Source of the DNA: Caulobacter sp. 602-1
Lineage (GTDB): Bacteria > Pseudomonadota > Alphaproteobacteria > Caulobacterales > Caulobacteraceae
Direction of reading: 5' to 3'
Assembly (NCBI RefSeq): GCF_003931565.1
Contig: NZ_RRYI01000002.1
Location: forward strand, 310,001 to 374,000
DNA: 64,000 bases
The notes below the pieces were generated by a model. That model did not search any database, had not been told where the DNA came from, and was given only the letters and a program-made list of their open reading frames with translations. This document shows positions 1 to 64,000 of the stretch, piece by piece. The position numbers and the translations under genes were made by a program. Each line of letters opens with the position of its first letter. The stretch's first letter is position 1.

Positions 1-2126
1 TCTCGACCCCGGTCGGCATCGGCAACTGGCTGGCCGTCGACGAGTACGACATCAATGCGTGGTGGGTGAACTCCTTCACCGTCAACCGCACGACCAAGTC
101 CAAGACCAAGAACTTCAACCTGGGTCTCGACTACGACAACGGCGGTCCGTTCACCTTCGAGGCCCGCGCCATACGCGCTGACGGCGACCGTCTCAGCATG
201 AACGGCCAAGCCCAGGGCGATCTGTCCAACTGGCGCTACGCCGACGGTCGCTTCAACCTGTTCCGCGACCCCGCCGACCGCACGCGCGGCACCTTCTACC
301 CGAAGGCCATCTGCGACAAGTTCGGGTCCGCGCGGCGCACCAACGCCGTCACCGGCAGCGCCGGCGGCTGCTATCTGGATCCGAACCCGCTGGGCTACGG
401 CGCCAATCCGCAACTGCACTACAACATCGCCGGCGATCACCCGGTGTGGAGCGGTTTCGATCGTCCGCTGGTCGGCGGCCTGGGCGCTGGCAAGTCCCTC
501 AAGGACTACATGGCGAACAAGGACAGCTACGCCATCGGCGCCTTCTCGTCGGAAGGCAATAACGAAGTCAATTCGGACATGAACGTGTTCCGCGCTGACG
601 GCCACTACAAGTTCGACGACAAGCTGCTGGGCTTCATCACCAAGATCGACGCGGGCGTCCGCCAGAGCAAGCGCACGGTCGAGGTCGAACAGTTCCACCT
701 GTTCTCGGGCTTCTACGGCGGCACGCCGGGCGCGGTGCAGGCCAACGGTCAGCCGGTCCCGGCCGGCGGCTGCGAGGCCCAGTGGAAGGCGATCGACGTC
801 GTCATGAACCAGAACCAGTGCCAGGCGGGCGAGTTCGTGCCCGATCCCGTCACGGGCCTGCCGGTGTTCCAGGGCTATACGGTCAACCAGCCGACCGGCC
901 TTTCGACCTATAACAACGTGGTCTGGGTCGACGACCTGGGCGGCGTCACCAGCGGCATCCCGGGCTTCTGGGCCATCGATCCGCGCGACTTCGACGACGC
1001 GGAAGCCTTCCACAAGAAGGTGTTCGGCGGCGCCATCCGCGTGCAGGTTCCCGGCCAGACCTACGACGTTCGCCTGAACGAGCAGAGCGCCTACGGCGTG
1101 ATGAACTTCGCGGCGGGCGCCCTGTCGGGTAACTTCGGCCTGCGCGTCATCGAGACCGAACTGACGGTCAAGCAGAACCTGACCGGCGACACCCGCAACT
1201 ACGGCGACACCAACGCCGACGCGGGCGACCAGGTGACCCAGCGCAAGTACACCGACTGGCTGCCCTCGCTGAACGTCAGCTACGACTTCAACGACAACCT
1301 GAAGTTCCGCTTCGCCTACTCCAAGACGATGCAGCCTCTCGACCTGGGCAACTATGGCGGCGGTCTGAAGATCAACACCGCCGACTGCGGCGCGGCTCTG
1401 CCGAACGTCCGCTGCGTCACGAGCGCGGAATCTTCGGGCAACCCGATGCTGAACCCGTGGCGCTCGCAGAACTTCGACGGCGCCATCGAGTACTATGTCG
1501 GCCGCGCCTCGATGTTCAACATCTCGGCCTTCAAGCTGAAGATCGACAGCTTCGTCACCAACGGCGTCACCACCGGCCGCTTCCCCGACCAGGACGGCGT
1601 CATCCGCCGCACGGTCAATGTCACCCTGCCGATCCAAGGCGACGGTGGCGAGGTGAAGGGCGTCGAAGTGGGCGCCAAGCTCGCGGTCAGCGACTTCTTC
1701 GACGACGCCGGCTTCTTCTCGAACTTCGGTGTCGACACCAACTACACCTACTCGCCGAGCAAGGAGTCGCGCACGGGTCTGGACGGCGAAGAGCTGCCCT
1801 TCCAGGACAACTCCAAGCACCAGTTCAACCTGATCGGCTGGTACCAGGACGCCAAGCTGCAGGCGCGCGTCGCCTACAACTATCGCACCGACCGTCTGGC
1901 CGAGGTGATGAGCAACAACATCCCGATCTATCAAAAGAGCACGGGCTACGTGGACGTGAACGTCAGCTACAACGTTCGCGACAACATCACCGTCTACTTC
2001 AACGGGTCGAACGTCACGAGCGAGATCGAGGATTACTACGCTCGTTTCGCCAAGGGTAAGACCCAGTACATCCGCCAGAACGAGTTCGAGCCCCGCTATA
2101 CGCTGGGTGTCCGCGCGCGCTGGTAA
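1..2126 (+). CDS. TonB-dependent receptor, C-terminal part (5' end outside window)
   Basis: The frame is open from the left edge (first full codon at base 3), so the signal peptide, TonB box and plug domain are missing. The visible ~707 residues are a beta-barrel: alternating aromatic/polar strands, 'SYDFNDNLKFRFAYSKTMQPLDL' type segments split by long loops, and a last strand ending in an aromatic residue (VRARW), as outer-membrane barrels do. Paired Cys-containing loops (around 340-375 and 1385-1425) look extracellular. The style resembles the large Xanthomonas/Caulobacter TBDR group (TIGR01782-like). A strong terminator follows, and two flavin-dependent halogenases come next, a pairing often seen in Caulobacter and Xanthomonas sugar-uptake loci. 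The ligand is not identifiable. Confidence 0.9.
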   Translation, partial: STPVGIGNWLAVDEYDINAWWVNSFTVNRTTKSKTKNFNLGLDYDNGGPFTFEARAIRADGDRLSMNGQAQGDLSNWRYADGRFNLFRDPADRTRGTFYPKAICDKFGSARRTNAVTGSAGGCYLDPNPLGYGANPQLHYNIAGDHPVWSGFDRPLVGGLGAGKSLKDYMANKDSYAIGAFSSEGNNEVNSDMNVFRADGHYKFDDKLLGFITKIDAGVRQSKRTVEVEQFHLFSGFYGGTPGAVQANGQPVPAGGCEAQWKAIDVVMNQNQCQAGEFVPDPVTGLPVFQGYTVNQPTGLSTYNNVVWVDDLGGVTSGIPGFWAIDPRDFDDAEAFHKKVFGGAIRVQVPGQTYDVRLNEQSAYGVMNFAAGALSGNFGLRVIETELTVKQNLTGDTRNYGDTNADAGDQVTQRKYTDWLPSLNVSYDFNDNLKFRFAYSKTMQPLDLGNYGGGLKINTADCGAALPNVRCVTSAESSGNPMLNPWRSQNFDGAIEYYVGRASMFNISAFKLKIDSFVTNGVTTGRFPDQDGVIRRTVNVTLPIQGDGGEVKGVEVGAKLAVSDFFDDAGFFSNFGVDTNYTYSPSKESRTGLDGEELPFQDNSKHQFNLIGWYQDAKLQARVAYNYRTDRLAEVMSNNIPIYQKSTGYVDVNVSYNVRDNITVYFNGSNVTSEIEDYYARFAKGKTQYIRQNEFEPRYTLGVRARW

Positions 2127-2150
2127 CCAAGATCCCTCTCACCTCCTGCG

Positions 2151-2185
2151 GCCGCCGTGGAACCCCACGGCGGCTTTCTTTTTTT
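2151..2185 (+). terminator. Rho-independent terminator after the first TBDR
   Basis: There is a perfect 10-bp stem (2151-2160 with 2165-2174), a 4-nt loop and an 11-nt T-rich tail with one C. It lies 24 bp after the receptor stop codon and 106 bp before the first halogenase start, so the halogenases probably have their own promoter. Confidence 0.9.
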
Positions 2186-2291
2186 GAGAGCCCCATTCTT
2201 TTTGGGAGGGCTTGGGTCTGTCCGGCCCACGCGCGAGCCGATAGCCTGGAGCCTAACCGGACGGAGACGCCGGGAAGTCGGGAGCAAGCCC

Positions 2292-3812
2292 ATGCAGGAC
2301 AATCGAATCCGCAAGCTCGTGATCGTCGGCGGCGGCACGGCCGGCTGGATGGCGGCGGCCGCGTTGCGGCGCCACTTCCAGGGTGGCCCGCTCGAGATCA
2401 CCCTGGTCGAAAGCTCAGAGATCGGCACGATCGGGGTGGGCGAGGCGACCATCCCGACCATCCGCGCCTTCTACAATCAGCTGGGCCTGACCGACATCGA
2501 AGTGATGCGGGCGACCCAGGCGACCTGCAAGCTGGGCATCCGCTTCAACGGCTGGGTCCGCGAGGGTCAATCGTTCATCCATCCGTTCGGCCACTTCGGC
2601 CAGGATCTGCGCGGCGTGGCGTTCCACCACTATTGGCGCAAGCTGGCCCAGGCCGGCGAGCCGACCGACATCGCCGACTATTCGCTGGGCGCGTCCCTGG
2701 CGCGGGCCGGCAAGTTCATGGCCCCCAGCCGCAACCCGGCCTCGACCCTGTCGGTCTTCGACTGGGCGCTGCACTTCGACGCCAGCCTGTTCGCCCAGCT
2801 GATGCGCCGGGTGGCCGAGGAGAACGGCGTGCGCCGCGTCGACGCCAGGGTCACCAAGGTCAATCTGCGTCCCGAGGACGGCTTCGTCGCCTCCCTGGAT
2901 CTGCACACCGGCGAGTCCGTGGAAGGCGACCTCTTCATCGACTGCTCGGGCTTCCGGGGGCTGCTGATCGAGGAAGCCCTCCAGACCGGCTACGAGCACT
3001 GGAACGACATGCTGTTCTGCGACCGCGCCTGGGCGGCGCAGAGCGAGGGCGTGGGGGATCCCATGCCGTACACGGACGTCACCGCCCACACCGCCGGCTG
3101 GCGCTGGCGCATTCCGCTGCAGCACCGTTACGGCAATGGGTACGTCTTCTCCTCGCGCCACATCGGCGATGAGGACGCCCTGGCCGAGCTGAAGGCGGCG
3201 ATCCCCGATCCACTGCTGCACGAGCCGCGCCTGATCCGCTTCAATCCCGGCCGCCGCAAGCAGGTCTGGAACAAGAACGTCATCGCCCTGGGTCTGGCGT
3301 CCGGTTTCCTGGAGCCGCTGGAAAGCACTTCTATCGCTCTGATCGAGACGGGCATCGAGAAGATCAAGGCGCTGTTCCCGGACAAGGACTTCGCGCCCGA
3401 GATCGTCGACGAGTTCAACGACTGGTCCCGCCGCGAGATGGAGCGCGTGCGCGACTTCATCGTCCTACACTACTGGGCCAACAAGAGGGGCGACACGGCG
3501 TTCTGGCGAGACTGCAATGACGTCGTCCTGCCCGAGGCCTTGCGGCGCAAGGTCGACCTGTTCCTCACGCGCGGCCACTTCGTCCGCTACCGCTGGGAGA
3601 TGTTCGCCCCGCCCAGCTGGATGGCGATCTATGCCGGCTTCGAGCTGCTGCCGCAGACGGTGGATCCGTCGCTCGACGGTATCGATCCTAGGACCTTGAG
3701 CGCCCCGCTCGCCGAAATGCGCAAGGCCGTGCGGGAGGTGGTGGCCAACGCTCCGCCGCACGCGGCTTTCCTCGACCAATATTGCCGATCCGCCGCCATG
3801 GCTGCGGAATAG
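2292..3812 (+). CDS. flavin-dependent tryptophan halogenase family protein (first of two)
   Basis: The 506-residue product belongs to the FADH2-dependent halogenase family (PrnA/RebH/BrvH-like), which halogenates indole-type substrates using reduced flavin from a partner reductase. Visible signatures are the N-terminal FAD-binding GGGTAGW (residues 14-20), the catalytic lysine K80 in TCKLGIRF (PrnA Lys79 equivalent), WRWRIP at 270-275 (the family WxWxIP motif) and an EPLEST segment carrying the expected catalytic glutamate. The ATG at 2292 has GGGAG ahead of it and starts just before the Rossmann strand; upstream in-frame starts would add a non-conserved tail. The second halogenase follows after 9 bp, so the two are probably one transcript. 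The substrate is unknown; Caulobacter and Xanthomonas relatives sit next to TBDR genes rather than antibiotic clusters. Confidence 0.93.
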   Translation: MQDNRIRKLVIVGGGTAGWMAAAALRRHFQGGPLEITLVESSEIGTIGVGEATIPTIRAFYNQLGLTDIEVMRATQATCKLGIRFNGWVREGQSFIHPFGHFGQDLRGVAFHHYWRKLAQAGEPTDIADYSLGASLARAGKFMAPSRNPASTLSVFDWALHFDASLFAQLMRRVAEENGVRRVDARVTKVNLRPEDGFVASLDLHTGESVEGDLFIDCSGFRGLLIEEALQTGYEHWNDMLFCDRAWAAQSEGVGDPMPYTDVTAHTAGWRWRIPLQHRYGNGYVFSSRHIGDEDALAELKAAIPDPLLHEPRLIRFNPGRRKQVWNKNVIALGLASGFLEPLESTSIALIETGIEKIKALFPDKDFAPEIVDEFNDWSRREMERVRDFIVLHYWANKRGDTAFWRDCNDVVLPEALRRKVDLFLTRGHFVRYRWEMFAPPSWMAIYAGFELLPQTVDPSLDGIDPRTLSAPLAEMRKAVREVVANAPPHAAFLDQYCRSAAMAAE

Positions 3813-3821
3813 GACGCCCCC

Positions 3822-5372
3822 ATGACCAACACCAATCCCAACGCCATCAAGAAGATCGTCATCGTCGGCGGCGGCTCGGCTGGCTGGATCTCGGCGGCGA
3901 TGCTGGCCCACTATTTCGAGAAGGGCGGCTGTCAGGTCGAGCTGATCGAATCCGAGGAAATCGGCACGATCGGGGTGGGGGAGTCGACTATCCCGCCGTT
4001 CCTGCAACTGATCGCCAGCCTCGGCATCGACGAGCGGGAGTTCATCCAGGCCACCCAGGCCAGCTTCAAGCTGGGCATCCGGTTCGAGGACTGGAAACAG
4101 AAGGGCCAGCATTACTACCATCCGTTCGGCGCCATCGGCGGCCCGATCGGTCCGCACGAGTTCTATCAGTGCTGGCTGCGGGCCAAGGCCAACGGCCATC
4201 CGTCGGAACTGCAGGACTTCGCGCCCGGCACGGTGATGGCCGACCAGTGGAAGTTCATGCTGCCGTTCAAGGCCCAGCGGTCGCTGATCGCCGGGGCCAG
4301 CTACGCCCTGCACATCGACGCGCGCCTGATCGCCAAGGTCCTGCGCGGCTTCGCCGAGGCGCGCGGCGTCAAGCGCACCGAAGGCATCGTCACCGACGTG
4401 GTCACGCACCCGGACGGCTCGGTCGCCAAGGTGATCATGAAGAACGGCCAAGAGGTCGAGGGCGACCTGTTCATCGACTGCTCGGGCTTCCGCGCCCTGC
4501 TGATCGGCAAGACCCTGGACGTGCCGTTCAACGACTGGTCGGACATGCTGCTGTGCGACCGCGCGGTGGTGGTGCAGACGGAGAACGTCGGCGAACCGCA
4601 CCCCTATACCCTGTCCAAGGCCGAGGACGCCGGCTGGCGCTGGCGCATCCCGCTGCAGCACCGGGCCGGCAACGGCTATGTGTTCAGCTCCAGGCACCTC
4701 AGCGACGACGAGGCGCGCGCCACCCTGGTGCGCAACGTCCAGGGCCCGATGCTGATGGAGCCGATGTTCATCCCTTTCAAGACCGGCATGCGCCAGCGCC
4801 TGTGGGAGAAGAACGTGGTGGCCGTGGGCCTGGCGGGGGGCTTCATCGAGCCGCTCGAGTCGACGGCCCTGCACCTGATCTATCGCGGCATGGACTTCCT
4901 GCTGCGGTTCTTCCCCGATCGCGACTTCAGCCCGGAGCTGGCGGCCGAGTACAACCGGCGCATGACAGCCGACTACGAGGAGATTCGCGACTTCATCGTG
5001 CTGCACTACTGCACGACCCAGCGCGACGACACGCCGTTCTGGCGTGATGTCCGCCAGGCCCCGGTCCCCGACAGCCTCAAGGCCCGCATGGAGCTCTTCA
5101 AGGCTCATGGCGTGCTGCGCGAGGGCGTCGACGAGATGTTCCGCAACCCGTCCTGGCAGTCGGTGATGGAGGGCATGGGCGTGCGGCCGCGGCGCTACCA
5201 GCAGTTGGTCGACACCGCGCCCTACGAGGTCATTTCACGGACCCTGGACCAGTCGAAGCCGATGCTGGCCGCCCAGGTCGCGGGCCTGCCCAGTCATGGC
5301 GAATTCCTGGCCCAGAACTGCCCCGCGCCGCCGCCGGAACCGGTGGCCGCGCCGTTCAAGACGGTGGCATAA
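3822..5372 (+). CDS. flavin-dependent tryptophan halogenase family protein (second of two)
   Basis: This 516-residue paralogue of the gene before it keeps the complete catalytic set: GGGSAGW FAD motif near residues 17-23, catalytic lysine K83 in SFKLGIRF, WRWRIP at 272-277 and EPLEST. The two proteins share extended blocks (CSGFRxLLI, WRWRIPLQHR, RDFIVLHY) but differ in many positions and at the C-terminus, where this one has a Pro/Ala-rich tail. That fits an old duplication with possible substrate divergence. It starts 9 bp after the first halogenase and most likely shares its transcript. No flavin reductase gene lies beside the pair, so reduced flavin must come from elsewhere in the genome. 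Confidence 0.93.
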   Translation: MTNTNPNAIKKIVIVGGGSAGWISAAMLAHYFEKGGCQVELIESEEIGTIGVGESTIPPFLQLIASLGIDEREFIQATQASFKLGIRFEDWKQKGQHYYHPFGAIGGPIGPHEFYQCWLRAKANGHPSELQDFAPGTVMADQWKFMLPFKAQRSLIAGASYALHIDARLIAKVLRGFAEARGVKRTEGIVTDVVTHPDGSVAKVIMKNGQEVEGDLFIDCSGFRALLIGKTLDVPFNDWSDMLLCDRAVVVQTENVGEPHPYTLSKAEDAGWRWRIPLQHRAGNGYVFSSRHLSDDEARATLVRNVQGPMLMEPMFIPFKTGMRQRLWEKNVVAVGLAGGFIEPLESTALHLIYRGMDFLLRFFPDRDFSPELAAEYNRRMTADYEEIRDFIVLHYCTTQRDDTPFWRDVRQAPVPDSLKARMELFKAHGVLREGVDEMFRNPSWQSVMEGMGVRPRRYQQLVDTAPYEVISRTLDQSKPMLAAQVAGLPSHGEFLAQNCPAPPPEPVAAPFKTVA

Positions 5373-5383
5373 GGAAGTTTCTC

Positions 5384-5403
5384 CTCCCCGTGAAACGGGG
5401 GGC
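5384..5403. terminator. short hairpin between convergent halogenase and cyclophilin genes
   Basis: A 6-bp stem (5386-5391 with 5395-5400) with a 3-nt loop sits in the 40-bp gap between converging genes. Neither side has a clear T-run, so it may be a weak bidirectional terminator. Confidence 0.35.
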
Positions 5404-5412
5404 GGAGGGAGA

Positions 5413-6030
5413 TCAGACCCGCTTCATCGAAATGATCTTCACCGGCGGGTTCAGGATCTGGCCCTTCATCGACGGCACGTTGGTCGGGCCGTCGGTGCGG
5501 CCGGCCAGGCTCTTCTTCACGACGTCCATGCCCTGCACGACCTTGCCGAACACGGCGTAGCCCTGGGCGGCGTCGCTCTTGCCGGGCTTGGCGTCGAGAT
5601 AGGGCTGGGCGCTGGCGCAGATGAAGAAGTCGGCGGTGGCCGAGCCGGGCGCGTCGCGCCCCATCGAGATGGCGCCGGCCGTGTGACGCAGGCCGGTCTT
5701 CAGCGTGCTCTCGTGGGCGATCGGCGGGGCGCGGCGGGAATAGGGCTTGGGCTGCCCCTGAATCGAGCCGGCGCCCGGCGCGCCTTTTGCGCGGTTGGCG
5801 CGGAAGAACTGGCCGCCGTCGAAGCGGTGGCGATCGACATAGGTCAGGAAGTTGGCGGCCGTGATCGGGGCCTTCTTGTCTTCCAGCTCGACGACGATGG
5901 TTCCCTTGTCGGTCTCGATCGCCACGCGCGGCTTGCCGGCGGCGCCCCAAGCAGACGTAACAAGTCCCGAGGTCGAGGCCAGGAAGGCGAGGGCGGCGCC
6001 GATCACGGCGCGGCGGACGATCTGGTTCAT
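5413..6030 (-). CDS. periplasmic peptidyl-prolyl cis-trans isomerase, cyclophilin type
   Basis: The 205-residue protein catalyses cis-trans isomerisation of Xaa-Pro bonds, probably in the periplasm. It has an N-terminal signal peptide (hydrophobic stretch ~10-28 ending AWGAA) and then one cyclophilin domain. Recognisable blocks are KGTIVVELEDKKAP, FDGGQFFR (position of the active-site Arg), GAISMGRDAPGSATADFFI and YAVFGKVVQGMDVV. The sequence after FFR departs from the usual PGFMVQGGD, so the substrate pocket is somewhat divergent. The ATG at 6030 has GAGGGG upstream. It stands alone between a convergent halogenase gene and a divergent transporter gene; no functional link to either is evident. 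Confidence 0.93.
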   Translation of the reverse strand: MNQIVRRAVIGAALAFLASTSGLVTSAWGAAGKPRVAIETDKGTIVVELEDKKAPITAANFLTYVDRHRFDGGQFFRANRAKGAPGAGSIQGQPKPYSRRAPPIAHESTLKTGLRHTAGAISMGRDAPGSATADFFICASAQPYLDAKPGKSDAAQGYAVFGKVVQGMDVVKKSLAGRTDGPTNVPSMKGQILNPPVKIISMKRV

Positions 6031-6112
6031 CGGAATCCCCTCAAAGGCTCGCGCGGACCCTAGCCGATGGCGAGCGCCGAAGTCGACCGGGAGACCGCCC
6101 CTGGCAAATTGA

Positions 6113-6126
6113 TGGCAGCGCTACCG
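6113..6126. promoter_or_regulatory. near-palindrome of LacI-family operator type
   Basis: TGGCAGCGCTACCG is a near-palindrome centred on AGCGCT. It matches the general form (TGGTAGCGCTACCA) of LacI-family operators known upstream of sugar genes in Caulobacter and Xanthomonas. It lies 107 bp before the symporter start and 82 bp before the cyclophilin start. No LacI-type regulator is encoded in this window. Confidence 0.35.
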
Positions 6127-6233
6127 AAAAAGCCTGATCTAAGAATCCCGTTCTCTGGGCTAGGCTCTCCTGGAGTTAGGTTTGGGGCGACCGCGGGGGA
6201 CACGCGGCGTGATCGAGGGAAGGGACAAGCATA

Positions 6234-7898
6234 ATGGGGGCTGACAGCCAAGCCGCGCCCGCGCCGAAGCCGGGCAAGGGGCGCGACGCGCTGGTGATCG
6301 GGGCGTCTTCGCTCGGCACCGTGTTCGAGTGGTACGACTTCTATCTCTACGGTTCGCTGGCGGTGATCATCACCAGCCACTTCTTTTCGGGCGTCAACGA
6401 GACCACCGGCTTCATCCTGGCCCTGCTGGCCTTCGCCGCCGGCTTCGCGATCCGGCCGCTGGGGGCGGTGATCTTCGGACGGCTGGGCGACATCTGGGGC
6501 CGCAAGAACACCTTTCTGATCACCATGCTGCTGATGGGCGTCTCGACCTTCGTGGTCGGCCTGCTGCCGTCGTACGAGCGGATCGGCATCGCCGCGCCGA
6601 TCCTGCTGGTGGTCATGCGCCTGGTTCAGGGCCTGGCCCTGGGCGGCGAATATGGCGGGGCCGCGACCTATGTCGCCGAGCATGCGCCCGAGGGGCGGCG
6701 CGGCTTCTACACCAGCTGGATCCAGACCACGGCGACCGTGGGCCTGTTCCTGTCGCTGCTGGTCGTCCTGATCGTCCGCACCCAGCTGGGCGAGGACGCC
6801 TTCAAGGCCTGGGGGTGGCGCGTCCCGTTCCTGGTCTCTCTGCTGCTGCTGGGCGTGTCGCTGTGGATCCGCCTGAAGCTGCACGAGAGCCCGACCTTCC
6901 AGCGCATGATCGCCGAGGGGAAGGGGACCAAGAAGCCGCTGGCCGAGGCCTTCGGCCAGTGGAAGAATCTCAAGGTCGTGCTGCTGGCCCTGTTCGGCCT
7001 GACCATGGGCCAGGCGGTGGTCTGGTACTGCGGCCAGTTCTACGCCCAGTTCTTCCTGGAAAAGACCCTGAAGGTCGACGGGGCCCTGGCCAATCTGCTG
7101 ATCGCCAGCGCCCTGCTGATCGGGACGCCGTTCTTCGTGTTCTTCGGCTGGCTGTCGGACAAGATCGGCCGCAAGTGGATCATCATCGCCGGCTGCGTGC
7201 TGGCGGCGGCGACCTATTTCCCGATCTTCAAGGCCATCACCACCTACGCCAACCCGCTGCTGGCCCAAGCGGAAGCCTCGGCGCCGGTGACGGTGTCGGC
7301 CGATCCGGCCACCTGCGCCTTCCAGTTCGACCCGGTCGGCAAGGCCAAGTTCAACACCGCCTGCGACGTCGCCAAGGCCTATCTGGCCAAGGCCGGCGTC
7401 ACCTATTCGGTGCACGACGGGGGCGCCGGCTCGCCGACGACGGTGCAGGTCGGCGGCGTGACGCTGTCGGGCTTCGATGCAAAGGGCGCGACCGGCAAGG
7501 CCTTCGCCGCCGAGCGCAAGGCCTGGGAGGCCGACCTTGGCGACCAGCTGAAGGTCGCCGGCTATCCGGCCAAGGCCGACGGCGCCCTGGTCGACAAGCC
7601 CAAGGTCATCGGCCTGCTGTTCCTGCTCGTCCTGTACGTGACCATGGTCTACGGCCCGATCGCGGCCATGCTGGTCGAGCTGTTCCCGACCCGGATCCGC
7701 TATACGGCCATGTCGCTGCCCTACCACCTGGGCAACGGCTGGTTCGGCGGCTTCCTGCCCACGACTTCGTTCGCGATCGTGGCGGCGACGGGCGACGTCT
7801 ATTCGGGCCTCTGGTACCCGGTGATCATCGCCTCGGTGACCGCCGTTATCGGCGGTCTGTTCCTGAAGGACACGCGCCACAACGTGATCGACGATTAG
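6234..7898 (+). CDS. MFS metabolite:H+ symporter (MHS family) with a large loop insertion
   Basis: This 554-residue inner-membrane transporter belongs to the metabolite:H+ symporter branch of the MFS (ProP/ShiA/KgtP relatives). The first helix carries the MHS-type FEWYDFYLYG; the loop between TM2 and TM3 has GRLGDIWGRKN; GGEYGGA lies in TM4. The second half holds the repeated loop motif SDKIGRKW. Unusually, ~110 residues (about 345-455) between TM10 and TM11 look soluble, with a Cys pair and a beta-rich pattern, before helices resume at LLFLLVLYVTMVYG. The ATG at 6234 has GAAGGGAC about 9 bp upstream. The substrate cannot be read from sequence; organic acids or osmolytes are usual for the family. 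Confidence 0.9.
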   Translation: MGADSQAAPAPKPGKGRDALVIGASSLGTVFEWYDFYLYGSLAVIITSHFFSGVNETTGFILALLAFAAGFAIRPLGAVIFGRLGDIWGRKNTFLITMLLMGVSTFVVGLLPSYERIGIAAPILLVVMRLVQGLALGGEYGGAATYVAEHAPEGRRGFYTSWIQTTATVGLFLSLLVVLIVRTQLGEDAFKAWGWRVPFLVSLLLLGVSLWIRLKLHESPTFQRMIAEGKGTKKPLAEAFGQWKNLKVVLLALFGLTMGQAVVWYCGQFYAQFFLEKTLKVDGALANLLIASALLIGTPFFVFFGWLSDKIGRKWIIIAGCVLAAATYFPIFKAITTYANPLLAQAEASAPVTVSADPATCAFQFDPVGKAKFNTACDVAKAYLAKAGVTYSVHDGGAGSPTTVQVGGVTLSGFDAKGATGKAFAAERKAWEADLGDQLKVAGYPAKADGALVDKPKVIGLLFLLVLYVTMVYGPIAAMLVELFPTRIRYTAMSLPYHLGNGWFGGFLPTTSFAIVAATGDVYSGLWYPVIIASVTAVIGGLFLKDTRHNVIDD

Positions 7899-7914
7899 GC
7901 AGCCGCCTTCCGCG

Positions 7915-7956
7915 ACCCGGCGGCCGCGCCGCCGCCGGGTTGCCTTCGAGCTCTTA
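7915..7956 (+). terminator. hairpin terminator candidate after the MHS symporter
   Basis: A perfect 10-bp GC stem (7915-7924 with 7931-7940) with a 6-nt loop starts 16 bp after the stop codon. The following sequence is only moderately T-rich, so termination strength is uncertain. Confidence 0.55.
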
Positions 7957-7988
7957 ATCCGCTTGGTTGGCCGCCGAGGGGAGCGTTG

Positions 7989-8579
7989 ATGGCGCAAGAA
8001 GACGAAGACCGTCGCGCCTGGTTCAGGCGCGAGATCCTGCCGCTGGAGCCGGATCTGCTAGCCTATGCGCGGCAGTTCTGCCGTGACGGCCAGACCGATC
8101 CCGAGGACCTGGTCCACGAAACCTTCGCCCGCGCGATCGCCTGCAAGACTTGGCGCGAGATCGGAAATCCGGGGGCCTTCGCCACCCGCATCCTGCGCAA
8201 CTGCGCGCTCGACGCGCTGCGCCGCCGCAAGGTCCTGACCATCACTGCCGTCGCCGACTTCGACCGCATCGAACCGATCGACGAAGCGCCCACCGCGCAG
8301 ATGATGCTCGAATCACGCGAGGAGCTGCGGCTGCTGGCCGGCGCGATCGCCGAACTTCCGACGCAATGCCGACGCGTCTTTACGTTGAGAAAAGTTTATA
8401 GCCTCTCGCCCGAGGATATAGCGGTTCGGCTCGGGCTATCCGTCTCTACTGTTGAGAAGCATCTGGTGAAGGGCCTTCGGTACTGTTCCGACAAGTTGGG
8501 ACGTCGTATCGGACGCAAGAGTAAGGTCGACGAAGGACGCTCATGGAGCGCGAGACGGGATCACGACGCGAAGCGGTGA
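7989..8579 (+). CDS. ECF-family RNA polymerase sigma factor, FecI type
   Basis: The 196-residue protein is an ECF sigma factor. Region 2 runs over ~residues 10-75 (LAYARQFC, DPEDLVHETFARAI, FATRILRNCALDALRRRK) and region 4 over ~110-165 (IAELPTQCRRVFTLRKVYSLSPEDIAVRLGLS, STVEKHLVKGL). The FecI-like gene order (sigma, FecR, TBDR) indicates cell-surface signalling: ligand binding by the receptor at 9664 would release this factor from the downstream anti-sigma protein. I chose the ATG at 7989, which has GAGGGGAG upstream, over a TTG one codon earlier. Its 3' end overlaps the fecR-like gene by 37 bp, which suggests translational coupling. Confidence 0.93.
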   Translation: MAQEDEDRRAWFRREILPLEPDLLAYARQFCRDGQTDPEDLVHETFARAIACKTWREIGNPGAFATRILRNCALDALRRRKVLTITAVADFDRIEPIDEAPTAQMMLESREELRLLAGAIAELPTQCRRVFTLRKVYSLSPEDIAVRLGLSVSTVEKHLVKGLRYCSDKLGRRIGRKSKVDEGRSWSARRDHDAKR

Positions 8580-9544
8580 GACAGGCGGCCGCCCTCTGGG
8601 TGGTCCGGCTTGACGATCCTTCGTGCTCGGCCGCCGATCGCGCCGCCTTCGAGGCCTGGCGCGACGACAGCCACGAGCATGAGGCCGCCTATGAGCGCGA
8701 GGCCGCCGCCTGGGCGCGGCTGGAGCGCCTTCGCGCCTTGCGTCCGGGCATGGAGCGTCCGGATCGCGACCTGCTGGCCGAGCGCCGCCCGAGCGTAGCG
8801 CGGACGCCGTGGGCGCGCGGCATGGCCGCCGCGGCCGCCATCGCCCTGGTCGTGGCCGGCACGATGACGTTCGACGGCGGCGCGGCCTACGCCACCGCCA
8901 TCGGCGAGCGTCGGGTCGTGGTGCTCAGCGACAACAGCCGCATCGAGCTCAATACCGACAGCAAGGTCGTCGTCCGCTATCGCAAGGGCGTGCGCGAGGT
9001 GAAGCTGATCCGGGGCGAGGCGGTGTTCGAGGCCGCCAGGGACGCCCGCCCGTTCGTGATCAAGGCCGCCCACGCGGTCATGGAGGCCGATGGCTCCACC
9101 GAGATGGCCGTGCGCCTGCGCTCCGACGGCGCGGCCGTGACGGTCAAGCGCGGGGCGGTCGACCTGGACCCCGCCCCGACCGAGCGCAAGGATGATCTGC
9201 GTCTGACGGCCGGCGTCACCGCCATCTACAGCTCGGCCGGCAGCCGTTCGCGCGCCGTGTCGGACAGCGAGATCGACCGGGCCCTGGCCTGGCGACAGGG
9301 CGCGATCGCCCTTAACGGTCAGTCGCTGGAGCAAGCGGTGGCCGAGTTCAACCGCTACAACAGGCAGCAGATCCGCATCGCCGATCCGTCGATCTCGGGC
9401 CTGCGCCTGGCCGGCTATTTTCAGACGACCGAACCCAACAGCTTCGTCAGCGCGGTGACCAGCGCCTTCCCGGTGCGCGCCGCCGCGGGCTCTGACGGGG
9501 CCATCCGCCTCACGCGCCGCGTGGTCTCCGAAAAGACCGGCTGA
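8543..9544 (+). CDS. FecR-family anti-sigma factor
   Basis: The 333-residue protein has the FecR layout. The N-terminal cytoplasmic sigma-binding region (~10-70, with ALWVVRLDD and AFEAWRDDSHEHEAAYE) is followed by one membrane helix (~93-112), a periplasmic FecR domain (~115-215, IGERRVVVLSDNSRIELNTDS) and a C-terminal STN-like domain (LNGQSLEQAVAEFNRYN to ~325). It would hold the sigma factor inactive and relay a signal from the TonB receptor. The ATG has GAAGGA upstream, inside the end of the sigma gene, and the two genes are clearly co-transcribed. The receptor gene begins 119 bp later. Confidence 0.93.
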   Translation: MERETGSRREAVRQAAALWVVRLDDPSCSAADRAAFEAWRDDSHEHEAAYEREAAAWARLERLRALRPGMERPDRDLLAERRPSVARTPWARGMAAAAAIALVVAGTMTFDGGAAYATAIGERRVVVLSDNSRIELNTDSKVVVRYRKGVREVKLIRGEAVFEAARDARPFVIKAAHAVMEADGSTEMAVRLRSDGAAVTVKRGAVDLDPAPTERKDDLRLTAGVTAIYSSAGSRSRAVSDSEIDRALAWRQGAIALNGQSLEQAVAEFNRYNRQQIRIADPSISGLRLAGYFQTTEPNSFVSAVTSAFPVRAAAGSDGAIRLTRRVVSEKTG

Positions 9545-9663
9545 GAAAAAGTGGGCTGAAAAAGTTTCCGGCCGAGTGGCGGAAATGGAGAGCCCTCGCG
9601 TCGGTAGGGCTGAAGGCGTCTTCCCATGGGGATGGATGACGCCCCGAGGGGTTACCAAAGAAA

Positions 9664-12600
9664 ATGTCGATCGACACACGCCGCCGCACGGTCCGCGGCT
9701 TCCTGATGGCGTCCGCCGCCGTGCTCGTCCTGGCCGGTCCGGCCCTCGCGCAAGAGGCCCGGCACAGCTTCAACATTCCAGCCGGCGACGCGGTCAACGC
9801 GCTGCAGACCTTCGCCAAGCAATCGGGCAAGCAGGTGCTGTTCCCGTTCGAGGCCGCCTCGGGCAAGACCACGCCGGCGGTGACCGGCGACGTCGCCGAC
9901 GCCGACGCCCTGGCGCGCCTGACCAAGGCCGCGGGCCTGGTCGTGGCCTCCGACGACGGCAAGACGATCACGCTGCGCCAGGCGCCGGCCGTCTCCCCCC
10001 AGTCATCGAGCGCGGGGGCCGGCGCGACGAGTGAAGAGGCCCAGACGGTCGAAGCCATCGTGGTGGTCGGTTCGCAGATCGAAGGCGCCCGCACCACCGA
10101 AGCCCTGCCGGTGACCGTGGTCAGCGAGAACGATATCATCGCGACGGGCGCGGTCTCGGGCGACGAACTGTTCCGCGCCATCCCGCAGGCCGGCGACGTC
10201 CAGTTCCAGGAAGCCCGCACCACGGGCAATCTGAACGACGCGCGTGGCGACGTGGCCTCGCTGAACCTGCGCAGCCTCGGCACCGGCAACACCCTGGCCC
10301 TGCTGAACGGCCGCCGCGCCGTGCTGGCGCCGGGCACGCAGACCGAGAACCTGGTGCCGGTCCAGACCGTCAACACCAACTCGTTCCCGGTCGCGGGCGT
10401 CAAGCGGGTTGAAGTGCTGCGCGATGGCGCCGCCGCCATCTATGGCACCGACGCGGTGGCCGGCGTGGTCAATACCGTGCTCGACACCAAGTTCCGCGGC
10501 CTGAAGATGGAAGCCCAGTACGGCGGTTCCGAAGGCACCAGCTACCGCGAAGGTTCGTTCAATGTGAAAGCCGGCACGCGCCTGGAAGACGGCACGCGCC
10601 TGACCTTCTTCGGCAACTACACCGGCCGCAGCCGCCTGAACGCCTCCGAGCGCGACTATGCCGCCAGCGAGGATCACCGCCCGCAGGTCGCCGACACCCC
10701 GTGGGTGGACAACACCACCTTCGACAGCCGCTCGACCTCGAGCCCGTGGGGCTCGTTCACCCTGATCCCGTCGACCACGACGGTGCGCCAGGGGACGACG
10801 GCCTTGACGACCTCGGGCGTCTTCCACATCGAGCCCGTCAGCAACACGGCGGCCGGCTGCTCCAGCACCGTGCTGACCGGCGGCCTCTGCATCAAGTCGG
10901 GCACCATCACGGGCGCCAACGACCGCGTGCTGCGCTATGACGAGAATCCCGACCGCACCTTGAAGGGCGGCCTCGAGCGGACCAACCTGTTCTCGACCGT
11001 CGAGCACGACTTCGGCGACATCACTGCCTATGGCGAGGCGGGCTACTATCACGCCCTGTTCACCGGCAGCCGCGAGCAGTCCGCGCCGCTGAGCACCGCG
11101 CCCATCACCATCGCGGCCAACGCCTACTGGAACCCCTTCGGTCCCGTGGGCAGCGTCAACCGCCTGGCCAACCTGACCGGCGTGCCGACCGGCGGCGCGG
11201 CGATGAACATCCTCACCTATCGCGTGGTCGACACCGGCCCGCGCACCTACACGGTGACCGACGACAGCTACCGCCTGCTGGGCGGCCTGAAGGGCTCGTG
11301 GAACGGCTGGAAGTGGGATTCGGCGGCGCTGTATTCCAAGGCCCGGACCAAGGACATGACGCACAATGCGATCAGCAACACCCTGTTCCAGCAGGCGCTG
11401 AACCGCACCGACGCGTCGGCCTACAACCCGTTCAACGGCGGCAATCTCGACAACTATTCGCTGGGCGACACCTCGCCCAACAGCCGCGACACGATCAACG
11501 CGTTCTTGATCAACGTCTACCGGATCAGCGAGACCTCGCTGGCCCTGGCCGACTTCAAGGTCTCCAAGAAGGACCTGTTCCGACTGCCCGGCGGCGACGT
11601 CGGCTTCGCGGCCGGGGTCGAGTGGCGTCGCGAGACCTATGACGACAACCGCGACGACCGTCTGGACGGCAAGATCAAGTACACCAACAGCGTCACCGGC
11701 ATGACCTACAACACCGACGTCCTGGGCGCCTCGGGCGCGCCGGACGTGCATGGCAGCCGTTCGGTCACCTCGGCTTTCTTCGAACTGGCGGTGCCGGTCA
11801 TCTCGCCGGAGATGAACATCCCGTTCGTCGAGGAGATCAGCCTGCAGATCGCCGCGCGCGGCGAGGACTACTCGGACTTCGGCAGCGTCTATAAGCCCAA
11901 GGGCGCGATCTACTGGAAGGTCGGCTACGGCCTGGCCTTCCGCGGGTCGGTTTCGCAGAGCTTCCGCGCGCCGAACCTGCCGCAGTTCTACAGCGACGGG
12001 GCGACGGTCTCGAACAACCGCATCGACTACGCCGCCTGCCGCCTCAACGGCACGACCTGCGCGACCGCCAGCACGATCGAGTCGCGCAGCGGCAACAAGA
12101 ACCTGAAGCCGGAAGAGGCCGACAACGCCACGGTCGGCTTCGTCTATCAGCCGACCTTCATTCCGGCCCAATACGGCAAGCTGACCCTGACGACCGACTT
12201 CTGGTCGATCCGCGAGAAAGGCGTCATCGGCGTCGTGGGCGGCTATAACGCCATCGCCTACGACTACTATCTGCGCCTGCACGGCTCGTCGAACCCGAAC
12301 GTCGTCCGCGACGCCCCGGTCGGCTCGGCCACGGTCGGCAATATCGCCTATATCAACGACACCTATCAGAACCTGCAGCCGCGCATGGTCCAGGGCGCCG
12401 ACTTCAGCGTCGATTACGACCTGGACGACACCCCCTGGGGCGACTTCGGCCTGTCGGTCAATGTCGCCAAGCTGCTGAAGTACGACCAGTCGCCCAGCCC
12501 GCTGGAGTCGCTGTTGCAGTCCGCCGTCGCCTCTGGCGAACTGCCGGGCCTGACGATCTCGTCGGCCGGCAATCAGATCAAGATGGACGGCTACCCCGAG

Positions 12601-12921
12601 TTCCGCGGCACCGCCAGCTTCACCTGGCGTAACAACGGCTGGGGCGCGGGCGCGTTCGTGCAATACGTCGGCGAAGCGTACGACACCGGCCCGGCCCAGG
12701 TGAACGGCCAGTACTTCCCGATCAAGGACTGGACCACGGTCAGCCTGTACGGGCAGTACGCCTTCAAGGACGGCATGTTCGGCGGTTCGACGATCCGTAT
12801 CGGCGCGCGCAACGTGTTCGACAAGGACCCGCCGCTGTCGGCGTCCAACTTCGGTTACTCGGGCGCCCTGCACAACGCCACGGGCCGCTACTGGTACATG
12901 AACCTGTCCAAGAAGTTCTAG
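9664..12921 (+). CDS. TonB-dependent transducer/receptor with N-terminal STN signalling domain
   Basis: This 1085-residue outer-membrane receptor starts with a signal peptide (~1-30, cleavage near ALAQ). An STN domain follows (~35-103; FNIPAGDAVNALQTFAKQSGKQVLF), which in FecA-type transducers contacts FecR. After a linker and a TonB-box-like VEAIVVVGS come the plug (~125-260) and a 22-strand-type barrel, ending in an aromatic (LSKKF). Domain content plus the adjacent FecI/FecR pair support a signalling receptor that induces its own synthesis. Barrel size and style are closer to carbohydrate or peptide-type Caulobacter receptors than to siderophore receptors, so the ligand is open. The nearest downstream genes (ggt and an M14 peptidase) would be consistent with a peptide or amino-acid ligand, but that is only context. 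Confidence 0.93.
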   Translation: MSIDTRRRTVRGFLMASAAVLVLAGPALAQEARHSFNIPAGDAVNALQTFAKQSGKQVLFPFEAASGKTTPAVTGDVADADALARLTKAAGLVVASDDGKTITLRQAPAVSPQSSSAGAGATSEEAQTVEAIVVVGSQIEGARTTEALPVTVVSENDIIATGAVSGDELFRAIPQAGDVQFQEARTTGNLNDARGDVASLNLRSLGTGNTLALLNGRRAVLAPGTQTENLVPVQTVNTNSFPVAGVKRVEVLRDGAAAIYGTDAVAGVVNTVLDTKFRGLKMEAQYGGSEGTSYREGSFNVKAGTRLEDGTRLTFFGNYTGRSRLNASERDYAASEDHRPQVADTPWVDNTTFDSRSTSSPWGSFTLIPSTTTVRQGTTALTTSGVFHIEPVSNTAAGCSSTVLTGGLCIKSGTITGANDRVLRYDENPDRTLKGGLERTNLFSTVEHDFGDITAYGEAGYYHALFTGSREQSAPLSTAPITIAANAYWNPFGPVGSVNRLANLTGVPTGGAAMNILTYRVVDTGPRTYTVTDDSYRLLGGLKGSWNGWKWDSAALYSKARTKDMTHNAISNTLFQQALNRTDASAYNPFNGGNLDNYSLGDTSPNSRDTINAFLINVYRISETSLALADFKVSKKDLFRLPGGDVGFAAGVEWRRETYDDNRDDRLDGKIKYTNSVTGMTYNTDVLGASGAPDVHGSRSVTSAFFELAVPVISPEMNIPFVEEISLQIAARGEDYSDFGSVYKPKGAIYWKVGYGLAFRGSVSQSFRAPNLPQFYSDGATVSNNRIDYAACRLNGTTCATASTIESRSGNKNLKPEEADNATVGFVYQPTFIPAQYGKLTLTTDFWSIREKGVIGVVGGYNAIAYDYYLRLHGSSNPNVVRDAPVGSATVGNIAYINDTYQNLQPRMVQGADFSVDYDLDDTPWGDFGLSVNVAKLLKYDQSPSPLESLLQSAVASGELPGLTISSAGNQIKMDGYPEFRGTASFTWRNNGWGAGAFVQYVGEAYDTGPAQVNGQYFPIKDWTTVSLYGQYAFKDGMFGGSTIRIGARNVFDKDPPLSASNFGYSGALHNATGRYWYMNLSKKF

Positions 12922-12931
12922 GACATCCCGG

Positions 12932-12966
12932 ACGGGGCGGCCTTGCTGGGCCGCCCCGTTCCTCTT
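12932..12966 (+). terminator. intrinsic terminator after the FecA-like receptor
   Basis: A perfect 11-bp GC-rich stem (12932-12942 with 12949-12959), a 6-nt loop and the tail TCCTCTT begin 10 bp after the stop codon. Confidence 0.8.
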
Positions 12967-12994
12967 CGCGCGTATCGTCTTGCGAGGCTCGACC

Positions 12995-14731
12995 TTGAAA
13001 CCCTTCCGCCTGTTCGCGACGGCCGCCTCGGCCCTGGCGCTCGCCTTCTCGCCGATCGCCTCGAGCGGCGCCCTGGCCCAGAAGAAGCAGCTGCTGGAAT
13101 ATCCCAGCATCCACTCGCCGGTCGTGGGCGAGAAGGGGATGGTGGTCAGCCAGAACGCCATCGCCACCAAGGTCGGCGTCGACATCCTGCGCCAGGGCGG
13201 CAACGCCGTGGACGCCGCGGTCGCCACCGCTTTCGCCCTGGCCGTGACCCTGCCGCGCGCCGGCAATATCGGCGGTGACGGCTTCATGATGGTCTACATG
13301 GCCAAGACCCAGGAAACGGTCTTCATCGACTATCGGGGCATCGCCCCCAGGGCCGCCAAGCTCGAGACCTTCGTCGACGAGAACGGCAAGGAGATGGACG
13401 ACGTCGCCTCCCGCGGCTACCGCGCCCCAACCGTGCCAGGGACGGTGGCGGGCCTCTACCTGGCCCACCAGAAGTACGGCAGGCTGCCGTGGAAGCAGGT
13501 CGTCGAGCCGGCCTTCAAGCTGGCCAGCGACGGCGTGGCCCTGTCGCCCGACGAGGCCTTCGTGTTCAGCTGGGGCAAGCAGCGCCTGTCCGAGAGCGCG
13601 GCCGGCAAGGCGGCGTTCTACAAGCCCGGCGGCGAGCTCTATCGCGCCGGCGAGATCCTGAGGCAGCCGGACCTGGCCTGGTCGCTGCGCCAGATCGCCG
13701 ACAAGGGCGCCGACGCATTCTATCGAGGCGAGATCGCCCAGCGCTTCGCCGCCGACATGAAGACCCACGGCGGCCTGATCACCGCCGAGGACCTGGCGTC
13801 CTACAAGGCCGTGATCCGCCAGCCGTTGGAGGGCAGCTATCGCGGCCTCGCGGTCAAGACCTCGCCGCCCGCCAGCGCCGGCGGCGCGACCCTGCTCGAG
13901 ATGCTGAACATCCTCGAACAGTTCGACCTGAAAGCCTCGGGGCCCGGCTCGGCCAAGTCGCTGCACCTGATGGCCGAGGCCATGAAGCTCGGCTACGCCG
14001 ACCGTTCGCGGTTCCTGGGCGACACCGACTTCGTCAAGGTCCCGCTGGCCGGCTTCACGTCCAAGGCCTACGGCGTCGAGCGCGCTAAGCTGATCGATCC
14101 GGAAAGGGCCAAGAGCGCCAAGGAGCTGGGCGTCGGCGATCCGTGGGCGTTCGAGAGCCACAACACCACGCACTTCTCGGTGGCAGACGCGGACGGCAAC
14201 GCCGTCTCCAACACCTTCACCCTGGGCGCGGACTTCGGCTCGGGCGTGATGGTCGCCGGGGCGGGTTTCGTGCTGAACAACCAGATGAACAACTACGCCC
14301 ACGCCGCGGCGTGGCGGGCCCAGAAGAGCGGCCGTCCCCTGCCGCCGAACGCCCTGCAGCCGGGCAAGCGGGTGCTGTCGACCATGATGCCGACCATGAT
14401 CTTCAAGGACGGCAAGCCATGGCTGATCACCGGCACGCCGGGCGGCAGCACGATCATCGACACGGTGCTGCAGGTCATCGTCAATGTCGTCGACTTCAAG
14501 CTGAACGTGGCCGAGGCCACCCACCAGCCGCGCATTTTCCAGGACGCCAGCGACAATCTGCGCGTCGAGCCCAACTTCAATCCCGACACGGTGGCCGCCC
14601 TCAAGGCGATGGGCCACCCCCTGTCCTCGGACGAGACCATGGGTTCCGCCCAGTCGATCATGATCGAAAAAGGTCTCTTCCTGGGCGGCGCGGACCCGCG
14701 TCGTCCCGGAGCCGAGGCGATCGCGCCCTAG
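12995..14731 (+). CDS. ggt: gamma-glutamyltransferase
   Basis: The 578-residue periplasmic proenzyme cleaves gamma-glutamyl bonds, for example in glutathione, and transfers or hydrolyses the glutamyl group. A signal peptide (~1-28, ASSGALA) leads into a large subunit with KVGVDILRQGGNAVDAAVATAFAL. The autoprocessing site is NTTHFSVAD, where the first threonine is residue 391 and becomes the N-terminal nucleophile of the small subunit. Further small-subunit motifs are LNNQMNNY and GTPGGSTIIDTVLQVI. I chose the TTG at 12995, which has GAGG 7 bp upstream and opens directly on a signal peptide; a TTG five codons earlier has no good ribosome site. It follows the receptor after a terminator. Confidence 0.93.
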   Translation: MKPFRLFATAASALALAFSPIASSGALAQKKQLLEYPSIHSPVVGEKGMVVSQNAIATKVGVDILRQGGNAVDAAVATAFALAVTLPRAGNIGGDGFMMVYMAKTQETVFIDYRGIAPRAAKLETFVDENGKEMDDVASRGYRAPTVPGTVAGLYLAHQKYGRLPWKQVVEPAFKLASDGVALSPDEAFVFSWGKQRLSESAAGKAAFYKPGGELYRAGEILRQPDLAWSLRQIADKGADAFYRGEIAQRFAADMKTHGGLITAEDLASYKAVIRQPLEGSYRGLAVKTSPPASAGGATLLEMLNILEQFDLKASGPGSAKSLHLMAEAMKLGYADRSRFLGDTDFVKVPLAGFTSKAYGVERAKLIDPERAKSAKELGVGDPWAFESHNTTHFSVADADGNAVSNTFTLGADFGSGVMVAGAGFVLNNQMNNYAHAAAWRAQKSGRPLPPNALQPGKRVLSTMMPTMIFKDGKPWLITGTPGGSTIIDTVLQVIVNVVDFKLNVAEATHQPRIFQDASDNLRVEPNFNPDTVAALKAMGHPLSSDETMGSAQSIMIEKGLFLGGADPRRPGAEAIAP

Positions 14732-14775
14732 AGGTCATCCTCCCCCCACCTGAGAGATCTCTTGGGATGCGATCC

Positions 14776-14820
14776 ATCGGCGCCGGGACTGCCCTCCCGG
14801 CGCCGATTTCATTTCGGCTT
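14776..14820 (+). terminator. strong hairpin terminator after ggt
   Basis: A perfect 13-bp stem (14776-14788 with 14795-14807) with a 6-nt loop is followed by TTCATTTCGGCTTTT. Its stem sequence is nearly the same as that of the hairpin at 14988-15017. Confidence 0.75.
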
Positions 14821-14823
14821 TTG

Positions 14824-15025
14824 CGTTGAATCAACGTCGCCGCCCCAGACGTGGCGCACGCTGCGTTTCGAGGTCGGCGAGGGGCTGCGGTCCGGCGTCT
14901 CGTCCGCTCTCGACGTCCGACGCGGTCGCCAGTTGGCGTCGGACGGTTGGTGCTCTCGGGGCGGCTCCCCCAGTGGTCCCGAGTGAGATCGGCGCCGGAT
15001 TCCCCTCCGGCGCCGATTTTGTCTC
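14824..15025 (+). ncRNA. candidate small structured RNA between ggt and the M14 peptidase
   Basis: This gap holds no credible gene but has an ordered series of inverted repeats. They are CGTTGA-A-TCAACG at 14824-14836, a perfect 9-bp hairpin (14915-14923 with 14936-14944), a 6-bp hairpin (14955-14960 with 14978-14983), and a 12-bp terminator hairpin (14988-14999 with 15006-15017) followed by TTTGTCTCTT. A terminator here is not needed by ggt, which already has one at 14776. The opposing peptidase gene does not need one in this orientation either. A separate short transcript on the plus strand would explain it. No known RNA family was recognised and the promoter was not identified. Confidence 0.3.
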
Positions 15026-15028
15026 TTC
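14988..15028 (+). terminator. second, near-duplicate terminator hairpin before the M14 peptidase 3' end
   Basis: A perfect 12-bp stem, a 6-nt loop, then TTTGTCTCTT. The stem shares ATCGGCGCCGG with the terminator at 14776. Confidence 0.7.
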
Positions 15029-15057
15029 GTTCCCGCGCTGAACGCGAGAAGCCCGAT

Positions 15058-17811
15058 CTACTTGCCGCTGACCGCCGGCCCGTACAGCAGGCTGTTGAAC
15101 AGGAACTTGAACGTTCCGTACGACTGCGCCCGCTGGGTGATTTCCGGCCCGAAGGCGAAAACCTTGCCCTTGCCGACGTCGATGTCGAGCATGGCGGTCG
15201 AGCCCTTCAGCTTTTCCTGGCCGACAGCCCAGCCGCTACGCAGCGGCTTGTCGGTGTCGAACCAGGCCACGCGCGACACGCCCTTGACGTCGGCCTTCAC
15301 GGTGAAGGCCGGGCTGCGGTCGAAGAACACGTCGACCTCGCCGCCAGCGCCATAGGCCAGGGGCTGCTTGGGATCGACCTTGGCGCGCAGCACCGACCCG
15401 GGGATGTAGAGCTCGCGGTTGGTGAAGGCCTTCAACTGGCCGTTCTCCATCTTGGCGGTGGCGACGTCGACCGGCGCGCCCAGGGCCGTGGCCAGGCGCG
15501 TCGAGGCGCCGATGGCGACCACCGAGCCGCCACCCTTCACGAAGGCGGCGATCTGCGGCAGCGTCTTGTCGTCGCTGACGCGACCCAGCCACGGACGGTA
15601 CTCGGCGGGAATGTCCTCGGGCTTGGGCTGCGGACCGCTACGGCCGGCCTTGAACGGGCCATCGGCGGGAGCGGGGACGACGCCGTCCGGGAAGACCAGC
15701 ACGTCATAGTCCTTGGCGATGTCGCCGGCGTCCAGGCGCTGCGGGTAGACCACCTGGAAAGGCGCCTCGAACTTCTCGAACATCCAGCGGTTCCAGCCCG
15801 AGGGCATCGAGCCGCCATAGACGTCCACGAGGCCGACGCGGATCGGCTTCAGGGCGATGGTGGCGCCCGACGGCTTGCCGCCGACGGCGTAGGCGTCGAT
15901 GCCCAGGTCCTTGACGCCCTTGTCGATCACCGCCTTGGCGGCGGGCGAGGCGGGGACCCAGATGGCGCCGGGGCCGAAGGCGGTCTTGCCGGCCTTGGCG
16001 CCGTCCTTGACCCAATAGACCTTGGCGCCGGCCTTCAGCAGGCGGTTGGTCAGGGTGAAGCTGGCGTTGGTTTCGTGGCTGACCAGCCAGCCCGCGCTCC
16101 CCGCGCCCTTCACCGCGCCCGGCGTCACCGCGATCAGGTCGGGCACGCGGGTCGTCGGGGCCTCGAAGCCGTCCAGGATGCGGTCGAACTTGATCCCCAT
16201 CTGGTAGGCCAGGGTGTAGCCGGTGACGTCGTACGGGGCCTTGGGCGGGCCGCCCGGATATTCCAGGTCGTGCGGGTGATCCTGGGGCTCGAACATGTCC
16301 ATGATGTGCGGGCGATAGGCCTGGGCCGCGCGCACGACGTAGGAGCCGGCCGGATAGGTCCTGGCCCCGATCGTGAAGGGCTTGGTCGCCTTGTCCACGT
16401 CGACCCCGGTCTTGATCAGCGCGTTCAGGAAGGCCACGACCGTGGGCATGTCGGCCTGGTCGGACGGGATGACATAGCCACGCGGATCACGCGCCTCGGG
16501 CGTCTGCAGCACCGTCTTGTAGAGCTTGGGATCGACCGCCTGGCCGTAAGGACCCGGCTTGTCCTTGCCGGCCGCTTGCAGTTCCTCGACGCGGGTCGGG
16601 GTGATGGTCCAGCTGTCCTTACTGCCCCGCTTGATGCTGTTGTCGCCCATCTTCCAGATGTTGAAGAGCAGGCGTTCCTTGTTGCGGGCGGCGTAGTCGA
16701 TGACCGCACGGTTCATGGTCCACTGGTAGTCCAGCGAGTCCTGCAGGCGCCATTCGCGCGGCGCGATGGGGGCGGGGCGGTCGTTGCCCGGCAGTTGCAG
16801 TTCCGGCACCAGATTGACCGTCGTCGGGGTCGGGCCGCCGATGATCTCGGTCAGAAGGCCGATCGAGTTGTGGAAATAGGCGACCGACCGCTCCATGCCG
16901 TTGTGCCAGGTGGAGTAGGGCGCGGCGCTGCGGGCGCCCGAGCCCGGCTTGTCCTCGGCCACCAGGCGGCTGTGCATGGCCATGCCGACTTCCTGCAGCT
17001 CGGTCATGACCAGCGGGTCGTAGTTGAAGTTGAACGGGTCGCGGAACGGCGGCACGAAGACCACCATGCCGTTCGGGCCGGTCTGGTGCTGGTTGTAGAT
17101 GATCTGCGGATACCACTCGCGGAACAGCTGCTTGTTGACGTTGGTCGTCTCGGCCATGGCCGACATGAAGCTGTCGCGGTTGTTATCGTGGCCGACGTAC
17201 TTCTGATAGAGGCGCGGCAGCGAGCCGAACTCGCGCTTCTTCGGATCCTGGTTGCGCATGTACCAGTCCGAGACCATCTCCATCCCGTCCGGATTATCCT
17301 GGCCGAACAGGATGATGGTGTCGTCCAGCATCCGCAGGGTCTCGGGATCGGTCTGGGTCAGCATCCGGTGCAGCACCTGGATCTGGCCTTGGGAGGTGAT
17401 CGTCTCGCTGGCGTGCAGGCCGGCGTCGATCCAGACCACGGCCTTGCCTTCGGCCGCCAGCTTGCGCGCCTCGTCTTCCTTGACGCCCTCGGCCTTGGCC
17501 AGCTTGCGCGCGATCGCCTTGTAGTGGTCCAGCTTGGCCAGGTTGGCCGGCGAGGAGACGATCGCCACCCACATGGTGCGGCCTTCCTCGGTCTTGCCGA
17601 TGTCGACCAGCTTCATGCGGTCCGACTGGCTGGCCAGGGTCTTCAGATAGGCTTCATAGGCCGTGTAGTCGGCCAGGAAGTAATCGCTGCCGACCGGCTG
17701 GGCGAAGGCCTTGTCCGGTGGGGTGATGTCGGCGGCGATCGCGCCGCCCAGCCCCGTGAAAGCCAGCACCACGCCGAGGGCCGCCCCGGCCATTGCTCCG
17801 CTTCGCGTCAT
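15058..17811 (-). CDS. secreted M14-family zinc carboxypeptidase, large form
   Basis: The 917-residue metallopeptidase has a signal peptide (~1-27, GGAIAAD). Its N-terminal M14 domain shows zinc ligands H133 and E136 in GLHASET, a third ligand H242 in YNQHQTG, and a candidate catalytic Glu in LLTEIIGG. The long C-terminal half (~500-917) is beta/alpha-rich; the DYDVLVFPDGVVP segment looks like a glutamine-amidotransferase-type fold, a combination known in large bacterial M14 proteins. I chose the ATG at 17811, with a GGGGTTGGA ribosome site; a TTG ten codons upstream is the alternative. It probably trims peptides in the periplasm. Transcription converges with ggt. Confidence 0.9.
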   Translation of the reverse strand: MTRSGAMAGAALGVVLAFTGLGGAIAADITPPDKAFAQPVGSDYFLADYTAYEAYLKTLASQSDRMKLVDIGKTEEGRTMWVAIVSSPANLAKLDHYKAIARKLAKAEGVKEDEARKLAAEGKAVVWIDAGLHASETITSQGQIQVLHRMLTQTDPETLRMLDDTIILFGQDNPDGMEMVSDWYMRNQDPKKREFGSLPRLYQKYVGHDNNRDSFMSAMAETTNVNKQLFREWYPQIIYNQHQTGPNGMVVFVPPFRDPFNFNYDPLVMTELQEVGMAMHSRLVAEDKPGSGARSAAPYSTWHNGMERSVAYFHNSIGLLTEIIGGPTPTTVNLVPELQLPGNDRPAPIAPREWRLQDSLDYQWTMNRAVIDYAARNKERLLFNIWKMGDNSIKRGSKDSWTITPTRVEELQAAGKDKPGPYGQAVDPKLYKTVLQTPEARDPRGYVIPSDQADMPTVVAFLNALIKTGVDVDKATKPFTIGARTYPAGSYVVRAAQAYRPHIMDMFEPQDHPHDLEYPGGPPKAPYDVTGYTLAYQMGIKFDRILDGFEAPTTRVPDLIAVTPGAVKGAGSAGWLVSHETNASFTLTNRLLKAGAKVYWVKDGAKAGKTAFGPGAIWVPASPAAKAVIDKGVKDLGIDAYAVGGKPSGATIALKPIRVGLVDVYGGSMPSGWNRWMFEKFEAPFQVVYPQRLDAGDIAKDYDVLVFPDGVVPAPADGPFKAGRSGPQPKPEDIPAEYRPWLGRVSDDKTLPQIAAFVKGGGSVVAIGASTRLATALGAPVDVATAKMENGQLKAFTNRELYIPGSVLRAKVDPKQPLAYGAGGEVDVFFDRSPAFTVKADVKGVSRVAWFDTDKPLRSGWAVGQEKLKGSTAMLDIDVGKGKVFAFGPEITQRAQSYGTFKFLFNSLLYGPAVSGK

Positions 17812-17942
17812 TTCCAACCCCGTTGCGCTTGGCGGACGCAACGGTGCGTCGGCCCCTCTTTAGACTGACGTAAGTGGAGGGCGTTTCCGCACCCGCCGCA
17901 ACGGCGGGGCCAGCCCATTTTTTCATCCGCGCGAGGACAAGG

Positions 17943-17979
17943 CCCAAAAGGAAAGGGGCCGCCCTCGCGGACGACCCCC
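17943..17979 (-). terminator. terminator for the TBDR at 18032 (minus strand)
   Basis: Read on the minus strand, a GC-rich stem with two G-T pairs (17970-17979 with 17955-17964) is followed by TTTCCTTTT. It lies about 50 bp past the receptor stop codon. Confidence 0.75.
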
Positions 17980-18031
17980 TCCATCTCATCGGACCCTACT
18001 CACGCGGTCCGTACGCGAGATCAGGTGACGA

Positions 18032-20824
18032 CTAGTACTTCAGGCGAACGCCCAAGCGGAAGTAGCGGCCCACGGCGCCCGACTGCGAGTAGGTCGGGTT
18101 CCAGTTCACCGCGGCGTAGTTGGCCGGGTTGAACATCGGGCCGGCGTCGAACAGGTTCAGCACGTCGGCATAGACCGTCGTGTGCTCGGTGACGTCGTAG
18201 CCGCCGGTCAGGTCGAAGGAGATGAAGTCCTTCGTGTGGCACTTGAAGTCGGCGTCGCCGTACAGGCAGGTCTGGTCGCCCACATAGCTTTCGTCGATCG
18301 AGCGCAGGCCGCTGACATAGTTCAGGGTGCCGGTCATCGTGGCCGGACCGCGGGTGAAGGTGTTGCTCCACGAGGCGCGGTACTTCGGCGTGCCGGCGCC
18401 CGACGACAGGACGTACGGGGCCTGCTTGCCGACGTAGTTATAGGTCACCCCGCCCTGGGTGTACTTGAAGTCGAACAGCACGGTGGCGTTCAGCTCGCTG
18501 GTCCACTTGACGTCGGCGGGCAGGTACATCGTGTTCTGGACGTTCAGGTCCATGCCGCTGGTGCGCAGCGAGTCGGCGTTGATGTACGGCGAGGCCACCG
18601 ACAGGATGCGCGGCAGGGCGTTCGGGGCGTCCGGATCCGGCAGGTCGGGGGTCACCACGTAGCCGGCCGGGATGGCTTCGCCGGCGTAGTAGGCGGCGAT
18701 GGCGTCACCCGCGCTGGCCTGCGCGATCACGTCGGTCTTCTTGATGTGGTAGTAGTCCAGCGAGACGCTGAAGTTGCGGGTGGGGGCCCACACCGCGCCC
18801 ATGGTGTAGCTGGTCGACTTCTCCGGCTTCAGGTCCGGGTTGGCCGCGGTGATGCTCGAGAGCGAGTAGGTCTTGGTATACTCGCTGCCGCCGTGGGCCG
18901 CGACGAAGTCGGGGTAGTTCGCGAACGAGAAGTTCGTGAAGCCCTGGCTGGCCGAGTCGCCCGATTCCGAGAACGACGGCGCGCGGAAGCCCTTCGAGAC
19001 GGTGGCGCGCAGGGCGACCGTCTTGATGGGCGTGTACTTGACGCCGATCTTCGGCGAGAAGTTGCCGCCGAAGTCCGAATAGTGGTCATAGCGACCCGAG
19101 ACGTTGACCTCGACATTGTCCAGCACCGGCATGCCCAGCTCGGCGAAGGCCGAGGCGACCGTGCGGTTGCCGATGGTGCGGGCGTTGCCAAGGCCCTGGG
19201 CGTCGTTGGTCGGGTTCAGGGCCGGGTCGTTGACCGCCTCGTAGCGGAACTCGCCGCCCAGACCCAGCTGGGCGGGGCCGCCCGGCAGGTTGAAGACGTC
19301 GCGCGAGGCCTGGAAGTTGATCGAGTCCAGGTCGCTGGTCGAGGTCTTGGCCAGGACCGGGGCGAGGGCGCTGCGGACAGCCTGGCTGTTCTTCGACGGG
19401 TCGAGGAAGTTGTACGTGCCGTTGTTCACCGCGTCGATCAGCGCGTTGTAGCTGATGTAGCCGTGGTTGGCGCTCTCCAGCCAGCCGTGGGCGATGACCA
19501 GATTGGCCTTGTAGTTCCAGTCGGCCGCCGAGCCTTCGACGCCGCCGACCAGGCGGGCCATGCGGTTGGTGTAGTTGGCGTAGAACGGGATGTCGCTGAA
19601 GCGGTAGCGGATCAGCGCGTCATAACCCTCGGCCGCGAACGGATTGTTCGGGTTCAGCTGGCCGTTCGACAGCAGGGCCGGCAGGACGATGTTCGACAGG
19701 TTGTGCGGCGTCGATGACGAGATCGAGCGTTCAGCGCCACGGGTCGAGGTCTTCGACTGCATGAAGCTGGCCGACAGATAGGCCTGGAAGTTGTCGTTCG
19801 GCTTGATCGTGAAGCGGCCATAGGCGCCCACGCGCTCTTGCTTGGGCTGGACGTCGCCCAGCTTGGCGACGTTCTGGGCGCAGTACGCGCCGCCGGCCGA
19901 GGTGGTCAGCGGGGCGTCGGCCGCGCAGGTGCGCAGCGGTTGCCACAGTTGATCGGCCAGGGCGACGCCGGTCGAGATGTCGCCCGCCGTGCCCATCTTC
20001 GCGCGCTTGACCTGACCGTAGTAGGTGCTGCCGCCGGCGCCCGGGTTGTCGTTGCTGCCGCCCGGAATGCCCGACAGGTCGAAGGTGTCGTACGGATAGC
20101 CGCGCTGATCGATGCGGATGCGCTTGTCGAGCTGGTACTCGACGTCCAGGTACATGTTGTACTTGTCGGTGTTCAGGTCGCCATAGCCGACCTCGCCGTT
20201 GAAGCGGTACTGGTCGCCGCCGCCGTGCTCGGACGTGCCGACCGACAGGTCAGCGCCCATGCCCTGGAAGTTCGACTTCATGATGATGTTGACCACGCCG
20301 CCGATGGCGTCGGCGCCGTACAGCGACGAAGCGCCGTCCTTCAGAGTCTCGATGCGCTCGACCGCGTTGAACGGGATCGAGTTGAGGTCGACGAACGAGC
20401 GCTGGCCGTCATCGGCCAGCGGGTAGCTGGCGTTGCGGAGGCCGTCGATCATCACCAGGGTCGAGTTGACGGTCAGGCCGCGCAGGGCAACGCCCGTCGA
20501 GCCCGCGGCGAAGCCGCTGCCGAAGGCGGCGGGCACCGAGCCCGAGTTGTCGGCCGACAGGCTGCGGATGGCGTCGGCCACCGTCGTGATGCCCTGGGCC
20601 TTGAGTTGTTCGTTGGTCTGGACCTGGACCGGCGAGGGGGTGGCGGTGTCGGTGCGGCGGAGCAGCGAACCGGTGACGACGACGGCCTCGACCTCGTTGT
20701 CCTGGGCGGCCGACTGAGCGGCCGGCGCGGTGGTCTGGGCGTTCGCGGCGAAGCCGGCCAGCGTGGCCACGCCCACGATCATCGAGGTCGCGAGCAAGCG
20801 GCCCCGGGTAAACGGATAGTTCAT
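18032..20824 (-). CDS. TonB-dependent receptor
   Basis: The 930-residue outer-membrane receptor has a signal peptide (~1-29, GFAANAQ), a TonB-box-like VEAVVVTGS (~46-54), a plug domain with LRGLTVNSTLVMIDGLRNASYP and VERIETLKDGASSLYGADAIGGVVNII, and a barrel ending GVRLKY. There is no STN domain, so it is a transporter and not a signalling receptor. I chose the ATG at 20824, preceded by GGAAGGA; an upstream in-frame extension would add an Arg/Ala tail with no signal character. Its upstream region is AT-rich and shared with the GH105 gene's 3' end. The ligand is unknown; the following GH105 and lyase genes make a plant- or algal-type saccharide plausible. Confidence 0.92.
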   Translation of the reverse strand: MNYPFTRGRLLATSMIVGVATLAGFAANAQTTAPAAQSAAQDNEVEAVVVTGSLLRRTDTATPSPVQVQTNEQLKAQGITTVADAIRSLSADNSGSVPAAFGSGFAAGSTGVALRGLTVNSTLVMIDGLRNASYPLADDGQRSFVDLNSIPFNAVERIETLKDGASSLYGADAIGGVVNIIMKSNFQGMGADLSVGTSEHGGGDQYRFNGEVGYGDLNTDKYNMYLDVEYQLDKRIRIDQRGYPYDTFDLSGIPGGSNDNPGAGGSTYYGQVKRAKMGTAGDISTGVALADQLWQPLRTCAADAPLTTSAGGAYCAQNVAKLGDVQPKQERVGAYGRFTIKPNDNFQAYLSASFMQSKTSTRGAERSISSSTPHNLSNIVLPALLSNGQLNPNNPFAAEGYDALIRYRFSDIPFYANYTNRMARLVGGVEGSAADWNYKANLVIAHGWLESANHGYISYNALIDAVNNGTYNFLDPSKNSQAVRSALAPVLAKTSTSDLDSINFQASRDVFNLPGGPAQLGLGGEFRYEAVNDPALNPTNDAQGLGNARTIGNRTVASAFAELGMPVLDNVEVNVSGRYDHYSDFGGNFSPKIGVKYTPIKTVALRATVSKGFRAPSFSESGDSASQGFTNFSFANYPDFVAAHGGSEYTKTYSLSSITAANPDLKPEKSTSYTMGAVWAPTRNFSVSLDYYHIKKTDVIAQASAGDAIAAYYAGEAIPAGYVVTPDLPDPDAPNALPRILSVASPYINADSLRTSGMDLNVQNTMYLPADVKWTSELNATVLFDFKYTQGGVTYNYVGKQAPYVLSSGAGTPKYRASWSNTFTRGPATMTGTLNYVSGLRSIDESYVGDQTCLYGDADFKCHTKDFISFDLTGGYDVTEHTTVYADVLNLFDAGPMFNPANYAAVNWNPTYSQSGAVGRYFRLGVRLKY

Positions 20825-21072
20825 GTCTTTATCCTTCCGGGCCGCCCTCGTCGGCGCGCGCGCCGCCGTCCTTACAGCCCGATGCAAGATGTGTTTCCCG
20901 CCGCGATCTGGCGGTTGTCGGCGCCTTAGGAGCTTCGGGCCCGGATGGTCAATCGTGAGGCACTTGCTGTAATCGAATTGTCTTTAAGCTGTATCTATAA
21001 GGACACGACTTTGGTGAATTGGGGCGGCAATAAGACAGTCCTATATCGTCGGCGAAACATTACGGAAAATTA

Positions 21073-21184
21073 TAAATATCGCTTCTCGATATCGCCGAAA
21101 ACTCGCCGTTCGAAGAACGATGAACTCTATGTAGCGTTTTTAGTGTAGATAATAATCGAGCCGTTCGTCGAATAGCGATATTTA
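21073..21184. repeat. AT-rich segment bounded by 11-bp inverted repeats
   Basis: TAAATATCGCT (21073-21083) and its exact reverse complement AGCGATATTTA (21174-21184) enclose about 90 bp. Inside are a small inverted repeat CGTTC-GAA-GAACG (21108-21120) and a second copy of GCCGTTCG near 21160. No target-site duplication is evident. Confidence 0.5.
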
Positions 21185-21201
21185 GGTTCGCGCAAAGTCG
21201 C

Positions 21202-21237
21202 GCGGCGTCGCGCGCGAGCTTAGTCGCGCGACGCCGC
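21202..21237 (-). terminator. strong GC hairpin after the GH105 gene
   Basis: A perfect 13-bp stem (21202-21214 with 21225-21237) with a 10-nt loop lies 37 bp past the GH105 stop codon on the minus strand. There is no proper T-run after it, only GCGACTTT. Confidence 0.5.
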
Positions 21238-21273
21238 CAGATCTTGAGTTGAGTCCAAAGGCTATGCGGGCCG

Positions 21274-22437
21274 CTAGAAGCGGCCGCGCGACACTTCCGA
21301 GGCCGCGAGCAGGAACGCTCCGGCGCCATACAGTTGAGTGTCGTCGGCTTCGACGTGTTCGGGGGCATAGCCGACCTGCTGCACCCAGCCCAGCTTGCCG
21401 TCCGGGCGCATGGCCTGGGCCAGCGCGTTCCACCCCCGGCGCGCGGCGGCTTTATATTTCGGCGCCTTCAGCAGTCCGTTATTCACGCCCCAGGCCAGGC
21501 CATAGACGAAGAAGCCGGTCCCGCTGCTTTCCGGCGGGCTGTGCTCGGGCGCCAGCAGCGAGACGGGCCAGTAGCCATCGGGCTTCTGCAGGGCCGTCAG
21601 CCGGGCCGACATCTGCTTGAACAGCGCCACGTAGCGCGGGCGAGACGGATGGTTCGCGGGCAGGGCTTTCAGGATGTTGACGACGCCCGCATAGGCCCAG
21701 CCATTGCCGCGGCTCCAGAAGATCTTGCGACCTTGGTCGTCCTTCCTGTCGAAGTATCGGCTATCGCGGAAATAGAGGCCTTCCCGCTTGTCCAGCAGCC
21801 AGTCGGTGGCGGCCCAGAACTCCCGGTCGCCATAGGCGGCGTAGCGGGGGTCACCAGTGGCGGCCGACAGGGCGATCCAGGTCGGCGGCGCCATGAACAG
21901 GGCGTCGCTCCAGCACCAGCGGGCCTGACAGGGCTGGTCTTCCGCGCCGTCGATGAAGGTCAGGTCGGCCTTGGGCGGATCGGCCAGGATGGCGTCGAAG
22001 CGGGCCTTCACCGGCGCGATCTGAGCGGGGTCCGGATCACGGCCGTAGGTCCAGATCCACGACTGAGCGATGACGTGATCGTCGGCGTGCAACGGGCGCG
22101 AGCCCAGGCCCCAGCCCTCCTGGGTGCCGTGCGCGCGCAGGGCCAGGGCGTAACCTCGGTCCCCTGTCCGCTCGGCGAAGGCGGCCAGGCCGGCATAGAA
22201 GGCGCCTTGGATCCAGCCGCGCGGATTTTGGGTCTTGGCGTGCTGGGTTTTCACATAGTCGAATTGGCCGTCCATGTGGCGCAGCTGCCAGTAGGCGACG
22301 GCGCGGCCCAGGGTCAGGGCGGCGGCGGAAAGGTCGGCGGTCGCCGTGGCGGGCCTGGACGATTTCGGGGGCTGTGCGGCGGCGGGAAGGGCGCTCAAGG
22401 TCAGGCAGATCACAGCCGTCGCGAACCGTACGCGCAT
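21274..22437 (-). CDS. glycoside hydrolase family 88/105 (unsaturated uronyl hydrolase)
   Basis: The 387-residue secreted enzyme has a signal peptide (~1-21, LPAAAQ) and one (alpha/alpha)6-barrel of the YteR/YesR type, which removes the 4,5-unsaturated uronic acid left by polysaccharide lyases. Typical blocks are ARWCWSDALFMAPPTW (family catalytic Asp in the WSDALFM block) and FWSRGNGWAYAG, with ESSGTGFFVYGLAWGVNNG towards the C-terminus. Whether it acts on glucuronyl or galacturonyl products cannot be told from sequence. It is transcribed away from the alginate-lyase-fold gene at 22649, and both face a candidate GntR operator at ~22560. Supplies free unsaturated uronate to the same pool as the alginate pathway. 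Confidence 0.9.
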   Translation of the reverse strand: MRVRFATAVICLTLSALPAAAQPPKSSRPATATADLSAAALTLGRAVAYWQLRHMDGQFDYVKTQHAKTQNPRGWIQGAFYAGLAAFAERTGDRGYALALRAHGTQEGWGLGSRPLHADDHVIAQSWIWTYGRDPDPAQIAPVKARFDAILADPPKADLTFIDGAEDQPCQARWCWSDALFMAPPTWIALSAATGDPRYAAYGDREFWAATDWLLDKREGLYFRDSRYFDRKDDQGRKIFWSRGNGWAYAGVVNILKALPANHPSRPRYVALFKQMSARLTALQKPDGYWPVSLLAPEHSPPESSGTGFFVYGLAWGVNNGLLKAPKYKAAARRGWNALAQAMRPDGKLGWVQQVGYAPEHVEADDTQLYGAGAFLLAASEVSRGRF

Positions 22438-22557
22438 CCGAAACCTCCCCGGGGCGCGCCTCTGCCGGGCGCTGGTCGGCGGTGCGCCTATGGATCCGTC
22501 GCAAGTTGTCTTACCTGATCCTGTCGCCCCTGGGCAAATCGTATGGCCGATTCGGAA

Positions 22558-22574
22558 TATTGGTCATGCCAGTC
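22558..22574. promoter_or_regulatory. weaker copy of the manD-type GntR operator
   Basis: The core TGGTCATGCCA (22561-22571) differs by one base from TGGTCAGGCCA, the core of the operator at 24852 and 36889. It lies in the divergent promoter region of the GH105 and lyase genes. An 11-mer GTATGGCCGAT (22541-22551) just before it recurs exactly at 24772-24782 beside the gntR gene. Confidence 0.4.
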
Positions 22575-22648
22575 CGCTTGTCTGGTCGCCTGGTTGCGGT
22601 GTAGCAGTTTTGGCGCCGGTTTCTGGATGACGCAGGCCCGCAGCCTTG

Positions 22649-23950
22649 ATGCCGCGGCGCGAGGAGTGGGAGGACGCAACGATCCGCTCAACAATCCGAA
22701 CCCTGGTCCTGAGCGCCGCCGCCGCTAGCGCGCTCTCGACCGCCGTGCCGGCCCTGGCCGCTGGCCCCGTCTGCAAGGCCGAGGAGGGCTACGCCGCCGA
22801 CTTCGACGGCCGCCGCACCTTCCGCTGGAAGCCGCAGTGGTTGAAGGCCGTCAAGGCCGATCTCGCCGATCCGTCCGTCGCACTGGCCTACAGGGCCCTG
22901 CTGGCCCGCGCGGAAAAGGCGTTGGACGGCCCGTCCTACGCCGTCACCGAGAAGACCCGCGTCCCGCCCAGCGGCGACAAGCACGACTATATCTCGATGG
23001 GCCCGTACTGGTGGCCGGATCCGGCCCAGCCGACCGGCGAGCCCTATATCCGCAGGGACGGCGAGGTGAATCCGGAAAGGAACACCAACGCCTTCGACGC
23101 CGTGCGCATGGACAGCATGGCCAGCGCCGTCGAGGCTCTGTCCCTGGCCTACTATTTCACCGACGACGCCAAGTACGCGACCAAGGCCGCCCAACTGCTG
23201 CGCGTGTGGTTCCTGGATCCGGCCACGCGCATGAACCCGTCCATGAGCTACGCCCAGGGCGTGCCTGGCCGCACCCCGGGCCGCGCCGAGGGCGTGCTCG
23301 ACACCTTCAGACTGCTGCGCGTGGTCGAGTCGATCGGGCTCCTGGCCCCCTCCAAGGCGCTCGCGCCGGCGGAGCAGAAGGGATTGGAGGCTTGGTTCGG
23401 CGACTACGTCGCCTGGCTGGGAACAGGGCCGACCGCCAAGGAAGAACGCGCCGCCCAGAACAACCACGGCATCTGGTACGACTACCAGCTGGCGACCTTC
23501 TCGTTGTTCGCGCGTCGGCCGGACCTGGCCAGGACGGTGATCGCCGAGGCCGGCAAGACCCGCGTCGATCCGCAGATCGACCCCGACGGCAAGATGCCCA
23601 AGGAATTGGCCCGCACCAGGGGCCTGCACTACAGCTATTTCGCCCTGGAACCGTTGGTCGGCATGGCCGAGCTGGGGCCGTGCGTCGGCGTCGACCTGTG
23701 GGGCTACAAGGGGCCGAGGGGGCAGGGCATCCGCGCCGCCTTCGACTACCTTGCCCCGTATGTCGGCGACGAGGCGGCCTTCCCGTTCAAGGAACTAAAG
23801 CCGCAGGACGCCACGGAAGAGGCTCTGCCGCTGTATGATCTGGCGGCGGCGGCCTACGGCGACGCGAGCTTCGCGGCCAAGGCCGGCTTCATCGCCAAGA
23901 AGGACCCTGCGGCGCAAAGCCGGCTGACGATCGGGGCGTATCGAAAGTAG
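22649..23950 (+). CDS. secreted alginate-lyase-fold protein (PF05426, PL5-like)
   Basis: The 433-residue secreted protein has an alpha/alpha-toroid of the AlgL type. Supporting segments are DYISMGPYWWPDPAQP, NTNAFDAVRMDSMASAVEALSLAYYFTDDAKYATKAAQLLRVWF and NNHGIWYDYQLATFSLF, where the NNHG block carries the family's catalytic Asn/His. The signal peptide ends near AVPALAA. Many PF05426 proteins lack tested alginate activity, so the substrate is open (alginate or a glucuronan-like polymer). The start is uncertain: the only in-frame ATG is at 22649 with a weak ribosome site, while a strong GAGGAGTGGGAGG lies ~10 codons inside, before a non-standard ATC codon. It converges on the gntR gene with a 6-bp gap. 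Confidence 0.82.
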   Translation: MPRREEWEDATIRSTIRTLVLSAAAASALSTAVPALAAGPVCKAEEGYAADFDGRRTFRWKPQWLKAVKADLADPSVALAYRALLARAEKALDGPSYAVTEKTRVPPSGDKHDYISMGPYWWPDPAQPTGEPYIRRDGEVNPERNTNAFDAVRMDSMASAVEALSLAYYFTDDAKYATKAAQLLRVWFLDPATRMNPSMSYAQGVPGRTPGRAEGVLDTFRLLRVVESIGLLAPSKALAPAEQKGLEAWFGDYVAWLGTGPTAKEERAAQNNHGIWYDYQLATFSLFARRPDLARTVIAEAGKTRVDPQIDPDGKMPKELARTRGLHYSYFALEPLVGMAELGPCVGVDLWGYKGPRGQGIRAAFDYLAPYVGDEAAFPFKELKPQDATEEALPLYDLAAAAYGDASFAAKAGFIAKKDPAAQSRLTIGAYRK

Positions 23951-23956
23951 GCCGCT

Positions 23957-24721
23957 TTAGATCGCCGACCTTCTCGCCAGCTCGGTTCGCCGAGCCGCGA
24001 CTTCGTTCCGCGCCCGTTCCAGCGCGTCGATCTCGGTCGCGGTCAGCAGGTTGTCGATCACTCGGCCCAGGTGCTCGCGCATGGCGTTGCGGGCGGCGGT
24101 GGGGTCGCGTTGCTTCAGGGCCCGCAGGATCTCCTGATGGTCGTCGATCAGCGGGCGCACGCCGACCTGGCGGGCGCGCTCCAGCATGGCGCGGCACAGG
24201 GGCGACTTGTAGCGCAGGTCCCAGAGGTTCTCGACGACGGTGACCAGGGCGCTGTTGCGGCTGGCCTGGGCGATGGTCACGTGGAAGCGGCGGTCGGCGC
24301 GCTCGCCGCCGCGCGGGTCGCTGTCGTTCTCCACGACCATGTCGTCCATGATCGTCGCCAGCTCGGCCAGTTCCTCGTCGGTGATGGTGGCGGCGGCCAG
24401 GGCCGCGACCTCGCCCTCGATCAGGCGGCGGGCCTCGGTCAGCTCGAAGGCGCCGATGTCCAGTTCGGGTGCGGTGACCTCGGCGCGCGGGGCTTCGGTG
24501 ACATAGACGCCCGAGCCGTGGCGGGCCTCGACCAGGCCGCGGATTTCCAGGGCGATCATCGCCTCGCGGACGGTCGGACGGCTGACCTTGTAGTCTTCCG
24601 CCAGATCCCGCTCGGACGGCAGGCGCTGGCCAGGGCGGTGCGTGCCGTCGCGAATCGAGTCGGCGATCGAGTTGGCCACCTGTTGGTAGAGCTTGCGGGT
24701 TTCTGCCGTCGAAGTGGTCAT
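23957..24721 (-). CDS. GntR-family regulator, FadR subfamily (FCD domain)
   Basis: The 254-residue regulator has an N-terminal winged helix (~8-78: LPSERDLAEDYKVSRPTVREAMIALEIRGLVEARHGSGVYV) and a C-terminal all-helical FCD domain (~100-235). The FCD metal-site residues are visible in the RRFHVTIAQ and DDHQEILRALKQRD blocks. It is divergent from mannonate dehydratase with a near-palindromic operator between them, so it is probably a repressor of uronate genes released by a sugar acid, as UxuR/ExuR-type proteins are. A half-copy of the operator, AAGTGGTCA (24712-24720), overlaps its own start codon, hinting at autoregulation, although that stretch is coding sequence. Confidence 0.93.
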   Translation of the reverse strand: MTTSTAETRKLYQQVANSIADSIRDGTHRPGQRLPSERDLAEDYKVSRPTVREAMIALEIRGLVEARHGSGVYVTEAPRAEVTAPELDIGAFELTEARRLIEGEVAALAAATITDEELAELATIMDDMVVENDSDPRGGERADRRFHVTIAQASRNSALVTVVENLWDLRYKSPLCRAMLERARQVGVRPLIDDHQEILRALKQRDPTAARNAMREHLGRVIDNLLTATEIDALERARNEVAARRTELARRSAI

Positions 24722-24851
24722 GTGTTTTCGCTGATCGAGCCGACGCGGCGTCGGCGCGCGCCTAGCCTATTGTATGGCCGATGTTCGCGCTACCGGGCTT
24801 GAGGGCGATGGAAGGGCGCGGTCACTAGCTTCTTGTCGGATAAGTCGCTAG

Positions 24852-24869
24852 AAGTGGTCAGGCCACTTT
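24852..24869. promoter_or_regulatory. GntR/FadR-type operator in front of manD
   Basis: AAGTGGTCAGGCCACTTT is an imperfect palindrome (AAGTGG and CCACTT arms around TCAGG) with the TGGTC..xCCA form of UxuR/PdhR-type sites. It ends 27 bp before the manD start, a position where bound protein would block transcription. The same 18 bases recur exactly at 36889-36906 before the beta-glucuronidase gene. Confidence 0.75.
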
Positions 24870-24896
24870 AAGGCCCCGCTTAGCTATTCCAGGTCC

Positions 24897-26108
24897 ATGC
24901 TGAAGATCATCGACGCCAAGGTCATCGTCACCTGCCCCGGCCGCAACTTCGTGACGCTGAAGATCACGACCGAGGACGGGGTCACCGGGGTCGGCGACGC
25001 CACCCTGAACGGGCGCGAACTGTCGGTGGTGGGCTTCCTGCAGGATCACATGATCCCCAGCCTGATCGGCCGCGACGCCCACCAGATCGAGGACATCTGG
25101 CAGTTCTTCTATCGCGGCTCGTACTGGCGCGGCGGTCCGGTGGCCATGACCGCCCTGGCGGCCGTCGACATGGCTCTGTGGGACATCAAGGGCAAGGTCG
25201 CGGGTCTGCCGGTCTATCAGCTGCTGGGCGGCGCGTGCCGCACCGGCGTCACCGTCTACGGCCACGCCAACGGCGAGACCATCGACGAGACCATCGCCGA
25301 GGCGGTGAAGTACAAGGCCATGGGCTACAAGGCCATTCGCCTGCAGACGGGCGTGCCCGGCCTGCCCAGCACCTACGGCGTCTCCGGCGACAAGATGTTC
25401 TACGAGCCGGCCGACGGCAACCTGCCCACCGAGAACCTGTGGTCGACCGCCAAGTACCTGAACCACGTGCCGAAACTGTTCGAGAAGGCGCGTGAGGTCC
25501 TGGGCTGGGACGTCCACCTGCTGCACGACGTCCACCATCGCCTGACCCCGATCGAGGCCGCCCGCCTGGGCAAGGACCTGGAGCCCTATCGCCTGTTCTG
25601 GCTGGAGGACTCGGTCCCGGCCGAGAACCAGGCCGGCTTCCGCCTGATCCGCCAGCACACCACTACGCCGCTGGCCGTCGGCGAAATCTTCGCTCACGTC
25701 TGGGACTGCAAGCAACTGATCGAGGAGCAATTGATCGACTATCTGCGCGCGACCGTGCTGCACGCGGGCGGGATCAGCAATCTGAAGAAGATCGCCGCCT
25801 TCGCCGACCTGCACCACGTCAAGACCGGCTGCCACGGCGCTACCGATCTGTCGCCGATCACCATGGCCGCGGCCCTGCATTTCGACATGTCGATCCCGAA
25901 CTTCGGCCTGCAGGAATACATGCGCCACACGCCGGAGACGGACGCCGTGTTCCCGCACGCCTATACCTTCGATGACGGCATGCTGCACCCGGGCGACAAG
26001 CCGGGCCTGGGCGTCGACATCGACGAGGATCTGGCCGGAAAGTACGAATACAAGCGCGCCTACCTGCCGGTGAACCGTCTTCAGGACGGGACCATGTTCA
26101 ACTGGTAA
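24897..26108 (+). CDS. manD: D-mannonate dehydratase (enolase superfamily ManD)
   Basis: The 403-residue cytoplasmic enzyme dehydrates D-mannonate to 2-keto-3-deoxygluconate. It is colinear with the enolase-superfamily ManD proteins described from Novosphingobium and Caulobacter. The capping domain (~1-125) contains [13 protein letters not shown]. The barrel contains RLQTGVPG and STYG (catalytic Arg/Tyr loop) and LLHDVHH (metal Asp plus His). [12 protein letters not shown] and AVGEIF supply the next two metal glutamates, and [11 protein letters not shown] and PNFGLQEYM follow. The ATG at 24897 has CAGG 4 bp upstream and an operator just before it. Divergent from its probable regulator, it links glucuronide breakdown to the KDG node that the alginate pathway also enters. 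Confidence 0.95.
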
Positions 26109-26442
26109 GGCCACTCGTTGCGCGGCCTCTTCCGCCGCCGGCGGCGGTGCTTGTGGTCGCTGGTGCAGAGGCCTTCGTCGTCGATTCAAAATCTATGACG
26201 CCGCCGGTAGCGCGTATCGAGTACTTCGTATTTATCATGTATTTCGATGGTTTATAGAAATCGCCGACACATGAATGTCGGGTTCACGACTTATGTTTAT
26301 TTTTCCACTTGGCTGTATTTGCTCGATATCCCCAAATCGGGGTGTTAAGCTCTAGTCATCATCGGCACGGTCCTCTCGAGCGCCGATGACCGAGAGACGA
26401 AGCCCAGGCTTCACTCCCGCTCGAAAGGCAGGAGTTCACATC
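26109..26442. other. 334-bp AT-rich intergenic region after manD
   Basis: No gene is visible. A CCGCCGCCGGCGGCGG palindrome near 26130 may serve as a terminator for manD without a T-run. The stretch 26170-26340 is AT-rich and contains CCCC-AAAT-CGGGG near 26331. An 8-bp hairpin (26359-26366 with 26382-26389) ends 53 bp before the next start codon and could be a 5' leader structure. Confidence 0.5.
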
Positions 26443-26700
26443 ATGCCGACGTACCTCTTCTACCCACGGCGCGCCGACGGCGTGTCCCTGACCTTCATCG
26501 CCAACACCGCCGAGGGCGATGTCGACGCCCTGGAACTGGCGGCCGAGGTCGCGGCGGCGCACGACTGCGTCGGTGTCTTCGTCTGGGAATCGGCCGCCGC
26601 GGCGGACGGCAAGGACCGCTTCGTGGGCGAGGTCGCGCGGCGCGGCGCCCAGGCTCTGCATCAGCCGATGCCGCGGCGCGGAGCTTCCGCGGCGGTCTAA
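26443..26700 (+). CDS. small conserved-looking hypothetical protein
   Basis: The 85-residue protein is not assigned to a family. The ATG at 26443 has AGGAG 8 bp upstream. Composition is typical coding sequence for this genome: alternating hydrophobic strands (TYLFYPRR, VSLTFIANT), an acidic helix (DVDALELAAEVAAAH), a strand ending in FVWES and a basic tail. There is no signal peptide or membrane helix, so it is probably a small soluble alpha/beta protein. It lies 33 bp before the permease-like gene and may be co-transcribed. Codon use and the ribosome site support it over the antisense frame on the other strand. Confidence 0.65.
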   Translation: MPTYLFYPRRADGVSLTFIANTAEGDVDALELAAEVAAAHDCVGVFVWESAAAADGKDRFVGEVARRGAQALHQPMPRRGASAAV

Positions 26701-26733
26701 GCGTTACCGGGGCGATCGCAAGGAGATCGTCTC

Positions 26734-27258
26734 GTGGACAAGCTGTTCGCCAAATTCGCCAACGTCACGGCCCGTGCCACGGGCAGTCCGCCCGCGTTCC
26801 TGATTTGCGTCGCCCTCGTGGTGCTGTGGGCGGTGACGGGGCCGATCTTCAAGTTCTCCGAGACCTGGCAGCTGGTGATCAACACCGGCACGACGATCAT
26901 CACCTTCCTGATGGTGTTCCTGATCCAGAATACGCAGAACCGCGACGGCCTGGCCTTGCAGACCAAGCTTGACGAGCTGATCCGCGCCACCACCGAGGCC
27001 GAGGACGACTTCATCGGCATCGAGAAGCTGACCGACAAGGAACTCGAGGTGATGCACGCCCACTGCAAGCAGCGGGCGGACAGGCACGTGCGGGCCTTCC
27101 AGAAGCTGGCGGCCGAGAGGGACGCCCGTCTCAAGGCCCGGCCCAAGAGCAAGGGCGCCGCCAAATCCGCCAAGACGGCGCCGTCCGCCTCGACCCGCGC
27201 CGCCAGCCGCGCCAAGGCCCTGTCGGCCGGTCATCCGTCCCGGAAGAAGGCCGGGTGA
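26734..27258 (+). CDS. low-affinity iron permease family protein (PF04120)
   Basis: The 174-residue membrane protein has two close transmembrane helices (~20-38 and ~48-66; CVALVVLWAVTGPIF and TTIITFLMVFLIQNTQNRD). The FLIQNTQNRD signature continues into an amphipathic stretch ALQTKLDELIRATTEAEDDFIGIEKLT, as in the low-affinity Fe/Cu permease family. Actual metal transport by bacterial members is poorly established. The C-terminal ~40 residues are Lys/Ala/Ser-rich and look disordered. It starts at GTG (26734) with a good AAGGAG upstream. Confidence 0.85.
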   Translation: MDKLFAKFANVTARATGSPPAFLICVALVVLWAVTGPIFKFSETWQLVINTGTTIITFLMVFLIQNTQNRDGLALQTKLDELIRATTEAEDDFIGIEKLTDKELEVMHAHCKQRADRHVRAFQKLAAERDARLKARPKSKGAAKSAKTAPSASTRAASRAKALSAGHPSRKKAG

Positions 27259-27352
27259 TATCAGACCACGACAGGGTGGACGTCAGATCTTATCGGCGAT
27301 AGCGGTACCATTTAATGGGCCGGCTTGAGCGCGCCCAACGGGGAGAGCCGCC

Positions 27353-28627
27353 TTGCCGAAATTGAAAGCCCTGCGCTGGTGGATCATCGGCCTGGTCATG
27401 CTGGGCGCGATCGTCAACTACCTGACCCGCTCGACCATGGGCATCGCCGCCCCGACGGTGATGAAGGACCTGGATATCTCCGTGAAGGAGTATTCCTGGA
27501 TCACGGGCGCCTTCCAGCTGGGGATCATGCTGCAGCCGGTCTGCGGCTATGTGCTCGACACCCTGGGCCTGCGCACAGGCTTCGCGGTCTTCGCGGCGGC
27601 CTGGTCGCTGATCGCCATGGCCCATGGCCTGGTTCATAACTGGCAGGGTTTCGCCTTCCTGCGCGCCTTCCTGGGCCTGGCCGAGGGTTCGGCCCAGCCG
27701 GCCGGCATGAAGACGGTGGCGACCTGGTTTCCGGCGAGGGAGCGGGGCTTCGCCGGCGCGGTGTTCAACATCGGCGCCTCGATCGGTTCGGTTCTGGCGC
27801 CGCCGCTGGTGGTGTGGGCCGTGCTGGCCTGGAACTGGCGAGCGGCCTTCGTATTGACCGGCGCCTTCGGCCTGGTCTGGGTGGTGCTGTGGCTCTTCTT
27901 CTACCGCTCGCCCGAGCGGCACCCGTCGATGACCGACGAGGAGCGCGCGCTGATCGCCACGGGCCAGGAAGCGCACCTGACCGCCACCGGAGCCAAGCCG
28001 TCGATCATCTCGATCCTGAAGCAGGGCCAGTTCTGGGGCATCGCCCTGCCGCGCTTCCTGGCCGATCCGACCTGGGGGACGCTGTCGTTCTGGGTGCCGC
28101 TCTATCTGTCGCAGACCCGCGGCTTCGACCTCAAGCAGATCGCCCTGTTCGCCTGGATGCCGTTCGTGGCCGCCGACCTGGGCTGCCTGGCTGGGCCGGT
28201 GATCGCGCACTTCCTGCAGAAGCGCGGTGTTTCGCTGATCAACGCCCGTCGCATCGCCTTCACCCTGGGCGCGGTCCTGATGACGGGCATGGTGTTCGTC
28301 GGCAAGGTCGAGAGCGCCTACGCGGCCATCGCGCTGCTCTGCCTGGGCGGCTTCGCGCACCAGACCCTGTCGGTGACCGTCATCACCATGGCCTCCGACC
28401 TCTTTCGCCGTGACGAGGTCGCCACGGTGGCGGGCCTGGCCGGCATGATGGGCAATCTGGGTCTGCTGCTGTTCTCGCTGCTGATCGGCGGGCTGGTGAC
28501 GACGATCGGCTATGACCCGTTCTTCGTGGCCCTGGGCGTGCTGGACATCGCCGGGGCCGTTCTGCTGTGGACGCTCGTCAAGGACCGCGCCGCGCCAAAT
28601 GGAACATCCGAGACGGTAAAAGCATGA
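27353..28627 (+). CDS. MFS transporter, anion:cation symporter type (hexuronate-like)
   Basis: The 424-residue inner-membrane protein has twelve predicted helices and matches the ACS branch of the MFS (ExuT/GudP relatives): WWIIGLVMLGAIVNYLTRSTMGIAAP in TM1 and the loop after it, ARERGFAGAVFNIGASIGSVLAPPLVVW in TM5. The family usually imports hexuronates, aldarates or related acids with H+. It starts at TTG (27353) with GGGAGAG 6 bp upstream. Its stop overlaps the GH43 gene start as ATGA, so the two are translationally coupled; this suggests it imports a xylosyl-uronate oligosaccharide product or its uronate part. A half-site resembling the manD operator (CAGACCAC, ~27262) lies upstream. Confidence 0.88.
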   Translation: MPKLKALRWWIIGLVMLGAIVNYLTRSTMGIAAPTVMKDLDISVKEYSWITGAFQLGIMLQPVCGYVLDTLGLRTGFAVFAAAWSLIAMAHGLVHNWQGFAFLRAFLGLAEGSAQPAGMKTVATWFPARERGFAGAVFNIGASIGSVLAPPLVVWAVLAWNWRAAFVLTGAFGLVWVVLWLFFYRSPERHPSMTDEERALIATGQEAHLTATGAKPSIISILKQGQFWGIALPRFLADPTWGTLSFWVPLYLSQTRGFDLKQIALFAWMPFVAADLGCLAGPVIAHFLQKRGVSLINARRIAFTLGAVLMTGMVFVGKVESAYAAIALLCLGGFAHQTLSVTVITMASDLFRRDEVATVAGLAGMMGNLGLLLFSLLIGGLVTTIGYDPFFVALGVLDIAGAVLLWTLVKDRAAPNGTSETVKA

Positions 28628-30255
28628 GCGTGATTTCCAATCCCATCCTGCGCGGCTTCAATCCCGACCCGTCGATCGTCCGGGTGGGGCGGGACTACTA
28701 TGTCGCCACCTCGACCTTCGAGTGGTTCCCGGGCGTCCAGATCCACCACTCGCGCGACCTCAAGAACTGGCGCTTGCTGGGCCGGCCGCTGACCCGTCCG
28801 AGCCAGCTGGACATGCGCGGCGACCCCGACGGCTGTGGGGTCTGGGCGCCGTGCCTGACCCACGCCGACGGCAAGTTCTGGCTGATCTTCACCGACGTGA
28901 AGCGATACGGCCGGACCACGGTCGGCGGGGCGTCCGGCGCCAGTTTGCGCGACTTCCACAACTACCTGGTCACGGCCGACACGATCGACGGCGCGTGGTC
29001 GGATCCCATCCATCTGAACAGCTCGGGCTTCGATCCGTCGCTGTTCCACGACGACGACGGCCGCAAATGGCTGGTCAATCAGCTGTGGGATCACCGTCCG
29101 GGCAAGAACCGCTTCGCCGGCATCGTGCTGCAGGAATATTCGGTCGCCGAGCGGAAGCTGGTCGGCGAGCGCAAGGTGATCTTCCAGGGCACGCCGATCG
29201 GCCTGACCGAGGCTCCGCACCTCTACAAGCGCGACGGCTGGTACTACCTGGTCACTGCCGAGGGCGGCACCGGCTGGGGTCACGCCATGACCATGGCAAG
29301 ATCGCGCGACCTCGCCGGTCCGTATGAACTGCACCCCGACACCTACGTCCTGACCTCCCGCGACCGGCCGCATGTGGCGCTGCAACGCGCGGGCCACGCG
29401 GATCTGGTCGAGACCGCCGACGGGGAGACCTACGCGGCCTATCTGATCGGCCGGCCGATTCCCAATCGGGGCCGCTGCACGCTCGGGCGCGAGACGGCGA
29501 TCCAGAAGCTGGTCTGGGGCGAGGACGGCTGGCCGCGCACGCTGGACGGCTCGGGCGATCCGACGCTGGAGACCCCGGCGCCGGACCTGCCCGAGCAGCT
29601 TTGGCCTGCGGCGCCAACGCGCGCGAGCTTTGACGGTCCAGACCTGCCGATCGACTTCCAATGGCTGCGCACGCCCTATCCGGACGAGATCTTCAGCCTG
29701 ACCGCCAGGCCCGGCTTCTTGCGCCTCTACGGCCGCGAGAGCGTGGGCAGCGTCTTCCGCCAAGCCCTGGTCGCCCGACGCCAGCAGGCCCACTGCTACT
29801 CGGCCGCCACGGTGCTGGACTTCGAGCCCGAGCACTTCCAGCAGGCCGCGGGGCTGATCTGCTACTACAACGGCTCCAAGCTGCACTATCTGCATGTCAG
29901 CCACGACGACGCGATCGGCAAGCATCTGCGGGTGATGAGCTGCAGTCCCGACAGCCCGCAGTCGGACAGCTTCACCGCGCCCATCCCGCTGGCCGCCGGC
30001 CCGGTCGAGCTGCGCGTCGAGGTCGACTTCGAGCGCTTGCGGTTCGGATTCCGGCAGGGCGAGGGCGCCTGGGCCTGGCTGCCGGAGGTGTTCGACGCCT
30101 CGATCCTGTCCGATGAGGCCAGCGCCCCTGGCGCGCCCAACTTCACCGGCGCCTTCGTCGGCATGGCCTGCCAGGACGTCTCCGGCGCCGCCGCGCCGGC
30201 CGACTTCGACTGGTTCGACTATGAGGAACGGGCGTACCGGCCCCAGAATTTGTGA
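28624..30255 (+). CDS. glycoside hydrolase family 43 beta-xylosidase-like
   Basis: The 543-residue enzyme has no signal peptide and probably works in the cytoplasm. A five-bladed propeller domain (~1-310) shows the GH43 triad contexts: FNPDPSI near residue 10 (general base Asp), GFDPSLFHDDDG (~135) and TEAPHLYK (~200, acid Glu). A C-terminal beta-sandwich (~350-540; SVFRQALVARRQQAHCYSA, HFQQAAGLICYYNG) is typical of XynB-type beta-xylosidases. I chose the ATG at 28624, which overlaps the transporter stop by 4 bp, as the protein then begins directly at the first propeller strand. It likely removes xylose (or arabinose) from imported oligosaccharides. Confidence 0.92.
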   Translation: MSVISNPILRGFNPDPSIVRVGRDYYVATSTFEWFPGVQIHHSRDLKNWRLLGRPLTRPSQLDMRGDPDGCGVWAPCLTHADGKFWLIFTDVKRYGRTTVGGASGASLRDFHNYLVTADTIDGAWSDPIHLNSSGFDPSLFHDDDGRKWLVNQLWDHRPGKNRFAGIVLQEYSVAERKLVGERKVIFQGTPIGLTEAPHLYKRDGWYYLVTAEGGTGWGHAMTMARSRDLAGPYELHPDTYVLTSRDRPHVALQRAGHADLVETADGETYAAYLIGRPIPNRGRCTLGRETAIQKLVWGEDGWPRTLDGSGDPTLETPAPDLPEQLWPAAPTRASFDGPDLPIDFQWLRTPYPDEIFSLTARPGFLRLYGRESVGSVFRQALVARRQQAHCYSAATVLDFEPEHFQQAAGLICYYNGSKLHYLHVSHDDAIGKHLRVMSCSPDSPQSDSFTAPIPLAAGPVELRVEVDFERLRFGFRQGEGAWAWLPEVFDASILSDEASAPGAPNFTGAFVGMACQDVSGAAAPADFDWFDYEERAYRPQNL

Positions 30256-30308
30256 ATTGAGAGATCGGCGTTCAATCGTAGGGTTCTGGAAAGTCCAGGG
30301 AGGACGCC

Positions 30309-31196
30309 ATGAACGCTCCGGTCTCGATCTCCGAACACGACGCGGCTCCCCATGCCGGCCTGACCATCAAGCCCGTCGGCACGGTGCTGGGAGCGGAGAT
30401 CTCGGGGCTCGACCTGACGCGGCCACTGAGCCCCGAGATCGTCGCGGCGATCCGCGCGGCCCTGCTGCGCCACAAGGTGGTGTTCTTCCGCGACCAGGAC
30501 ATTTCCTACGAGGATCACGTCCGCTTTGGCCGGTACTTTGGCGAGCTGGAGGGCCATCCGGTCACCGCCCATGTGCCGGGCTTTCCGGAGATCCTGCACA
30601 TCGAGGCGGCCGACGGCATGAAGCTGCGCGAGGAGATCGTCCCGATCGTCCGCGCCGCCAACAAGTGGCACACCGACGTCACCTTCCGCGAGGCGCCGTC
30701 GATGGGCGGGGTGCTACGGATGCGGCGCATGCCGCCCCTGGGCGGCGACACCCTGTTCGCCGACACGGCCGCCATCTATGCCGACCTGCCCCAGGCGTTG
30801 AAGGACAAACTGGCGACCCTCACGGCCGAGCACGACATCATCCAGAGCTACGGCTACCGCGTCGACGAGGCCAAGCGTCAGGCGTTGCGCGCGGAGTATC
30901 CGCCGATGATCCACCCGGTGGTTCGCATCCATCCGGAGACCGGCGAGAAGCACCTGTTCGTCAACAAGGTCTTCACAACCCGGATCCTGGGCCTGCCTGA
31001 GGACGAGGCCAAGACGCTGCTGGCCGACCTGCTGGACCGGGTGAAATCGCCCGAATATCAGGTCCGCTTCCGCTGGACTCCGAACGCCATCGTCTTCTGG
31101 GACAACCGCGCGACGCAGCACTACGCGGTCCTCGACTACTGGCCCCAGGAGCGGATCGTCGAGCGCGTGACGATCAAGGGCGACAAGCCGTTCTAG
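30309..31196 (+). CDS. TauD/TfdA-family Fe(II)/2-oxoglutarate dioxygenase
   Basis: The 295-residue cytoplasmic enzyme carries the facial triad: His and Asp in KWHTDVTF (~120) and the distal His in NRATQHYAVLDY (~270). The 2-oxoglutarate-binding Arg lies in the RIVERVTIKGD tail. Relatives hydroxylate taurine, alkyl sulfates or phenoxyacetates, so the product may free sulfite or an aldehyde; the substrate is not clear here. The ATG at 30309 has AGGGAGG upstream. It lies 53 bp after the xylosidase gene on the same strand, so it may be in the same transcript, although its chemistry has no obvious link to xyloside use. It ends one base before the convergent response-regulator gene. Confidence 0.9.
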   Translation: MNAPVSISEHDAAPHAGLTIKPVGTVLGAEISGLDLTRPLSPEIVAAIRAALLRHKVVFFRDQDISYEDHVRFGRYFGELEGHPVTAHVPGFPEILHIEAADGMKLREEIVPIVRAANKWHTDVTFREAPSMGGVLRMRRMPPLGGDTLFADTAAIYADLPQALKDKLATLTAEHDIIQSYGYRVDEAKRQALRAEYPPMIHPVVRIHPETGEKHLFVNKVFTTRILGLPEDEAKTLLADLLDRVKSPEYQVRFRWTPNAIVFWDNRATQHYAVLDYWPQERIVERVTIKGDKPF

Positions 31197-31565
31197 TCAG
31201 CCAATCAAAGCCCGGTTCAGGCAGTCGATGAGCCTCTCGCCGGTGAAGGGCTTGGGCAGGAAGCAGGTCACGCCCGCCCTTTCGGCCCGGAGCCTCTGGG
31301 CGTCGTCGGCGAAGGCGGTGATCAGGATGACCGGGGTGTTCTCGCCGGCGGCGATCATGGCCTCCTTCATCTCGACGCCGGTCATGCCCGGCATCTGCAG
31401 GTCGCTGATCACGCAGTCGGCCCGACCGCGCGCGGCCGAGGCCATAAACGCCGTGGCGCTGTCGAACCCCTCGACGCGATGACCCAGGGATCGCAGCAGC
31501 CCCTCCAGCGAGACGCGGACCGAGTCGTCGTCGTCGACGACACAGATGAGGGGGGAGGGGGACAA
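31197..31565 (-). CDS. single-domain response regulator (receiver only)
   Basis: The 122-residue CheY-like receiver domain shows acidic cluster DDDD at 11-14, phospho-acceptor D55 in ISDLQMPGMTG, Thr in ILITAFADD (~83) and K105 in FLPKPF. There is no output domain, so it would act as a phosphate sink or through protein contact. Its sequence is closest in style to FixJ-type receivers. It starts at TTG (31565) with GAGGAAG upstream. It lies next to a full FixJ-type regulator and a PAS kinase, so the three probably form one phosphorelay. Confidence 0.92.
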   Translation of the reverse strand: MSPSPLICVVDDDDSVRVSLEGLLRSLGHRVEGFDSATAFMASAARGRADCVISDLQMPGMTGVEMKEAMIAAGENTPVILITAFADDAQRLRAERAGVTCFLPKPFTGERLIDCLNRALIG

Positions 31566-31684
31566 GCGGGCTTCCTCGAACGCGCGACGGCGGGTCGCGC
31601 CACGATCAGTGCCCGATAACCGCGGTCGCGGAAATTATACGGAGGTTTGTGTGCTCTTGCGTGAGGATCGTTCAAGACGGTCCG

Positions 31685-32308
31685 TCACGCGGGGTCTTCG
31701 GGCCGCAGCTTGAGCATCTCGGCCATGCGGACCAGATCCGCCAGGCTCCGGGCCTCCATCTTCCGCATCAGGTTGCCGCGATGGATCTTCACGGTGATCT
31801 CGGACAAGCCCAGCTGATGGGCGGCCTGCTTGTTCATCAGCCCGCTGGCCACAAGGGCCATGACCTGCTTCTCACGCCCGCTCAGCGTCTCGTAGAGGGC
31901 GCGCAGGTCGTCGAGGCCGCCCTGCTGGGCGCGGGCGGTCGCATCGCGCTCCAGGGCCGCGGCGACCGCGTCCAGCATGTCCTGATCGCGGAAGGGCTTG
32001 GTCAGGAAGTCGACGGCCCCGGCCTTCATGCCGCGCACGCTCATCGGGATGTCGCCATGGCCGGTCATCAGCACGATGGGCATGCGGATGTCGGCGGCGG
32101 CCAGCTTCTCTTGGAAATCCAGGCCGGAGAGGCCCGGGAGGCGCACGTCCAGCACCAGGCAGCCGGCGTCGTGAGCGTGGCCCGACTGCAGGAACTCCTG
32201 GGCGTTGCCGAACGCCTTGGTCTCCAGTCCGACCGAGCGGAACAGACTGTCCAGGGCCTCGCGCAGGGCGCCGTCATCATCGACGATATGGACTGTTTGG
32301 GTGACCAT
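31685..32308 (-). CDS. FixJ-family response regulator (receiver + LuxR HTH)
   Basis: The 207-residue regulator has a receiver with D54 (LVLDVRLPG) and K104 (FLTKPF), and a C-terminal LuxR-type helix-turn-helix (~138-200: LSGREKQVMALVASGLMNKQAAHQLGLSEITVKIHRGNLMRKM). The ATG at 32308 starts the protein at its first beta strand; the reading frame stays open far upstream, antisense to the kinase gene, but that extension is not protein-like. It is divergent from the histidine kinase with 63 bp between start codons, the usual layout for a cognate pair with a shared promoter region. Confidence 0.95.
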   Translation of the reverse strand: MVTQTVHIVDDDGALREALDSLFRSVGLETKAFGNAQEFLQSGHAHDAGCLVLDVRLPGLSGLDFQEKLAAADIRMPIVLMTGHGDIPMSVRGMKAGAVDFLTKPFRDQDMLDAVAAALERDATARAQQGGLDDLRALYETLSGREKQVMALVASGLMNKQAAHQLGLSEITVKIHRGNLMRKMEARSLADLVRMAEMLKLRPEDPA

Positions 32309-32371
32309 CGTTCTCGTTAGCTGGACCAGACGCGCGGCCTCGTCAATTATGCAATCGGAGATGGGGGCCGC

Positions 32372-33946
32372 ATGATCACCGAAGACGTCGACCGCCGGCG
32401 CCAGGACCTGGCCGAGATGCTGGACGCGGCGCATGACGCCATCTTCGTCAGCGATCTGGAGGGTCGGATCACCTTCTGGAACCGCGGCGCCGCGGCGCTG
32501 TACGGCCACGCGCGCGAGACGGCCATGGGCGGGGATCCCGACGTCTTGCTCGCCACGCGGTATCCGGCCGAGATCGCGGCGATCAAGGCTCAGCTGATCG
32601 AGACCGGCCACTGGGAGGGCGAGTTGACCCGGACCACGGCCGCCGGCGAGACGGTGGTCGTCGACGGCCGCTGGACCCTGCGTCGCGACGCGGCCGGGAC
32701 GCCGATCGAGGTGTTGGAGACTGGCCGCGACGTCACCGCCGCCCGCAAGGCGGCGCTGGATCTGAAATACAGCGAGTATCGCTACAGCAACGTCTTTCGG
32801 GCCATGGCGGTGTCGTTCTGGGAGCTGGACTTCAACGACCTGGGCGAGGTGCTGGCCGACCTGCAGGCCAAGGGCATGACCGACGTCCGCGCCTATGTCG
32901 CCGAGCATCCCGAGGTGATCCGGCGGATGATCGAGGTCTCGAGGGTGGTCGACGTCAACGACAAGTCCGTCGCCCTGTTCGGCGCGCCGCGAGAGGACCT
33001 GCTGGGCTCTGTGTCGCGGTTCTGGCCTCGGTCCAGCGAAAGGGTGTTCGCCGAGAGCGTCTTCGCGGCCCTGGAGCGCCGGCACAGCTACGAGGCCGAG
33101 GCGCGGTTCTGCAAGGCCGACGGGACGGAGTTCGACGCCCTCTTCACCACCTGCTACCCGCGCGACGGGGTCAAGCGCGGCACGGTGCTGGTCGGCATCG
33201 TCGACATCAGCGACCGACTGGCAGCGCAAGACGCCCTGCGCAAGGCCGAGGCGGACCTAGCCCACGCCGCCCGGGTCTCGACCCTGGGCGAACTGACCGC
33301 CTCGATCGCCCACGAGGTCAACCAGCCTCTGGCCGCCATCGTCACCAACGGCGAGGCGGGTCTGCGCTGGATCAACCGCGCCGAGCCCGACCTGGAAGAG
33401 GCCCGCGCGGCGATGGGGCGGATGATCGTCGAGGGGCAGCGCGCCTCGGACATCATCAGCCGCATCCGGGCCCTGGCCTCGAACAAGGATCCGCAGCGCG
33501 CGCCGGTGGCGCTGAACGCGGCGATCGAGGACGCCGCGCTGCTGCTGAAGCGCGAACTGGCGGCGCACGACGTGCGGCTGATCCTGGCCCTGTCGCCGGA
33601 CGTGGGCGAGGTCCTGGGCGACCGGGTGCAGCTGCAGCAGGTGGTCATCAACCTGGCCATGAACGGCATTCAGGCCATGGCGGGACGCGACGGCGCGCGC
33701 GATCTGACTCTCTCCACGCGGCGCGCGGACGATCGGGTCGTGCTGGAGGTGGCCGATACGGGCCCCGGCGTGGCGGCGCGGAACGCGCAAGTCCTTTTCA
33801 AGGCCTTCCATTCGACCAAGGCGACGGGGATGGGCATGGGCCTGTCGATCAGCAAGTCGATCGTCGAGGCGCATGGCGGCGTCATCGCCGCGGAGACCGC
33901 GCAGGATGGTGGGGCCTTGTTCCGGGTGGTCCTGCCCGCGGCCTAG
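32372..33946 (+). CDS. PAS-domain sensor histidine kinase (FixL-like architecture)
   Basis: This 524-residue kinase has no membrane helix and is probably cytoplasmic. A first PAS domain (~12-130; HDAIFVSDLEGRITFWNRGAAAL) is followed by a second, atypical PAS-like domain with a helical insertion (~140-290; FRAMAVSFWELDFNDLGEVLADLQ). The HisKA has H314 in SIAHEVNQPLAAI, and the HATPase shows N box VVINLAMNGIQAM and G boxes DTGPGV and GMGMGLSISKSIV. It is the probable partner of the divergent FixJ-type regulator. I cannot identify a heme-binding histidine, so oxygen sensing should not be assumed. The ATG has GGAG upstream. Confidence 0.94.
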   Translation: MITEDVDRRRQDLAEMLDAAHDAIFVSDLEGRITFWNRGAAALYGHARETAMGGDPDVLLATRYPAEIAAIKAQLIETGHWEGELTRTTAAGETVVVDGRWTLRRDAAGTPIEVLETGRDVTAARKAALDLKYSEYRYSNVFRAMAVSFWELDFNDLGEVLADLQAKGMTDVRAYVAEHPEVIRRMIEVSRVVDVNDKSVALFGAPREDLLGSVSRFWPRSSERVFAESVFAALERRHSYEAEARFCKADGTEFDALFTTCYPRDGVKRGTVLVGIVDISDRLAAQDALRKAEADLAHAARVSTLGELTASIAHEVNQPLAAIVTNGEAGLRWINRAEPDLEEARAAMGRMIVEGQRASDIISRIRALASNKDPQRAPVALNAAIEDAALLLKRELAAHDVRLILALSPDVGEVLGDRVQLQQVVINLAMNGIQAMAGRDGARDLTLSTRRADDRVVLEVADTGPGVAARNAQVLFKAFHSTKATGMGMGLSISKSIVEAHGGVIAAETAQDGGALFRVVLPAA

Positions 33947-34040
33947 AGAGCCGGGATCAACGGGAACGTGCGCGATGATGGTCGGCCCACGGTCCCGGCG
34001 TTGTCGTCAGGGGCGAGACCCAACGGGGAGCCCTTAAATG

Positions 34041-34080
34041 AAGCCGGCTGGTCTCGCGCGAGGCGTGGCCAGCCGGCTTT
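34041..34080. terminator. hairpin between kinase and AraC regulator genes
   Basis: A perfect 11-bp stem (34041-34051 with 34069-34079) with a 17-nt GC-rich loop lies between converging genes. It has short T/A runs on both sides (TTTAAAA on one, CATTTAAG on the other), so it may work in both directions. Confidence 0.55.
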
Positions 34081-34203
34081 AAAAGGTGTCGGACGCGGTG
34101 GGGTGCGCCGAGTCCGAGGACCTTCGTCGAGTCCCGAGCGAATGGCAACGGTCTAGGTTGCCGAATGTGTGCGACAAACGGGCGCAGTCGATTGCATGGA
34201 CGC

Positions 34204-34785
34204 TCAGGCGCGCCCGTAGTGGGCTCGGCGCCAGGCCAGGGGCGTCGCGCCGGCCAGCTTCCGGAAGGTTCGCGAGAAGTGGGCCTGGTCGGCGAAGCCG
34301 CACAGATAGGCGATCTGGCTGAGCGGTTCGGCGCTCTTGAGCATCATCGCCTTGGCTGTCTCGACCCGTCGGCGCATGACATGACCGTGCGGGGTGTCGC
34401 CGAAGGTCTGCTTGAAGGCGCGGCTGAAGTGGCCGGCGCTCAGTGTGACCAGCTGGGCCAGGTGCGAGACCGGGATGGTGTCGCCGAGGTGGGCGTCGAT
34501 GTGGGCGCTGACCCGCTTAGCCTGCCAGGGGGCGAGACCGCCCAGGCTGACCTCGCGCGTTCGACCTTGCGTCTCGACCGCCTCGGCGATCATCGCGTTG
34601 GCTCGAGCCAGCAGGGCGCGGGTGGCGTCCAGGTCGCCGCCGATCGAGCGTTCGGCGCGGGCCAGTATGTCTTTCAGGCTCGGCGCGAACGCGCGGACCT
34701 CATCGTCCAGGATCTGGCCGGCGACCACGCCGTCGAAGGGATTGGAGGCGGTGTCGAAGCTGCGGGCGGCGGGTTGATAGGACAT
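34204..34785 (-). CDS. AraC-family transcriptional regulator
   Basis: The 193-residue protein has two helix-turn-helix motifs at the C-terminus (~95-190: IPVSHLAQLVTLSAGHFSRAFKQTFGDTPHGHVMRRRVETAKAMML and PLSQIAYLCGFADQAHFSRTFRKLAGATPLAWRR). The N-terminal ~90 residues are helical and do not look like a cupin sugar-binding domain, so it may respond to a partner or be constitutive. The ATG at 34785 has GGAGA upstream; earlier in-frame starts (up to 34869) add a poorly ordered tail. It lies 158 bp downstream of the beta-glucuronidase gene on the same strand. Confidence 0.88.
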   Translation of the reverse strand: MSYQPAARSFDTASNPFDGVVAGQILDDEVRAFAPSLKDILARAERSIGGDLDATRALLARANAMIAEAVETQGRTREVSLGGLAPWQAKRVSAHIDAHLGDTIPVSHLAQLVTLSAGHFSRAFKQTFGDTPHGHVMRRRVETAKAMMLKSAEPLSQIAYLCGFADQAHFSRTFRKLAGATPLAWRRAHYGRA

Positions 34786-34943
34786 GGCGTCGATCTCCGT
34801 TGCGCCCCTTGGGGAGAGGGGCTCCGTGTTTCGACGATCAGTGTTCTTCATCCCCGCTTCGGGGACCATTCAACCAAGGCTTGGCCAGGACCTGCGTTGG
34901 TCTGTCGCACCTATACCTGAGTATGGCCGCGCGGCCGTCTGGC

Positions 34944-36815
34944 CTACTGCCCTGCTTCCTTCTGTCGGTAGAAGTCTCGCAGCACGAAGAACGCCGGTTT
35001 GCGCCGTCCCGTCGGCGAGACCAGTCCCTTACGGTTCCAGCCTTGCTGATAGATCGGATGCTGACGCCTGGGGCTGCGGAAGTCCTTGAGGATCCAGGGC
35101 GACATGCCGCGCAGGGTCGAGGCCTTGGCGGCCATGGCCAGGGTCTTCTCGTAGTACTTCTTCTGAAAGTCTTCGGAGAACTTGCGCATCAGCACAGGGT
35201 CGCTGAAGCCGGACAGGGCGTCGGCGCCGAATTCGGAGAACACCATCGGCTTGTCGGTGGCCTTCCAGGTCATGGCCGGCAGGCTGTCGAGCGTGTCGTC
35301 GCTGTACCAGCCGTTGTAGGTGTTGGCGGCCAGGACATCGAGCTTGTCGGCCAGCGGGTCGTTGAGGCCCATCTCGACTTGCTTGCCGTTTGGGCCGTCA
35401 TTGGTCTTGCGCGCCGTCAGCAGGGCGGCGGTGACCAGGCGGCTGTCGTCCAGCGCCCGGACGTCGTCGACCAACTGGTAGAGGAAGGCGTTGCGCGGTT
35501 CGGTGATCGGCGTCTCGTTGGCCACGCTCCACATGATGATCGAGGCGCGGTTGCGGTCGCGGCGGATATTGTCGGCCAGCATGTCCCGCGCCAGTTTCAG
35601 GGTGCGCGGATTGCCGAAGTCGACCAGCCAGTAGACGGGGATTTCGCTCCACACCAGCAGGCCCATCTCGTCGGCGATGCGGGTGGTGATCTCGCTGTGC
35701 GGATAGTGGGCGAGGCGCACGAAGTTGCCGTGCAGGCCCTCCTTCACCTCCGAGAGCAGGGCGCGGGCGCCGGCCTCGGTGATGGTCCGGGCCGGGTTGT
35801 CGCCGAACTCCTCCTCATGGACCGAGACGCCGCGCAGGAAAATCGGCTTGCCGTTCAGCAGGATCTCGCTGCCCTTGGTCTCGATCGTGCGGAAGCCGAC
35901 ACGGTCGGTCAGCTTGTCCTCGCCCGTCTGGACGACGACGTCATAGAGCTTGGGCTTCTCGGGCGACCAGCGAACCAGGCCCTTGGGCGCGGCGATCGAG
36001 GCGTTGAGCACGCCCTGGGGGTCTGTCTTGCCGGTGACGTCGAGGCCCAGCTCGGCGACGCGGACATGGACCTCCTGGTTGGCGGCCTGGGCCCCGTCCA
36101 GCTTCACGGTGGCGGCGATCTTTCCGTCCTTGGTCAGGCGCAGCCAAGCCTCGTCGACGAAGGTGCCGGGGGTGATGACCAGGCGCATCGGCCGGGTGAT
36201 CCCGCCATAGTTCTCCCAGTCGGTAACCGGCGGCGGCACGCCGTCGGTCTGGGGTGTGGAGTCGACGCCGACCGTGATCTGGTTGTTGCTGGCCCGCAAG
36301 GTCTCGGTGACCTCCATCGAGAACGGCGTGAAGCCGCCCTCGTGCTCGCCGACAGCCTTGCCGTTCAGGAAGACCTTGGCGGTGTAATTGACCGCCTCGA
36401 AGCGCAGGAAGGCGCGTTGGCCGGGCTTCAGCGCCGGGGCGTCGAAGCGCCGCTCGTACCACATCAGACCCTGGTAGTAGCGCAGGCTCGGATCGTGCCC
36501 GACCCAGCCCTGGGGCAGGGTGGCCGTGGGCGAGCGGTCCATGTCGTATTCGTAGAGGGCGTTGGGCCTGGACTTGGTCACGGCGTCGACATCGACGTCG
36601 TCATAGCGGCGGTGACCCTCGCCGGGCGCGCCGCGGTGGAAGCCGGCTAGGCCGTCGCGATAGGGATCGACCGAGTAATGCCAGGTCCCCGAGAGATCCT
36701 GGCCGTCGCGATTCTCGGCCCGGGTCAGAGTGGGGGAGGAGGCCGACGCGCCCAGCGGCGCCAGCAGGGCCAGAGCGCACGCCGCGGCGACCAGAGCCTT
36801 CAATCCCGTTCCCAT
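34944..36815 (-). CDS. secreted glycoside hydrolase family 2 beta-glucuronidase
   Basis: The 623-residue GH2 enzyme has a signal peptide (~1-26, LGASAS) and then the sugar-binding, immunoglobulin-like and TIM-barrel domains. The acid/base is E434 in MWSVANE and the nucleophile E528 in VFSEFGADAL. The NxK motif (N594, K596 in WNRKG), close to the C-terminus, is the pair that in beta-glucuronidases contacts the sugar carboxylate and separates them from beta-galactosidases. It should release glucuronate from glucuronides in the periplasm. I chose the ATG at 36815, with GGAGGAAC 6 bp upstream. A copy of the manD operator lies 73 bp before it. The upstream TBDR has its own terminator. Confidence 0.93.
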   Translation of the reverse strand: MGTGLKALVAAACALALLAPLGASASSPTLTRAENRDGQDLSGTWHYSVDPYRDGLAGFHRGAPGEGHRRYDDVDVDAVTKSRPNALYEYDMDRSPTATLPQGWVGHDPSLRYYQGLMWYERRFDAPALKPGQRAFLRFEAVNYTAKVFLNGKAVGEHEGGFTPFSMEVTETLRASNNQITVGVDSTPQTDGVPPPVTDWENYGGITRPMRLVITPGTFVDEAWLRLTKDGKIAATVKLDGAQAANQEVHVRVAELGLDVTGKTDPQGVLNASIAAPKGLVRWSPEKPKLYDVVVQTGEDKLTDRVGFRTIETKGSEILLNGKPIFLRGVSVHEEEFGDNPARTITEAGARALLSEVKEGLHGNFVRLAHYPHSEITTRIADEMGLLVWSEIPVYWLVDFGNPRTLKLARDMLADNIRRDRNRASIIMWSVANETPITEPRNAFLYQLVDDVRALDDSRLVTAALLTARKTNDGPNGKQVEMGLNDPLADKLDVLAANTYNGWYSDDTLDSLPAMTWKATDKPMVFSEFGADALSGFSDPVLMRKFSEDFQKKYYEKTLAMAAKASTLRGMSPWILKDFRSPRRQHPIYQQGWNRKGLVSPTGRRKPAFFVLRDFYRQKEAGQ

Positions 36816-36888
36816 CACGCGTTCCTCCAGCAGCCGTTCGGCTTTGTCGCAGAGGTTGAAGCATGGCCCGCGGCCAGGGCGCAAGGAA

Positions 36889-36906
36889 AAGTGGTCAGGC
36901 CACTTT
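36889..36906. promoter_or_regulatory. second, identical copy of the manD-type operator, before the beta-glucuronidase gene
   Basis: These 18 bases are identical to 24852-24869. They lie in the 146-bp gap between the TBDR terminator and the beta-glucuronidase start, 73 bp before the ATG. An exact 18-bp match at two uronate genes 12 kb apart, both intergenic, is unlikely by chance. Confidence 0.75.
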
Positions 36907-36910
36907 GCGT

Positions 36911-36948
36911 AAAGAAAAGGGCGGCCAGGTCCTCGGACCCGGCCGCCC
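36911..36948 (-). terminator. intrinsic terminator after the TBDR at 36962
   Basis: On the minus strand a 14-bp stem with one G-T pair (36948-36935 with 36932-36919) is followed by TTTTCTTT. It is 13 bp past the stop codon. Confidence 0.9.
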
Positions 36949-36961
36949 TCGTCGGATCGGC

Positions 36962-39463
36962 TTAGAAGCTCTTGCGAACCGTCAGGCCGTAGGTGCGCGG
37001 CGCGTTCGGATAGCCGCTATAGCTGCCGTCCTGGGCCACCGTCGGGAAGGCCGAGATCAGGCTTTCGTCGTTGGTCAGGTTACGGGCCCACAGGCCGATT
37101 TCCAGTTGGCCGGCGGTCTGGATCACGCCGACGCTGGCGTTGACGACATCGGTGCCGTAGCTGGCCAGGGCCGGCGACACGGTTTCCGTCAGCTGAACCT
37201 TGCTGCTGTGGTCGTATTCCACGCGCGCATAGCCCTGCCAGTTCTCGGAGATGTCGTGGTTGATCGTCGCCGAGGTCGAGAACGACCACTTGGCGATGCC
37301 GGCCGGGGTGTCGCCCGTCAGATTGCGGAAGTTCGGACGACGGCCGGTGGTCGGGTCGACCGGACAGCGAACCGTGTCGTAAGCCACGCAGGCCGCGCCG
37401 GTGAAGCTGTCATACTTCGGATCGAGATAGGTGACCGAAGCGGCCAGGTTCAGCCATTGCACCGGACGCCAGGCGCTGTCGACTTCGAAGCCCTTCACCG
37501 ACTCCTCGCCGGCGTTGACCAGGCTGTAGCCGAGGCCGGTGAAGGCGTTGGACTGGAAGCCCTTGATCGACTGCTTGAAGGCCGCGATGTTGGCGTAGCC
37601 GCCCGGGAAGCTGGCCTTCACGCCCAGTTCGTAGACGTCGACGTTTTCCGGCTGGGCGGTGCGGCCCACGCCGTTGGCGTTCGGCGGACGGCTGTCGGAC
37701 GACAGGTTGAAGGCGCCGGCCTTCCAGCCCGTGGAGTAGCTGGCATAGGCGTTGATCGCGCCGAAGTCATAAGCCGCGCGAACGGCGTAGGTGACCTTGT
37801 CGCCCTTCAGTCGGCCGGACTCGGCGGCGTTCGGATAGTTGACCGGGCCGTGGGTCGGGTCGTTGCCGTAGAAGAACTGCAGGGCGCCGAGGGCGCTATA
37901 CAGGTTGCCCGGCAGACCCAGGGCGGGGAACTGCGGCACGGCGCCCAGGTTCAGCGAAGAGAATGGGTCGTTCAGGGCGACGTTCGAACGGGCCTTCTTC
38001 GTGTCGTTCATGTAGGCGAGGCCGCCGGTCAGGGTCAGCTTTTCGGTGACCTTGTAGTCGAACTGGCTGAACAGCGAGTACGACTCCTGCTTCATCTTGT
38101 AATAGTCGTTGATGCCTTGGCCGGGCTGGAAGTAGGTCAAGCCGGGGCGCACCAGCGTGGGCGTCGCCAGGCTCTGCAGGAATTCCAGGGCGTACAGGTT
38201 CGACCGGCCGGTCAGGGCCGGGCGGAGCGTGGCGGGCAGGGCGCCCAGCAGCGCCGCCGGAACCGGGCCCGACAGGGCTTCGGCGAACGCGCGGATGTCG
38301 TTGCCGTAGGTGACGGTGCGGCCGGTATCCAGCTTTTCATTCTGGTAGAAGCCGCCGATCAGCCAGTTGAGCGGACCATCGCTGTTCGACGCCAGGCGCA
38401 CTTCTTGGGTGAAGGTCTTGATGGTGTTGGCGGTGCGGTTGTTGGAGATGTCCGCGCCGGTGAAGTCGATGTCCTGGAACGAGGCGTTCTTCTGGTTCCG
38501 GTAGGCCGTGATCGCGGTCAGCTTTGCGAAGCCGAGGTCATGGTCGAGCTGGCCCGAAACGCCCTTGCCCGACAGCTTGTTCTCGGGGTCGGTGTTGAAG
38601 ATGACGTCGCGGTCGAAGATCTTGGTGGTGTCGCTGATCGGCTTCTTCAGCAAGCCGCCGATGGCGAGGGTGGCCGGACCGTTGTAGATCGAGGTCACGC
38701 CGCAGCAGGTCTCGTTGATCTTGTTGTAGTCGGCGATGACGCGGAACGAGGTCTTGTCGGTCGGTTCCCACAGCATGTCGCCGCGGATCGACCAGCGATC
38801 GCGGTCGTTGACGTCGTTGCCGGTCGTCGTGTTGGTGAAGAAGCCGTCGCGCTTGTTCAGGCTGCCCGAAAGGCGGACCGCGAGGGTCTCGCTGAGCGGG
38901 CCGGTGATCGTGCCCTTGATCTGGCGGGCGTTGTAGTTGCCGTAGGTGCCTTCGACCTTACCGCCGAACTCGAACTGCGGCTTCTTGGTCACGATGCTGA
39001 TCGCGCCGGCCGACACGTTCTTGCCGAACAGGGTCGATTGCGGGCCGCGCAGAACCTCGACGCGCTCGATCTCGGGCAGGTCGTCCAGGGCGGCGGCGGA
39101 GCGGCTGCGATAGACGCCGTCGATGAAGATGCCGACCGAGCTTTCAATGCCGTCGTTGCCGTTGCCATTGCCGAAGCCGCGGATGACGAAGTTGGTCTGG
39201 CCCGCGGCGTTGAATTGCTGGACCTTCAGCGACGGAACGACCGACTGCAGGTCGATCAGGTCGCGGACCTGGGCCCGTTCGATGGTTTGCTGACCCGTGA
39301 CGGCGACCGAGATCGGCACGTCCTGCAGAGTCTGTTCGCGCTTGGTGGCGGTGACGACGATTTCGGCGATCGAGTTGCTGTCAGCCTGGGTGGTTTGCGC
39401 GTAGGCGGGCGCCGCGATGGCGAGCGCGAGGGCCGAGACCCCTAGCATGTGGACGTTTCTCAT
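36962..39463 (-). CDS. TonB-dependent receptor (sphingomonad-type)
   Basis: The 833-residue receptor has a signal peptide (~1-23, AAPAYAQ), the TonB box AEIVVTATKR, a plug with QTLQDVPISVAVTG, NFVIRGFGNGNGNDG and RVEVLRGPQSTLFGKNVSAGAISIVTKKP, and a barrel ending LTVRKSF. This subgroup is common in sphingomonads and caulobacters, with varied ligands. I chose the ATG at 39463 with GGGAG 7 bp upstream; an extended frame adds a Lys/Glu-rich tail before the signal peptide. It is terminated before the beta-glucuronidase gene and divergent from a TetR regulator, so the TetR protein is the likelier controller. Confidence 0.92.
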   Translation of the reverse strand: MRNVHMLGVSALALAIAAPAYAQTTQADSNSIAEIVVTATKREQTLQDVPISVAVTGQQTIERAQVRDLIDLQSVVPSLKVQQFNAAGQTNFVIRGFGNGNGNDGIESSVGIFIDGVYRSRSAAALDDLPEIERVEVLRGPQSTLFGKNVSAGAISIVTKKPQFEFGGKVEGTYGNYNARQIKGTITGPLSETLAVRLSGSLNKRDGFFTNTTTGNDVNDRDRWSIRGDMLWEPTDKTSFRVIADYNKINETCCGVTSIYNGPATLAIGGLLKKPISDTTKIFDRDVIFNTDPENKLSGKGVSGQLDHDLGFAKLTAITAYRNQKNASFQDIDFTGADISNNRTANTIKTFTQEVRLASNSDGPLNWLIGGFYQNEKLDTGRTVTYGNDIRAFAEALSGPVPAALLGALPATLRPALTGRSNLYALEFLQSLATPTLVRPGLTYFQPGQGINDYYKMKQESYSLFSQFDYKVTEKLTLTGGLAYMNDTKKARSNVALNDPFSSLNLGAVPQFPALGLPGNLYSALGALQFFYGNDPTHGPVNYPNAAESGRLKGDKVTYAVRAAYDFGAINAYASYSTGWKAGAFNLSSDSRPPNANGVGRTAQPENVDVYELGVKASFPGGYANIAAFKQSIKGFQSNAFTGLGYSLVNAGEESVKGFEVDSAWRPVQWLNLAASVTYLDPKYDSFTGAACVAYDTVRCPVDPTTGRRPNFRNLTGDTPAGIAKWSFSTSATINHDISENWQGYARVEYDHSSKVQLTETVSPALASYGTDVVNASVGVIQTAGQLEIGLWARNLTNDESLISAFPTVAQDGSYSGYPNAPRTYGLTVRKSF

Positions 39464-39714
39464 AACGAACTCCCTGTTTTTCTTTATTATCGGCCGCTTT
39501 TCTTCCCATCCCGCCTCGAGCAATCGCGGATTTATTTTGGGGAAGAGCGGGCGTGTTGACGTGAGGGAAGGGCGATCCTGGCCGACCGCGCGAACCGCAG
39601 AGAGCGGTCACGAGCCCTTGGCCTAGGATGAAGACGCTTTGCGTCATGTTTCCGCCCCAGCGCGAACGGCTTGCATCCGTCCGCAACTGACGCTGATTTT
39701 AATATGACCTCGAT

Positions 39715-39734
39715 ATTCTAGCGCAAGTTAGAAT
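39715..39734. promoter_or_regulatory. inverted repeat, candidate TetR operator, in a 367-bp divergent promoter region
   Basis: ATTCTA (39715-39720) and TAGAAT (39729-39734) form a symmetric pair with an 8-bp spacer, in the AT-rich core of the region between the TBDR start (39463) and the TetR start (39831). I see no gene in the rest of that region. Confidence 0.4.
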
Positions 39735-39830
39735 TTTCGGTTTGCAGCAGAACGGGTTCGGGTGATGCTGGAAGGCATCGGTAGTCGCTCGACGCAAGAA
39801 TCGTGCGCGCCCGTGGAGGAGAGACAGCGG

Positions 39831-40505
39831 TTGGCTAAGGGGGCAGACCCTGTGGCCCTGACGTCCCGGGGCCTTGGGGACGACATCAGGCCGATGGCGC
39901 AGAGCCAAAAGTCGGTGAAGAAGCGCGAGGCGATCCTGCGCGCGGCCATCGAGATCATCAACGCCAAGGGCTTCGCCGCGGCCACGATGACCGATATCGC
40001 CGCCGCCCTCGATCTGAAGGACGCGGCGCTCTACTACTACTTCCCCAATAAGCAGGCCCTGGCCTATGCCGGCCATCAGCGGTCGCTGGAGCGGTTTGAA
40101 GCCATCCTGGTCAAGGTTGACGCCGACGGCGGCACGGGCCTGTGCAAGCTGCGGCGTTTCCTGCAGGCCCTGCTGGACGACGCTGTCGACAACGGGCCGC
40201 AGCTTTATTTTGGCGACAGCTCCTATCTTGACCAGGATCAGCGCCAAGCGATCGAGGCCTGGACCGCGCGGCTTTCCAGGCGGCTGGAGCGATTTCTGGA
40301 AGAGGGTATGGCCGACGGCACCATCGCGCCGTGCGAGCCGGCTCTGGTGGTGCAGCTGATGGTGGGCATGTTGATCTGGCTGACCAAGTGGGCCCCGGGG
40401 ACGCCAGGCCTGACCAACCAGCGCCTGCTGGACGCTATCGAAGCCCTGGCCATGAAGGGCCTGGCCGGTCCTAAAGCCCCAGCTCCGCCCGAAGCCTGCG
40501 GGTAA
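39831..40505 (+). CDS. TetR-family transcriptional regulator
   Basis: The 224-residue regulator has a TetR_N helix-turn-helix (AILRAAIEIINAKGFAAATMTDIAAALDLKDAALYYYFPNK; HTH ~47-67) and an all-helical ligand domain. The start is ambiguous. The TTG at 39831 has a strong GGAGGAGAG 7 bp upstream and is chosen; GTG/ATG at 39762/39765 and ATG at 39894 are in frame but have weaker sites. Divergent from the TBDR at 39463 across a region with a candidate operator, it most likely represses that receptor. Its last 35 bp overlap the 3' end of the opposing YjbR-like gene. Confidence 0.9.
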   Translation: MAKGADPVALTSRGLGDDIRPMAQSQKSVKKREAILRAAIEIINAKGFAAATMTDIAAALDLKDAALYYYFPNKQALAYAGHQRSLERFEAILVKVDADGGTGLCKLRRFLQALLDDAVDNGPQLYFGDSSYLDQDQRQAIEAWTARLSRRLERFLEEGMADGTIAPCEPALVVQLMVGMLIWLTKWAPGTPGLTNQRLLDAIEALAMKGLAGPKAPAPPEACG

Positions 40506-40821
40506 GCTTGGCGGCGACCAGGCCATGGGCGCTCCTCACCCAGTCGGCCACTTCGTCGGCGTCCAACTCGCCCAGCTCCGCGAAATGCACCCACCGCGCG
40601 CGCGCCAGGTAGGGGGCGGGTCTGGCGCGACCGGTCTGCGTCAGCACCTCGAACGCCACGTCCGAGGCCTTGAACGAGATCCCGCCGCCCAGGGTGACAC
40701 CCTCGCCGCGGACGGCGAACATCTTGCCGCCCACCTTGAAAACATGATCGTCGCCCCACTGAACGGACATAGTGGCGCCCGGCAGGGCCAAGCACGCTTC
40801 GTCGAACGCTTCGGGGGTCAT
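40471..40821 (-). CDS. MmcQ/YjbR-family protein
   Basis: The 116-residue protein has the CyaY-like fold of the YjbR family: [41 protein letters not shown], then WVHFAELGELDADEVADWVRSAHGLVAAKL. It is often annotated as DNA-binding, but its function is not settled. The start codon overlaps the msrA stop (TGATG), which shows translational coupling. The 3' end overlaps the end of the convergent TetR gene by 35 bp. Confidence 0.9.
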   Translation of the reverse strand: MTPEAFDEACLALPGATMSVQWGDDHVFKVGGKMFAVRGEGVTLGGGISFKASDVAFEVLTQTGRARPAPYLARARWVHFAELGELDADEVADWVRSAHGLVAAKLTRRLRAELGL

Positions 40822-41486
40822 CAGGCCGAAACACCCACCCCGATTGGGCAGACCACGCCCGTGCCGCCAATGCCGCAATAGCCGTCCGGATTCTTGGCCA
40901 GGTACTGCTGGTGGTAGTCCTCGGCGAAATAGAACGGGCCGGCGGCGGCGATCTCGGTGGTGATGGTCCCCAGGCCCTTGGCCGACAGGGCCTGCTGATA
41001 GGCTTCCTTCGACTCCACGGCCGCGGAGCCTTGCGCGTCGTTGGTGACATAGAGGCCCGAGCGGTACTGCGTGCCGATGTCGCCGCCCTGGCGCATGCCC
41101 TGGGTCGGATCATGGTTCTCCCAGAAGGTCTTCAGCAGCGCCTCGTAGGTGACGATCCTCGGGTCGAACACCACCAGCACGACCTCGGCGTGCCCGGTGC
41201 GGCCGGTGCAGACCTCTTCATAGGTCGGGTTCGGCGTGATCCCGGCCGCGTAGCCGGCGGCGGTCACATAGACGCCCGGGACCTGCCAGAACACGCGCTC
41301 GACGCCCCAGAAGCATCCCATGGCCAGGATTGCCGTCTCCAGGCCGTCCGGATAGGGACCCTTGAGCGGACGGCCGTTGACGAAGTGCGTCTCCGCCGTC
41401 GGAATGGGTTGCGGACGACCGGGCAGGGCCGTCTCGGCGGTGGGTGTCTCGCTCAGCTTCTCTGGGGTCTTGGTCGACGACGGCAT
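40821..41486 (-). CDS. msrA: peptide-methionine (S)-S-oxide reductase MsrA
   Basis: The 221-residue enzyme reduces the S-form of methionine sulfoxide in oxidised proteins. The catalytic Cys is in [12 protein letters not shown] (~57), followed by the family blocks [26 protein letters not shown] and [46 protein letters not shown] is near the end and carries likely resolving cysteines. An N-terminal ~45-residue extension is Pro/Thr-rich and lacks a clear signal peptide. It lies upstream of, and coupled to, the YjbR-like gene. Confidence 0.96.
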
Positions 41487-41638
41487 GGCGGCCTTCCGAG
41501 GCGGGAATCCTTGCGCCTCGATATAAACGCTCGCCTCGCCGGTTTCATCCGGGAACGCGCTTGCTACCTGTCGGTCCCTGAGTATATTGCGCGCCTTCCC
41601 GCGCCGGGGGTCTCAACCACCCCCGACTCGTGTGCGCT

Positions 41639-41728
41639 GGTGAGGTGGCCGAGTGGTTGAAGGCGCACGCCTGGAACGCGTGTATAGGGGAAACTCTATC
41701 GAGGGTTCGAATCCCTCTCTCACCGCCA
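41639..41728 (+). tRNA. tRNA-Ser (anticodon GGA), CCA encoded
   Basis: The 90-nt class II tRNA has an acceptor stem (GGTGAGG with TCTCACC, one G-T pair), an anticodon loop CTGGAAC at 41671-41677 (anticodon GGA, 41673-41675), a long variable arm, a T arm GAGGG-TTCGAAT-CCCTC (41701-41717), discriminator G and CCA at 41726-41728. It is in the gap between msrA and the esterase gene. Confidence 0.97.
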
Positions 41729-41810
41729 CGCCCTCGTGGGCGCGGCCGCGCCATTTCCGCCTGGGCAGGTTCCGGCCGACGGCGCCGTCACGCGATCGCT
41801 TCGGCCGCTT

Positions 41811-43760
41811 TTAATCGACCGTGATTTCGAAGGGGCCTGCCGGCAGGTCTTCGCTGTTGAACAGGTTGACGAACGGGGAGTCGCTCCAGGCGTAGCGGAT
41901 GGCGCGGATCTCGGGCCGGTTGGCGCCGGCCAGGGTCACGTGATCGCCCTTGGCCACGGCCGTGGCGTAGCGGCACCGTCGATCACCGTCGCAGACTTCG
42001 AAGCCGATGGCGGTGTCGCCGCTATAGGTGCGCAGGCCGTCCGCGGTGTCCCTGAAGCGCACGACCAGATCGTCGCCCGAGCGCGTCACGGTCACGGGAG
42101 AGGGGCTTTGCGCCACCGTCTCGGCGTAGGCCACGCGTCGTGCGGTCAAGGCGAGCCGGGCGCCCACGACGGTCTTCTGGCCCGGGTGGATGTCGTAGCG
42201 GTCGCCGATGTCGATGATCGAGGTCAGGCCGACGCGGTTCAGGGTCTGAGCCGTCCGCCGCTGCTGCTCGCGCACCTCGGCGGTCTTCGATGCGCCCGGG
42301 CGGTCGCTGACCGGGCCATAGTTCGGGAGCTGCGCCAGCACGAAGGGCAGGTCGGGCGCGCCAAAAGCCGCGCGCCATTGATGGATCAACGCCGGCAGAA
42401 GGCGACCGAAGGCCGGTGGGTCGTAGACGTTGGACTCGCCCTGATACCAGGCGACCCCTTTGACGGTGTAGGCCGTCACGGGCGCGACCATGCCGTTATA
42501 GAGGCTGCCGGCGCCCTTGGTCGGATCCCAGGGCGTCACCGGGACATCGCCCAGCGCGTCCAGGGGCGCCGACACGCGATAGCGCCAGGCTTCGGGCAGG
42601 GGGAGTTTCGATCCGTCGGCCATGGCCAGGTAGCGCTGGTCGTCGGTGTCGTACAGCCCGCCGGAGCCGCCTGAGTCGAGCACGCGGACCGCGACGACGT
42701 TTCGACCGGCCACGAGCAGACCCTTGGGCAGGGCGTAGGCGCGGCGGGTCGTGCGACCCTCGATGCCGCCAACCCGCACGCCGTTGACGAAGGTGGTGTC
42801 GCTGTCGTCGATCAGGCCCAGAGCGATGCGCGCGGCGCCTTCGGCTTGGGCCTTGGTCAGGGTGAAGTCGGCGCGATACCAGACCGCGCCGTTGAAGCTG
42901 GCCAGTTCCGGGTCTCCGAGCCGTTCCCACACCCTTGTCGGACGGACCGGCTTCCAGCCGGCGTCATCGAAATCGGGCCGGGCCCAGGCGGCCTTGGCCT
43001 TGGCGTCCGGTTCATGGGCCACCCACCAGTCCTCGAAATAGCGCGCCTGCCGCGCCTCGCCGGCTTGCGGATCCTTGGCGTAGAGGGCCAGACGGTCCAG
43101 GGCGTCATCATAGGTCTTCAGCGGCCTCAGTCCGTTCTCGCCGATCCAGGCCTGGGTTTGCGTACCGCCCCAGGTGGAGCTGATGAAGCCGACCGTCACG
43201 CCGAAATGGGCCTGCAGCGCCTTGGCCATGAAGTAGCAGGCGGCCGAAGCCGGTCCGATGCTCTTCGGCGACGCCAGGGCCCAGCCGCTGACGGCCTTGG
43301 CCTCTTCGAGCGGGCGGGCGGCGACATCCCGCCCGATGTCGGTGAACCGCAGCCGCGGGTTTTCCGAGTCGCGGACCTCGTTGCCGCCATTGGTGGCGTC
43401 CTGCAGCTTGAGCCCCATGTTCGACTGCCCGGCGCAGAACCACACCTCCCCGACCATGACGTCGCTAAGCACGGTTCGCGTGCCTCGGTCGGAGACGGAG
43501 AGCGTGTAGGGGCCGCCGGCGCTCATGGGTCTGGTCATCACCGACCAACGGCCGTTCGCGTCGGCGGTGGTCGTCAGGCTCTGATCGGCGATGTCGACGC
43601 GCAGAGCCGCGCCGGGGTCGGCCCGGCCGCTGAGGCGAACGGGTTCGCCCCGCTGCAGAACGGCATGATCGCCGAAGAGATTGGTGAAGCGGGGGGCCTC
43701 GGCCAGGGCCGGACCGCACCACAGGGTTCCGGCCAAGGCCAGAGCGGAAAAGCGTTTCAT
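41811..43760 (-). CDS. secreted sialate/acetylxylan-type O-acetylesterase (SGNH)
   Basis: The 649-residue enzyme has a signal peptide (~1-21, GPALAE). Its split SGNH hydrolase domain has the nucleophile Ser in CAGQSNM (~114) and the catalytic Asp/His in DIHPGQK near residue 548. A jelly-roll domain is inserted at ~265-395 (FNGAVWYRADFTLTKAQAEG, TFVNGVRVGG), as in the family annotated as sialate O-acetylesterase. In plant- and algal-polymer loci these proteins remove acetyl groups from sugars. Bacterial alginate is acetylated on mannuronate, so a deacetylation role fits the lyase genes nearby, but this is inference. It lies 68 bp after the gntR gene on the same strand, with GAGGAAACGGA before the start. 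Confidence 0.88.
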   Translation of the reverse strand: MKRFSALALAGTLWCGPALAEAPRFTNLFGDHAVLQRGEPVRLSGRADPGAALRVDIADQSLTTTADANGRWSVMTRPMSAGGPYTLSVSDRGTRTVLSDVMVGEVWFCAGQSNMGLKLQDATNGGNEVRDSENPRLRFTDIGRDVAARPLEEAKAVSGWALASPKSIGPASAACYFMAKALQAHFGVTVGFISSTWGGTQTQAWIGENGLRPLKTYDDALDRLALYAKDPQAGEARQARYFEDWWVAHEPDAKAKAAWARPDFDDAGWKPVRPTRVWERLGDPELASFNGAVWYRADFTLTKAQAEGAARIALGLIDDSDTTFVNGVRVGGIEGRTTRRAYALPKGLLVAGRNVVAVRVLDSGGSGGLYDTDDQRYLAMADGSKLPLPEAWRYRVSAPLDALGDVPVTPWDPTKGAGSLYNGMVAPVTAYTVKGVAWYQGESNVYDPPAFGRLLPALIHQWRAAFGAPDLPFVLAQLPNYGPVSDRPGASKTAEVREQQRRTAQTLNRVGLTSIIDIGDRYDIHPGQKTVVGARLALTARRVAYAETVAQSPSPVTVTRSGDDLVVRFRDTADGLRTYSGDTAIGFEVCDGDRRCRYATAVAKGDHVTLAGANRPEIRAIRYAWSDSPFVNLFNSEDLPAGPFEITVD

Positions 43761-43828
43761 TCCGTTTCCTCGATCGTCGCCGGCCCGGTTCGTCCGCCAG
43801 GGCTCGGTGGGCCGTATGGTGTTGGGCG

Positions 43829-44572
43829 TCAGGCGGCGCCGTGCTGCACCGAAAGCTTGAAGCGGTCGCGATGCTGCAAGGCCTTGCGGCGCAGCTGGAC
43901 GATGGCCTCGGTCTCCTCGGCCGCCAGCATGGCTTCGAACAGGCGGCTGAAGTGCTCGCGCATCGCCAGGCGCGCCGCGTTCGGATCGCGGTTGCGGATG
44001 GCGTCGTACACGGCCCGGTGCTCCTCGATCCTGTCTTCGAACCCGCTCTTGCAGACATTGCTGTAGACTTGCACGACGCGGGGGGCCTCGTTGCGCATCC
44101 GCCAGAGGGTCCGCACGAAATGCTCGATGATCGGGCTGCCGCTGCTTTCGGCGATCAGCAGGTGGAAGCGCTCGTCGGCCTCTTCGGCGGCTTCGTCATT
44201 GCCCGCCATCACCCGCATGGTGTCTTCCAGGAGCACCATGGCTTCGGGGGTCATGTTCAGCGCCGCCAGCGCCGCCGACTCCGCTTCGACGACGGCGCGG
44301 ACCGTCGTCAGCTCGAAGGCGTCGACCTCGGTCAGGGGCGACAGATCGGCAGGCCGGCGGGGGCGGACATAGACGCCCGAACCCGTCTTGACGGCGATAT
44401 AGCCCTGCGCCTCGAGGGCGATCTCGGCCTCCCGCACGGTGACGCGCGATACGCCAAGTCGTTCGGCCAGTTCGCGTTCCCCCGGCAGTCGGCTGCCCGG
44501 GGCGAACTCACCAGACTCGATGAGCTCTATGATCTGCTTCGCGACCTGTTGATAACGCCTGTCCATGGTCAT
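43829..44572 (-). CDS. GntR-family regulator, FadR subfamily, of the alginate locus
   Basis: The 247-residue regulator has a winged helix (~5-75: LPGERELAERLGVSRVTVREAEIALEAQGYIAVKTGSGVYV) and an FCD domain (~95-230) with metal-site segments DERFHLLIAES and EEHRAVYDAIRNRDPNAARLAMREHF. I chose the ATG at 44572 because the DNA-binding domain starts immediately after it; the frame extends upstream without protein-like sequence. It follows the alginate-type TBDR on the same strand and precedes the acetylesterase. TGGTNNAC-type motifs in its own upstream gap and on both flanks of the TBDR/PL6 divergon make it the likely repressor of alginate genes. Confidence 0.93.
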   Translation of the reverse strand: MTMDRRYQQVAKQIIELIESGEFAPGSRLPGERELAERLGVSRVTVREAEIALEAQGYIAVKTGSGVYVRPRRPADLSPLTEVDAFELTTVRAVVEAESAALAALNMTPEAMVLLEDTMRVMAGNDEAAEEADERFHLLIAESSGSPIIEHFVRTLWRMRNEAPRVVQVYSNVCKSGFEDRIEEHRAVYDAIRNRDPNAARLAMREHFSRLFEAMLAAEETEAIVQLRRKALQHRDRFKLSVQHGAA

Positions 44573-44655
44573 CGGCCGATGCTCCGCTGCCTCTCGTCCG
44601 GATCGTCCTGAGACGACTCGGATTTCCCAACTCGGGCTGACATTGGATGGTTCTA

Positions 44656-44686
44656 TCAGGGGTGAACCAAAGCGGTATACCCCTGA
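44656..44686. promoter_or_regulatory. inverted repeat with a GntR-type motif upstream of the alginate gntR gene
   Basis: TCAGGGGT (44656-44663) and ACCCCTGA (44679-44686) are perfect inverted repeats. The minus strand of the spacer reads TTTGGTTCACCCC, close to TTTGGTTGACCCCC at the alginate TBDR promoter (48083-48096). It may be the operator of this gntR gene, a terminator for the TBDR ending at 44697, or both. Confidence 0.45.
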
Positions 44687-44696
44687 CAGCCAAAGC

Positions 44697-47600
44697 CTAG
44701 TTCCTGAAGCGAAACCCGATGGTGAACTGCCGCCCGGGCGAGCCGTAAAGCGCCGCCACCGGATTGTCGGCATAGTAGTATCGGCTGGTCGCCTGGTTGG
44801 TCATGTTCAAGCCCTCGATCGAGAACGACGCCCTGTCCGACAGCTTGTAGCTGAAGGAGAAATCGACGTTCAGCGTGTCCTTGGATCCGCCGAAGTCGTT
44901 GATCAGTGGCGTATCGCACGCCACCCCGCCGACGACGCCGGGCGCGCAGGCGCCGGCCACCAGCGGATAGGTGGTGTAGTAGCCGTCGCGCTGGGCCAGG
45001 GAGACGCGCGTGTTGATGCGCTTGTCCTCGTAATAGAGCGTCAGGTTGACCGCGTTGGGCGAGGCGCCGAGCCAAGGGGCCTTGCCCAGGGTCGCCGGCG
45101 TCGTGTCGGTGCCCGGATCGAGGATGTAGGTGAGCTCGGACTGGATATGGGTGGCGTTGAGCTGGATGCCCGTGTTCTTCAGCAGGCCCGGCAGGAAGGT
45201 GAAGGCCTGCTGATAGTTGATCTCCCAGCCTTTCAGCTCGCCGCCAGGGGCGTCGCGGAACTGGCGCGCGGTGGCGTCGTAGTCACCGCGGATATAGGCG
45301 GCCTGGTCGCTGTTCGCGCCATATTGCTCGATCAGGCTCTGAAGGCCCTCGGCGTCGAGGAAGGTCGACAGCGGCGCGGCGAAGCGCACGGTCTGCGGAT
45401 AGGAGCCGATCTTCTTCTTGAACAGCGCCACGGAGATCAGGCCGCCCTCGGCGTAGTACCATTCCACGGCCGCGTCGAAATTGTTGGCGCGGAACGGCGA
45501 CAGCTTCGGATTGCCGATCGTCAGGGTGGCGCCGGAGGTCATCCCGCCCTCCGGGATCGTCAGCTGGGTGATGGTAGGGGCCAGCTGCTGCAGGGTCGGG
45601 CGTGACATGGTCTGGGCCGCGCCGAACCGGAAATAGAGATTGTCGCGCGGGCGGATGGCGATGTTGAACGACGGCAGGACATCCGAATAGGAGTTTCCGC
45701 CTTTCACCGTGCGTCCGCCGGTCGAGCGGCCCGTCGAGTCCACGTCGGTCGTGGCGTAGCGCACGCCGATATTGCCGAAGGTGTTCCAGCCGTCGAAGAA
45801 ATCGTAGTTGAAGTTGACCTGGCCATAGGCGCCGGCGGTCTGCTCGCGCACCGCGAAGGTCTCGCGCCCCTGCTGACGGAACTGGGTCAGGCGCCAGTCG
45901 CCCCACTTGTTGATGCACTCGCAGGTGAAGCCGAACAGATCATCGAACTTCTGGATGTCCGGTCCGAACCACGAGGTCGTCGTGCCGGCGGGCACGTCGA
46001 GGCCCTGGCCGAAGTCGATCACCTTCCCGAGGCTGGCGATCGAAACGCCGGCTTCCTTTTCGGTCGGGTTGATCTGAACGTTCTGGCGCTCGGTTTGCGA
46101 CGTCGAGAAACGATAGTCGCGCTGGGTGCCGCCGAACTTCAGGGTCAGGTTGTCGCTGAGCTCCCAGGTGAAGTCGGCCTTCCACGAGTTGTAGCGGTTT
46201 TCGACGACCTTCTTGTGGTAGCGCAGGAAGGAGACGCCCTTCAGGATCGTCCACTGGCTGGGATCGGCGGCGTTGAAGCCGGCGTCGAACAGCGGCATGT
46301 CTCCGCCGCCGCGCTCGTCATAGGTGAAGGTGGCGGGCTGATCGAACTGACCCCACTCGGCCATCTTGCCGTAGGAGTTCAGCTTGGATCGCGACGCGCC
46401 ATAGGTGAAGTCGGCCTTGAAGCGGTCGCTGAACTCGTGGGTCAGGTTGAACGAGAGCTGGTCGAAGGTGGTGTTGTAGCTGCCCTGGTCGGCGCGCGCC
46501 GACCAGTCCACGTTCCGCAGCTGCAGGTAGTCGGCGACCCCGTTGGTGACATTGGCGGCCAGAACGTCCGTCGCTGGGCGACCGATCTGCTGGGCGCGCA
46601 TGGCCAGGCCGTCGGCCGACGCCACATAGCCGGGCGAGACTGGCGAGTTGTAGTAGTCGTAAACGTCGAGATTGTTGGGGTTGTAGGAGAAGCTCGTGCC
46701 GGCGACCAGCGCGCCGCCATAGGTCGCCTGGCCGCAGTCGATCGGCGAGGCGTAGGCCCCGCCGGCCGTGTAGTTGCAGGTCCCCGGATAGAGCCCGCGC
46801 TTGGAGTTCAAGGCTGTGGCGGCGCTGGCCGTGGCGTAGGTGGCGTTGGTGTTGTTGCGGTTCAGGCCGAACGGCAGCAACTGGTTCAGCGTCGAGATGC
46901 TCTTCTGGTTCGAGTGGAGCCCGTCGATCGTCAGCCGCGTTCGCGACGAAATATCCCACTGGTAGGACGCGGTGAGGCCCAGGCGCTTTTGATGCAGATC
47001 CTGCTGCTCTGGGCCGGCCAGGGCGGGGAAGATGATCTGCGAGCCGTCCAGAGAGGGGTGGAGCAGGGCGTAGGCGGTCGGATCCGAGCCGGTCACCGCG
47101 TCGATATAGGCCGGATTGGTGATGGCTGGCGTGGATGACACCGTGCCGGGATTGGTCGCCGTCGGATTCGAGATTCGATTGGTGAACAGCGTGCCGACGG
47201 GCGCGGAGAAACCGGCGCGGCGCGGGTTTTCCAGCGTCGCCCAGGTGGCGGAGCGATAGACATATTCGCCCGTCACGATCTGGCGACGGTACTGATCGGT
47301 TTCGGAGTCCTTCTCCGAATAGGCGGCGGAGGCCAGGAAGCCCATCTTGCCGTCGGCGAAGCGCTTGGAGAACAGGCCGGCCAGGCGCGGATTGTGGTGC
47401 TTGCCGTTCTGATAGTAGGCGTCCTCGACCGAGAGCGCGTAGCGATCCTTGCGATAGTCGAACGGGCGGCCCGTCTGCAGGTCGACGGTAGCGCCCAGCG
47501 AGCCTTCGTCGGTCTCGGCCGAGGCGGTCTTGCGGACCTTCAGGCTGTTGAAGAGCTCCGAGGCGAAGACGTTGAAGTCGAAGGTTCGGGTGGAATTGAT

Positions 47601-48035
47601 CGCTGTGGAATTGGTGTCGTTGGTGCCCGCCGTCGACAGCGCCTCGAGGTTGTTGATGCGCACCCGCGTGAAGTCGCCGCCAAGTCCGCGGACGGTGATC
47701 GTGCGTCCCTCGCCGTTGTCGCGGTCGATCGAGATGCCGGGGATGCGCTGCAGCGACTCGGCCAGGTTGGCGTCGGGGAAGTCGGCGATGTCTTCGGCGT
47801 TGATGGCGTCGACCATCACGTCCGACTGCCGCTTGATATTCAGCGCGCTTTGCAGGGACGCGCGGTAGCCCGTGACGACCACGGCCTCCACCTCCTGGGC
47901 CTCCTCGGCGGCGCTCTGGTCCCGCGGCGACGGCGCTTCCTGGGCGAACGCCTGGCCATGGCCCGCGCCGATGAGCAGGCACGTCGAAGCGAGCAGCATG
48001 GCGCGCACACCGGCGCGCCGTGGATGGGTGTCCAT
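44697..48035 (-). CDS. TonB-dependent receptor of the alginate locus
   Basis: The 1112-residue receptor belongs to the large Xanthomonas/Caulobacter group (TIGR01782-like). It has a signal peptide (~1-31, GQAFAQ), the TonB-box-like VEAVVVTGYRASLQSALNIKR, a plug with ESLQRIPGISIDRDNGEGRTITVRGLGGDFTRVRINN, and a long barrel ending FRFRN. I chose the ATG at 48035: GGGGAGG lies 9 bp before it, whereas the ATG at 48044 is almost against the ribosome site. It is divergent from PL6/PL17 lyase genes with GntR-type motifs on both sides. Uptake of alginate or alginate oligosaccharides is the natural reading, although the barrel sequence does not prove it. Confidence 0.92.
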   Translation of the reverse strand: MDTHPRRAGVRAMLLASTCLLIGAGHGQAFAQEAPSPRDQSAAEEAQEVEAVVVTGYRASLQSALNIKRQSDVMVDAINAEDIADFPDANLAESLQRIPGISIDRDNGEGRTITVRGLGGDFTRVRINNLEALSTAGTNDTNSTAINSTRTFDFNVFASELFNSLKVRKTASAETDEGSLGATVDLQTGRPFDYRKDRYALSVEDAYYQNGKHHNPRLAGLFSKRFADGKMGFLASAAYSEKDSETDQYRRQIVTGEYVYRSATWATLENPRRAGFSAPVGTLFTNRISNPTATNPGTVSSTPAITNPAYIDAVTGSDPTAYALLHPSLDGSQIIFPALAGPEQQDLHQKRLGLTASYQWDISSRTRLTIDGLHSNQKSISTLNQLLPFGLNRNNTNATYATASAATALNSKRGLYPGTCNYTAGGAYASPIDCGQATYGGALVAGTSFSYNPNNLDVYDYYNSPVSPGYVASADGLAMRAQQIGRPATDVLAANVTNGVADYLQLRNVDWSARADQGSYNTTFDQLSFNLTHEFSDRFKADFTYGASRSKLNSYGKMAEWGQFDQPATFTYDERGGGDMPLFDAGFNAADPSQWTILKGVSFLRYHKKVVENRYNSWKADFTWELSDNLTLKFGGTQRDYRFSTSQTERQNVQINPTEKEAGVSIASLGKVIDFGQGLDVPAGTTTSWFGPDIQKFDDLFGFTCECINKWGDWRLTQFRQQGRETFAVREQTAGAYGQVNFNYDFFDGWNTFGNIGVRYATTDVDSTGRSTGGRTVKGGNSYSDVLPSFNIAIRPRDNLYFRFGAAQTMSRPTLQQLAPTITQLTIPEGGMTSGATLTIGNPKLSPFRANNFDAAVEWYYAEGGLISVALFKKKIGSYPQTVRFAAPLSTFLDAEGLQSLIEQYGANSDQAAYIRGDYDATARQFRDAPGGELKGWEINYQQAFTFLPGLLKNTGIQLNATHIQSELTYILDPGTDTTPATLGKAPWLGASPNAVNLTLYYEDKRINTRVSLAQRDGYYTTYPLVAGACAPGVVGGVACDTPLINDFGGSKDTLNVDFSFSYKLSDRASFSIEGLNMTNQATSRYYYADNPVAALYGSPGRQFTIGFRFRN

Positions 48036-48068
48036 AGTTCTCATCCTCCCCGAATACCAATTTTCTAA

Positions 48069-48096
48069 ATTTGGCTTACCTATTTGGTTGACCCCC
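48069..48096. promoter_or_regulatory. GntR-type motif pair, TBDR side of the alginate divergon
   Basis: TTGGCTTACC (48071-48080), then TTGGTTGAC (48084-48092). The segment TTTGGTTGACCCCCTGA resembles the minus strand at 44656-44686. It is 34 bp upstream of the TBDR start, over the likely promoter. The whole divergent gap (48036-48419) holds no gene. Confidence 0.55.
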
Positions 48097-48278
48097 TGAG
48101 AACGAATGTCAACTCCCAATTAGGCTGTCTTCCCAATGTGCTTAGCGATCTGGGGAGGTGGGGTGTTGGTCTGCGGCGGGCGAGCACCGAGTTCTGGCGT
48201 TCCCCAACACGGGCGGGGTCAGGCGCGAAAGCGCAGTAAAACCATGCATTTCCGGGCGATGTACGTGGCCTCGGGGTA

Positions 48279-48302
48279 AATTGGTCTACAAATTGGTTGA
48301 CA
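48279..48302. promoter_or_regulatory. GntR-type motif pair, lyase side of the alginate divergon
   Basis: ATTGGTCTACAAAT (48280-48293) is an imperfect palindrome of the ATTGGTNNACCAAT form and is followed by a second TTGGTTGAC (48293-48301), the same 9-mer as at 48084-48092. It lies 118 bp upstream of the PL6 start. Confidence 0.55.
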
Positions 48303-48419
48303 GCTGGTCGCCCAGATGGTCGGACTAACGCGTCCTGTCCCGGTCGACGCGCAATTCGCATGGCGCTGGTTCGATGGGACGCGAGAAGCGGTCACAGCTT
48401 CGGGCGGGGAGACCATCGA

Positions 48420-50606
48420 TTGAGAAACCTGCGCTCGAACCTCGCCGCTCTGCTGGGCCTTGGCGCCCTGGCCGGCTCGGTCCATGCCTATGCGACCGAG
48501 CGTCTGGTGCGGACTCCTGACGCCTTCAAGGCGGCGGTGCGGGTTTTGGCGCCCGGCGACGCCGTGGTGCTGGCCGATGGCGTCTGGCGCGATTTCGAGA
48601 TGGTGTTCGTCGGCGAGGGGACGGCCGCTCAGCCGATCACGCTGCGGGCTCAGACGCCGGGCAAGGTGGTGATTTCCGGCAAGTCGAACCTGCGCATCGG
48701 CGGCCGGCACCTGGTCGTCTCGGGCCTGACGTTCAAGGACGGCTTCAGCCCCTCGTCCGAAGTCATCGCGTTTCGCCAGGACGGCAAGGCGCTGGCGTTC
48801 GACTCCCGCGTCACCGACACGGTGATCGACGGGTTCAACAAACCCGACCGGGGCGCCGAGGACTATTGGGTCGGGCTCTACGGCCAGAACAACCGCTTCG
48901 ATCACAATCACCTGCAGGGCAAGCTGAACAAGGGCGTGACCCTGGCGGTGGTGCTGAACTCGGCGGAGAGCCAGCAGAATCACCACCGCATCGACCACAA
49001 CTATTTTGGCCCCCGCCCCCCGCTGGGGTCCAATGGCGGCGAGACGATCCGGGTTGGGACCAGCCCGTTTTCGCGCGCCCAATCCCTGACCGTGGTCGAG
49101 GACAACTATTTCGAAGGCTGCAGCGGCGAGGTCGAGATCGTCTCGAACAAATCCGGCGGCAACATCTATCGCCGCAACGTCTTCGTCCGCTCGCAGGGGG
49201 CGCTGGTCCTGCGTCACGGTGACGGCAACCTGGTGGAGGACAATGTCTTCCTGGGGGGCGGCCTGGCCCATACCGGCGGCGTGCGTGTCATCAATACCGG
49301 CCAGACGGTGCGCGACAACTACTTCCAGGGCCTGCGGGGCGACGGCTTCACCGCGGCCTTGGTGCTGATGAACGGCGTCCCGAACTCGCCGCTCAATCGC
49401 TACGATCAGGTGCTCGACGCCCGCATCGAGAAGAACGTCTTCGTCGACGTGAGCGCGGTGTTGTTCGGCGCGGGCGCCGACCAGGAGCGCACCCTGGCGC
49501 CCGCCCGGAGCATGCTGTCGGGCAACGTCTTCCTCGGTTCTGGCGACAAGGCGGTGTTCAAGGCTATGGCGCCGGTCGATGGCCTGACGTTCGCCGGCAA
49601 TGTGATCGACGGCGTCGCGCCGTTGGCGGGCGCTCCGGGCTTCGAGGCCAGGGTGATCGGCCGCGAGACCCTGCCGGACGGCCGGATCTATCCGGACGCC
49701 GCCGTGCGCGAGGCCCTGGGCCTGAAGGCGCCGGTGAAGCTGCTAACGCGGGAAGAGACCGGCGTGGCCTGGTATCCAAAGGGCGACCAGACCGTCGCGT
49801 TCGACAGCGGCCGCATCCTCAAGGTCAGGCCGGGGCGGGACCAGCTCTCGGCCGCCGCCGCCAAGGCCGGGGCCGGCGACATCATCGAGCTGGCGGCCGG
49901 CGACTATGTCCAGGGCCAGGTCATCGAGGTCGGCCAGCCTCTAACCTTCCGCGCCGGGACGGGCGCCGAACCATTGGTGACCTTCGATCATATGACCCTG
50001 TTCAACCTGGTCGGCCAAGGCGCTCTGAAGCTGCAAGGCTTGCGCCTGTCGGGCGCCAAGGCGCAGGACGCCATCGGCAATGCCGTGATCCGCGTGAGCC
50101 CCGGCTATCCGCCGAGCAATTACGCCGTCGAACTGGTAGACACAGAGGTCTCACATCTGGGCGGCCAGGCGTTCGCCGTCCTGATGGGCGAGAAGAGCAC
50201 CTTCGCCGACCATGTGACGATCAGCGGTTCGCGCTTCGCCGACATCAGCGGGGCGGTGCTGGACCTCGCCGGCGAGACGGGCGGTTCGGGCCTTTACGGG
50301 GCCGAGACGGTCGACATCACCGGAAGCCTATTCGCGCGCCTGGGCGGACCCGTGCTCGACCTTCAGCGGGGCGGGACGGACGAGAGCACCTTCGGCCCCA
50401 GCGTCCGGGTCAAGGACTCGGCGTTTCACGACGTCGCGCCGGGCCAGCCGTCGATGCGACTGGACGGCGTTCAGGTCGTGAAGCTCGACTCCAACCTCTT
50501 CGAGCGCGCGGCCCCGGCCCGCGTCACCATCCATGTCGGCACGCCCGATCTCAGCGAGACCGGGAACACCGGCGCGGCGCTCGAGATCGTCGACCAGCGA
50601 AAATAG
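48420..50606 (+). CDS. polysaccharide lyase family 6 (alginate lyase)
   Basis: The 728-residue secreted lyase cuts alginate by beta-elimination. A signal peptide (~1-23, GSVHAYA) is followed by two parallel beta-helix domains (~25-420 and ~430-728). In the first, K244 (IVSNKSGG) and R265 (LVLRHGDG) match the catalytic Lys/Arg of PL6 enzymes, and E237 and E239 match the Ca2+ ligands. Their spacing (21 residues Lys-Arg, 7 and 5 Glu-Lys) agrees with what I recall for AlyGC. I chose the TTG at 48420: GGGGAG is 8 bp upstream and the signal peptide follows at once; an ATG at 48360 adds a basic tail. It heads a close-packed run of lyase, transporter, reductase and hydrolase genes. Confidence 0.94.
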   Translation: MRNLRSNLAALLGLGALAGSVHAYATERLVRTPDAFKAAVRVLAPGDAVVLADGVWRDFEMVFVGEGTAAQPITLRAQTPGKVVISGKSNLRIGGRHLVVSGLTFKDGFSPSSEVIAFRQDGKALAFDSRVTDTVIDGFNKPDRGAEDYWVGLYGQNNRFDHNHLQGKLNKGVTLAVVLNSAESQQNHHRIDHNYFGPRPPLGSNGGETIRVGTSPFSRAQSLTVVEDNYFEGCSGEVEIVSNKSGGNIYRRNVFVRSQGALVLRHGDGNLVEDNVFLGGGLAHTGGVRVINTGQTVRDNYFQGLRGDGFTAALVLMNGVPNSPLNRYDQVLDARIEKNVFVDVSAVLFGAGADQERTLAPARSMLSGNVFLGSGDKAVFKAMAPVDGLTFAGNVIDGVAPLAGAPGFEARVIGRETLPDGRIYPDAAVREALGLKAPVKLLTREETGVAWYPKGDQTVAFDSGRILKVRPGRDQLSAAAAKAGAGDIIELAAGDYVQGQVIEVGQPLTFRAGTGAEPLVTFDHMTLFNLVGQGALKLQGLRLSGAKAQDAIGNAVIRVSPGYPPSNYAVELVDTEVSHLGGQAFAVLMGEKSTFADHVTISGSRFADISGAVLDLAGETGGSGLYGAETVDITGSLFARLGGPVLDLQRGGTDESTFGPSVRVKDSAFHDVAPGQPSMRLDGVQVVKLDSNLFERAAPARVTIHVGTPDLSETGNTGAALEIVDQRK

Positions 50607-50613
50607 GCCAGCC

Positions 50614-52776
50614 ATGTCCAAGTTCCGCGTCCATCTTTTCGCCGGCCTAGCCATCCTGGCCCTGGCTGGGGCGGCCCAGGCCGCCGCGCCGGCCAAGCCC
50701 ACGCCAGTCGCTTCCGCTCAGCTTCCGCCGCTGTTCGCCGCCACCCTGGCCAAGAGCAAGGCCTTCGTGGATCCGCAACTGCGCAAGACCATCGACGTGC
50801 CGGTCCCGGCCGACGCGGGCGGCGGCTACACGCACGAGCGCCACAAGGACAACTACCGCCTGATCTACGAGGCGGGGATGCTGTACCGGCAGACCGGCGA
50901 CAAGGCCTATGCCGACCTCGTGCGGCGGGTGCTGCTGGACTACGCCAAGCTCTATCCGTCCCTGCCGCTGCATCCCAAGCGCGCCAACCAGGTTCCGGGC
51001 AAGCTGTTCTGGCAGGTGCTGAACGACAGCGTCTGGCTGGTCAATTCGGTCCAGGGCTACGAGGCGGTCAAGGACGCCATCCCGGCCGCCGACCGCGCGG
51101 CCATTGAGGCGGGCGTATTCCGGCCGATGGCGGCGTTCCTGTCCACGGGCTCGCCCAAGACCTTCGACAGCATCCACAACCACGGCACCTGGGCGCTGGC
51201 GGCGGTCGGCATGACCGGTTACGCGATCGGCGATCAGGGGCTGGTCAAGCAAGCCCTCTACGGCCTGGACGGTTCTGGCAAGTCCGGCTTCTACAAGCAG
51301 CTTGAAGAGCTGTTCTCGCCCGACGGCTACTATGCCGAGGGCCCCTACTATCAGCGCTATGCCCTGTCGCCATTCCTGCTGCTGGCCCAGTCGATCCAGC
51401 GCCACGACCCATCGCGCAAGATCCTCGACTACCGCGACGGCGTGCTGCGCAAGGCCGTCTACGCCACCATCCAGGAGAGCTACGGCGGTCTGCTGTTCCC
51501 GATCAACGACGCCATCAAGGACAAGGGGCTCGACACGCCCGAGCTGGTCCATGGGGTGGCGGTGACCTATGCCGCATCGAAGGATCCGGCCTTGCTGTCC
51601 ATCGCCATCCAGCAGGGCTCGGTGGTGCTCAGTCCCGAAGGCCGCGAGGTCGCGGCCGCCATCGCGCGCGGCGAGGCCAGGCCGTTCCCGTTCGCCTCGA
51701 TCAAGCTGCGCGACGGGGCCAAGGGCGACAAGGGCGCGCTGGTCGTGCTGCGGTCGGGTCCCAAGCCCAAGGACCAGGCGCTGGTTTTCAAGGCGACGTC
51801 CCAGGGCATGGGGCACGGCCATTTCGACAAGCTGTCCTGGCTATTCTACGACGCAGGCCAGGAGGTCGTGACCGACTATGGCGCGGCGCGGTTCCTGAAT
51901 GTCGAGGCCAAGGCCGGCGGTCGCTACCTGCCCGAGAACGACAGCTGGGCCCAGCAGACGGTCGCTCACAACACCCTGGTGGTCGACGAGAAGAGCCAGT
52001 TCGGCGCCAACACCGACATCGGCGAGAAGCATTGGCCGACGATCCTGGCCTTCGGCGCCAAGGACGGCGTCCAGATGACCGCCGCCAGCATCGACGACGC
52101 CTGGCCCGGCGTGCGCTATCGCCGCGCCATGGCGCTGATCGACCGGCCGGAGGTCGGGCGTCCGATCGTCCTGGATCTGGTGCGCGGGGAGGGGGGCGGC
52201 AAACACCGCTTCGACCTGCCGCTGCACTATGACGGCCAGATCGTCGACTCCGGCTTGAAGTTCCAGGGCGGGACCACCGAGCTGAAGCCGCTGGGCAAGG
52301 CCGACGGCTATCAGCACCTGTGGGATCGCGGCCGCGCGCCGGTCAAGGACGGGGGGCGCGTCTCCTGGTTCGACCGGGGGCGGTTCTACGACTACGTGTT
52401 CGCGTCCGGCGACGTCGATCAGGTCGTCCTGACCGAGCTGGGCGCCAACGACCCGAACTACAATCTTCGTAACGAGCGGGCCTTCATCCTGCGCGGCGAT
52501 GACAAGGACAGCTTCACGCTGGCGGGAGTGCTGGAGCCGCACGGCGCCTACAGCGCCGCCGAGGAATACGCCCGCGACACCATCGCCTCGGTGAAGGCCG
52601 TCGAGCGGGTGTCTGAAAACGGCGCCGACCTCGTCCTCATTCGCCTGAACTCGGGCAAGAGCCTCGCGATCGGCGTCTCCTGGGACCCCGATCCCGCCAA
52701 GCGCCATCGGGTCTCGACCCCCAGCGGCGCCTACGTCTGGACCGGGTTCTCCGGCCTGGCGAACCCCGAACAATGA
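50614..52776 (+). CDS. polysaccharide lyase family 17 oligoalginate lyase
   Basis: This 720-residue enzyme has a signal peptide (~1-22), an (alpha/alpha)-toroid (~30-330) and a heparinase II/III-like beta-sheet domain (~360-700). Catalytic-type residues are N189/H190 in SIHNHGTW, Y246 in the PYYQRY block and the His pair in GMGHGHFDKLSW. The His-to-Tyr spacing of 56 agrees with Alg17c-type enzymes as I recall them. PL17 enzymes act from the chain end and release unsaturated monomer that opens to DEH (4-deoxy-L-erythro-5-hexoseulose uronate). It complements the PL6 enzyme. It begins 7 bp after that gene, and its stop is 8 bp from the transporter start. Confidence 0.93.
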   Translation: MSKFRVHLFAGLAILALAGAAQAAAPAKPTPVASAQLPPLFAATLAKSKAFVDPQLRKTIDVPVPADAGGGYTHERHKDNYRLIYEAGMLYRQTGDKAYADLVRRVLLDYAKLYPSLPLHPKRANQVPGKLFWQVLNDSVWLVNSVQGYEAVKDAIPAADRAAIEAGVFRPMAAFLSTGSPKTFDSIHNHGTWALAAVGMTGYAIGDQGLVKQALYGLDGSGKSGFYKQLEELFSPDGYYAEGPYYQRYALSPFLLLAQSIQRHDPSRKILDYRDGVLRKAVYATIQESYGGLLFPINDAIKDKGLDTPELVHGVAVTYAASKDPALLSIAIQQGSVVLSPEGREVAAAIARGEARPFPFASIKLRDGAKGDKGALVVLRSGPKPKDQALVFKATSQGMGHGHFDKLSWLFYDAGQEVVTDYGAARFLNVEAKAGGRYLPENDSWAQQTVAHNTLVVDEKSQFGANTDIGEKHWPTILAFGAKDGVQMTAASIDDAWPGVRYRRAMALIDRPEVGRPIVLDLVRGEGGGKHRFDLPLHYDGQIVDSGLKFQGGTTELKPLGKADGYQHLWDRGRAPVKDGGRVSWFDRGRFYDYVFASGDVDQVVLTELGANDPNYNLRNERAFILRGDDKDSFTLAGVLEPHGAYSAAEEYARDTIASVKAVERVSENGADLVLIRLNSGKSLAIGVSWDPDPAKRHRVSTPSGAYVWTGFSGLANPEQ

Positions 52777-52784
52777 GGCGCGAG

Positions 52785-54086
52785 ATGAAGTTCAAGGGGC
52801 TTCGCTGGCTGATCGTCGGCATGGTCGGCCTGGCCACGGTGATCAACTATATCGACCGCAACGCGCTGGCGGTGATGTGGCCGCAGATCTCCAAGGACAT
52901 GGGCGTCGGCAAGGAAGAGTACGCGCTCATCCTGACCTGCTTCATGCTGTCCTACGCCGCCGGCCAGACGATCTTCGGCAAGATCTTCGACGCCCTGGGC
53001 ACGCGGCTCGGCTTCATGCTGTCGATCCTGGCGTGGTCGGCGTCGATCGCCCTGCATTCGGCCGCGCGGTCGATCCTGACGCTGGGCGTGCTGCGCGCGG
53101 CCCTGGGCGTCAGCGAGGCGGGCAACTGGCCCGGCGCCGCCAAGGCCAACGCCGAGTGGTTCCCGGTCCGTGAGCGCGCCTTCGCCCAGGGGATCTTCAA
53201 CGCCGGCGCCTCGGTCGGGGCCATCATCTCCGCGCCGCTGATCGCCTGGCTGTTCCTCACCTTCGGCTGGCGCGCGACCTTCCTGATCATCGGCCTGCTG
53301 GGCGTGATCTGGGTCGTGCCGTGGGCCATCATCTGCCGGGCCGCGCCCGAGGATCATCCCTGGCTGTCGGACGAGGAGCGTCAGCACATCCTCACCGGCC
53401 AGCGCCCGACCTCGGGCGAGGCCGAGGTCGATTACCGTCCGACATGGCTGGGCCTGCTTCGCCACCGCGAGGCCTGGGGCCTGATCCTGGCCCGCTTCTT
53501 CATCGATCCGGTCTGGTGGCTGTTCGTCTCGTGGCTGCCGATCTATCTGGCCGAACGCTTCGGCTTCGACATCAAGCAGATCGGCCTGTTCGGCTGGGTG
53601 CCCTATGTCGGCGCGGCGGCGGGCAGCCTGTTCGGCGGCTGGATCTCCGGCTGGCTGATCGGTCGCGGCTGGCGGCCGGTCAAGGCCCGCATGTGGGTCA
53701 TCACCCTGGGCGGCCTCTTCATGCTGCCGGCCCTGCTGCTGACCATCGGCGCCTCCACGCCGCTGCACGCGGTGCTGCTGATCGCGGTGATCCTGTTCGG
53801 CTTCCAGATCGCCATCAACAACATCCAGACCCTGCCCAGCGACTATCTGCCCGGTCGGTCGGTCGGATCCCTGGCCGGGATCAGCGGCACCGCCGCCGTG
53901 GCCGGGGTGCTGATCACCACCTGGATCGTCCCGGTCGCCACCAAGGTCAGCTACGCCCCGGTCTTCGCCATGGGCGCCAGCCTGGTTCCCCTTTCCATCC
54001 TGTCCATCTGGCTCTTGGGCGGCCGGGGCGAACGCCTCGTCGATCCCGCCCTCGCGGCCCGCACTACCAACGGAGCAAAATCCTGA
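52785..54086 (+). CDS. MFS transporter, hexuronate/ACS type
   Basis: The 433-residue inner-membrane transporter has twelve predicted helices and is a paralogue of the one at 27353 (both open K.K.LRW and share the WFP.RER and IFNxGASxG motifs). It has NYIDRNALAVMWPQI in TM1 and GVSEAGNWPGAAKANAEWFPVRERAFAQGIFNAGASVGAI in TM4-5. ACS-family members carry hexuronates with H+; in an alginate locus the natural cargo is DEH or short unsaturated uronates. The ATG at 52785 has GAGG 6 bp upstream; an ATG at 52773, overlapping the PL17 stop as ATGA, is an equally coupled alternative. Its stop overlaps the SDR start (TGATG). Confidence 0.92.
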   Translation: MKFKGLRWLIVGMVGLATVINYIDRNALAVMWPQISKDMGVGKEEYALILTCFMLSYAAGQTIFGKIFDALGTRLGFMLSILAWSASIALHSAARSILTLGVLRAALGVSEAGNWPGAAKANAEWFPVRERAFAQGIFNAGASVGAIISAPLIAWLFLTFGWRATFLIIGLLGVIWVVPWAIICRAAPEDHPWLSDEERQHILTGQRPTSGEAEVDYRPTWLGLLRHREAWGLILARFFIDPVWWLFVSWLPIYLAERFGFDIKQIGLFGWVPYVGAAAGSLFGGWISGWLIGRGWRPVKARMWVITLGGLFMLPALLLTIGASTPLHAVLLIAVILFGFQIAINNIQTLPSDYLPGRSVGSLAGISGTAAVAGVLITTWIVPVATKVSYAPVFAMGASLVPLSILSIWLLGGRGERLVDPALAARTTNGAKS

Positions 54087-54838
54087 TGCGCCTCACCAAC
54101 AAGACCGTCATCGTCACCGGCGGCGCGCGCGATATCGGCAAGGCCGTATCGCTGAAGCTGGCGGCCGAAGGGGCCAATGTCGCGATCAACTATTTCGGCA
54201 GCGAGGATGGCGCCAAGGCGACCCTGGCCGAGATCGAGGCCGCCGGTGGCCGCGCGCTGATCCTGAAGGGCGACATGACCTCGGCGAGCGACGTCCAGGC
54301 GCTGATCGACGCGGCCCTGTCGACCTTCGGCGGCCCGATCGCCGCCCTGGTCAACGTCGCTGGCGGCATGGTCGCCCGCAAGACGCTGGACGAGATGGAC
54401 GAGGCGTTCTTGGATCACGTCATGCATCTGAATCTGAACTCGGTGTTCCTGACCACCAAGGCGACCGTCCCGCACATGGCCGCCGGCTCGGCGATCGTGA
54501 ACCTGTCCTCGCAAGCCGGCAAGGATGGCGGCGGTCCCGGCGCCACGGCCTACGCCACGGCCAAGGGCGCGATCATGACCTTCACCAAGGCGATGGCCAA
54601 AGAACTGGGGCCGAACGGGATCCGCGTGAACGCTCTGTGCCCCGGCATGATCGGCACCACCTTCCACGACACCTTCTCAAAGGACGAGGTCCGCGCCCGG
54701 GTCGCGGCCAGCACCCCGTTGCGTCGCGAGGGCCGCGCGCCCGAGATCGCCGACGCGGTGGCCTATCTGGCCAGCGACGAGTCCAGCTTCCTCACGGGGG
54801 TCTGCCTGGACATCAACGGCGGCCTGTTGATGAGCTGA
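54086..54838 (+). CDS. SDR-family oxidoreductase, probable DEH reductase
   Basis: The 250-residue short-chain dehydrogenase has the cofactor motif TGGARDIGKA (~11-20), with Asp in place of the usual Gly before IG. It also has NVAGG, catalytic Ser in NLSSQAG, and YATAK (Tyr/Lys pair, ~150-160). In alginate loci an SDR of this size reduces DEH to 2-keto-3-deoxygluconate; that role is inferred from context and not from a substrate motif. The start codon overlaps the transporter stop, so the two are translationally coupled. Its product would join the ManD product at the KDG node. KDG kinase and aldolase are not in the window. Confidence 0.9.
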   Translation: MRLTNKTVIVTGGARDIGKAVSLKLAAEGANVAINYFGSEDGAKATLAEIEAAGGRALILKGDMTSASDVQALIDAALSTFGGPIAALVNVAGGMVARKTLDEMDEAFLDHVMHLNLNSVFLTTKATVPHMAAGSAIVNLSSQAGKDGGGPGATAYATAKGAIMTFTKAMAKELGPNGIRVNALCPGMIGTTFHDTFSKDEVRARVAASTPLRREGRAPEIADAVAYLASDESSFLTGVCLDINGGLLMS

Positions 54839-54852
54839 CGGGAGAGACATCG

Positions 54853-55737
54853 ATGATCACTCAGACCCTCGCCGCCATCGCCCTGCTGGGCGCGACGTCC
54901 GTCGCCGCCCAGGCCCCGACCGAGCCCGCGCCCCCGGTCTCGATCCCGGCGCCGGAGGCGACCAAGGACGTCGTCTACCTGCAGGCCAGCGGCAAGGACC
55001 TGCATCTCGATGTCTATCGCAACACCGCCTTCAAGGGTCCGCGCCCGGTGCTGGTCTATATTCATGGCGGCGCCTGGTGGAAGGGCGAGAAGCCGGCGGG
55101 ATGGGGCGGCTTCCGCGCCTATCTGGCGGCGGGCTTCTCGGTCGTCACGGTCGAGTATCGTCTGAGTGACGTCGCCACGGCGCCGGCGGCGGTGCAGGAC
55201 GTTCGCTGCGCCCTGTCGTGGGTCAAGGCCAACGCCAAGACCTATGGCTTCGACGCCAGGCGGGTCGTGCCGTATGGCACCTCGGCCGGTGGTCACCTGG
55301 CCTTGATGGCCGGCATGCTGCCCAAGGCCAACGACATCGACCTGCCGGCCTGCCGCGACCAGCCGACCGTGCCGGCCATCCTCGATTTCTACGGACCCTA
55401 TCACCTGCGGTCCAACCTTCCCGGCGCCTTCAAGAGCCCTTCGACCGCACGGTGGATCGGCGGCGGGCCGGAGACGCTGTGGACGACGATGGCGCCGGCG
55501 ACCTATGTGCGCGCGGGACTGCCCCCCGTCTTCATCGTCCATGGGGACGCGGACCCGACCGTGCCCTACGAGGCGTCGCTGGCGCTGAAGGCGGACCTGG
55601 ACAAGGCCGGCGTGCCCAACCGCTTTCATTCCGTCGCGGGCGGCGTTCATGGCAAGTTCCCGAAGGAGGAACAGGACAGCATCGAGCGCGACGTCTTGGA
55701 CTTTCTCGCGGCGAACGGCGTGCGCGGCGCCCGGTAG
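54853..55737 (+). CDS. secreted alpha/beta-hydrolase (esterase/lipase)
   Basis: The 294-residue protein has a signal peptide (~1-19, VAAQ) and an alpha/beta-hydrolase domain of the acetyl-hydrolase/BD-FAE type. It has the oxyanion motif HGGAWW (~70), nucleophile Ser in PYGTSAGGHLALM (~141), Asp in VHGDADPTVPY (~235) and His in GGVHGKF (~265). It likely removes acetyl or acyl groups from saccharides. It is the last gene of the alginate operon, 14 bp after the reductase, with GGAGAGAC before the ATG, and may work with the acetylesterase at 41811. Confidence 0.88.
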   Translation: MITQTLAAIALLGATSVAAQAPTEPAPPVSIPAPEATKDVVYLQASGKDLHLDVYRNTAFKGPRPVLVYIHGGAWWKGEKPAGWGGFRAYLAAGFSVVTVEYRLSDVATAPAAVQDVRCALSWVKANAKTYGFDARRVVPYGTSAGGHLALMAGMLPKANDIDLPACRDQPTVPAILDFYGPYHLRSNLPGAFKSPSTARWIGGGPETLWTTMAPATYVRAGLPPVFIVHGDADPTVPYEASLALKADLDKAGVPNRFHSVAGGVHGKFPKEEQDSIERDVLDFLAANGVRGAR

Positions 55738-55866
55738 GCCGGGAGCCGCCCGGCCAGTCGGAGCGGGACCTTCTGTGTCGCGCGCCATCCTTTAGGCCGC
55801 CAGACGCGGAATTGGCGTGGCGCCAAGGCTGGTGTTCTCCGTCCGCCCGCGTTAGCAGACCGCCCC

Positions 55867-57495
55867 ATGATCCGCCTCGACAACATCTCCAAGCAGAACG
55901 GCCACCAACTTCTGTTCATCGAAGCTTCGATGGGTATCCAGAAGGGCGAAAAGGTCGGGCTTGTCGGCCCCAACGGCGCCGGCAAGACGACGCTGTTCCG
56001 CATGATCACCGGTCAGGAGCAGCCCGACGACGGTCTGGTCGTGATCGATCCCGGCATGAAGATCGGCTATTTCAGCCAGGACGTCGGCGAGATGTCGGGC
56101 CAGAGCGCGGTCGCCGCGGTGATGGACGGCGTCGGCCCCGTGAGCGCCCTGGCCGCCGAGATGGCTACGCTGGAAGCGGCCATGGTCGATCCGGATCAGG
56201 CCGACAAGCTGGACGCCATCATGGAGCGCTATGGCGAGGTGCTGGAGCGTTTCCAGGAACTGGACGGCTACGCGCTGGAAGCGCGGGCGCGCGAGGTGCT
56301 GGCCGGCCTGAGCTTCAGCCAGGAGCGCATGGACGGCGATGTCGGCATGTTGTCCGGCGGCTGGAAGATGCGCGTGGCGCTGGCCCGCATCCTGCTGATG
56401 CGGCCTGATGGCATGCTGCTGGACGAACCCAGCAACCACCTCGACCTGGAAAGCCTGATCTGGCTCGAGGCCTTCCTCAAGAACTACGACGGCGCCCTGC
56501 TGATGACGTCGCACGACCGCGCGTTCATGAACCGCATCATCGGCAAGGTGGTCGAGATCGATGGCGGCTCGCTGATCACCTATTCGGGCGATCTCGACTT
56601 CTACGATCAGCAGCGCGCGCTGGGCGAGGCGCAACGCCAGGCGCAGTACGAGCGCCAGCAGGCCATGCTGGCCAAGGAAATCAAGTTCATCGAGAAGTTT
56701 AAGGCGCGCGCTTCCCACGCCGCCCAGGTCCAGAGCCGGGTGAAGAAGCTCGACAAGATCGAGCGCGTCGAGGCGCCGCGCCGTCGCCAGGCGGTTCAGT
56801 TCGAGTTCCAGAGCCCGCCGCGGTCGGGCGACGACGTGATCAGCCTGCGCAATGTCCACAAGGGTTACGGCGCCCGGCCGATCTATGAAGGCCTCGATTT
56901 CCTGGTGCGCCGCAAGGAACGCTGGTGCGTGCTCGGCGCCAACGGGGCCGGCAAGTCGACCCTGCTGAAGCTGGTGGCGGGCGACACCAAGCCCGATCAG
57001 GGCGCGGTCCACATCGGCGCCAGCGTCAAGATGGGCTATTTCGCCCAGCACTCGATGGACCTGCTGGACGGCGAAGAGACGATCTTCGAGTCGCTGGAGC
57101 GATCGTTCCCGCAGGCGGGGCAGGGGAGCTTGCGCACCCTGGCGGGGTGTTTCGGCTTCTCCGGCGACGATGTCGAAAAGCCCTGCCGCGTCCTGTCCGG
57201 CGGCGAGAAGGCGCGTCTGGTCATGGCCAAGATGCTGTTCGATCCGCCGAACTTGCTGGTGCTCGACGAGCCGACCAACCACCTGGACATGGCGACCAAG
57301 GAGATGCTGGTCGCGGCCCTGGCGGACTTCGAGGGCACCATGCTGTTCGTCTCGCACGACCGCCACTTCCTGGGGGCCCTGTCGAACCGCGTGCTGGAAC
57401 TGACGCCCGAGGGCGTCCATCAGTACGGCGGCGGCTACACCGAATATGTCGCCCGCACCGGCCAGGAAGCGCCGGGGCTGCATCCGGGCGGGTAG
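55867..57495 (+). CDS. ABC-F family ATPase
   Basis: The 542-residue soluble protein has two nucleotide-binding domains and no membrane helix. First domain: Walker A GPNGAGKTT (~37-45), signature LSGGWKMRVALARIL (with Trp in place of the usual Gln/Glu), Walker B DGMLLDEPSNHLD. Second: GANGAGKST, LSGGEKARLVMAKML, NLLVLDEPTNHLD. The linker (~230-310) is a charged, Arg/Gln-rich helix pair, as in ABC-F proteins that act at the ribosomal E site. It is probably a housekeeping translation factor and not part of the alginate operon: a 129-bp gap precedes it. Confidence 0.95.
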   Translation: MIRLDNISKQNGHQLLFIEASMGIQKGEKVGLVGPNGAGKTTLFRMITGQEQPDDGLVVIDPGMKIGYFSQDVGEMSGQSAVAAVMDGVGPVSALAAEMATLEAAMVDPDQADKLDAIMERYGEVLERFQELDGYALEARAREVLAGLSFSQERMDGDVGMLSGGWKMRVALARILLMRPDGMLLDEPSNHLDLESLIWLEAFLKNYDGALLMTSHDRAFMNRIIGKVVEIDGGSLITYSGDLDFYDQQRALGEAQRQAQYERQQAMLAKEIKFIEKFKARASHAAQVQSRVKKLDKIERVEAPRRRQAVQFEFQSPPRSGDDVISLRNVHKGYGARPIYEGLDFLVRRKERWCVLGANGAGKSTLLKLVAGDTKPDQGAVHIGASVKMGYFAQHSMDLLDGEETIFESLERSFPQAGQGSLRTLAGCFGFSGDDVEKPCRVLSGGEKARLVMAKMLFDPPNLLVLDEPTNHLDMATKEMLVAALADFEGTMLFVSHDRHFLGALSNRVLELTPEGVHQYGGGYTEYVARTGQEAPGLHPGG

Positions 57496-57510
57496 CGGCG
57501 AGGCCGTGCG

Positions 57511-57548
57511 GGGCGATCACATTCGTCCACGATCGATCGTGATCGCCC
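57511..57548. terminator. hairpin between convergent ABC-F and PhoD genes
   Basis: A perfect 10-bp stem (57511-57520 with 57539-57548) fills the 60-bp gap between two convergent genes. No T-run follows on either strand. Confidence 0.5.
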
Positions 57549-57555
57549 GCCGCGG

Positions 57556-59346
57556 TTAGATTTCCTCCATCGCTCCAACGCCGCCGGCCGGATTGGAGGG
57601 AACCCGGTAGGATTTCAGGACGAACCGCTCATAGTTGCGTTCGAGAACCGTGGTCACGCCGATCAGGTCGATCCGGACGTCGTCGGCCCGCAAGGTGACC
57701 AGCCCGTACCCCTTGGTCAGATGCTGGCAGAAGCGCACCTCCGGGCAGGCCTTTGAAAAGGCCGGCCCAAGCTCGACGTCGCCCAACATGTTGCCGAGAC
57801 TGCTGCTGGTGATGGCCGTGACGCCGAGCTCGGCCGCCACGCGCCGATCCTGGGCGTCGTGCAATTCATTGACCCAGAAGGCGTGGCTGTCGCCCGACAG
57901 CACCAGGGGGCGGCTCCCCGTCTCCACGAACATCCGGTTCATGCGCTCACGCGCGGCGGGATAGGCGTCCCAGCCGTCGAATTCGAACGGAACATCGCTC
58001 GGCAGCGTCGCCAGTTGCTCAAGCCAGGGACGCAGGAGGGGCGTCACCTGCGCAAAGGCCCGCGCCCAGCCCTCCTTTCCCAGGAAGCCGGCGATGTCGG
58101 CGCCCGTCGTGTGCCCCATCACCACCTGATTGCCGACCACCTGCCAGCGCTTTCCAGCCTTGACCGACTCGGCCAGACGATCGCGCAGCCAGGCCTCCTG
58201 CGCATGGCCGTAGACGCTGCGGTCGGGCCGGGACATGGAGCGGCGGATGGAATCGGCGTCTACCCTGACGCCATAGGGCGCGGCCACGGGCCGACCCTGA
58301 CTGAACGCGGTCAGAATCTTCCGCTTGAGCTCGGGATCGGTGACCAGAACCGGCTGGTCCGGAACGGTCAGGTCCACCGCGTTCCAGGTCACATCGTTGG
58401 GGTCGCGCAGATTGATCTGGCGGTCGCGACCGAGGAACCGGTTTTCGACCATGATCAGGGTCGCCAGATCGCCCAGCTCAAAGGTGCGATTGATCGCCAG
58501 CGGCGATGCGCCCGGTTCAGGATCCCGAATGGGAATCCACTCATAGAAAGCCCGCACGGCGGCGTCGCGACGATCGCTCCAGACGCCTTCGTCGCGTTGA
58601 TGATTCTGCGCCCCGCCGCTCCAGGAGTCATTGGCCGTTTCGTGGTCGTCCCAGACGCAGATCCAGGGCGCTCGCGCATGGGCCGCCTGGAGATCGGCGT
58701 CCAGCTTGTAGCAGGCGTGCCGCTCCCGATAGTCGGCGAGGGTGCGGGCCTCGTTCGCGGGGGTGGGCGCGCGTCCGATTTTCTGCCCGATGCTCATGCC
58801 GAGCTGGTCGGGGGCGCCGCCGTATTCGTAGATGTAGTCCCCTAGATGCAGAACGACGTCGACGCGATCGAGGTTGGCGATGTCGCGGTAGGCGTTGAAG
58901 AATCCGGTCGAATAGAGCGCGCAGGAGGCGACGGCGAGGACCATTTCCGACACGGAGCCGACCGGAAAGGTGCGCGTGACGCCGACGGGGGAGATCCGGT
59001 CGCCGACGCGGAAGCGATAGCGATACTCGGTGTTCGGCCGCAGCCCCGCGACATCGACCTTGACGGTGAAGTCGCGGGCGGCGGTGGTCGTCGCCGTGCC
59101 GCGTCGGACCACCTTCCGAAAATCGACATCCGTCGAGACCTCCCAATCCACGGACACCGCCGCGGCGTCGGGTCGCGAGGGCGTGGCGCGGGTCCAGAGA
59201 ATGACCCGATCCCGCAGGGGATCGCCGGAGGCGACACCGTGCAGGAAATTCGCGGGCTCCTCGGAGCGTGCGGTGGCGTTTCCCGCGGTCGCCGCATAGG
59301 CGGCCGCGCCAACGAGGCCGAGGGCGGCGCGTCGATCAAGCTTCAT
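57556..59346 (-). CDS. phoD: PhoD-family alkaline phosphatase / phosphodiesterase
   Basis: The 596-residue secreted metallophosphatase has an N-terminal Tat-like signal (DRRAALGLVGAAAYAATAG) followed by a beta-sandwich domain (~32-130; LHGVASGDPLRDRVILWTRATP). The PhoD catalytic domain has metal-site segments LHLGDYIYEYG, VWDDHETANDSW, GNQVVMGH and SGDSHAFWVNEL. PhoD enzymes use Fe3+/Ca2+ and release phosphate from mono- and diesters. I chose the ATG at 59346, with AGGAAAC ~8 bp upstream. It lies 61 bp after the TBDR on the same strand, so the two may form a phosphoester uptake and cleavage unit. Confidence 0.94.
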   Translation of the reverse strand: MKLDRRAALGLVGAAAYAATAGNATARSEEPANFLHGVASGDPLRDRVILWTRATPSRPDAAAVSVDWEVSTDVDFRKVVRRGTATTTAARDFTVKVDVAGLRPNTEYRYRFRVGDRISPVGVTRTFPVGSVSEMVLAVASCALYSTGFFNAYRDIANLDRVDVVLHLGDYIYEYGGAPDQLGMSIGQKIGRAPTPANEARTLADYRERHACYKLDADLQAAHARAPWICVWDDHETANDSWSGGAQNHQRDEGVWSDRRDAAVRAFYEWIPIRDPEPGASPLAINRTFELGDLATLIMVENRFLGRDRQINLRDPNDVTWNAVDLTVPDQPVLVTDPELKRKILTAFSQGRPVAAPYGVRVDADSIRRSMSRPDRSVYGHAQEAWLRDRLAESVKAGKRWQVVGNQVVMGHTTGADIAGFLGKEGWARAFAQVTPLLRPWLEQLATLPSDVPFEFDGWDAYPAARERMNRMFVETGSRPLVLSGDSHAFWVNELHDAQDRRVAAELGVTAITSSSLGNMLGDVELGPAFSKACPEVRFCQHLTKGYGLVTLRADDVRIDLIGVTTVLERNYERFVLKSYRVPSNPAGGVGAMEEI

Positions 59347-59367
59347 GGTTTTGTTTCCTGGGAGGGC

Positions 59368-59398
59368 GGTGACCGTCGCGCGCGACGCTCCGGTCACC
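59368..59398 (-). terminator. inverted repeat between TBDR and phoD
   Basis: An 8-bp stem GGTGACCG/CGGTCACC (59368-59375 with 59391-59398) with a 15-nt loop lies right after the TBDR stop on the minus strand. It has no T-run, so it may be a weak terminator or an mRNA processing site. Confidence 0.35.
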
Positions 59399-59407
59399 GC
59401 CGATGTG

Positions 59408-61735
59408 TCAGAAGTGAGCGCTGACTTCGAGGCGCACGGTGCGGCGGGGCCCTGTGATGAAGGTCGGCATGCCGAAGGAGTCGCCCGTGTTCCCGCCGTC
59501 GACGATGTATTTCTCGTCCAACAGGTTTTCGCCCATCACCGCGAACGACCAGGGGCCGGATGCGGGGGTCAGGCCGAGCCGGATGTTCAGGAGGCCGAAG
59601 GCGTCCTGGTATTCATCGACCGTCTTGTCCGAGAACACCGCGCGCGAGCGGACCTGAAGGTCGGAGCGATCGTTGTCGTCGGAGAAGAAGATCTTCGATT
59701 GCCAGCTGTAGACGGGGGTGAGCGACAGCTCGCCCAGGCGCGTCGAAACGGAGGCGTTGACGCCGAGCGCGAACTTGTTGTCCGGGCTGTTGCGGAAGCT
59801 GTTGCCGTCATAGGCGCCGCCGTTGAAGCGCGCGTGATTGTAGGCGTAGCTTCCGAACACCGACAGACCGTCCGCCAGTCGCCAGGTCGCCTGGGTCTCG
59901 AAACCGGTCGCCTTGGCCTTGCCGGCGTTCACGGGCTCCAGGCGGTCGCCATTGCGCTGGAAGGTCTGAAAATTGGAGTAGTTGAAGTGGTAGATCGACG
60001 CGTCGCCGAACAGCGCGCCGTTGAAGAGGCGATATTTGATCCCCGTTTCGGCGGACGCCAGTTCTTCGGCGGGCAGTATGTTGACGGCGCCGGAGGCGGT
60101 CAGGTCGACGCTCTCCGGGCGTTTGCCGACCCCGTAGACCGCGTAGACATTCACGGTCGGCGTCACCTGATAGCGTAGCCCGGCCCGTCCCGTGGCCAGG
60201 CTGGAGGCGTGGTCCCCCGTGACGACCCCGCCGGCCGGCGTCAGGGTCATCAGCAGCGCGCCTCCGGTCAGGCGGGATACGCCTTTGGGCGTCGTGACCT
60301 GCATGGACACCGCCTTGTCGTCCCAGGTCAGGCGTCCGCCGACAAAGGCCTGGAGCTTGTCGGTAAGATGGAACGTTCCATCCGCGAACAGGTCATAGGT
60401 TTCGATGTCCGCCGTCTGTCGCCGGCGATCCAGGTGGAAAGGCTTGTAGTTGGCCGCCGCCGAACCGAGCGCCGCGTTGATCTGGCTGTTCGTCAGGCCG
60501 TTGGGCGCATATCGGTGCAGCGTACCCGAAAACAGCAACGCCATGGCGCGCTCGTCGGCGCCGAGGTCCGTCTGCTGGGCGTTGCTGGCGTTGAAATAGC
60601 TGGCCCCGACGAAGCCCTCGAACGCCCCGCTGCGTCGAATGTTGAGGCGCAGCTCCTGCGAGAACTGCTCCCCGTCATTGCAGAGATCATAGGCGATGAT
60701 GTTAGTGGGCGTGCCGTCGATATCGCCAGCCTGACAGGCCTTGTACCAGCGATAGCCGCTGATCGACGTCAGGTCGAAGCGTTCGTTCAGAACGAGGTCG
60801 GCGGTCCCGCTCAGCCCGACGATCTTCCGTCTGCTGTAGTCCTTCGCCATGTCGCCAAAGGTGCTCAGATGGGTCGGCGTCCAGAAGCGCAGGTCGCCCT
60901 CGACCGCGCCGGTCTGCTGGTTGCGGGGAACGAAGACGTTGGACTTGAAGGCGCCGCCGCTGTCGGTGTCGTCGCGGTCGTATGTTCCCGAGAACCGGAA
61001 GTTGAAAGCGTCGTTGGGCGCGTAGCGCGCCGTCAGTCGATAGGCCTGGCCGTCGACGTTGTTGTAGGTCCCGCCCTGGGTGTTCTTCAGGAAACCGTCT
61101 CGCTGGCGCTTCAGCGCCCCGATGCGAAGGCCGAACTTCTCGTTCACCGGAAGATTGGCCACGGCCTGCGCCAGGCGTTGGCCATGGTCGCCCAGCCCCG
61201 CGCGAACCTCGAAGCCGAGCGTGTCGGTCGGCATTTTCTGGAAAGTGGAAATCCCACCGTTCAAGGCCGAGCGACCATGCAGGGTCGATTGCGGGCCCTT
61301 TTCGACCTCGACGCGGTCAACGTCGAACATCTCGCCATAGCCGGAAGCGATCTGCGTGATCGGCACGCCGTCCTGGAAGAGGGCCACCCGCGGCTCGGCC
61401 GCCGGCGACGTGTCGTCCGAGGTGATGCCGCGGAGCGAAATCCCCGGCAGCAGGCGATCCTGCAGCTGGATGACCAAGCCCGGCGTCAGCTGGGCGATCC
61501 TGTCCAGCTCCGTCACCCCCAGCCGCTCCAGGGTCGCGCCGTCGTAGGCGCTGATCGACATGGGCACTTCCGAAATGCGTTGGGTGCGCTTCTGCGCCGT
61601 GACGATGATATCGCCCACGGTCGCGACATCGTCATGAGCAGGCAGCTCTTGCCCAAACGCTTGTCCAGCGCTCAGTGCGCTGACGCTGCAGCAGAGGGCC
61701 AAACGAAAGGCCGAGAAAATTCCTTGTGTCGACAT
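59408..61735 (-). CDS. TonB-dependent receptor next to phoD
   Basis: The 775-residue receptor has a signal peptide (~1-28, GQAFGQ), TonB box GDIIVTAQKR, a plug with RISEVPMSISAYDGATLERLGV and VEVEKGPQSTLHGRSALNGGIS, and a barrel ending VRLEVSAHF. The canonical LYG of the plug is here LHGRSALNG. It starts at ATG 61735 with AGGGAGGGG upstream. A perfect inverted repeat lies 36 bp before the start, and the preceding gene on the same strand encodes a double-TetR regulator that may control it. With phoD downstream, a phosphorylated ligand is plausible. Confidence 0.92.
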   Translation of the reverse strand: MSTQGIFSAFRLALCCSVSALSAGQAFGQELPAHDDVATVGDIIVTAQKRTQRISEVPMSISAYDGATLERLGVTELDRIAQLTPGLVIQLQDRLLPGISLRGITSDDTSPAAEPRVALFQDGVPITQIASGYGEMFDVDRVEVEKGPQSTLHGRSALNGGISTFQKMPTDTLGFEVRAGLGDHGQRLAQAVANLPVNEKFGLRIGALKRQRDGFLKNTQGGTYNNVDGQAYRLTARYAPNDAFNFRFSGTYDRDDTDSGGAFKSNVFVPRNQQTGAVEGDLRFWTPTHLSTFGDMAKDYSRRKIVGLSGTADLVLNERFDLTSISGYRWYKACQAGDIDGTPTNIIAYDLCNDGEQFSQELRLNIRRSGAFEGFVGASYFNASNAQQTDLGADERAMALLFSGTLHRYAPNGLTNSQINAALGSAAANYKPFHLDRRRQTADIETYDLFADGTFHLTDKLQAFVGGRLTWDDKAVSMQVTTPKGVSRLTGGALLMTLTPAGGVVTGDHASSLATGRAGLRYQVTPTVNVYAVYGVGKRPESVDLTASGAVNILPAEELASAETGIKYRLFNGALFGDASIYHFNYSNFQTFQRNGDRLEPVNAGKAKATGFETQATWRLADGLSVFGSYAYNHARFNGGAYDGNSFRNSPDNKFALGVNASVSTRLGELSLTPVYSWQSKIFFSDDNDRSDLQVRSRAVFSDKTVDEYQDAFGLLNIRLGLTPASGPWSFAVMGENLLDEKYIVDGGNTGDSFGMPTFITGPRRTVRLEVSAHF

Positions 61736-61770
61736 AAGCGCCCCTCCCTAAAAGTTATTGAGCGGGGGCT

Positions 61771-61786
61771 TAATCGCAGGCGATTA
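61771..61786. promoter_or_regulatory. perfect inverted repeat, candidate operator of the TBDR-phoD unit
   Basis: TAATCGC-AG-GCGATTA has perfect 7-bp arms. It is 36 bp upstream of the TBDR start and 77 bp past the end of the double-TetR gene. Confidence 0.6.
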
Positions 61787-61862
61787 TGACGTCAACATAA
61801 CAGTTGTCCTAATTTTTACGGCAAGGCGCCTTGAGCGTCTCCTTACGGGATCGAACGGTTGT

Positions 61863-63068
61863 CTAGTCCTTGTGGCGCGCGATCAGCCAGCTCACCAACA
61901 GGTCGCGGCGGTCGTCGCCGTCCACGCCGGATAGGATTGTCTGTCCGGTGGCGATCATCGAAGCGGTCTGGCCGTCGAGGGCGTCGAGACCGGAATAGCC
62001 CCTGGATCTCAAGAGGCGGACATAGTTGACGCCGCGCCAGCGGCGCTGGTCGATGACATAGGGAGACAGCGCCGGATCCCGGGCGGCGGCCAGGACCACG
62101 GCCAGTTCCCCGCGCGCGACCGCCTGGCCGCGCCACGGGATCGGGTCAACGCCGGGTGGCGGCGAAGGCGGATCTCCGCGCCCGTCGGCGATCAGATAGA
62201 CGCCGCTGATCGCCGCCTTGAACAGATCCGCCGCGGTCCTGAAATAATAGCCCACGGCCGAACGGGACAGGCCGGCGCGCTCGGCGACCGCCCGGTGGGT
62301 GAGCGCTTCGGCGCCGCTATCGACCAGAACATGGCAGGCGGCGAGGGCGGCGTCGCGCTTTGGCCCTGGCCCCATGGCGTCCGGGACATCGCCCGCCGGC
62401 AGGCCCAAGCGCCGATCCATGCGCCGCACCAGCCGCGAGAACAGCGGTTCGCGCCCGAGGCCGTCGCGCCCCAGCCGGCTGGACAGCCGGTCGATCGCCA
62501 TCCGGCGCAGCAGGCGGTAGTCCGGGTCGTCGCCCACGACTAGGCTGTTGAATCCCTCGTCCGTAACATAGGCGGCGGCTAGACCGGCCCATATGGCGGC
62601 GTCCTCGATCCGCCCCTCGAACAGCCGCGCCCAGAACGCCCTGCGCTCGGCCAGCCACGGGGCCACCAGGGCCGCGACCTCGGCGTCGCGCGGCGCCCGT
62701 AGCGCCAGGTCCATCCAGATCAGTTGCGTCAGGCGCGCCTCGCCTTGAACCATGGCGTCGAGATACTGCTCCAGGATGGCGGCCAAGGCCTGGCGATCCA
62801 GGCGCTCGAGGCCATCCAGGCGTTCCAGCCATTCGTCGTGCCAGCGTCGGTTGCGAAGCCGTTCGCGCGTGACCACCTCGCTGAGGATGTCGGCCTTGGC
62901 GCCGAGATGATAGGCCAGGGCGCCCGATGTCGCGCCCACGGCGTCGCCCAGCCGACGGAAGCTCATCGCGCGCAGCCCGCCGTGGGCCAGTTCTCGCCGA
63001 GCGGCTTCGATCAGGCGATCGATCTGGGGATCGGGGGCGGGAGCGGCGTCGGGTGGTCCTGAAGTCAT
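61863..63068 (-). CDS. transcriptional regulator with two TetR units on one chain
   Basis: The 401-residue protein is twice the usual TetR length. A first TetR_N domain (~17-65: AARRELAHGGLRAMSFRRLGDAVGATSGALAYHLGAKADIL) is followed by a helical region to ~220. A second TetR_N domain follows (~232-280: AALAACHVLVDSGAEALTHRAVAERAGLSRSAVGYYFRTAADLF) and then another helical region. Both helix-turn-helix motifs look intact. TetR proteins normally dimerise to present two such domains, so this looks like a covalent pseudo-dimer from duplication and fusion. A 12-bp palindrome AAGTCATGACTT (63062-63073) covers its start codon. It probably controls the TBDR downstream. Confidence 0.88.
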   Translation of the reverse strand: MTSGPPDAAPAPDPQIDRLIEAARRELAHGGLRAMSFRRLGDAVGATSGALAYHLGAKADILSEVVTRERLRNRRWHDEWLERLDGLERLDRQALAAILEQYLDAMVQGEARLTQLIWMDLALRAPRDAEVAALVAPWLAERRAFWARLFEGRIEDAAIWAGLAAAYVTDEGFNSLVVGDDPDYRLLRRMAIDRLSSRLGRDGLGREPLFSRLVRRMDRRLGLPAGDVPDAMGPGPKRDAALAACHVLVDSGAEALTHRAVAERAGLSRSAVGYYFRTAADLFKAAISGVYLIADGRGDPPSPPPGVDPIPWRGQAVARGELAVVLAAARDPALSPYVIDQRRWRGVNYVRLLRSRGYSGLDALDGQTASMIATGQTILSGVDGDDRRDLLVSWLIARHKD

Positions 63069-63251
63069 GACTTTTCTATAGCGTGAGCCCGCCCGCGAAC
63101 CTCAAGAGATCGCGTCGCATAGTATAGGCGGCAAGGGACCCTCGCGCGCCGGCTGGGCGGCGACCCTGAAGGCGCCGCATCGAGTTTCAACTGATTTGTG
63201 CTTTTGACGGGTTGGCGGAGCGTGACCTGGCCAAGAGAGAGGGGGGCGAAC

Positions 63252-64000
63252 ATGACCGACATGGAGGCCCAGGAGGTCTTGAAGGCGATGTTCCAGGCGG
63301 CGGTCGCCGCCGCCTCCTCGGAACTATGCCTGCCGCCGCATCTGCCTGCGCCGCCCAAGGGGCGTACGATCGTGGTTGGCGCGGGCAAGGCCGCCGCCGC
63401 CATGGCCGCCGCCGTGGAAGCTCATTGGGAGGGCCCGCTCGAAGGGCTGGTGATCACCCGTTATGGTCACGGCGCGCCGTGCGAGCGCATCATGGTCGTC
63501 GAGGCCGGGCATCCGGTCGCCGACGCGACGGGCCTGGCCGCGACCGACGCCATGATCGCGCTGCTGAAGGGCCTCACCGCCGATGATCTGGTGCTGTGCC
63601 TGCTGTCGGGCGGCGGCTCGGCTCTGCTCACCGCGCCCGCGCCGGGACTGACCCTCGCGGACAAGCAGGCCATCACGCGGGAGTTGCTGCGCAGCGGCGC
63701 GGCGATCGACGAGATCAACTGCGTTCGCAAGCATCTGTCCGCGGTCAAGGGCGGCCGGCTGGCGCTGCTGGCCGCGCCGGCGCGTGTCGTGACCCTGGCC
63801 ATATCCGACGTGCCCGGCGATGACATCTCGACAATCGCCTCGGGGCCGACCGTTCCTGACCCGACGACGCGCCGGGCGGCGTTGGCGATCCTTGAGCGCT
63901 GGCGCATCGCGATCCCCGAACCCGTCCGGGCCTGGCTGGCTGATCCCCGCAGCGAAACGCCCAAGACCGTCCTCGATGCGAAAGTGGCGTTGATCGCGCG
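63252..64000 (+). CDS. glycerate 2-kinase (MOFRL/GckA family), N-terminal part
   Basis: The open frame from ATG 63252 runs off the right edge after 249 codons, about 60% of the usual ~420. The protein begins MTDMEAQEVLKAMFQAA and shows glycerate kinase type 2 blocks: GRTIVVGAGKAAAAMAAAVE, MVVEAGHPVAD, LVLCLLSGGGSALLTAPAPGLTLADK, INCVRKHLSAVKGGRLA and LAISDVPGDDISTIASGPTVPDPT. It should phosphorylate D-glycerate to 2-phosphoglycerate. Some relatives are annotated as hydroxypyruvate reductase TtuD, an older name for the same family. A GAGAGAGGGGGG tract gives the ribosome site. It is divergent from the double-TetR gene. Confidence 0.92.
   Translation, partial: MTDMEAQEVLKAMFQAAVAAASSELCLPPHLPAPPKGRTIVVGAGKAAAAMAAAVEAHWEGPLEGLVITRYGHGAPCERIMVVEAGHPVADATGLAATDAMIALLKGLTADDLVLCLLSGGGSALLTAPAPGLTLADKQAITRELLRSGAAIDEINCVRKHLSAVKGGRLALLAAPARVVTLAISDVPGDDISTIASGPTVPDPTTRRAALAILERWRIAIPEPVRAWLADPRSETPKTVLDAKVALIA

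Follow-up and report, generated by a model that had tools for sequence, protein, structure and literature searches.

The mannonate dehydratase gene manD and a GH2 uronidase gene lie 12 kb apart in Caulobacter sp. 602-1, and an 18-bp sequence found before both raises the question of whether they answer to a common type of regulator. In the window (the whole 64,000-nucleotide stretch analyzed here), a pattern search finds AAGTGGTCAGGCCACTTT exactly at 24852..24869 (plus strand; predicted operator 1), 27 bp before the manD ATG at 24897, and at 36889..36906 (plus strand; predicted operator 2), 73 bp before the ATG at 36815 of the minus-strand GH2 gene. Both copies are intergenic among coding frames chosen by codon-position GC; the positions, gaps, and intergenic placement given in the first-pass annotation are all confirmed. 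At up to three mismatches the window yields only one further hit, which is a reading of the second site from the opposite strand, shifted by one base; shuffled windows contain a mean of 0.02 matches to AAGTGGTCAGGCCACTTT (100 shuffles). It is likely that the 18-mer is an operator of ExuR/UxuR-type repressors of the FadR subfamily of GntR regulators, serving manD and the GH2 gene and probably common to paralogues.

An exact 18-bp repeat by itself is weak evidence, since repeated 18-mers are not rare in the window, which contains 19 of them, 13 within a halogenase pair; simulated windows have a mean of 1.05 (range 0-6; 20 first-order Markov simulations). In the genome scan proposed in the first-pass annotation, at up to three mismatches, there are ten hits at eight distinct places in 5.4 Mb, and the only exact copies are the two described, which argues against a dispersed repetitive element; the reversed-pattern control yields four hits genome-wide, so the four 3-mismatch places represent a background number unless backed by conservation. 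The places C164:840335 (L007/L108, by a VOC protein) and C175:615550 (L008/L107, by another GntR) have no visible uronate link. What lifts the 18-mer above chance is its conservation, at similar distance, before orthologous manD and GH2 genes; a chance repeat is rejected on this ground, and a chance or dispersed-repeat origin is scarcely credible. At up to two mismatches there are 90 hits in 30 of 75 genomes of the genus, versus eight for the reversed pattern; the orthologues compared are mostly from one genus and are not independent. A survey of the 30 best-site loci, one per genome and counting that of the window, places manD no more than 350 bp from the site in 19 and the GH2 gene in three; kdgA lies at about 360 bp in one, and in seven none of the eight tested proteins is nearby. 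Among these seven, the locus L153 has its end behind a ppc-like gene, as does the neighbor of kdgA.

The manD gene (manD1; 24897..26108, plus strand) encodes a D-mannonate dehydratase of the enolase superfamily, which passes the curated ManD model NF043051 (730 bits; cut-off 550) and matches PDB 3vcn over nearly its full length (899 bits). Divergent from manD is gntR1 (23957..24721, minus strand), whose product has a GntR winged helix (PF00392) and a C-terminal FCD domain (PF07729), both above cut-off, placing it in the FadR subfamily; its best NCBIfam model is ExuR, at 169.7 bits below the cut-off of 396, and it also fails the UxuR model (142.2 bits; cut-off 442). Within the genus the site precedes manD1 at up to four mismatches in all 30 loci examined, 23-38 bp upstream of the start in 28 of them, and at each of the 30 at most one of 200 upstream shuffles equaled the observed match. 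The tie between manD and gntR1 proposed in the first-pass annotation is supported: manD1 (at least 84% identity) occurs in 31 genomes, all of which have gntR1 (at least 69%), and the site stays before manD in the three genomes in which the two genes are unlinked (G027, G045, and G069). Six further genomes have gntR1 without manD1. Divergent manD-gntR1 pairs among L022-L061 carry the site at up to four mismatches in 22 of 23 cases (five mismatches in L044), and Caulobacter-type gntR1 loci (at least 74%) without adjacent manD have 7-9 mismatches in six of seven, counted outside the start-codon stretch (four in L046); a 4-mismatch site is also found in L048, where the GntR is 65% identical and manD is not adjacent. 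At greater evolutionary distance, a search at up to three mismatches finds no site in six divergent manD-gntR pairs (L066, L068, L071, L077, L078, and L088), where only related sequences are visible by eye.

The GH2 gene (34944..36815, minus strand; PF02836/PF02837) was first called a beta-glucuronidase, a name too narrow for the present results. The protein, scanned as a longer TTG-start frame, fails the beta-glucuronidase uidA model (222 bits; cut-off 544); it scores 156 bits against a LacZ4-type model with a cut-off of 950, and its closest solved chain is PDB 7vqm (477 bits), named as a GH2 beta-galacturonate enzyme. A GWNRKGL sequence near its C terminus aligns with the same motif in 7vqm and includes the N-x-K uronidase motif, which reads the uronate carboxylate; the product may be either a beta-glucuronidase or a beta-galacturonidase. 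Inspection of the N terminus by eye points to a signal peptide. In the uronate pathway ManD acts as the third enzyme following the uronidase, rather than as the enzyme two steps further on as first described. The site precedes GH2 orthologues at up to five mismatches in 25 of 28 genomes and at up to six in 26; G046 and G050 have no site before the orthologue, and in G001 it is found only at six mismatches, with 18 of 200 shuffles equally good. A terminator-like hairpin (36917..36950, minus strand; 15-pair stem with a T tail; one found versus a shuffle mean of 0.3) stands behind the gene for a TonB-dependent receptor (36962..39523, minus strand; PF00593, PF07715), which shares the strand of the GH2 gene and precedes it; in L022 and L024, too, a relative comes before gus. 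The hairpin lies just upstream of operator 2 and suggests that the GH2 gene has its own promoter, separate from the receptor gene; no sigma-70-type promoter match was found near operator 1 or operator 2.

FadR-subfamily sites, those of ExuR included, are described in the pertinent passages of one source as TKGT/ACMA, GT being separated from AC by 3 nt (PMC4494728), and the layout here, TGGT-N3-[GA]CCA, appears to be of this FadR/ExuR type. The FadR-family symmetry originally claimed for the 18-mer holds for the left half-site and the 3-nt spacing, which match TKGT-N3-ACMA; the right half-site is GCCA, where FadR-type palindromes usually have ACCA. Of 31 distinct sites, 26 have G as the first base of this half and five have A. 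All 31 share GG, the central A, and CC without variation, and the 18-mer very probably represents a genuine operator of this layout. The sequence might instead act as RNA, a hairpin and T run serving as terminator or attenuator in the leaders, and the site does form an inverted repeat with TTT after it on each strand; however, pair 3-15 is standard in only 18 of the 31 sites that share the invariant bases, and the GH2 site is preceded by a separate 15-pair hairpin. The asymmetric site is directed at the gene in 28 of 30 manD loci and away from it in 25 of 26 GH2 loci, with reversals within both groups that an RNA element would hardly tolerate. The RNA reading is rejected on these reversals, the non-standard pair 3-15, and the lack of any terminator call at manD, and is very improbable.

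Which GntR protein uses the operator is a separate matter. The first-pass annotation had a single regulon under the GntR encoded at 23957 (gntR1); the conserved operator common to manD and the GH2 gene is supported, but a sole regulator is not, as the genome encodes five GntR proteins related to one another, of which four have almost identical recognition helices, and the operator is probably common to these paralogues. One of them, gntR3, adjoins manD2 and a GH67 alpha-glucuronidase gene; at 81% identity or more it occurs in 46 of the 75 genomes and in all 28 with the GH2 gene, whereas gntR1 is present in these 28 at 80% or more in 15, at 69-75% in five, and is absent from eight. All eight keep a site before the GH2 gene (two mismatches in one, four in one, five in six), which tells against gntR1 as the sole regulator there. 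It is thus a substantial possibility, if short of an even chance, that the GH2 operator is a target of GntR3 and not GntR1, in which case the identical 18-mers would reflect the same DNA preference of paralogues with nearly identical recognition helices and not one regulon. Against this, the site has drifted in seven of the eight genomes, to four or five mismatches (TATTGGTCAGGCC...), and for five of the six 5-mismatch sites 1-5 of 200 shuffles are equally good; most of these genomes resemble one another in their upstream DNA and seem to form a single clade; and the GH67/manD2 sites beside gntR3 differ slightly in form (of the 28 loci that have one, 20 read TGGTCWGACCA and eight are variants of it).

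Further candidate sites in the genome lie before GH67/manD2, kdgA-kdgK, GH3, uxuB (359.6 bits against a reductase model, below the cut-off of 603), and a second alginate lyase gene; across the pathway the same operator is clear at manD1, GH2, and GH67/manD2 and weaker at kdgA-kdgK and uxuB. Before GH67/manD2 it occurs at up to six mismatches in 28 of 30 orthologous regions and at up to five in 23, both counts being without a shuffle control. The relaxed palindrome WWNTGGYCNGRCCANWW with one mismatch is not enriched (62 hits at 31 places versus 104 hits for the reversed control), so its new places count only with support from neighbors or conservation; among nine of its regions viewed, only L215, at uxuB, and L217, at the second alginate lyase, look relevant. 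At uxaC there is no GntR-type site at up to four mismatches. Both uxaC and the uxaA-uxuB genes lie behind LacI-like boxes, and kdgA-kdgK has both kinds of site, which does not support a single glucuronate regulon as first proposed; the LacI-like pattern gives 31 hits versus 18 for its control, and only places beside uronate genes are therefore counted. A further reading, possible though less likely than not, is a division of uronate breakdown in which GntR operators would control entry (the exported uronidases GH2 and GH67, perhaps alginate lyase) and exit (the dehydratase ManD), whereas the steps between, UxaC and UxaA-UxuB, would depend on LacI-like boxes and kdgA-kdgK on sites of both kinds. 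Several GntR paralogues would compete for the same operator sequence; signals from different polymers would then converge on one common set of sites.

For the preferred reading, an operator of ExuR/UxuR-type repressors at both genes, we infer the following course from the sites and their conservation, their neighbors, and the paralogues. A GntR dimer would bind the near-palindrome TGGT-CAG-GCCA at the manD promoter, beside the divergent gntR1, and likewise at the GH2 uronidase promoter 12 kb away, and would block transcription until a metabolite of the uronate pathway releases it; the leading candidate at manD1 is GntR1, and at the GH2 gene GntR3, or both. Since the same site stands before both genes and is kept before their counterparts in relatives, manD and the GH2 gene are probably switched on together.

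The system is best read as corresponding, in Caulobacter, to the ExuR/UxuR regulon known from E. coli, with binding predicted. As outlined in the part of the E. coli work concerned with these regulators, ExuR and UxuR control UidA, UxuA, UxuB, UxaC, and ExuT and cross-regulate (PMC9369180); this gammaproteobacterial system and the one predicted here have in common paralogous GntR-family repressors, cross-regulation, and, among their targets, a glucuronidase together with a mannonate dehydratase (PMC9369180). Caulobacter differs in its five related GntR proteins, in a gntR1 product below both the ExuR and UxuR cut-offs, in the LacI-like boxes before uxaC and uxaA-uxuB, and in the suggested extra targets GH67, GH3, and alginate lyase. 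The dehydratase also differs, being ManD of the enolase superfamily and not UxuA, which belongs to another enzyme family. A novel GntR-family UxuR of Rhodobacteraceae (UxaC-KDG genes) is likewise a predicted regulator of glucuronate genes in Alphaproteobacteria but, in the section that treats it, is linked to an ABC transporter operon (PMC5507952). Caulobacter GluR and BglR are also genus-level carbohydrate regulons from comparative genomics, but the corresponding portion of that study places them in the LacI family, with central carbohydrate and beta-glucoside genes as targets (PMC4052901). A literature search met no description of the present regulon in Caulobacter, though RegPrecise may contain one. 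The general picture of hexuronate control from E. coli is unchanged; what is gained is a regulon prediction that can be tested in a genus already well studied, a link between the GH2 uronidase and the uronate pathway, and a compact case of paralogous repressors possibly using one operator.

A weak operator-like sequence, AAGTGGTCATGTGTTTTC, also lies over the gntR1 start codon (24712..24729, plus strand) and is a possible, weak candidate for an autoregulatory site of gntR1. The stretch is partly constrained by the coding sequence for MTT, and 3-mismatch versions of it occur in seven relatives (L031-L033, L036, L038, L039, and L041).

The conserved predicted operator joining a mannonate dehydratase gene and a uronidase gene is very probably real. 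Its two identical 18-bp copies lie where the first-pass annotation placed them: at 24852-24869, 27 bp before the start codon of manD1 (D-mannonate dehydratase; 24897..26108, + strand), and at 36889-36906, 73 bp before that of the GH2 gene (uronidase; 34944..36815, - strand). At up to three mismatches the window holds no third copy, barring the site's own opposite-strand reading. Exact 18-bp repeats are not unusual in the window (19 repeated 18-mers, against a mean of 1.05 in 20 simulations; 13 of the 19 fall in a halogenase gene pair), and the case therefore rests on conservation of the site. The halogenase pair consists of two tandem tryptophan-halogenase-type genes after a TonB receptor barrel gene (66-5372), with exact repeats common to both.

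Across the assembly (5.44 Mb, 241 contigs, window included) the 18-mer occurs in eight distinct places at up to three mismatches; a reversed-pattern control gave four rows. Besides the two exact copies, sites lie before GH3 and ~275 bp before gntR2 (2 mismatches each), and between manD2 and the GH67 alpha-glucuronidase gene and before kdgA-kdgK (3 mismatches each). Two further places (3 mismatches each) have no visible link. In another genome of the genus (G059) kdgA also has a site, with 1 mismatch, ~360 bp upstream. A relaxed pattern adds sites at uxuB and a second alginate lyase, and is not enriched over control. No published account of this Caulobacter operator was found in the literature searched, which did not cover RegPrecise.

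Among 75 genomes of the genus, manD1 (at least 84% identity) is present in 31, all of which carry an orthologue (at least 69%) of gntR1, the GntR/FCD regulator gene divergent from manD1 (23957..24721, - strand); G065, with a partial manD (83%) and an accompanying GntR of 65%, was excluded. Six further genomes (G001, G016, G020, G034, G043, and G074) have gntR1 without manD1. All 30 manD1 loci examined have the site within 130 bp at 0-4 mismatches, 23-38 bp from manD in 28 and 72-77 bp in two, and G027, G045, and G069 keep it although gntR1 is unlinked; in G045 a GH92 gene adjoins manD. In a scan of L022-L061 that excluded the stretch across the gntR1 start codon, 22 of 23 divergent manD-gntR1 pairs carry the site with no more than 4 mismatches (5 in L044), whereas six of seven Caulobacter-type gntR1 loci (at least 74% identity) without an adjoining manD show 7-9 mismatches (L046 has 4); the site therefore goes with manD. 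Six divergent pairs that are more distant (L066, L068, L071, L077, L078, and L088) speak against this tie: none has a site within three mismatches, and similar stretches, TTGGCCTTACCAA and TTGGTCAGACCAA among them, are visible there by eye and were left out of the counts. Four genomes (G016, G017, G019, and G020) carry two sites each, ~195 bp apart, and the paired sites of L145 and L146 (G019 and G020) have a manD with 77-79% identity close by.

After two of 30 loci were dropped, 28 GH2 orthologue loci were scored. The site lies 38-143 bp upstream of the match start; a limit of 4 mismatches finds it in 18 loci, one of 5 in 25, and one of 6 in 26, which leaves G046 and G050 without it. A terminator-like hairpin lies downstream of the TonB receptor gene, the upstream neighbour of the GH2 gene, which suggests that the latter has its own promoter. 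Three orthologues, L131 (G073), L135 (G070), and L136 (G011), are seemingly in two pieces, through sequencing error or decay.

The first-pass annotation assigned both sites to the GntR protein at 23957. That is the best assignment at manD1; at the GH2 gene gntR1 is not separable from gntR3, the paralogue adjoining manD2, and both are candidates. The genome has five clear gntR1 relatives, itself included (100, 59, 55, 51, and 41% identity), with weaker ones beyond, and the closest named GntR relatives are from Caulobacter. What we take to be the recognition helices read VSRPTVREAMIALE (gntR1), VSRPTVRRAVIALE (gntR2), VSRPTLREAMIALE (gntR3), and VSRPTIRDAMIALE (gntR4). All 28 GH2 genomes have gntR3; 15 have gntR1 (at least 80%), five a 69-75% relative, and eight neither. 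Each of these eight still has a site, with 2 mismatches in one genome, 4 in another, and 5 in the other six; for five of those six, 1 to 5 of 200 shuffles gave an equally good match. Between GH67 and manD2, 28 of 30 intergenic regions contain a site when 6 mismatches are allowed, and 23 when 5 are (counts without shuffle control); its form is TGGTCWGACCA in 20 loci and a variant in eight.

The TGGT-N3-[GA]CCA layout, whose core hardly changes while the outer positions vary, fits a predicted target of a DNA-bound dimer, and the site is oriented towards manD in 28 of 30 loci and away from the GH2 gene in 25 of 26. An RNA element is disfavoured because of this nearly fixed core with variable flanks and the differing orientation at the two genes. 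FadR-subfamily sites, ExuR's included, are described as TKGT/ACMA boxes with GT and AC 3 nt apart (PMC4494728). With the site 23-38 bp ahead of the manD start codon, bound protein might prevent initiation or early elongation of transcription.

The proposal of a single glucuronate regulon holds in that manD1 and the GH2 gene share a conserved site, but is too simple: TGACACCGGTTACC-type boxes lie upstream of uxaA and uxaC, with a LacI-family regulator gene between them, and the middle pathway steps are therefore probably under another regulator. The pattern of these LacI-like boxes matches 31 rows genome-wide, versus 18 for its control. We infer that the boxes are read by this LacI-family protein and that uxaA-uxuB form one unit; a weak sequence resembling the 18-mer also occurs at uxuB. 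Upstream of kdgA, two related TGACACCGGTG boxes 44 bp apart flank an 18-mer-like site, AAGTGGCTTGGCCACTTT (L105, 8717-8774), suggesting dual control. UxaC (glucuronate isomerase; 577.9 bits, cut-off 387), KduD (422.9, 338.85), and the KDPG/KHG aldolase (376.7, 275) exceed their curated cut-offs; the uxuB-labelled gene falls below that for fructuronate reductase (359.6 of 603 bits).

The ManD identity is secure. The GH2 protein falls below beta-glucuronidase cut-offs. Its closest solved chain is AqGalA (477 bits), whose deposited name, 'GH2 beta-galacturonate' enzyme, we take to mean a beta-galacturonidase; chains labelled beta-galactosidase/beta-glucuronidase follow at 456 bits. The GH2 protein contains the N-x-K motif, within GWNRKGL, and is a predicted uronidase, probably exported, with glucuronide or galacturonide as candidate substrate. 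In E. coli, ExuR and UxuR are described as controlling UidA, UxuA, UxuB, UxaC, and ExuT and as cross-regulating, probably via heterodimers (PMC9369180). By analogy the Caulobacter system probably works similarly, but it differs in paralogue number, dehydratase family, and its LacI-like layer.

In L102 (8219-12573), the gntR1 paralogues gntR4 and gntR2 stand on either side of genes for a GH88-family hydrolase and 5-keto-4-deoxyuronate isomerase, perhaps a pectin branch. An alginate-type cluster (43829-54086), where the 18-mer was not found at up to three mismatches, comprises the fifth GntR relative (41% identity to gntR1), a TonB receptor, a chondroitinase-B-type lyase, a heparinase II/III-alginate lyase, and an MFS transporter.
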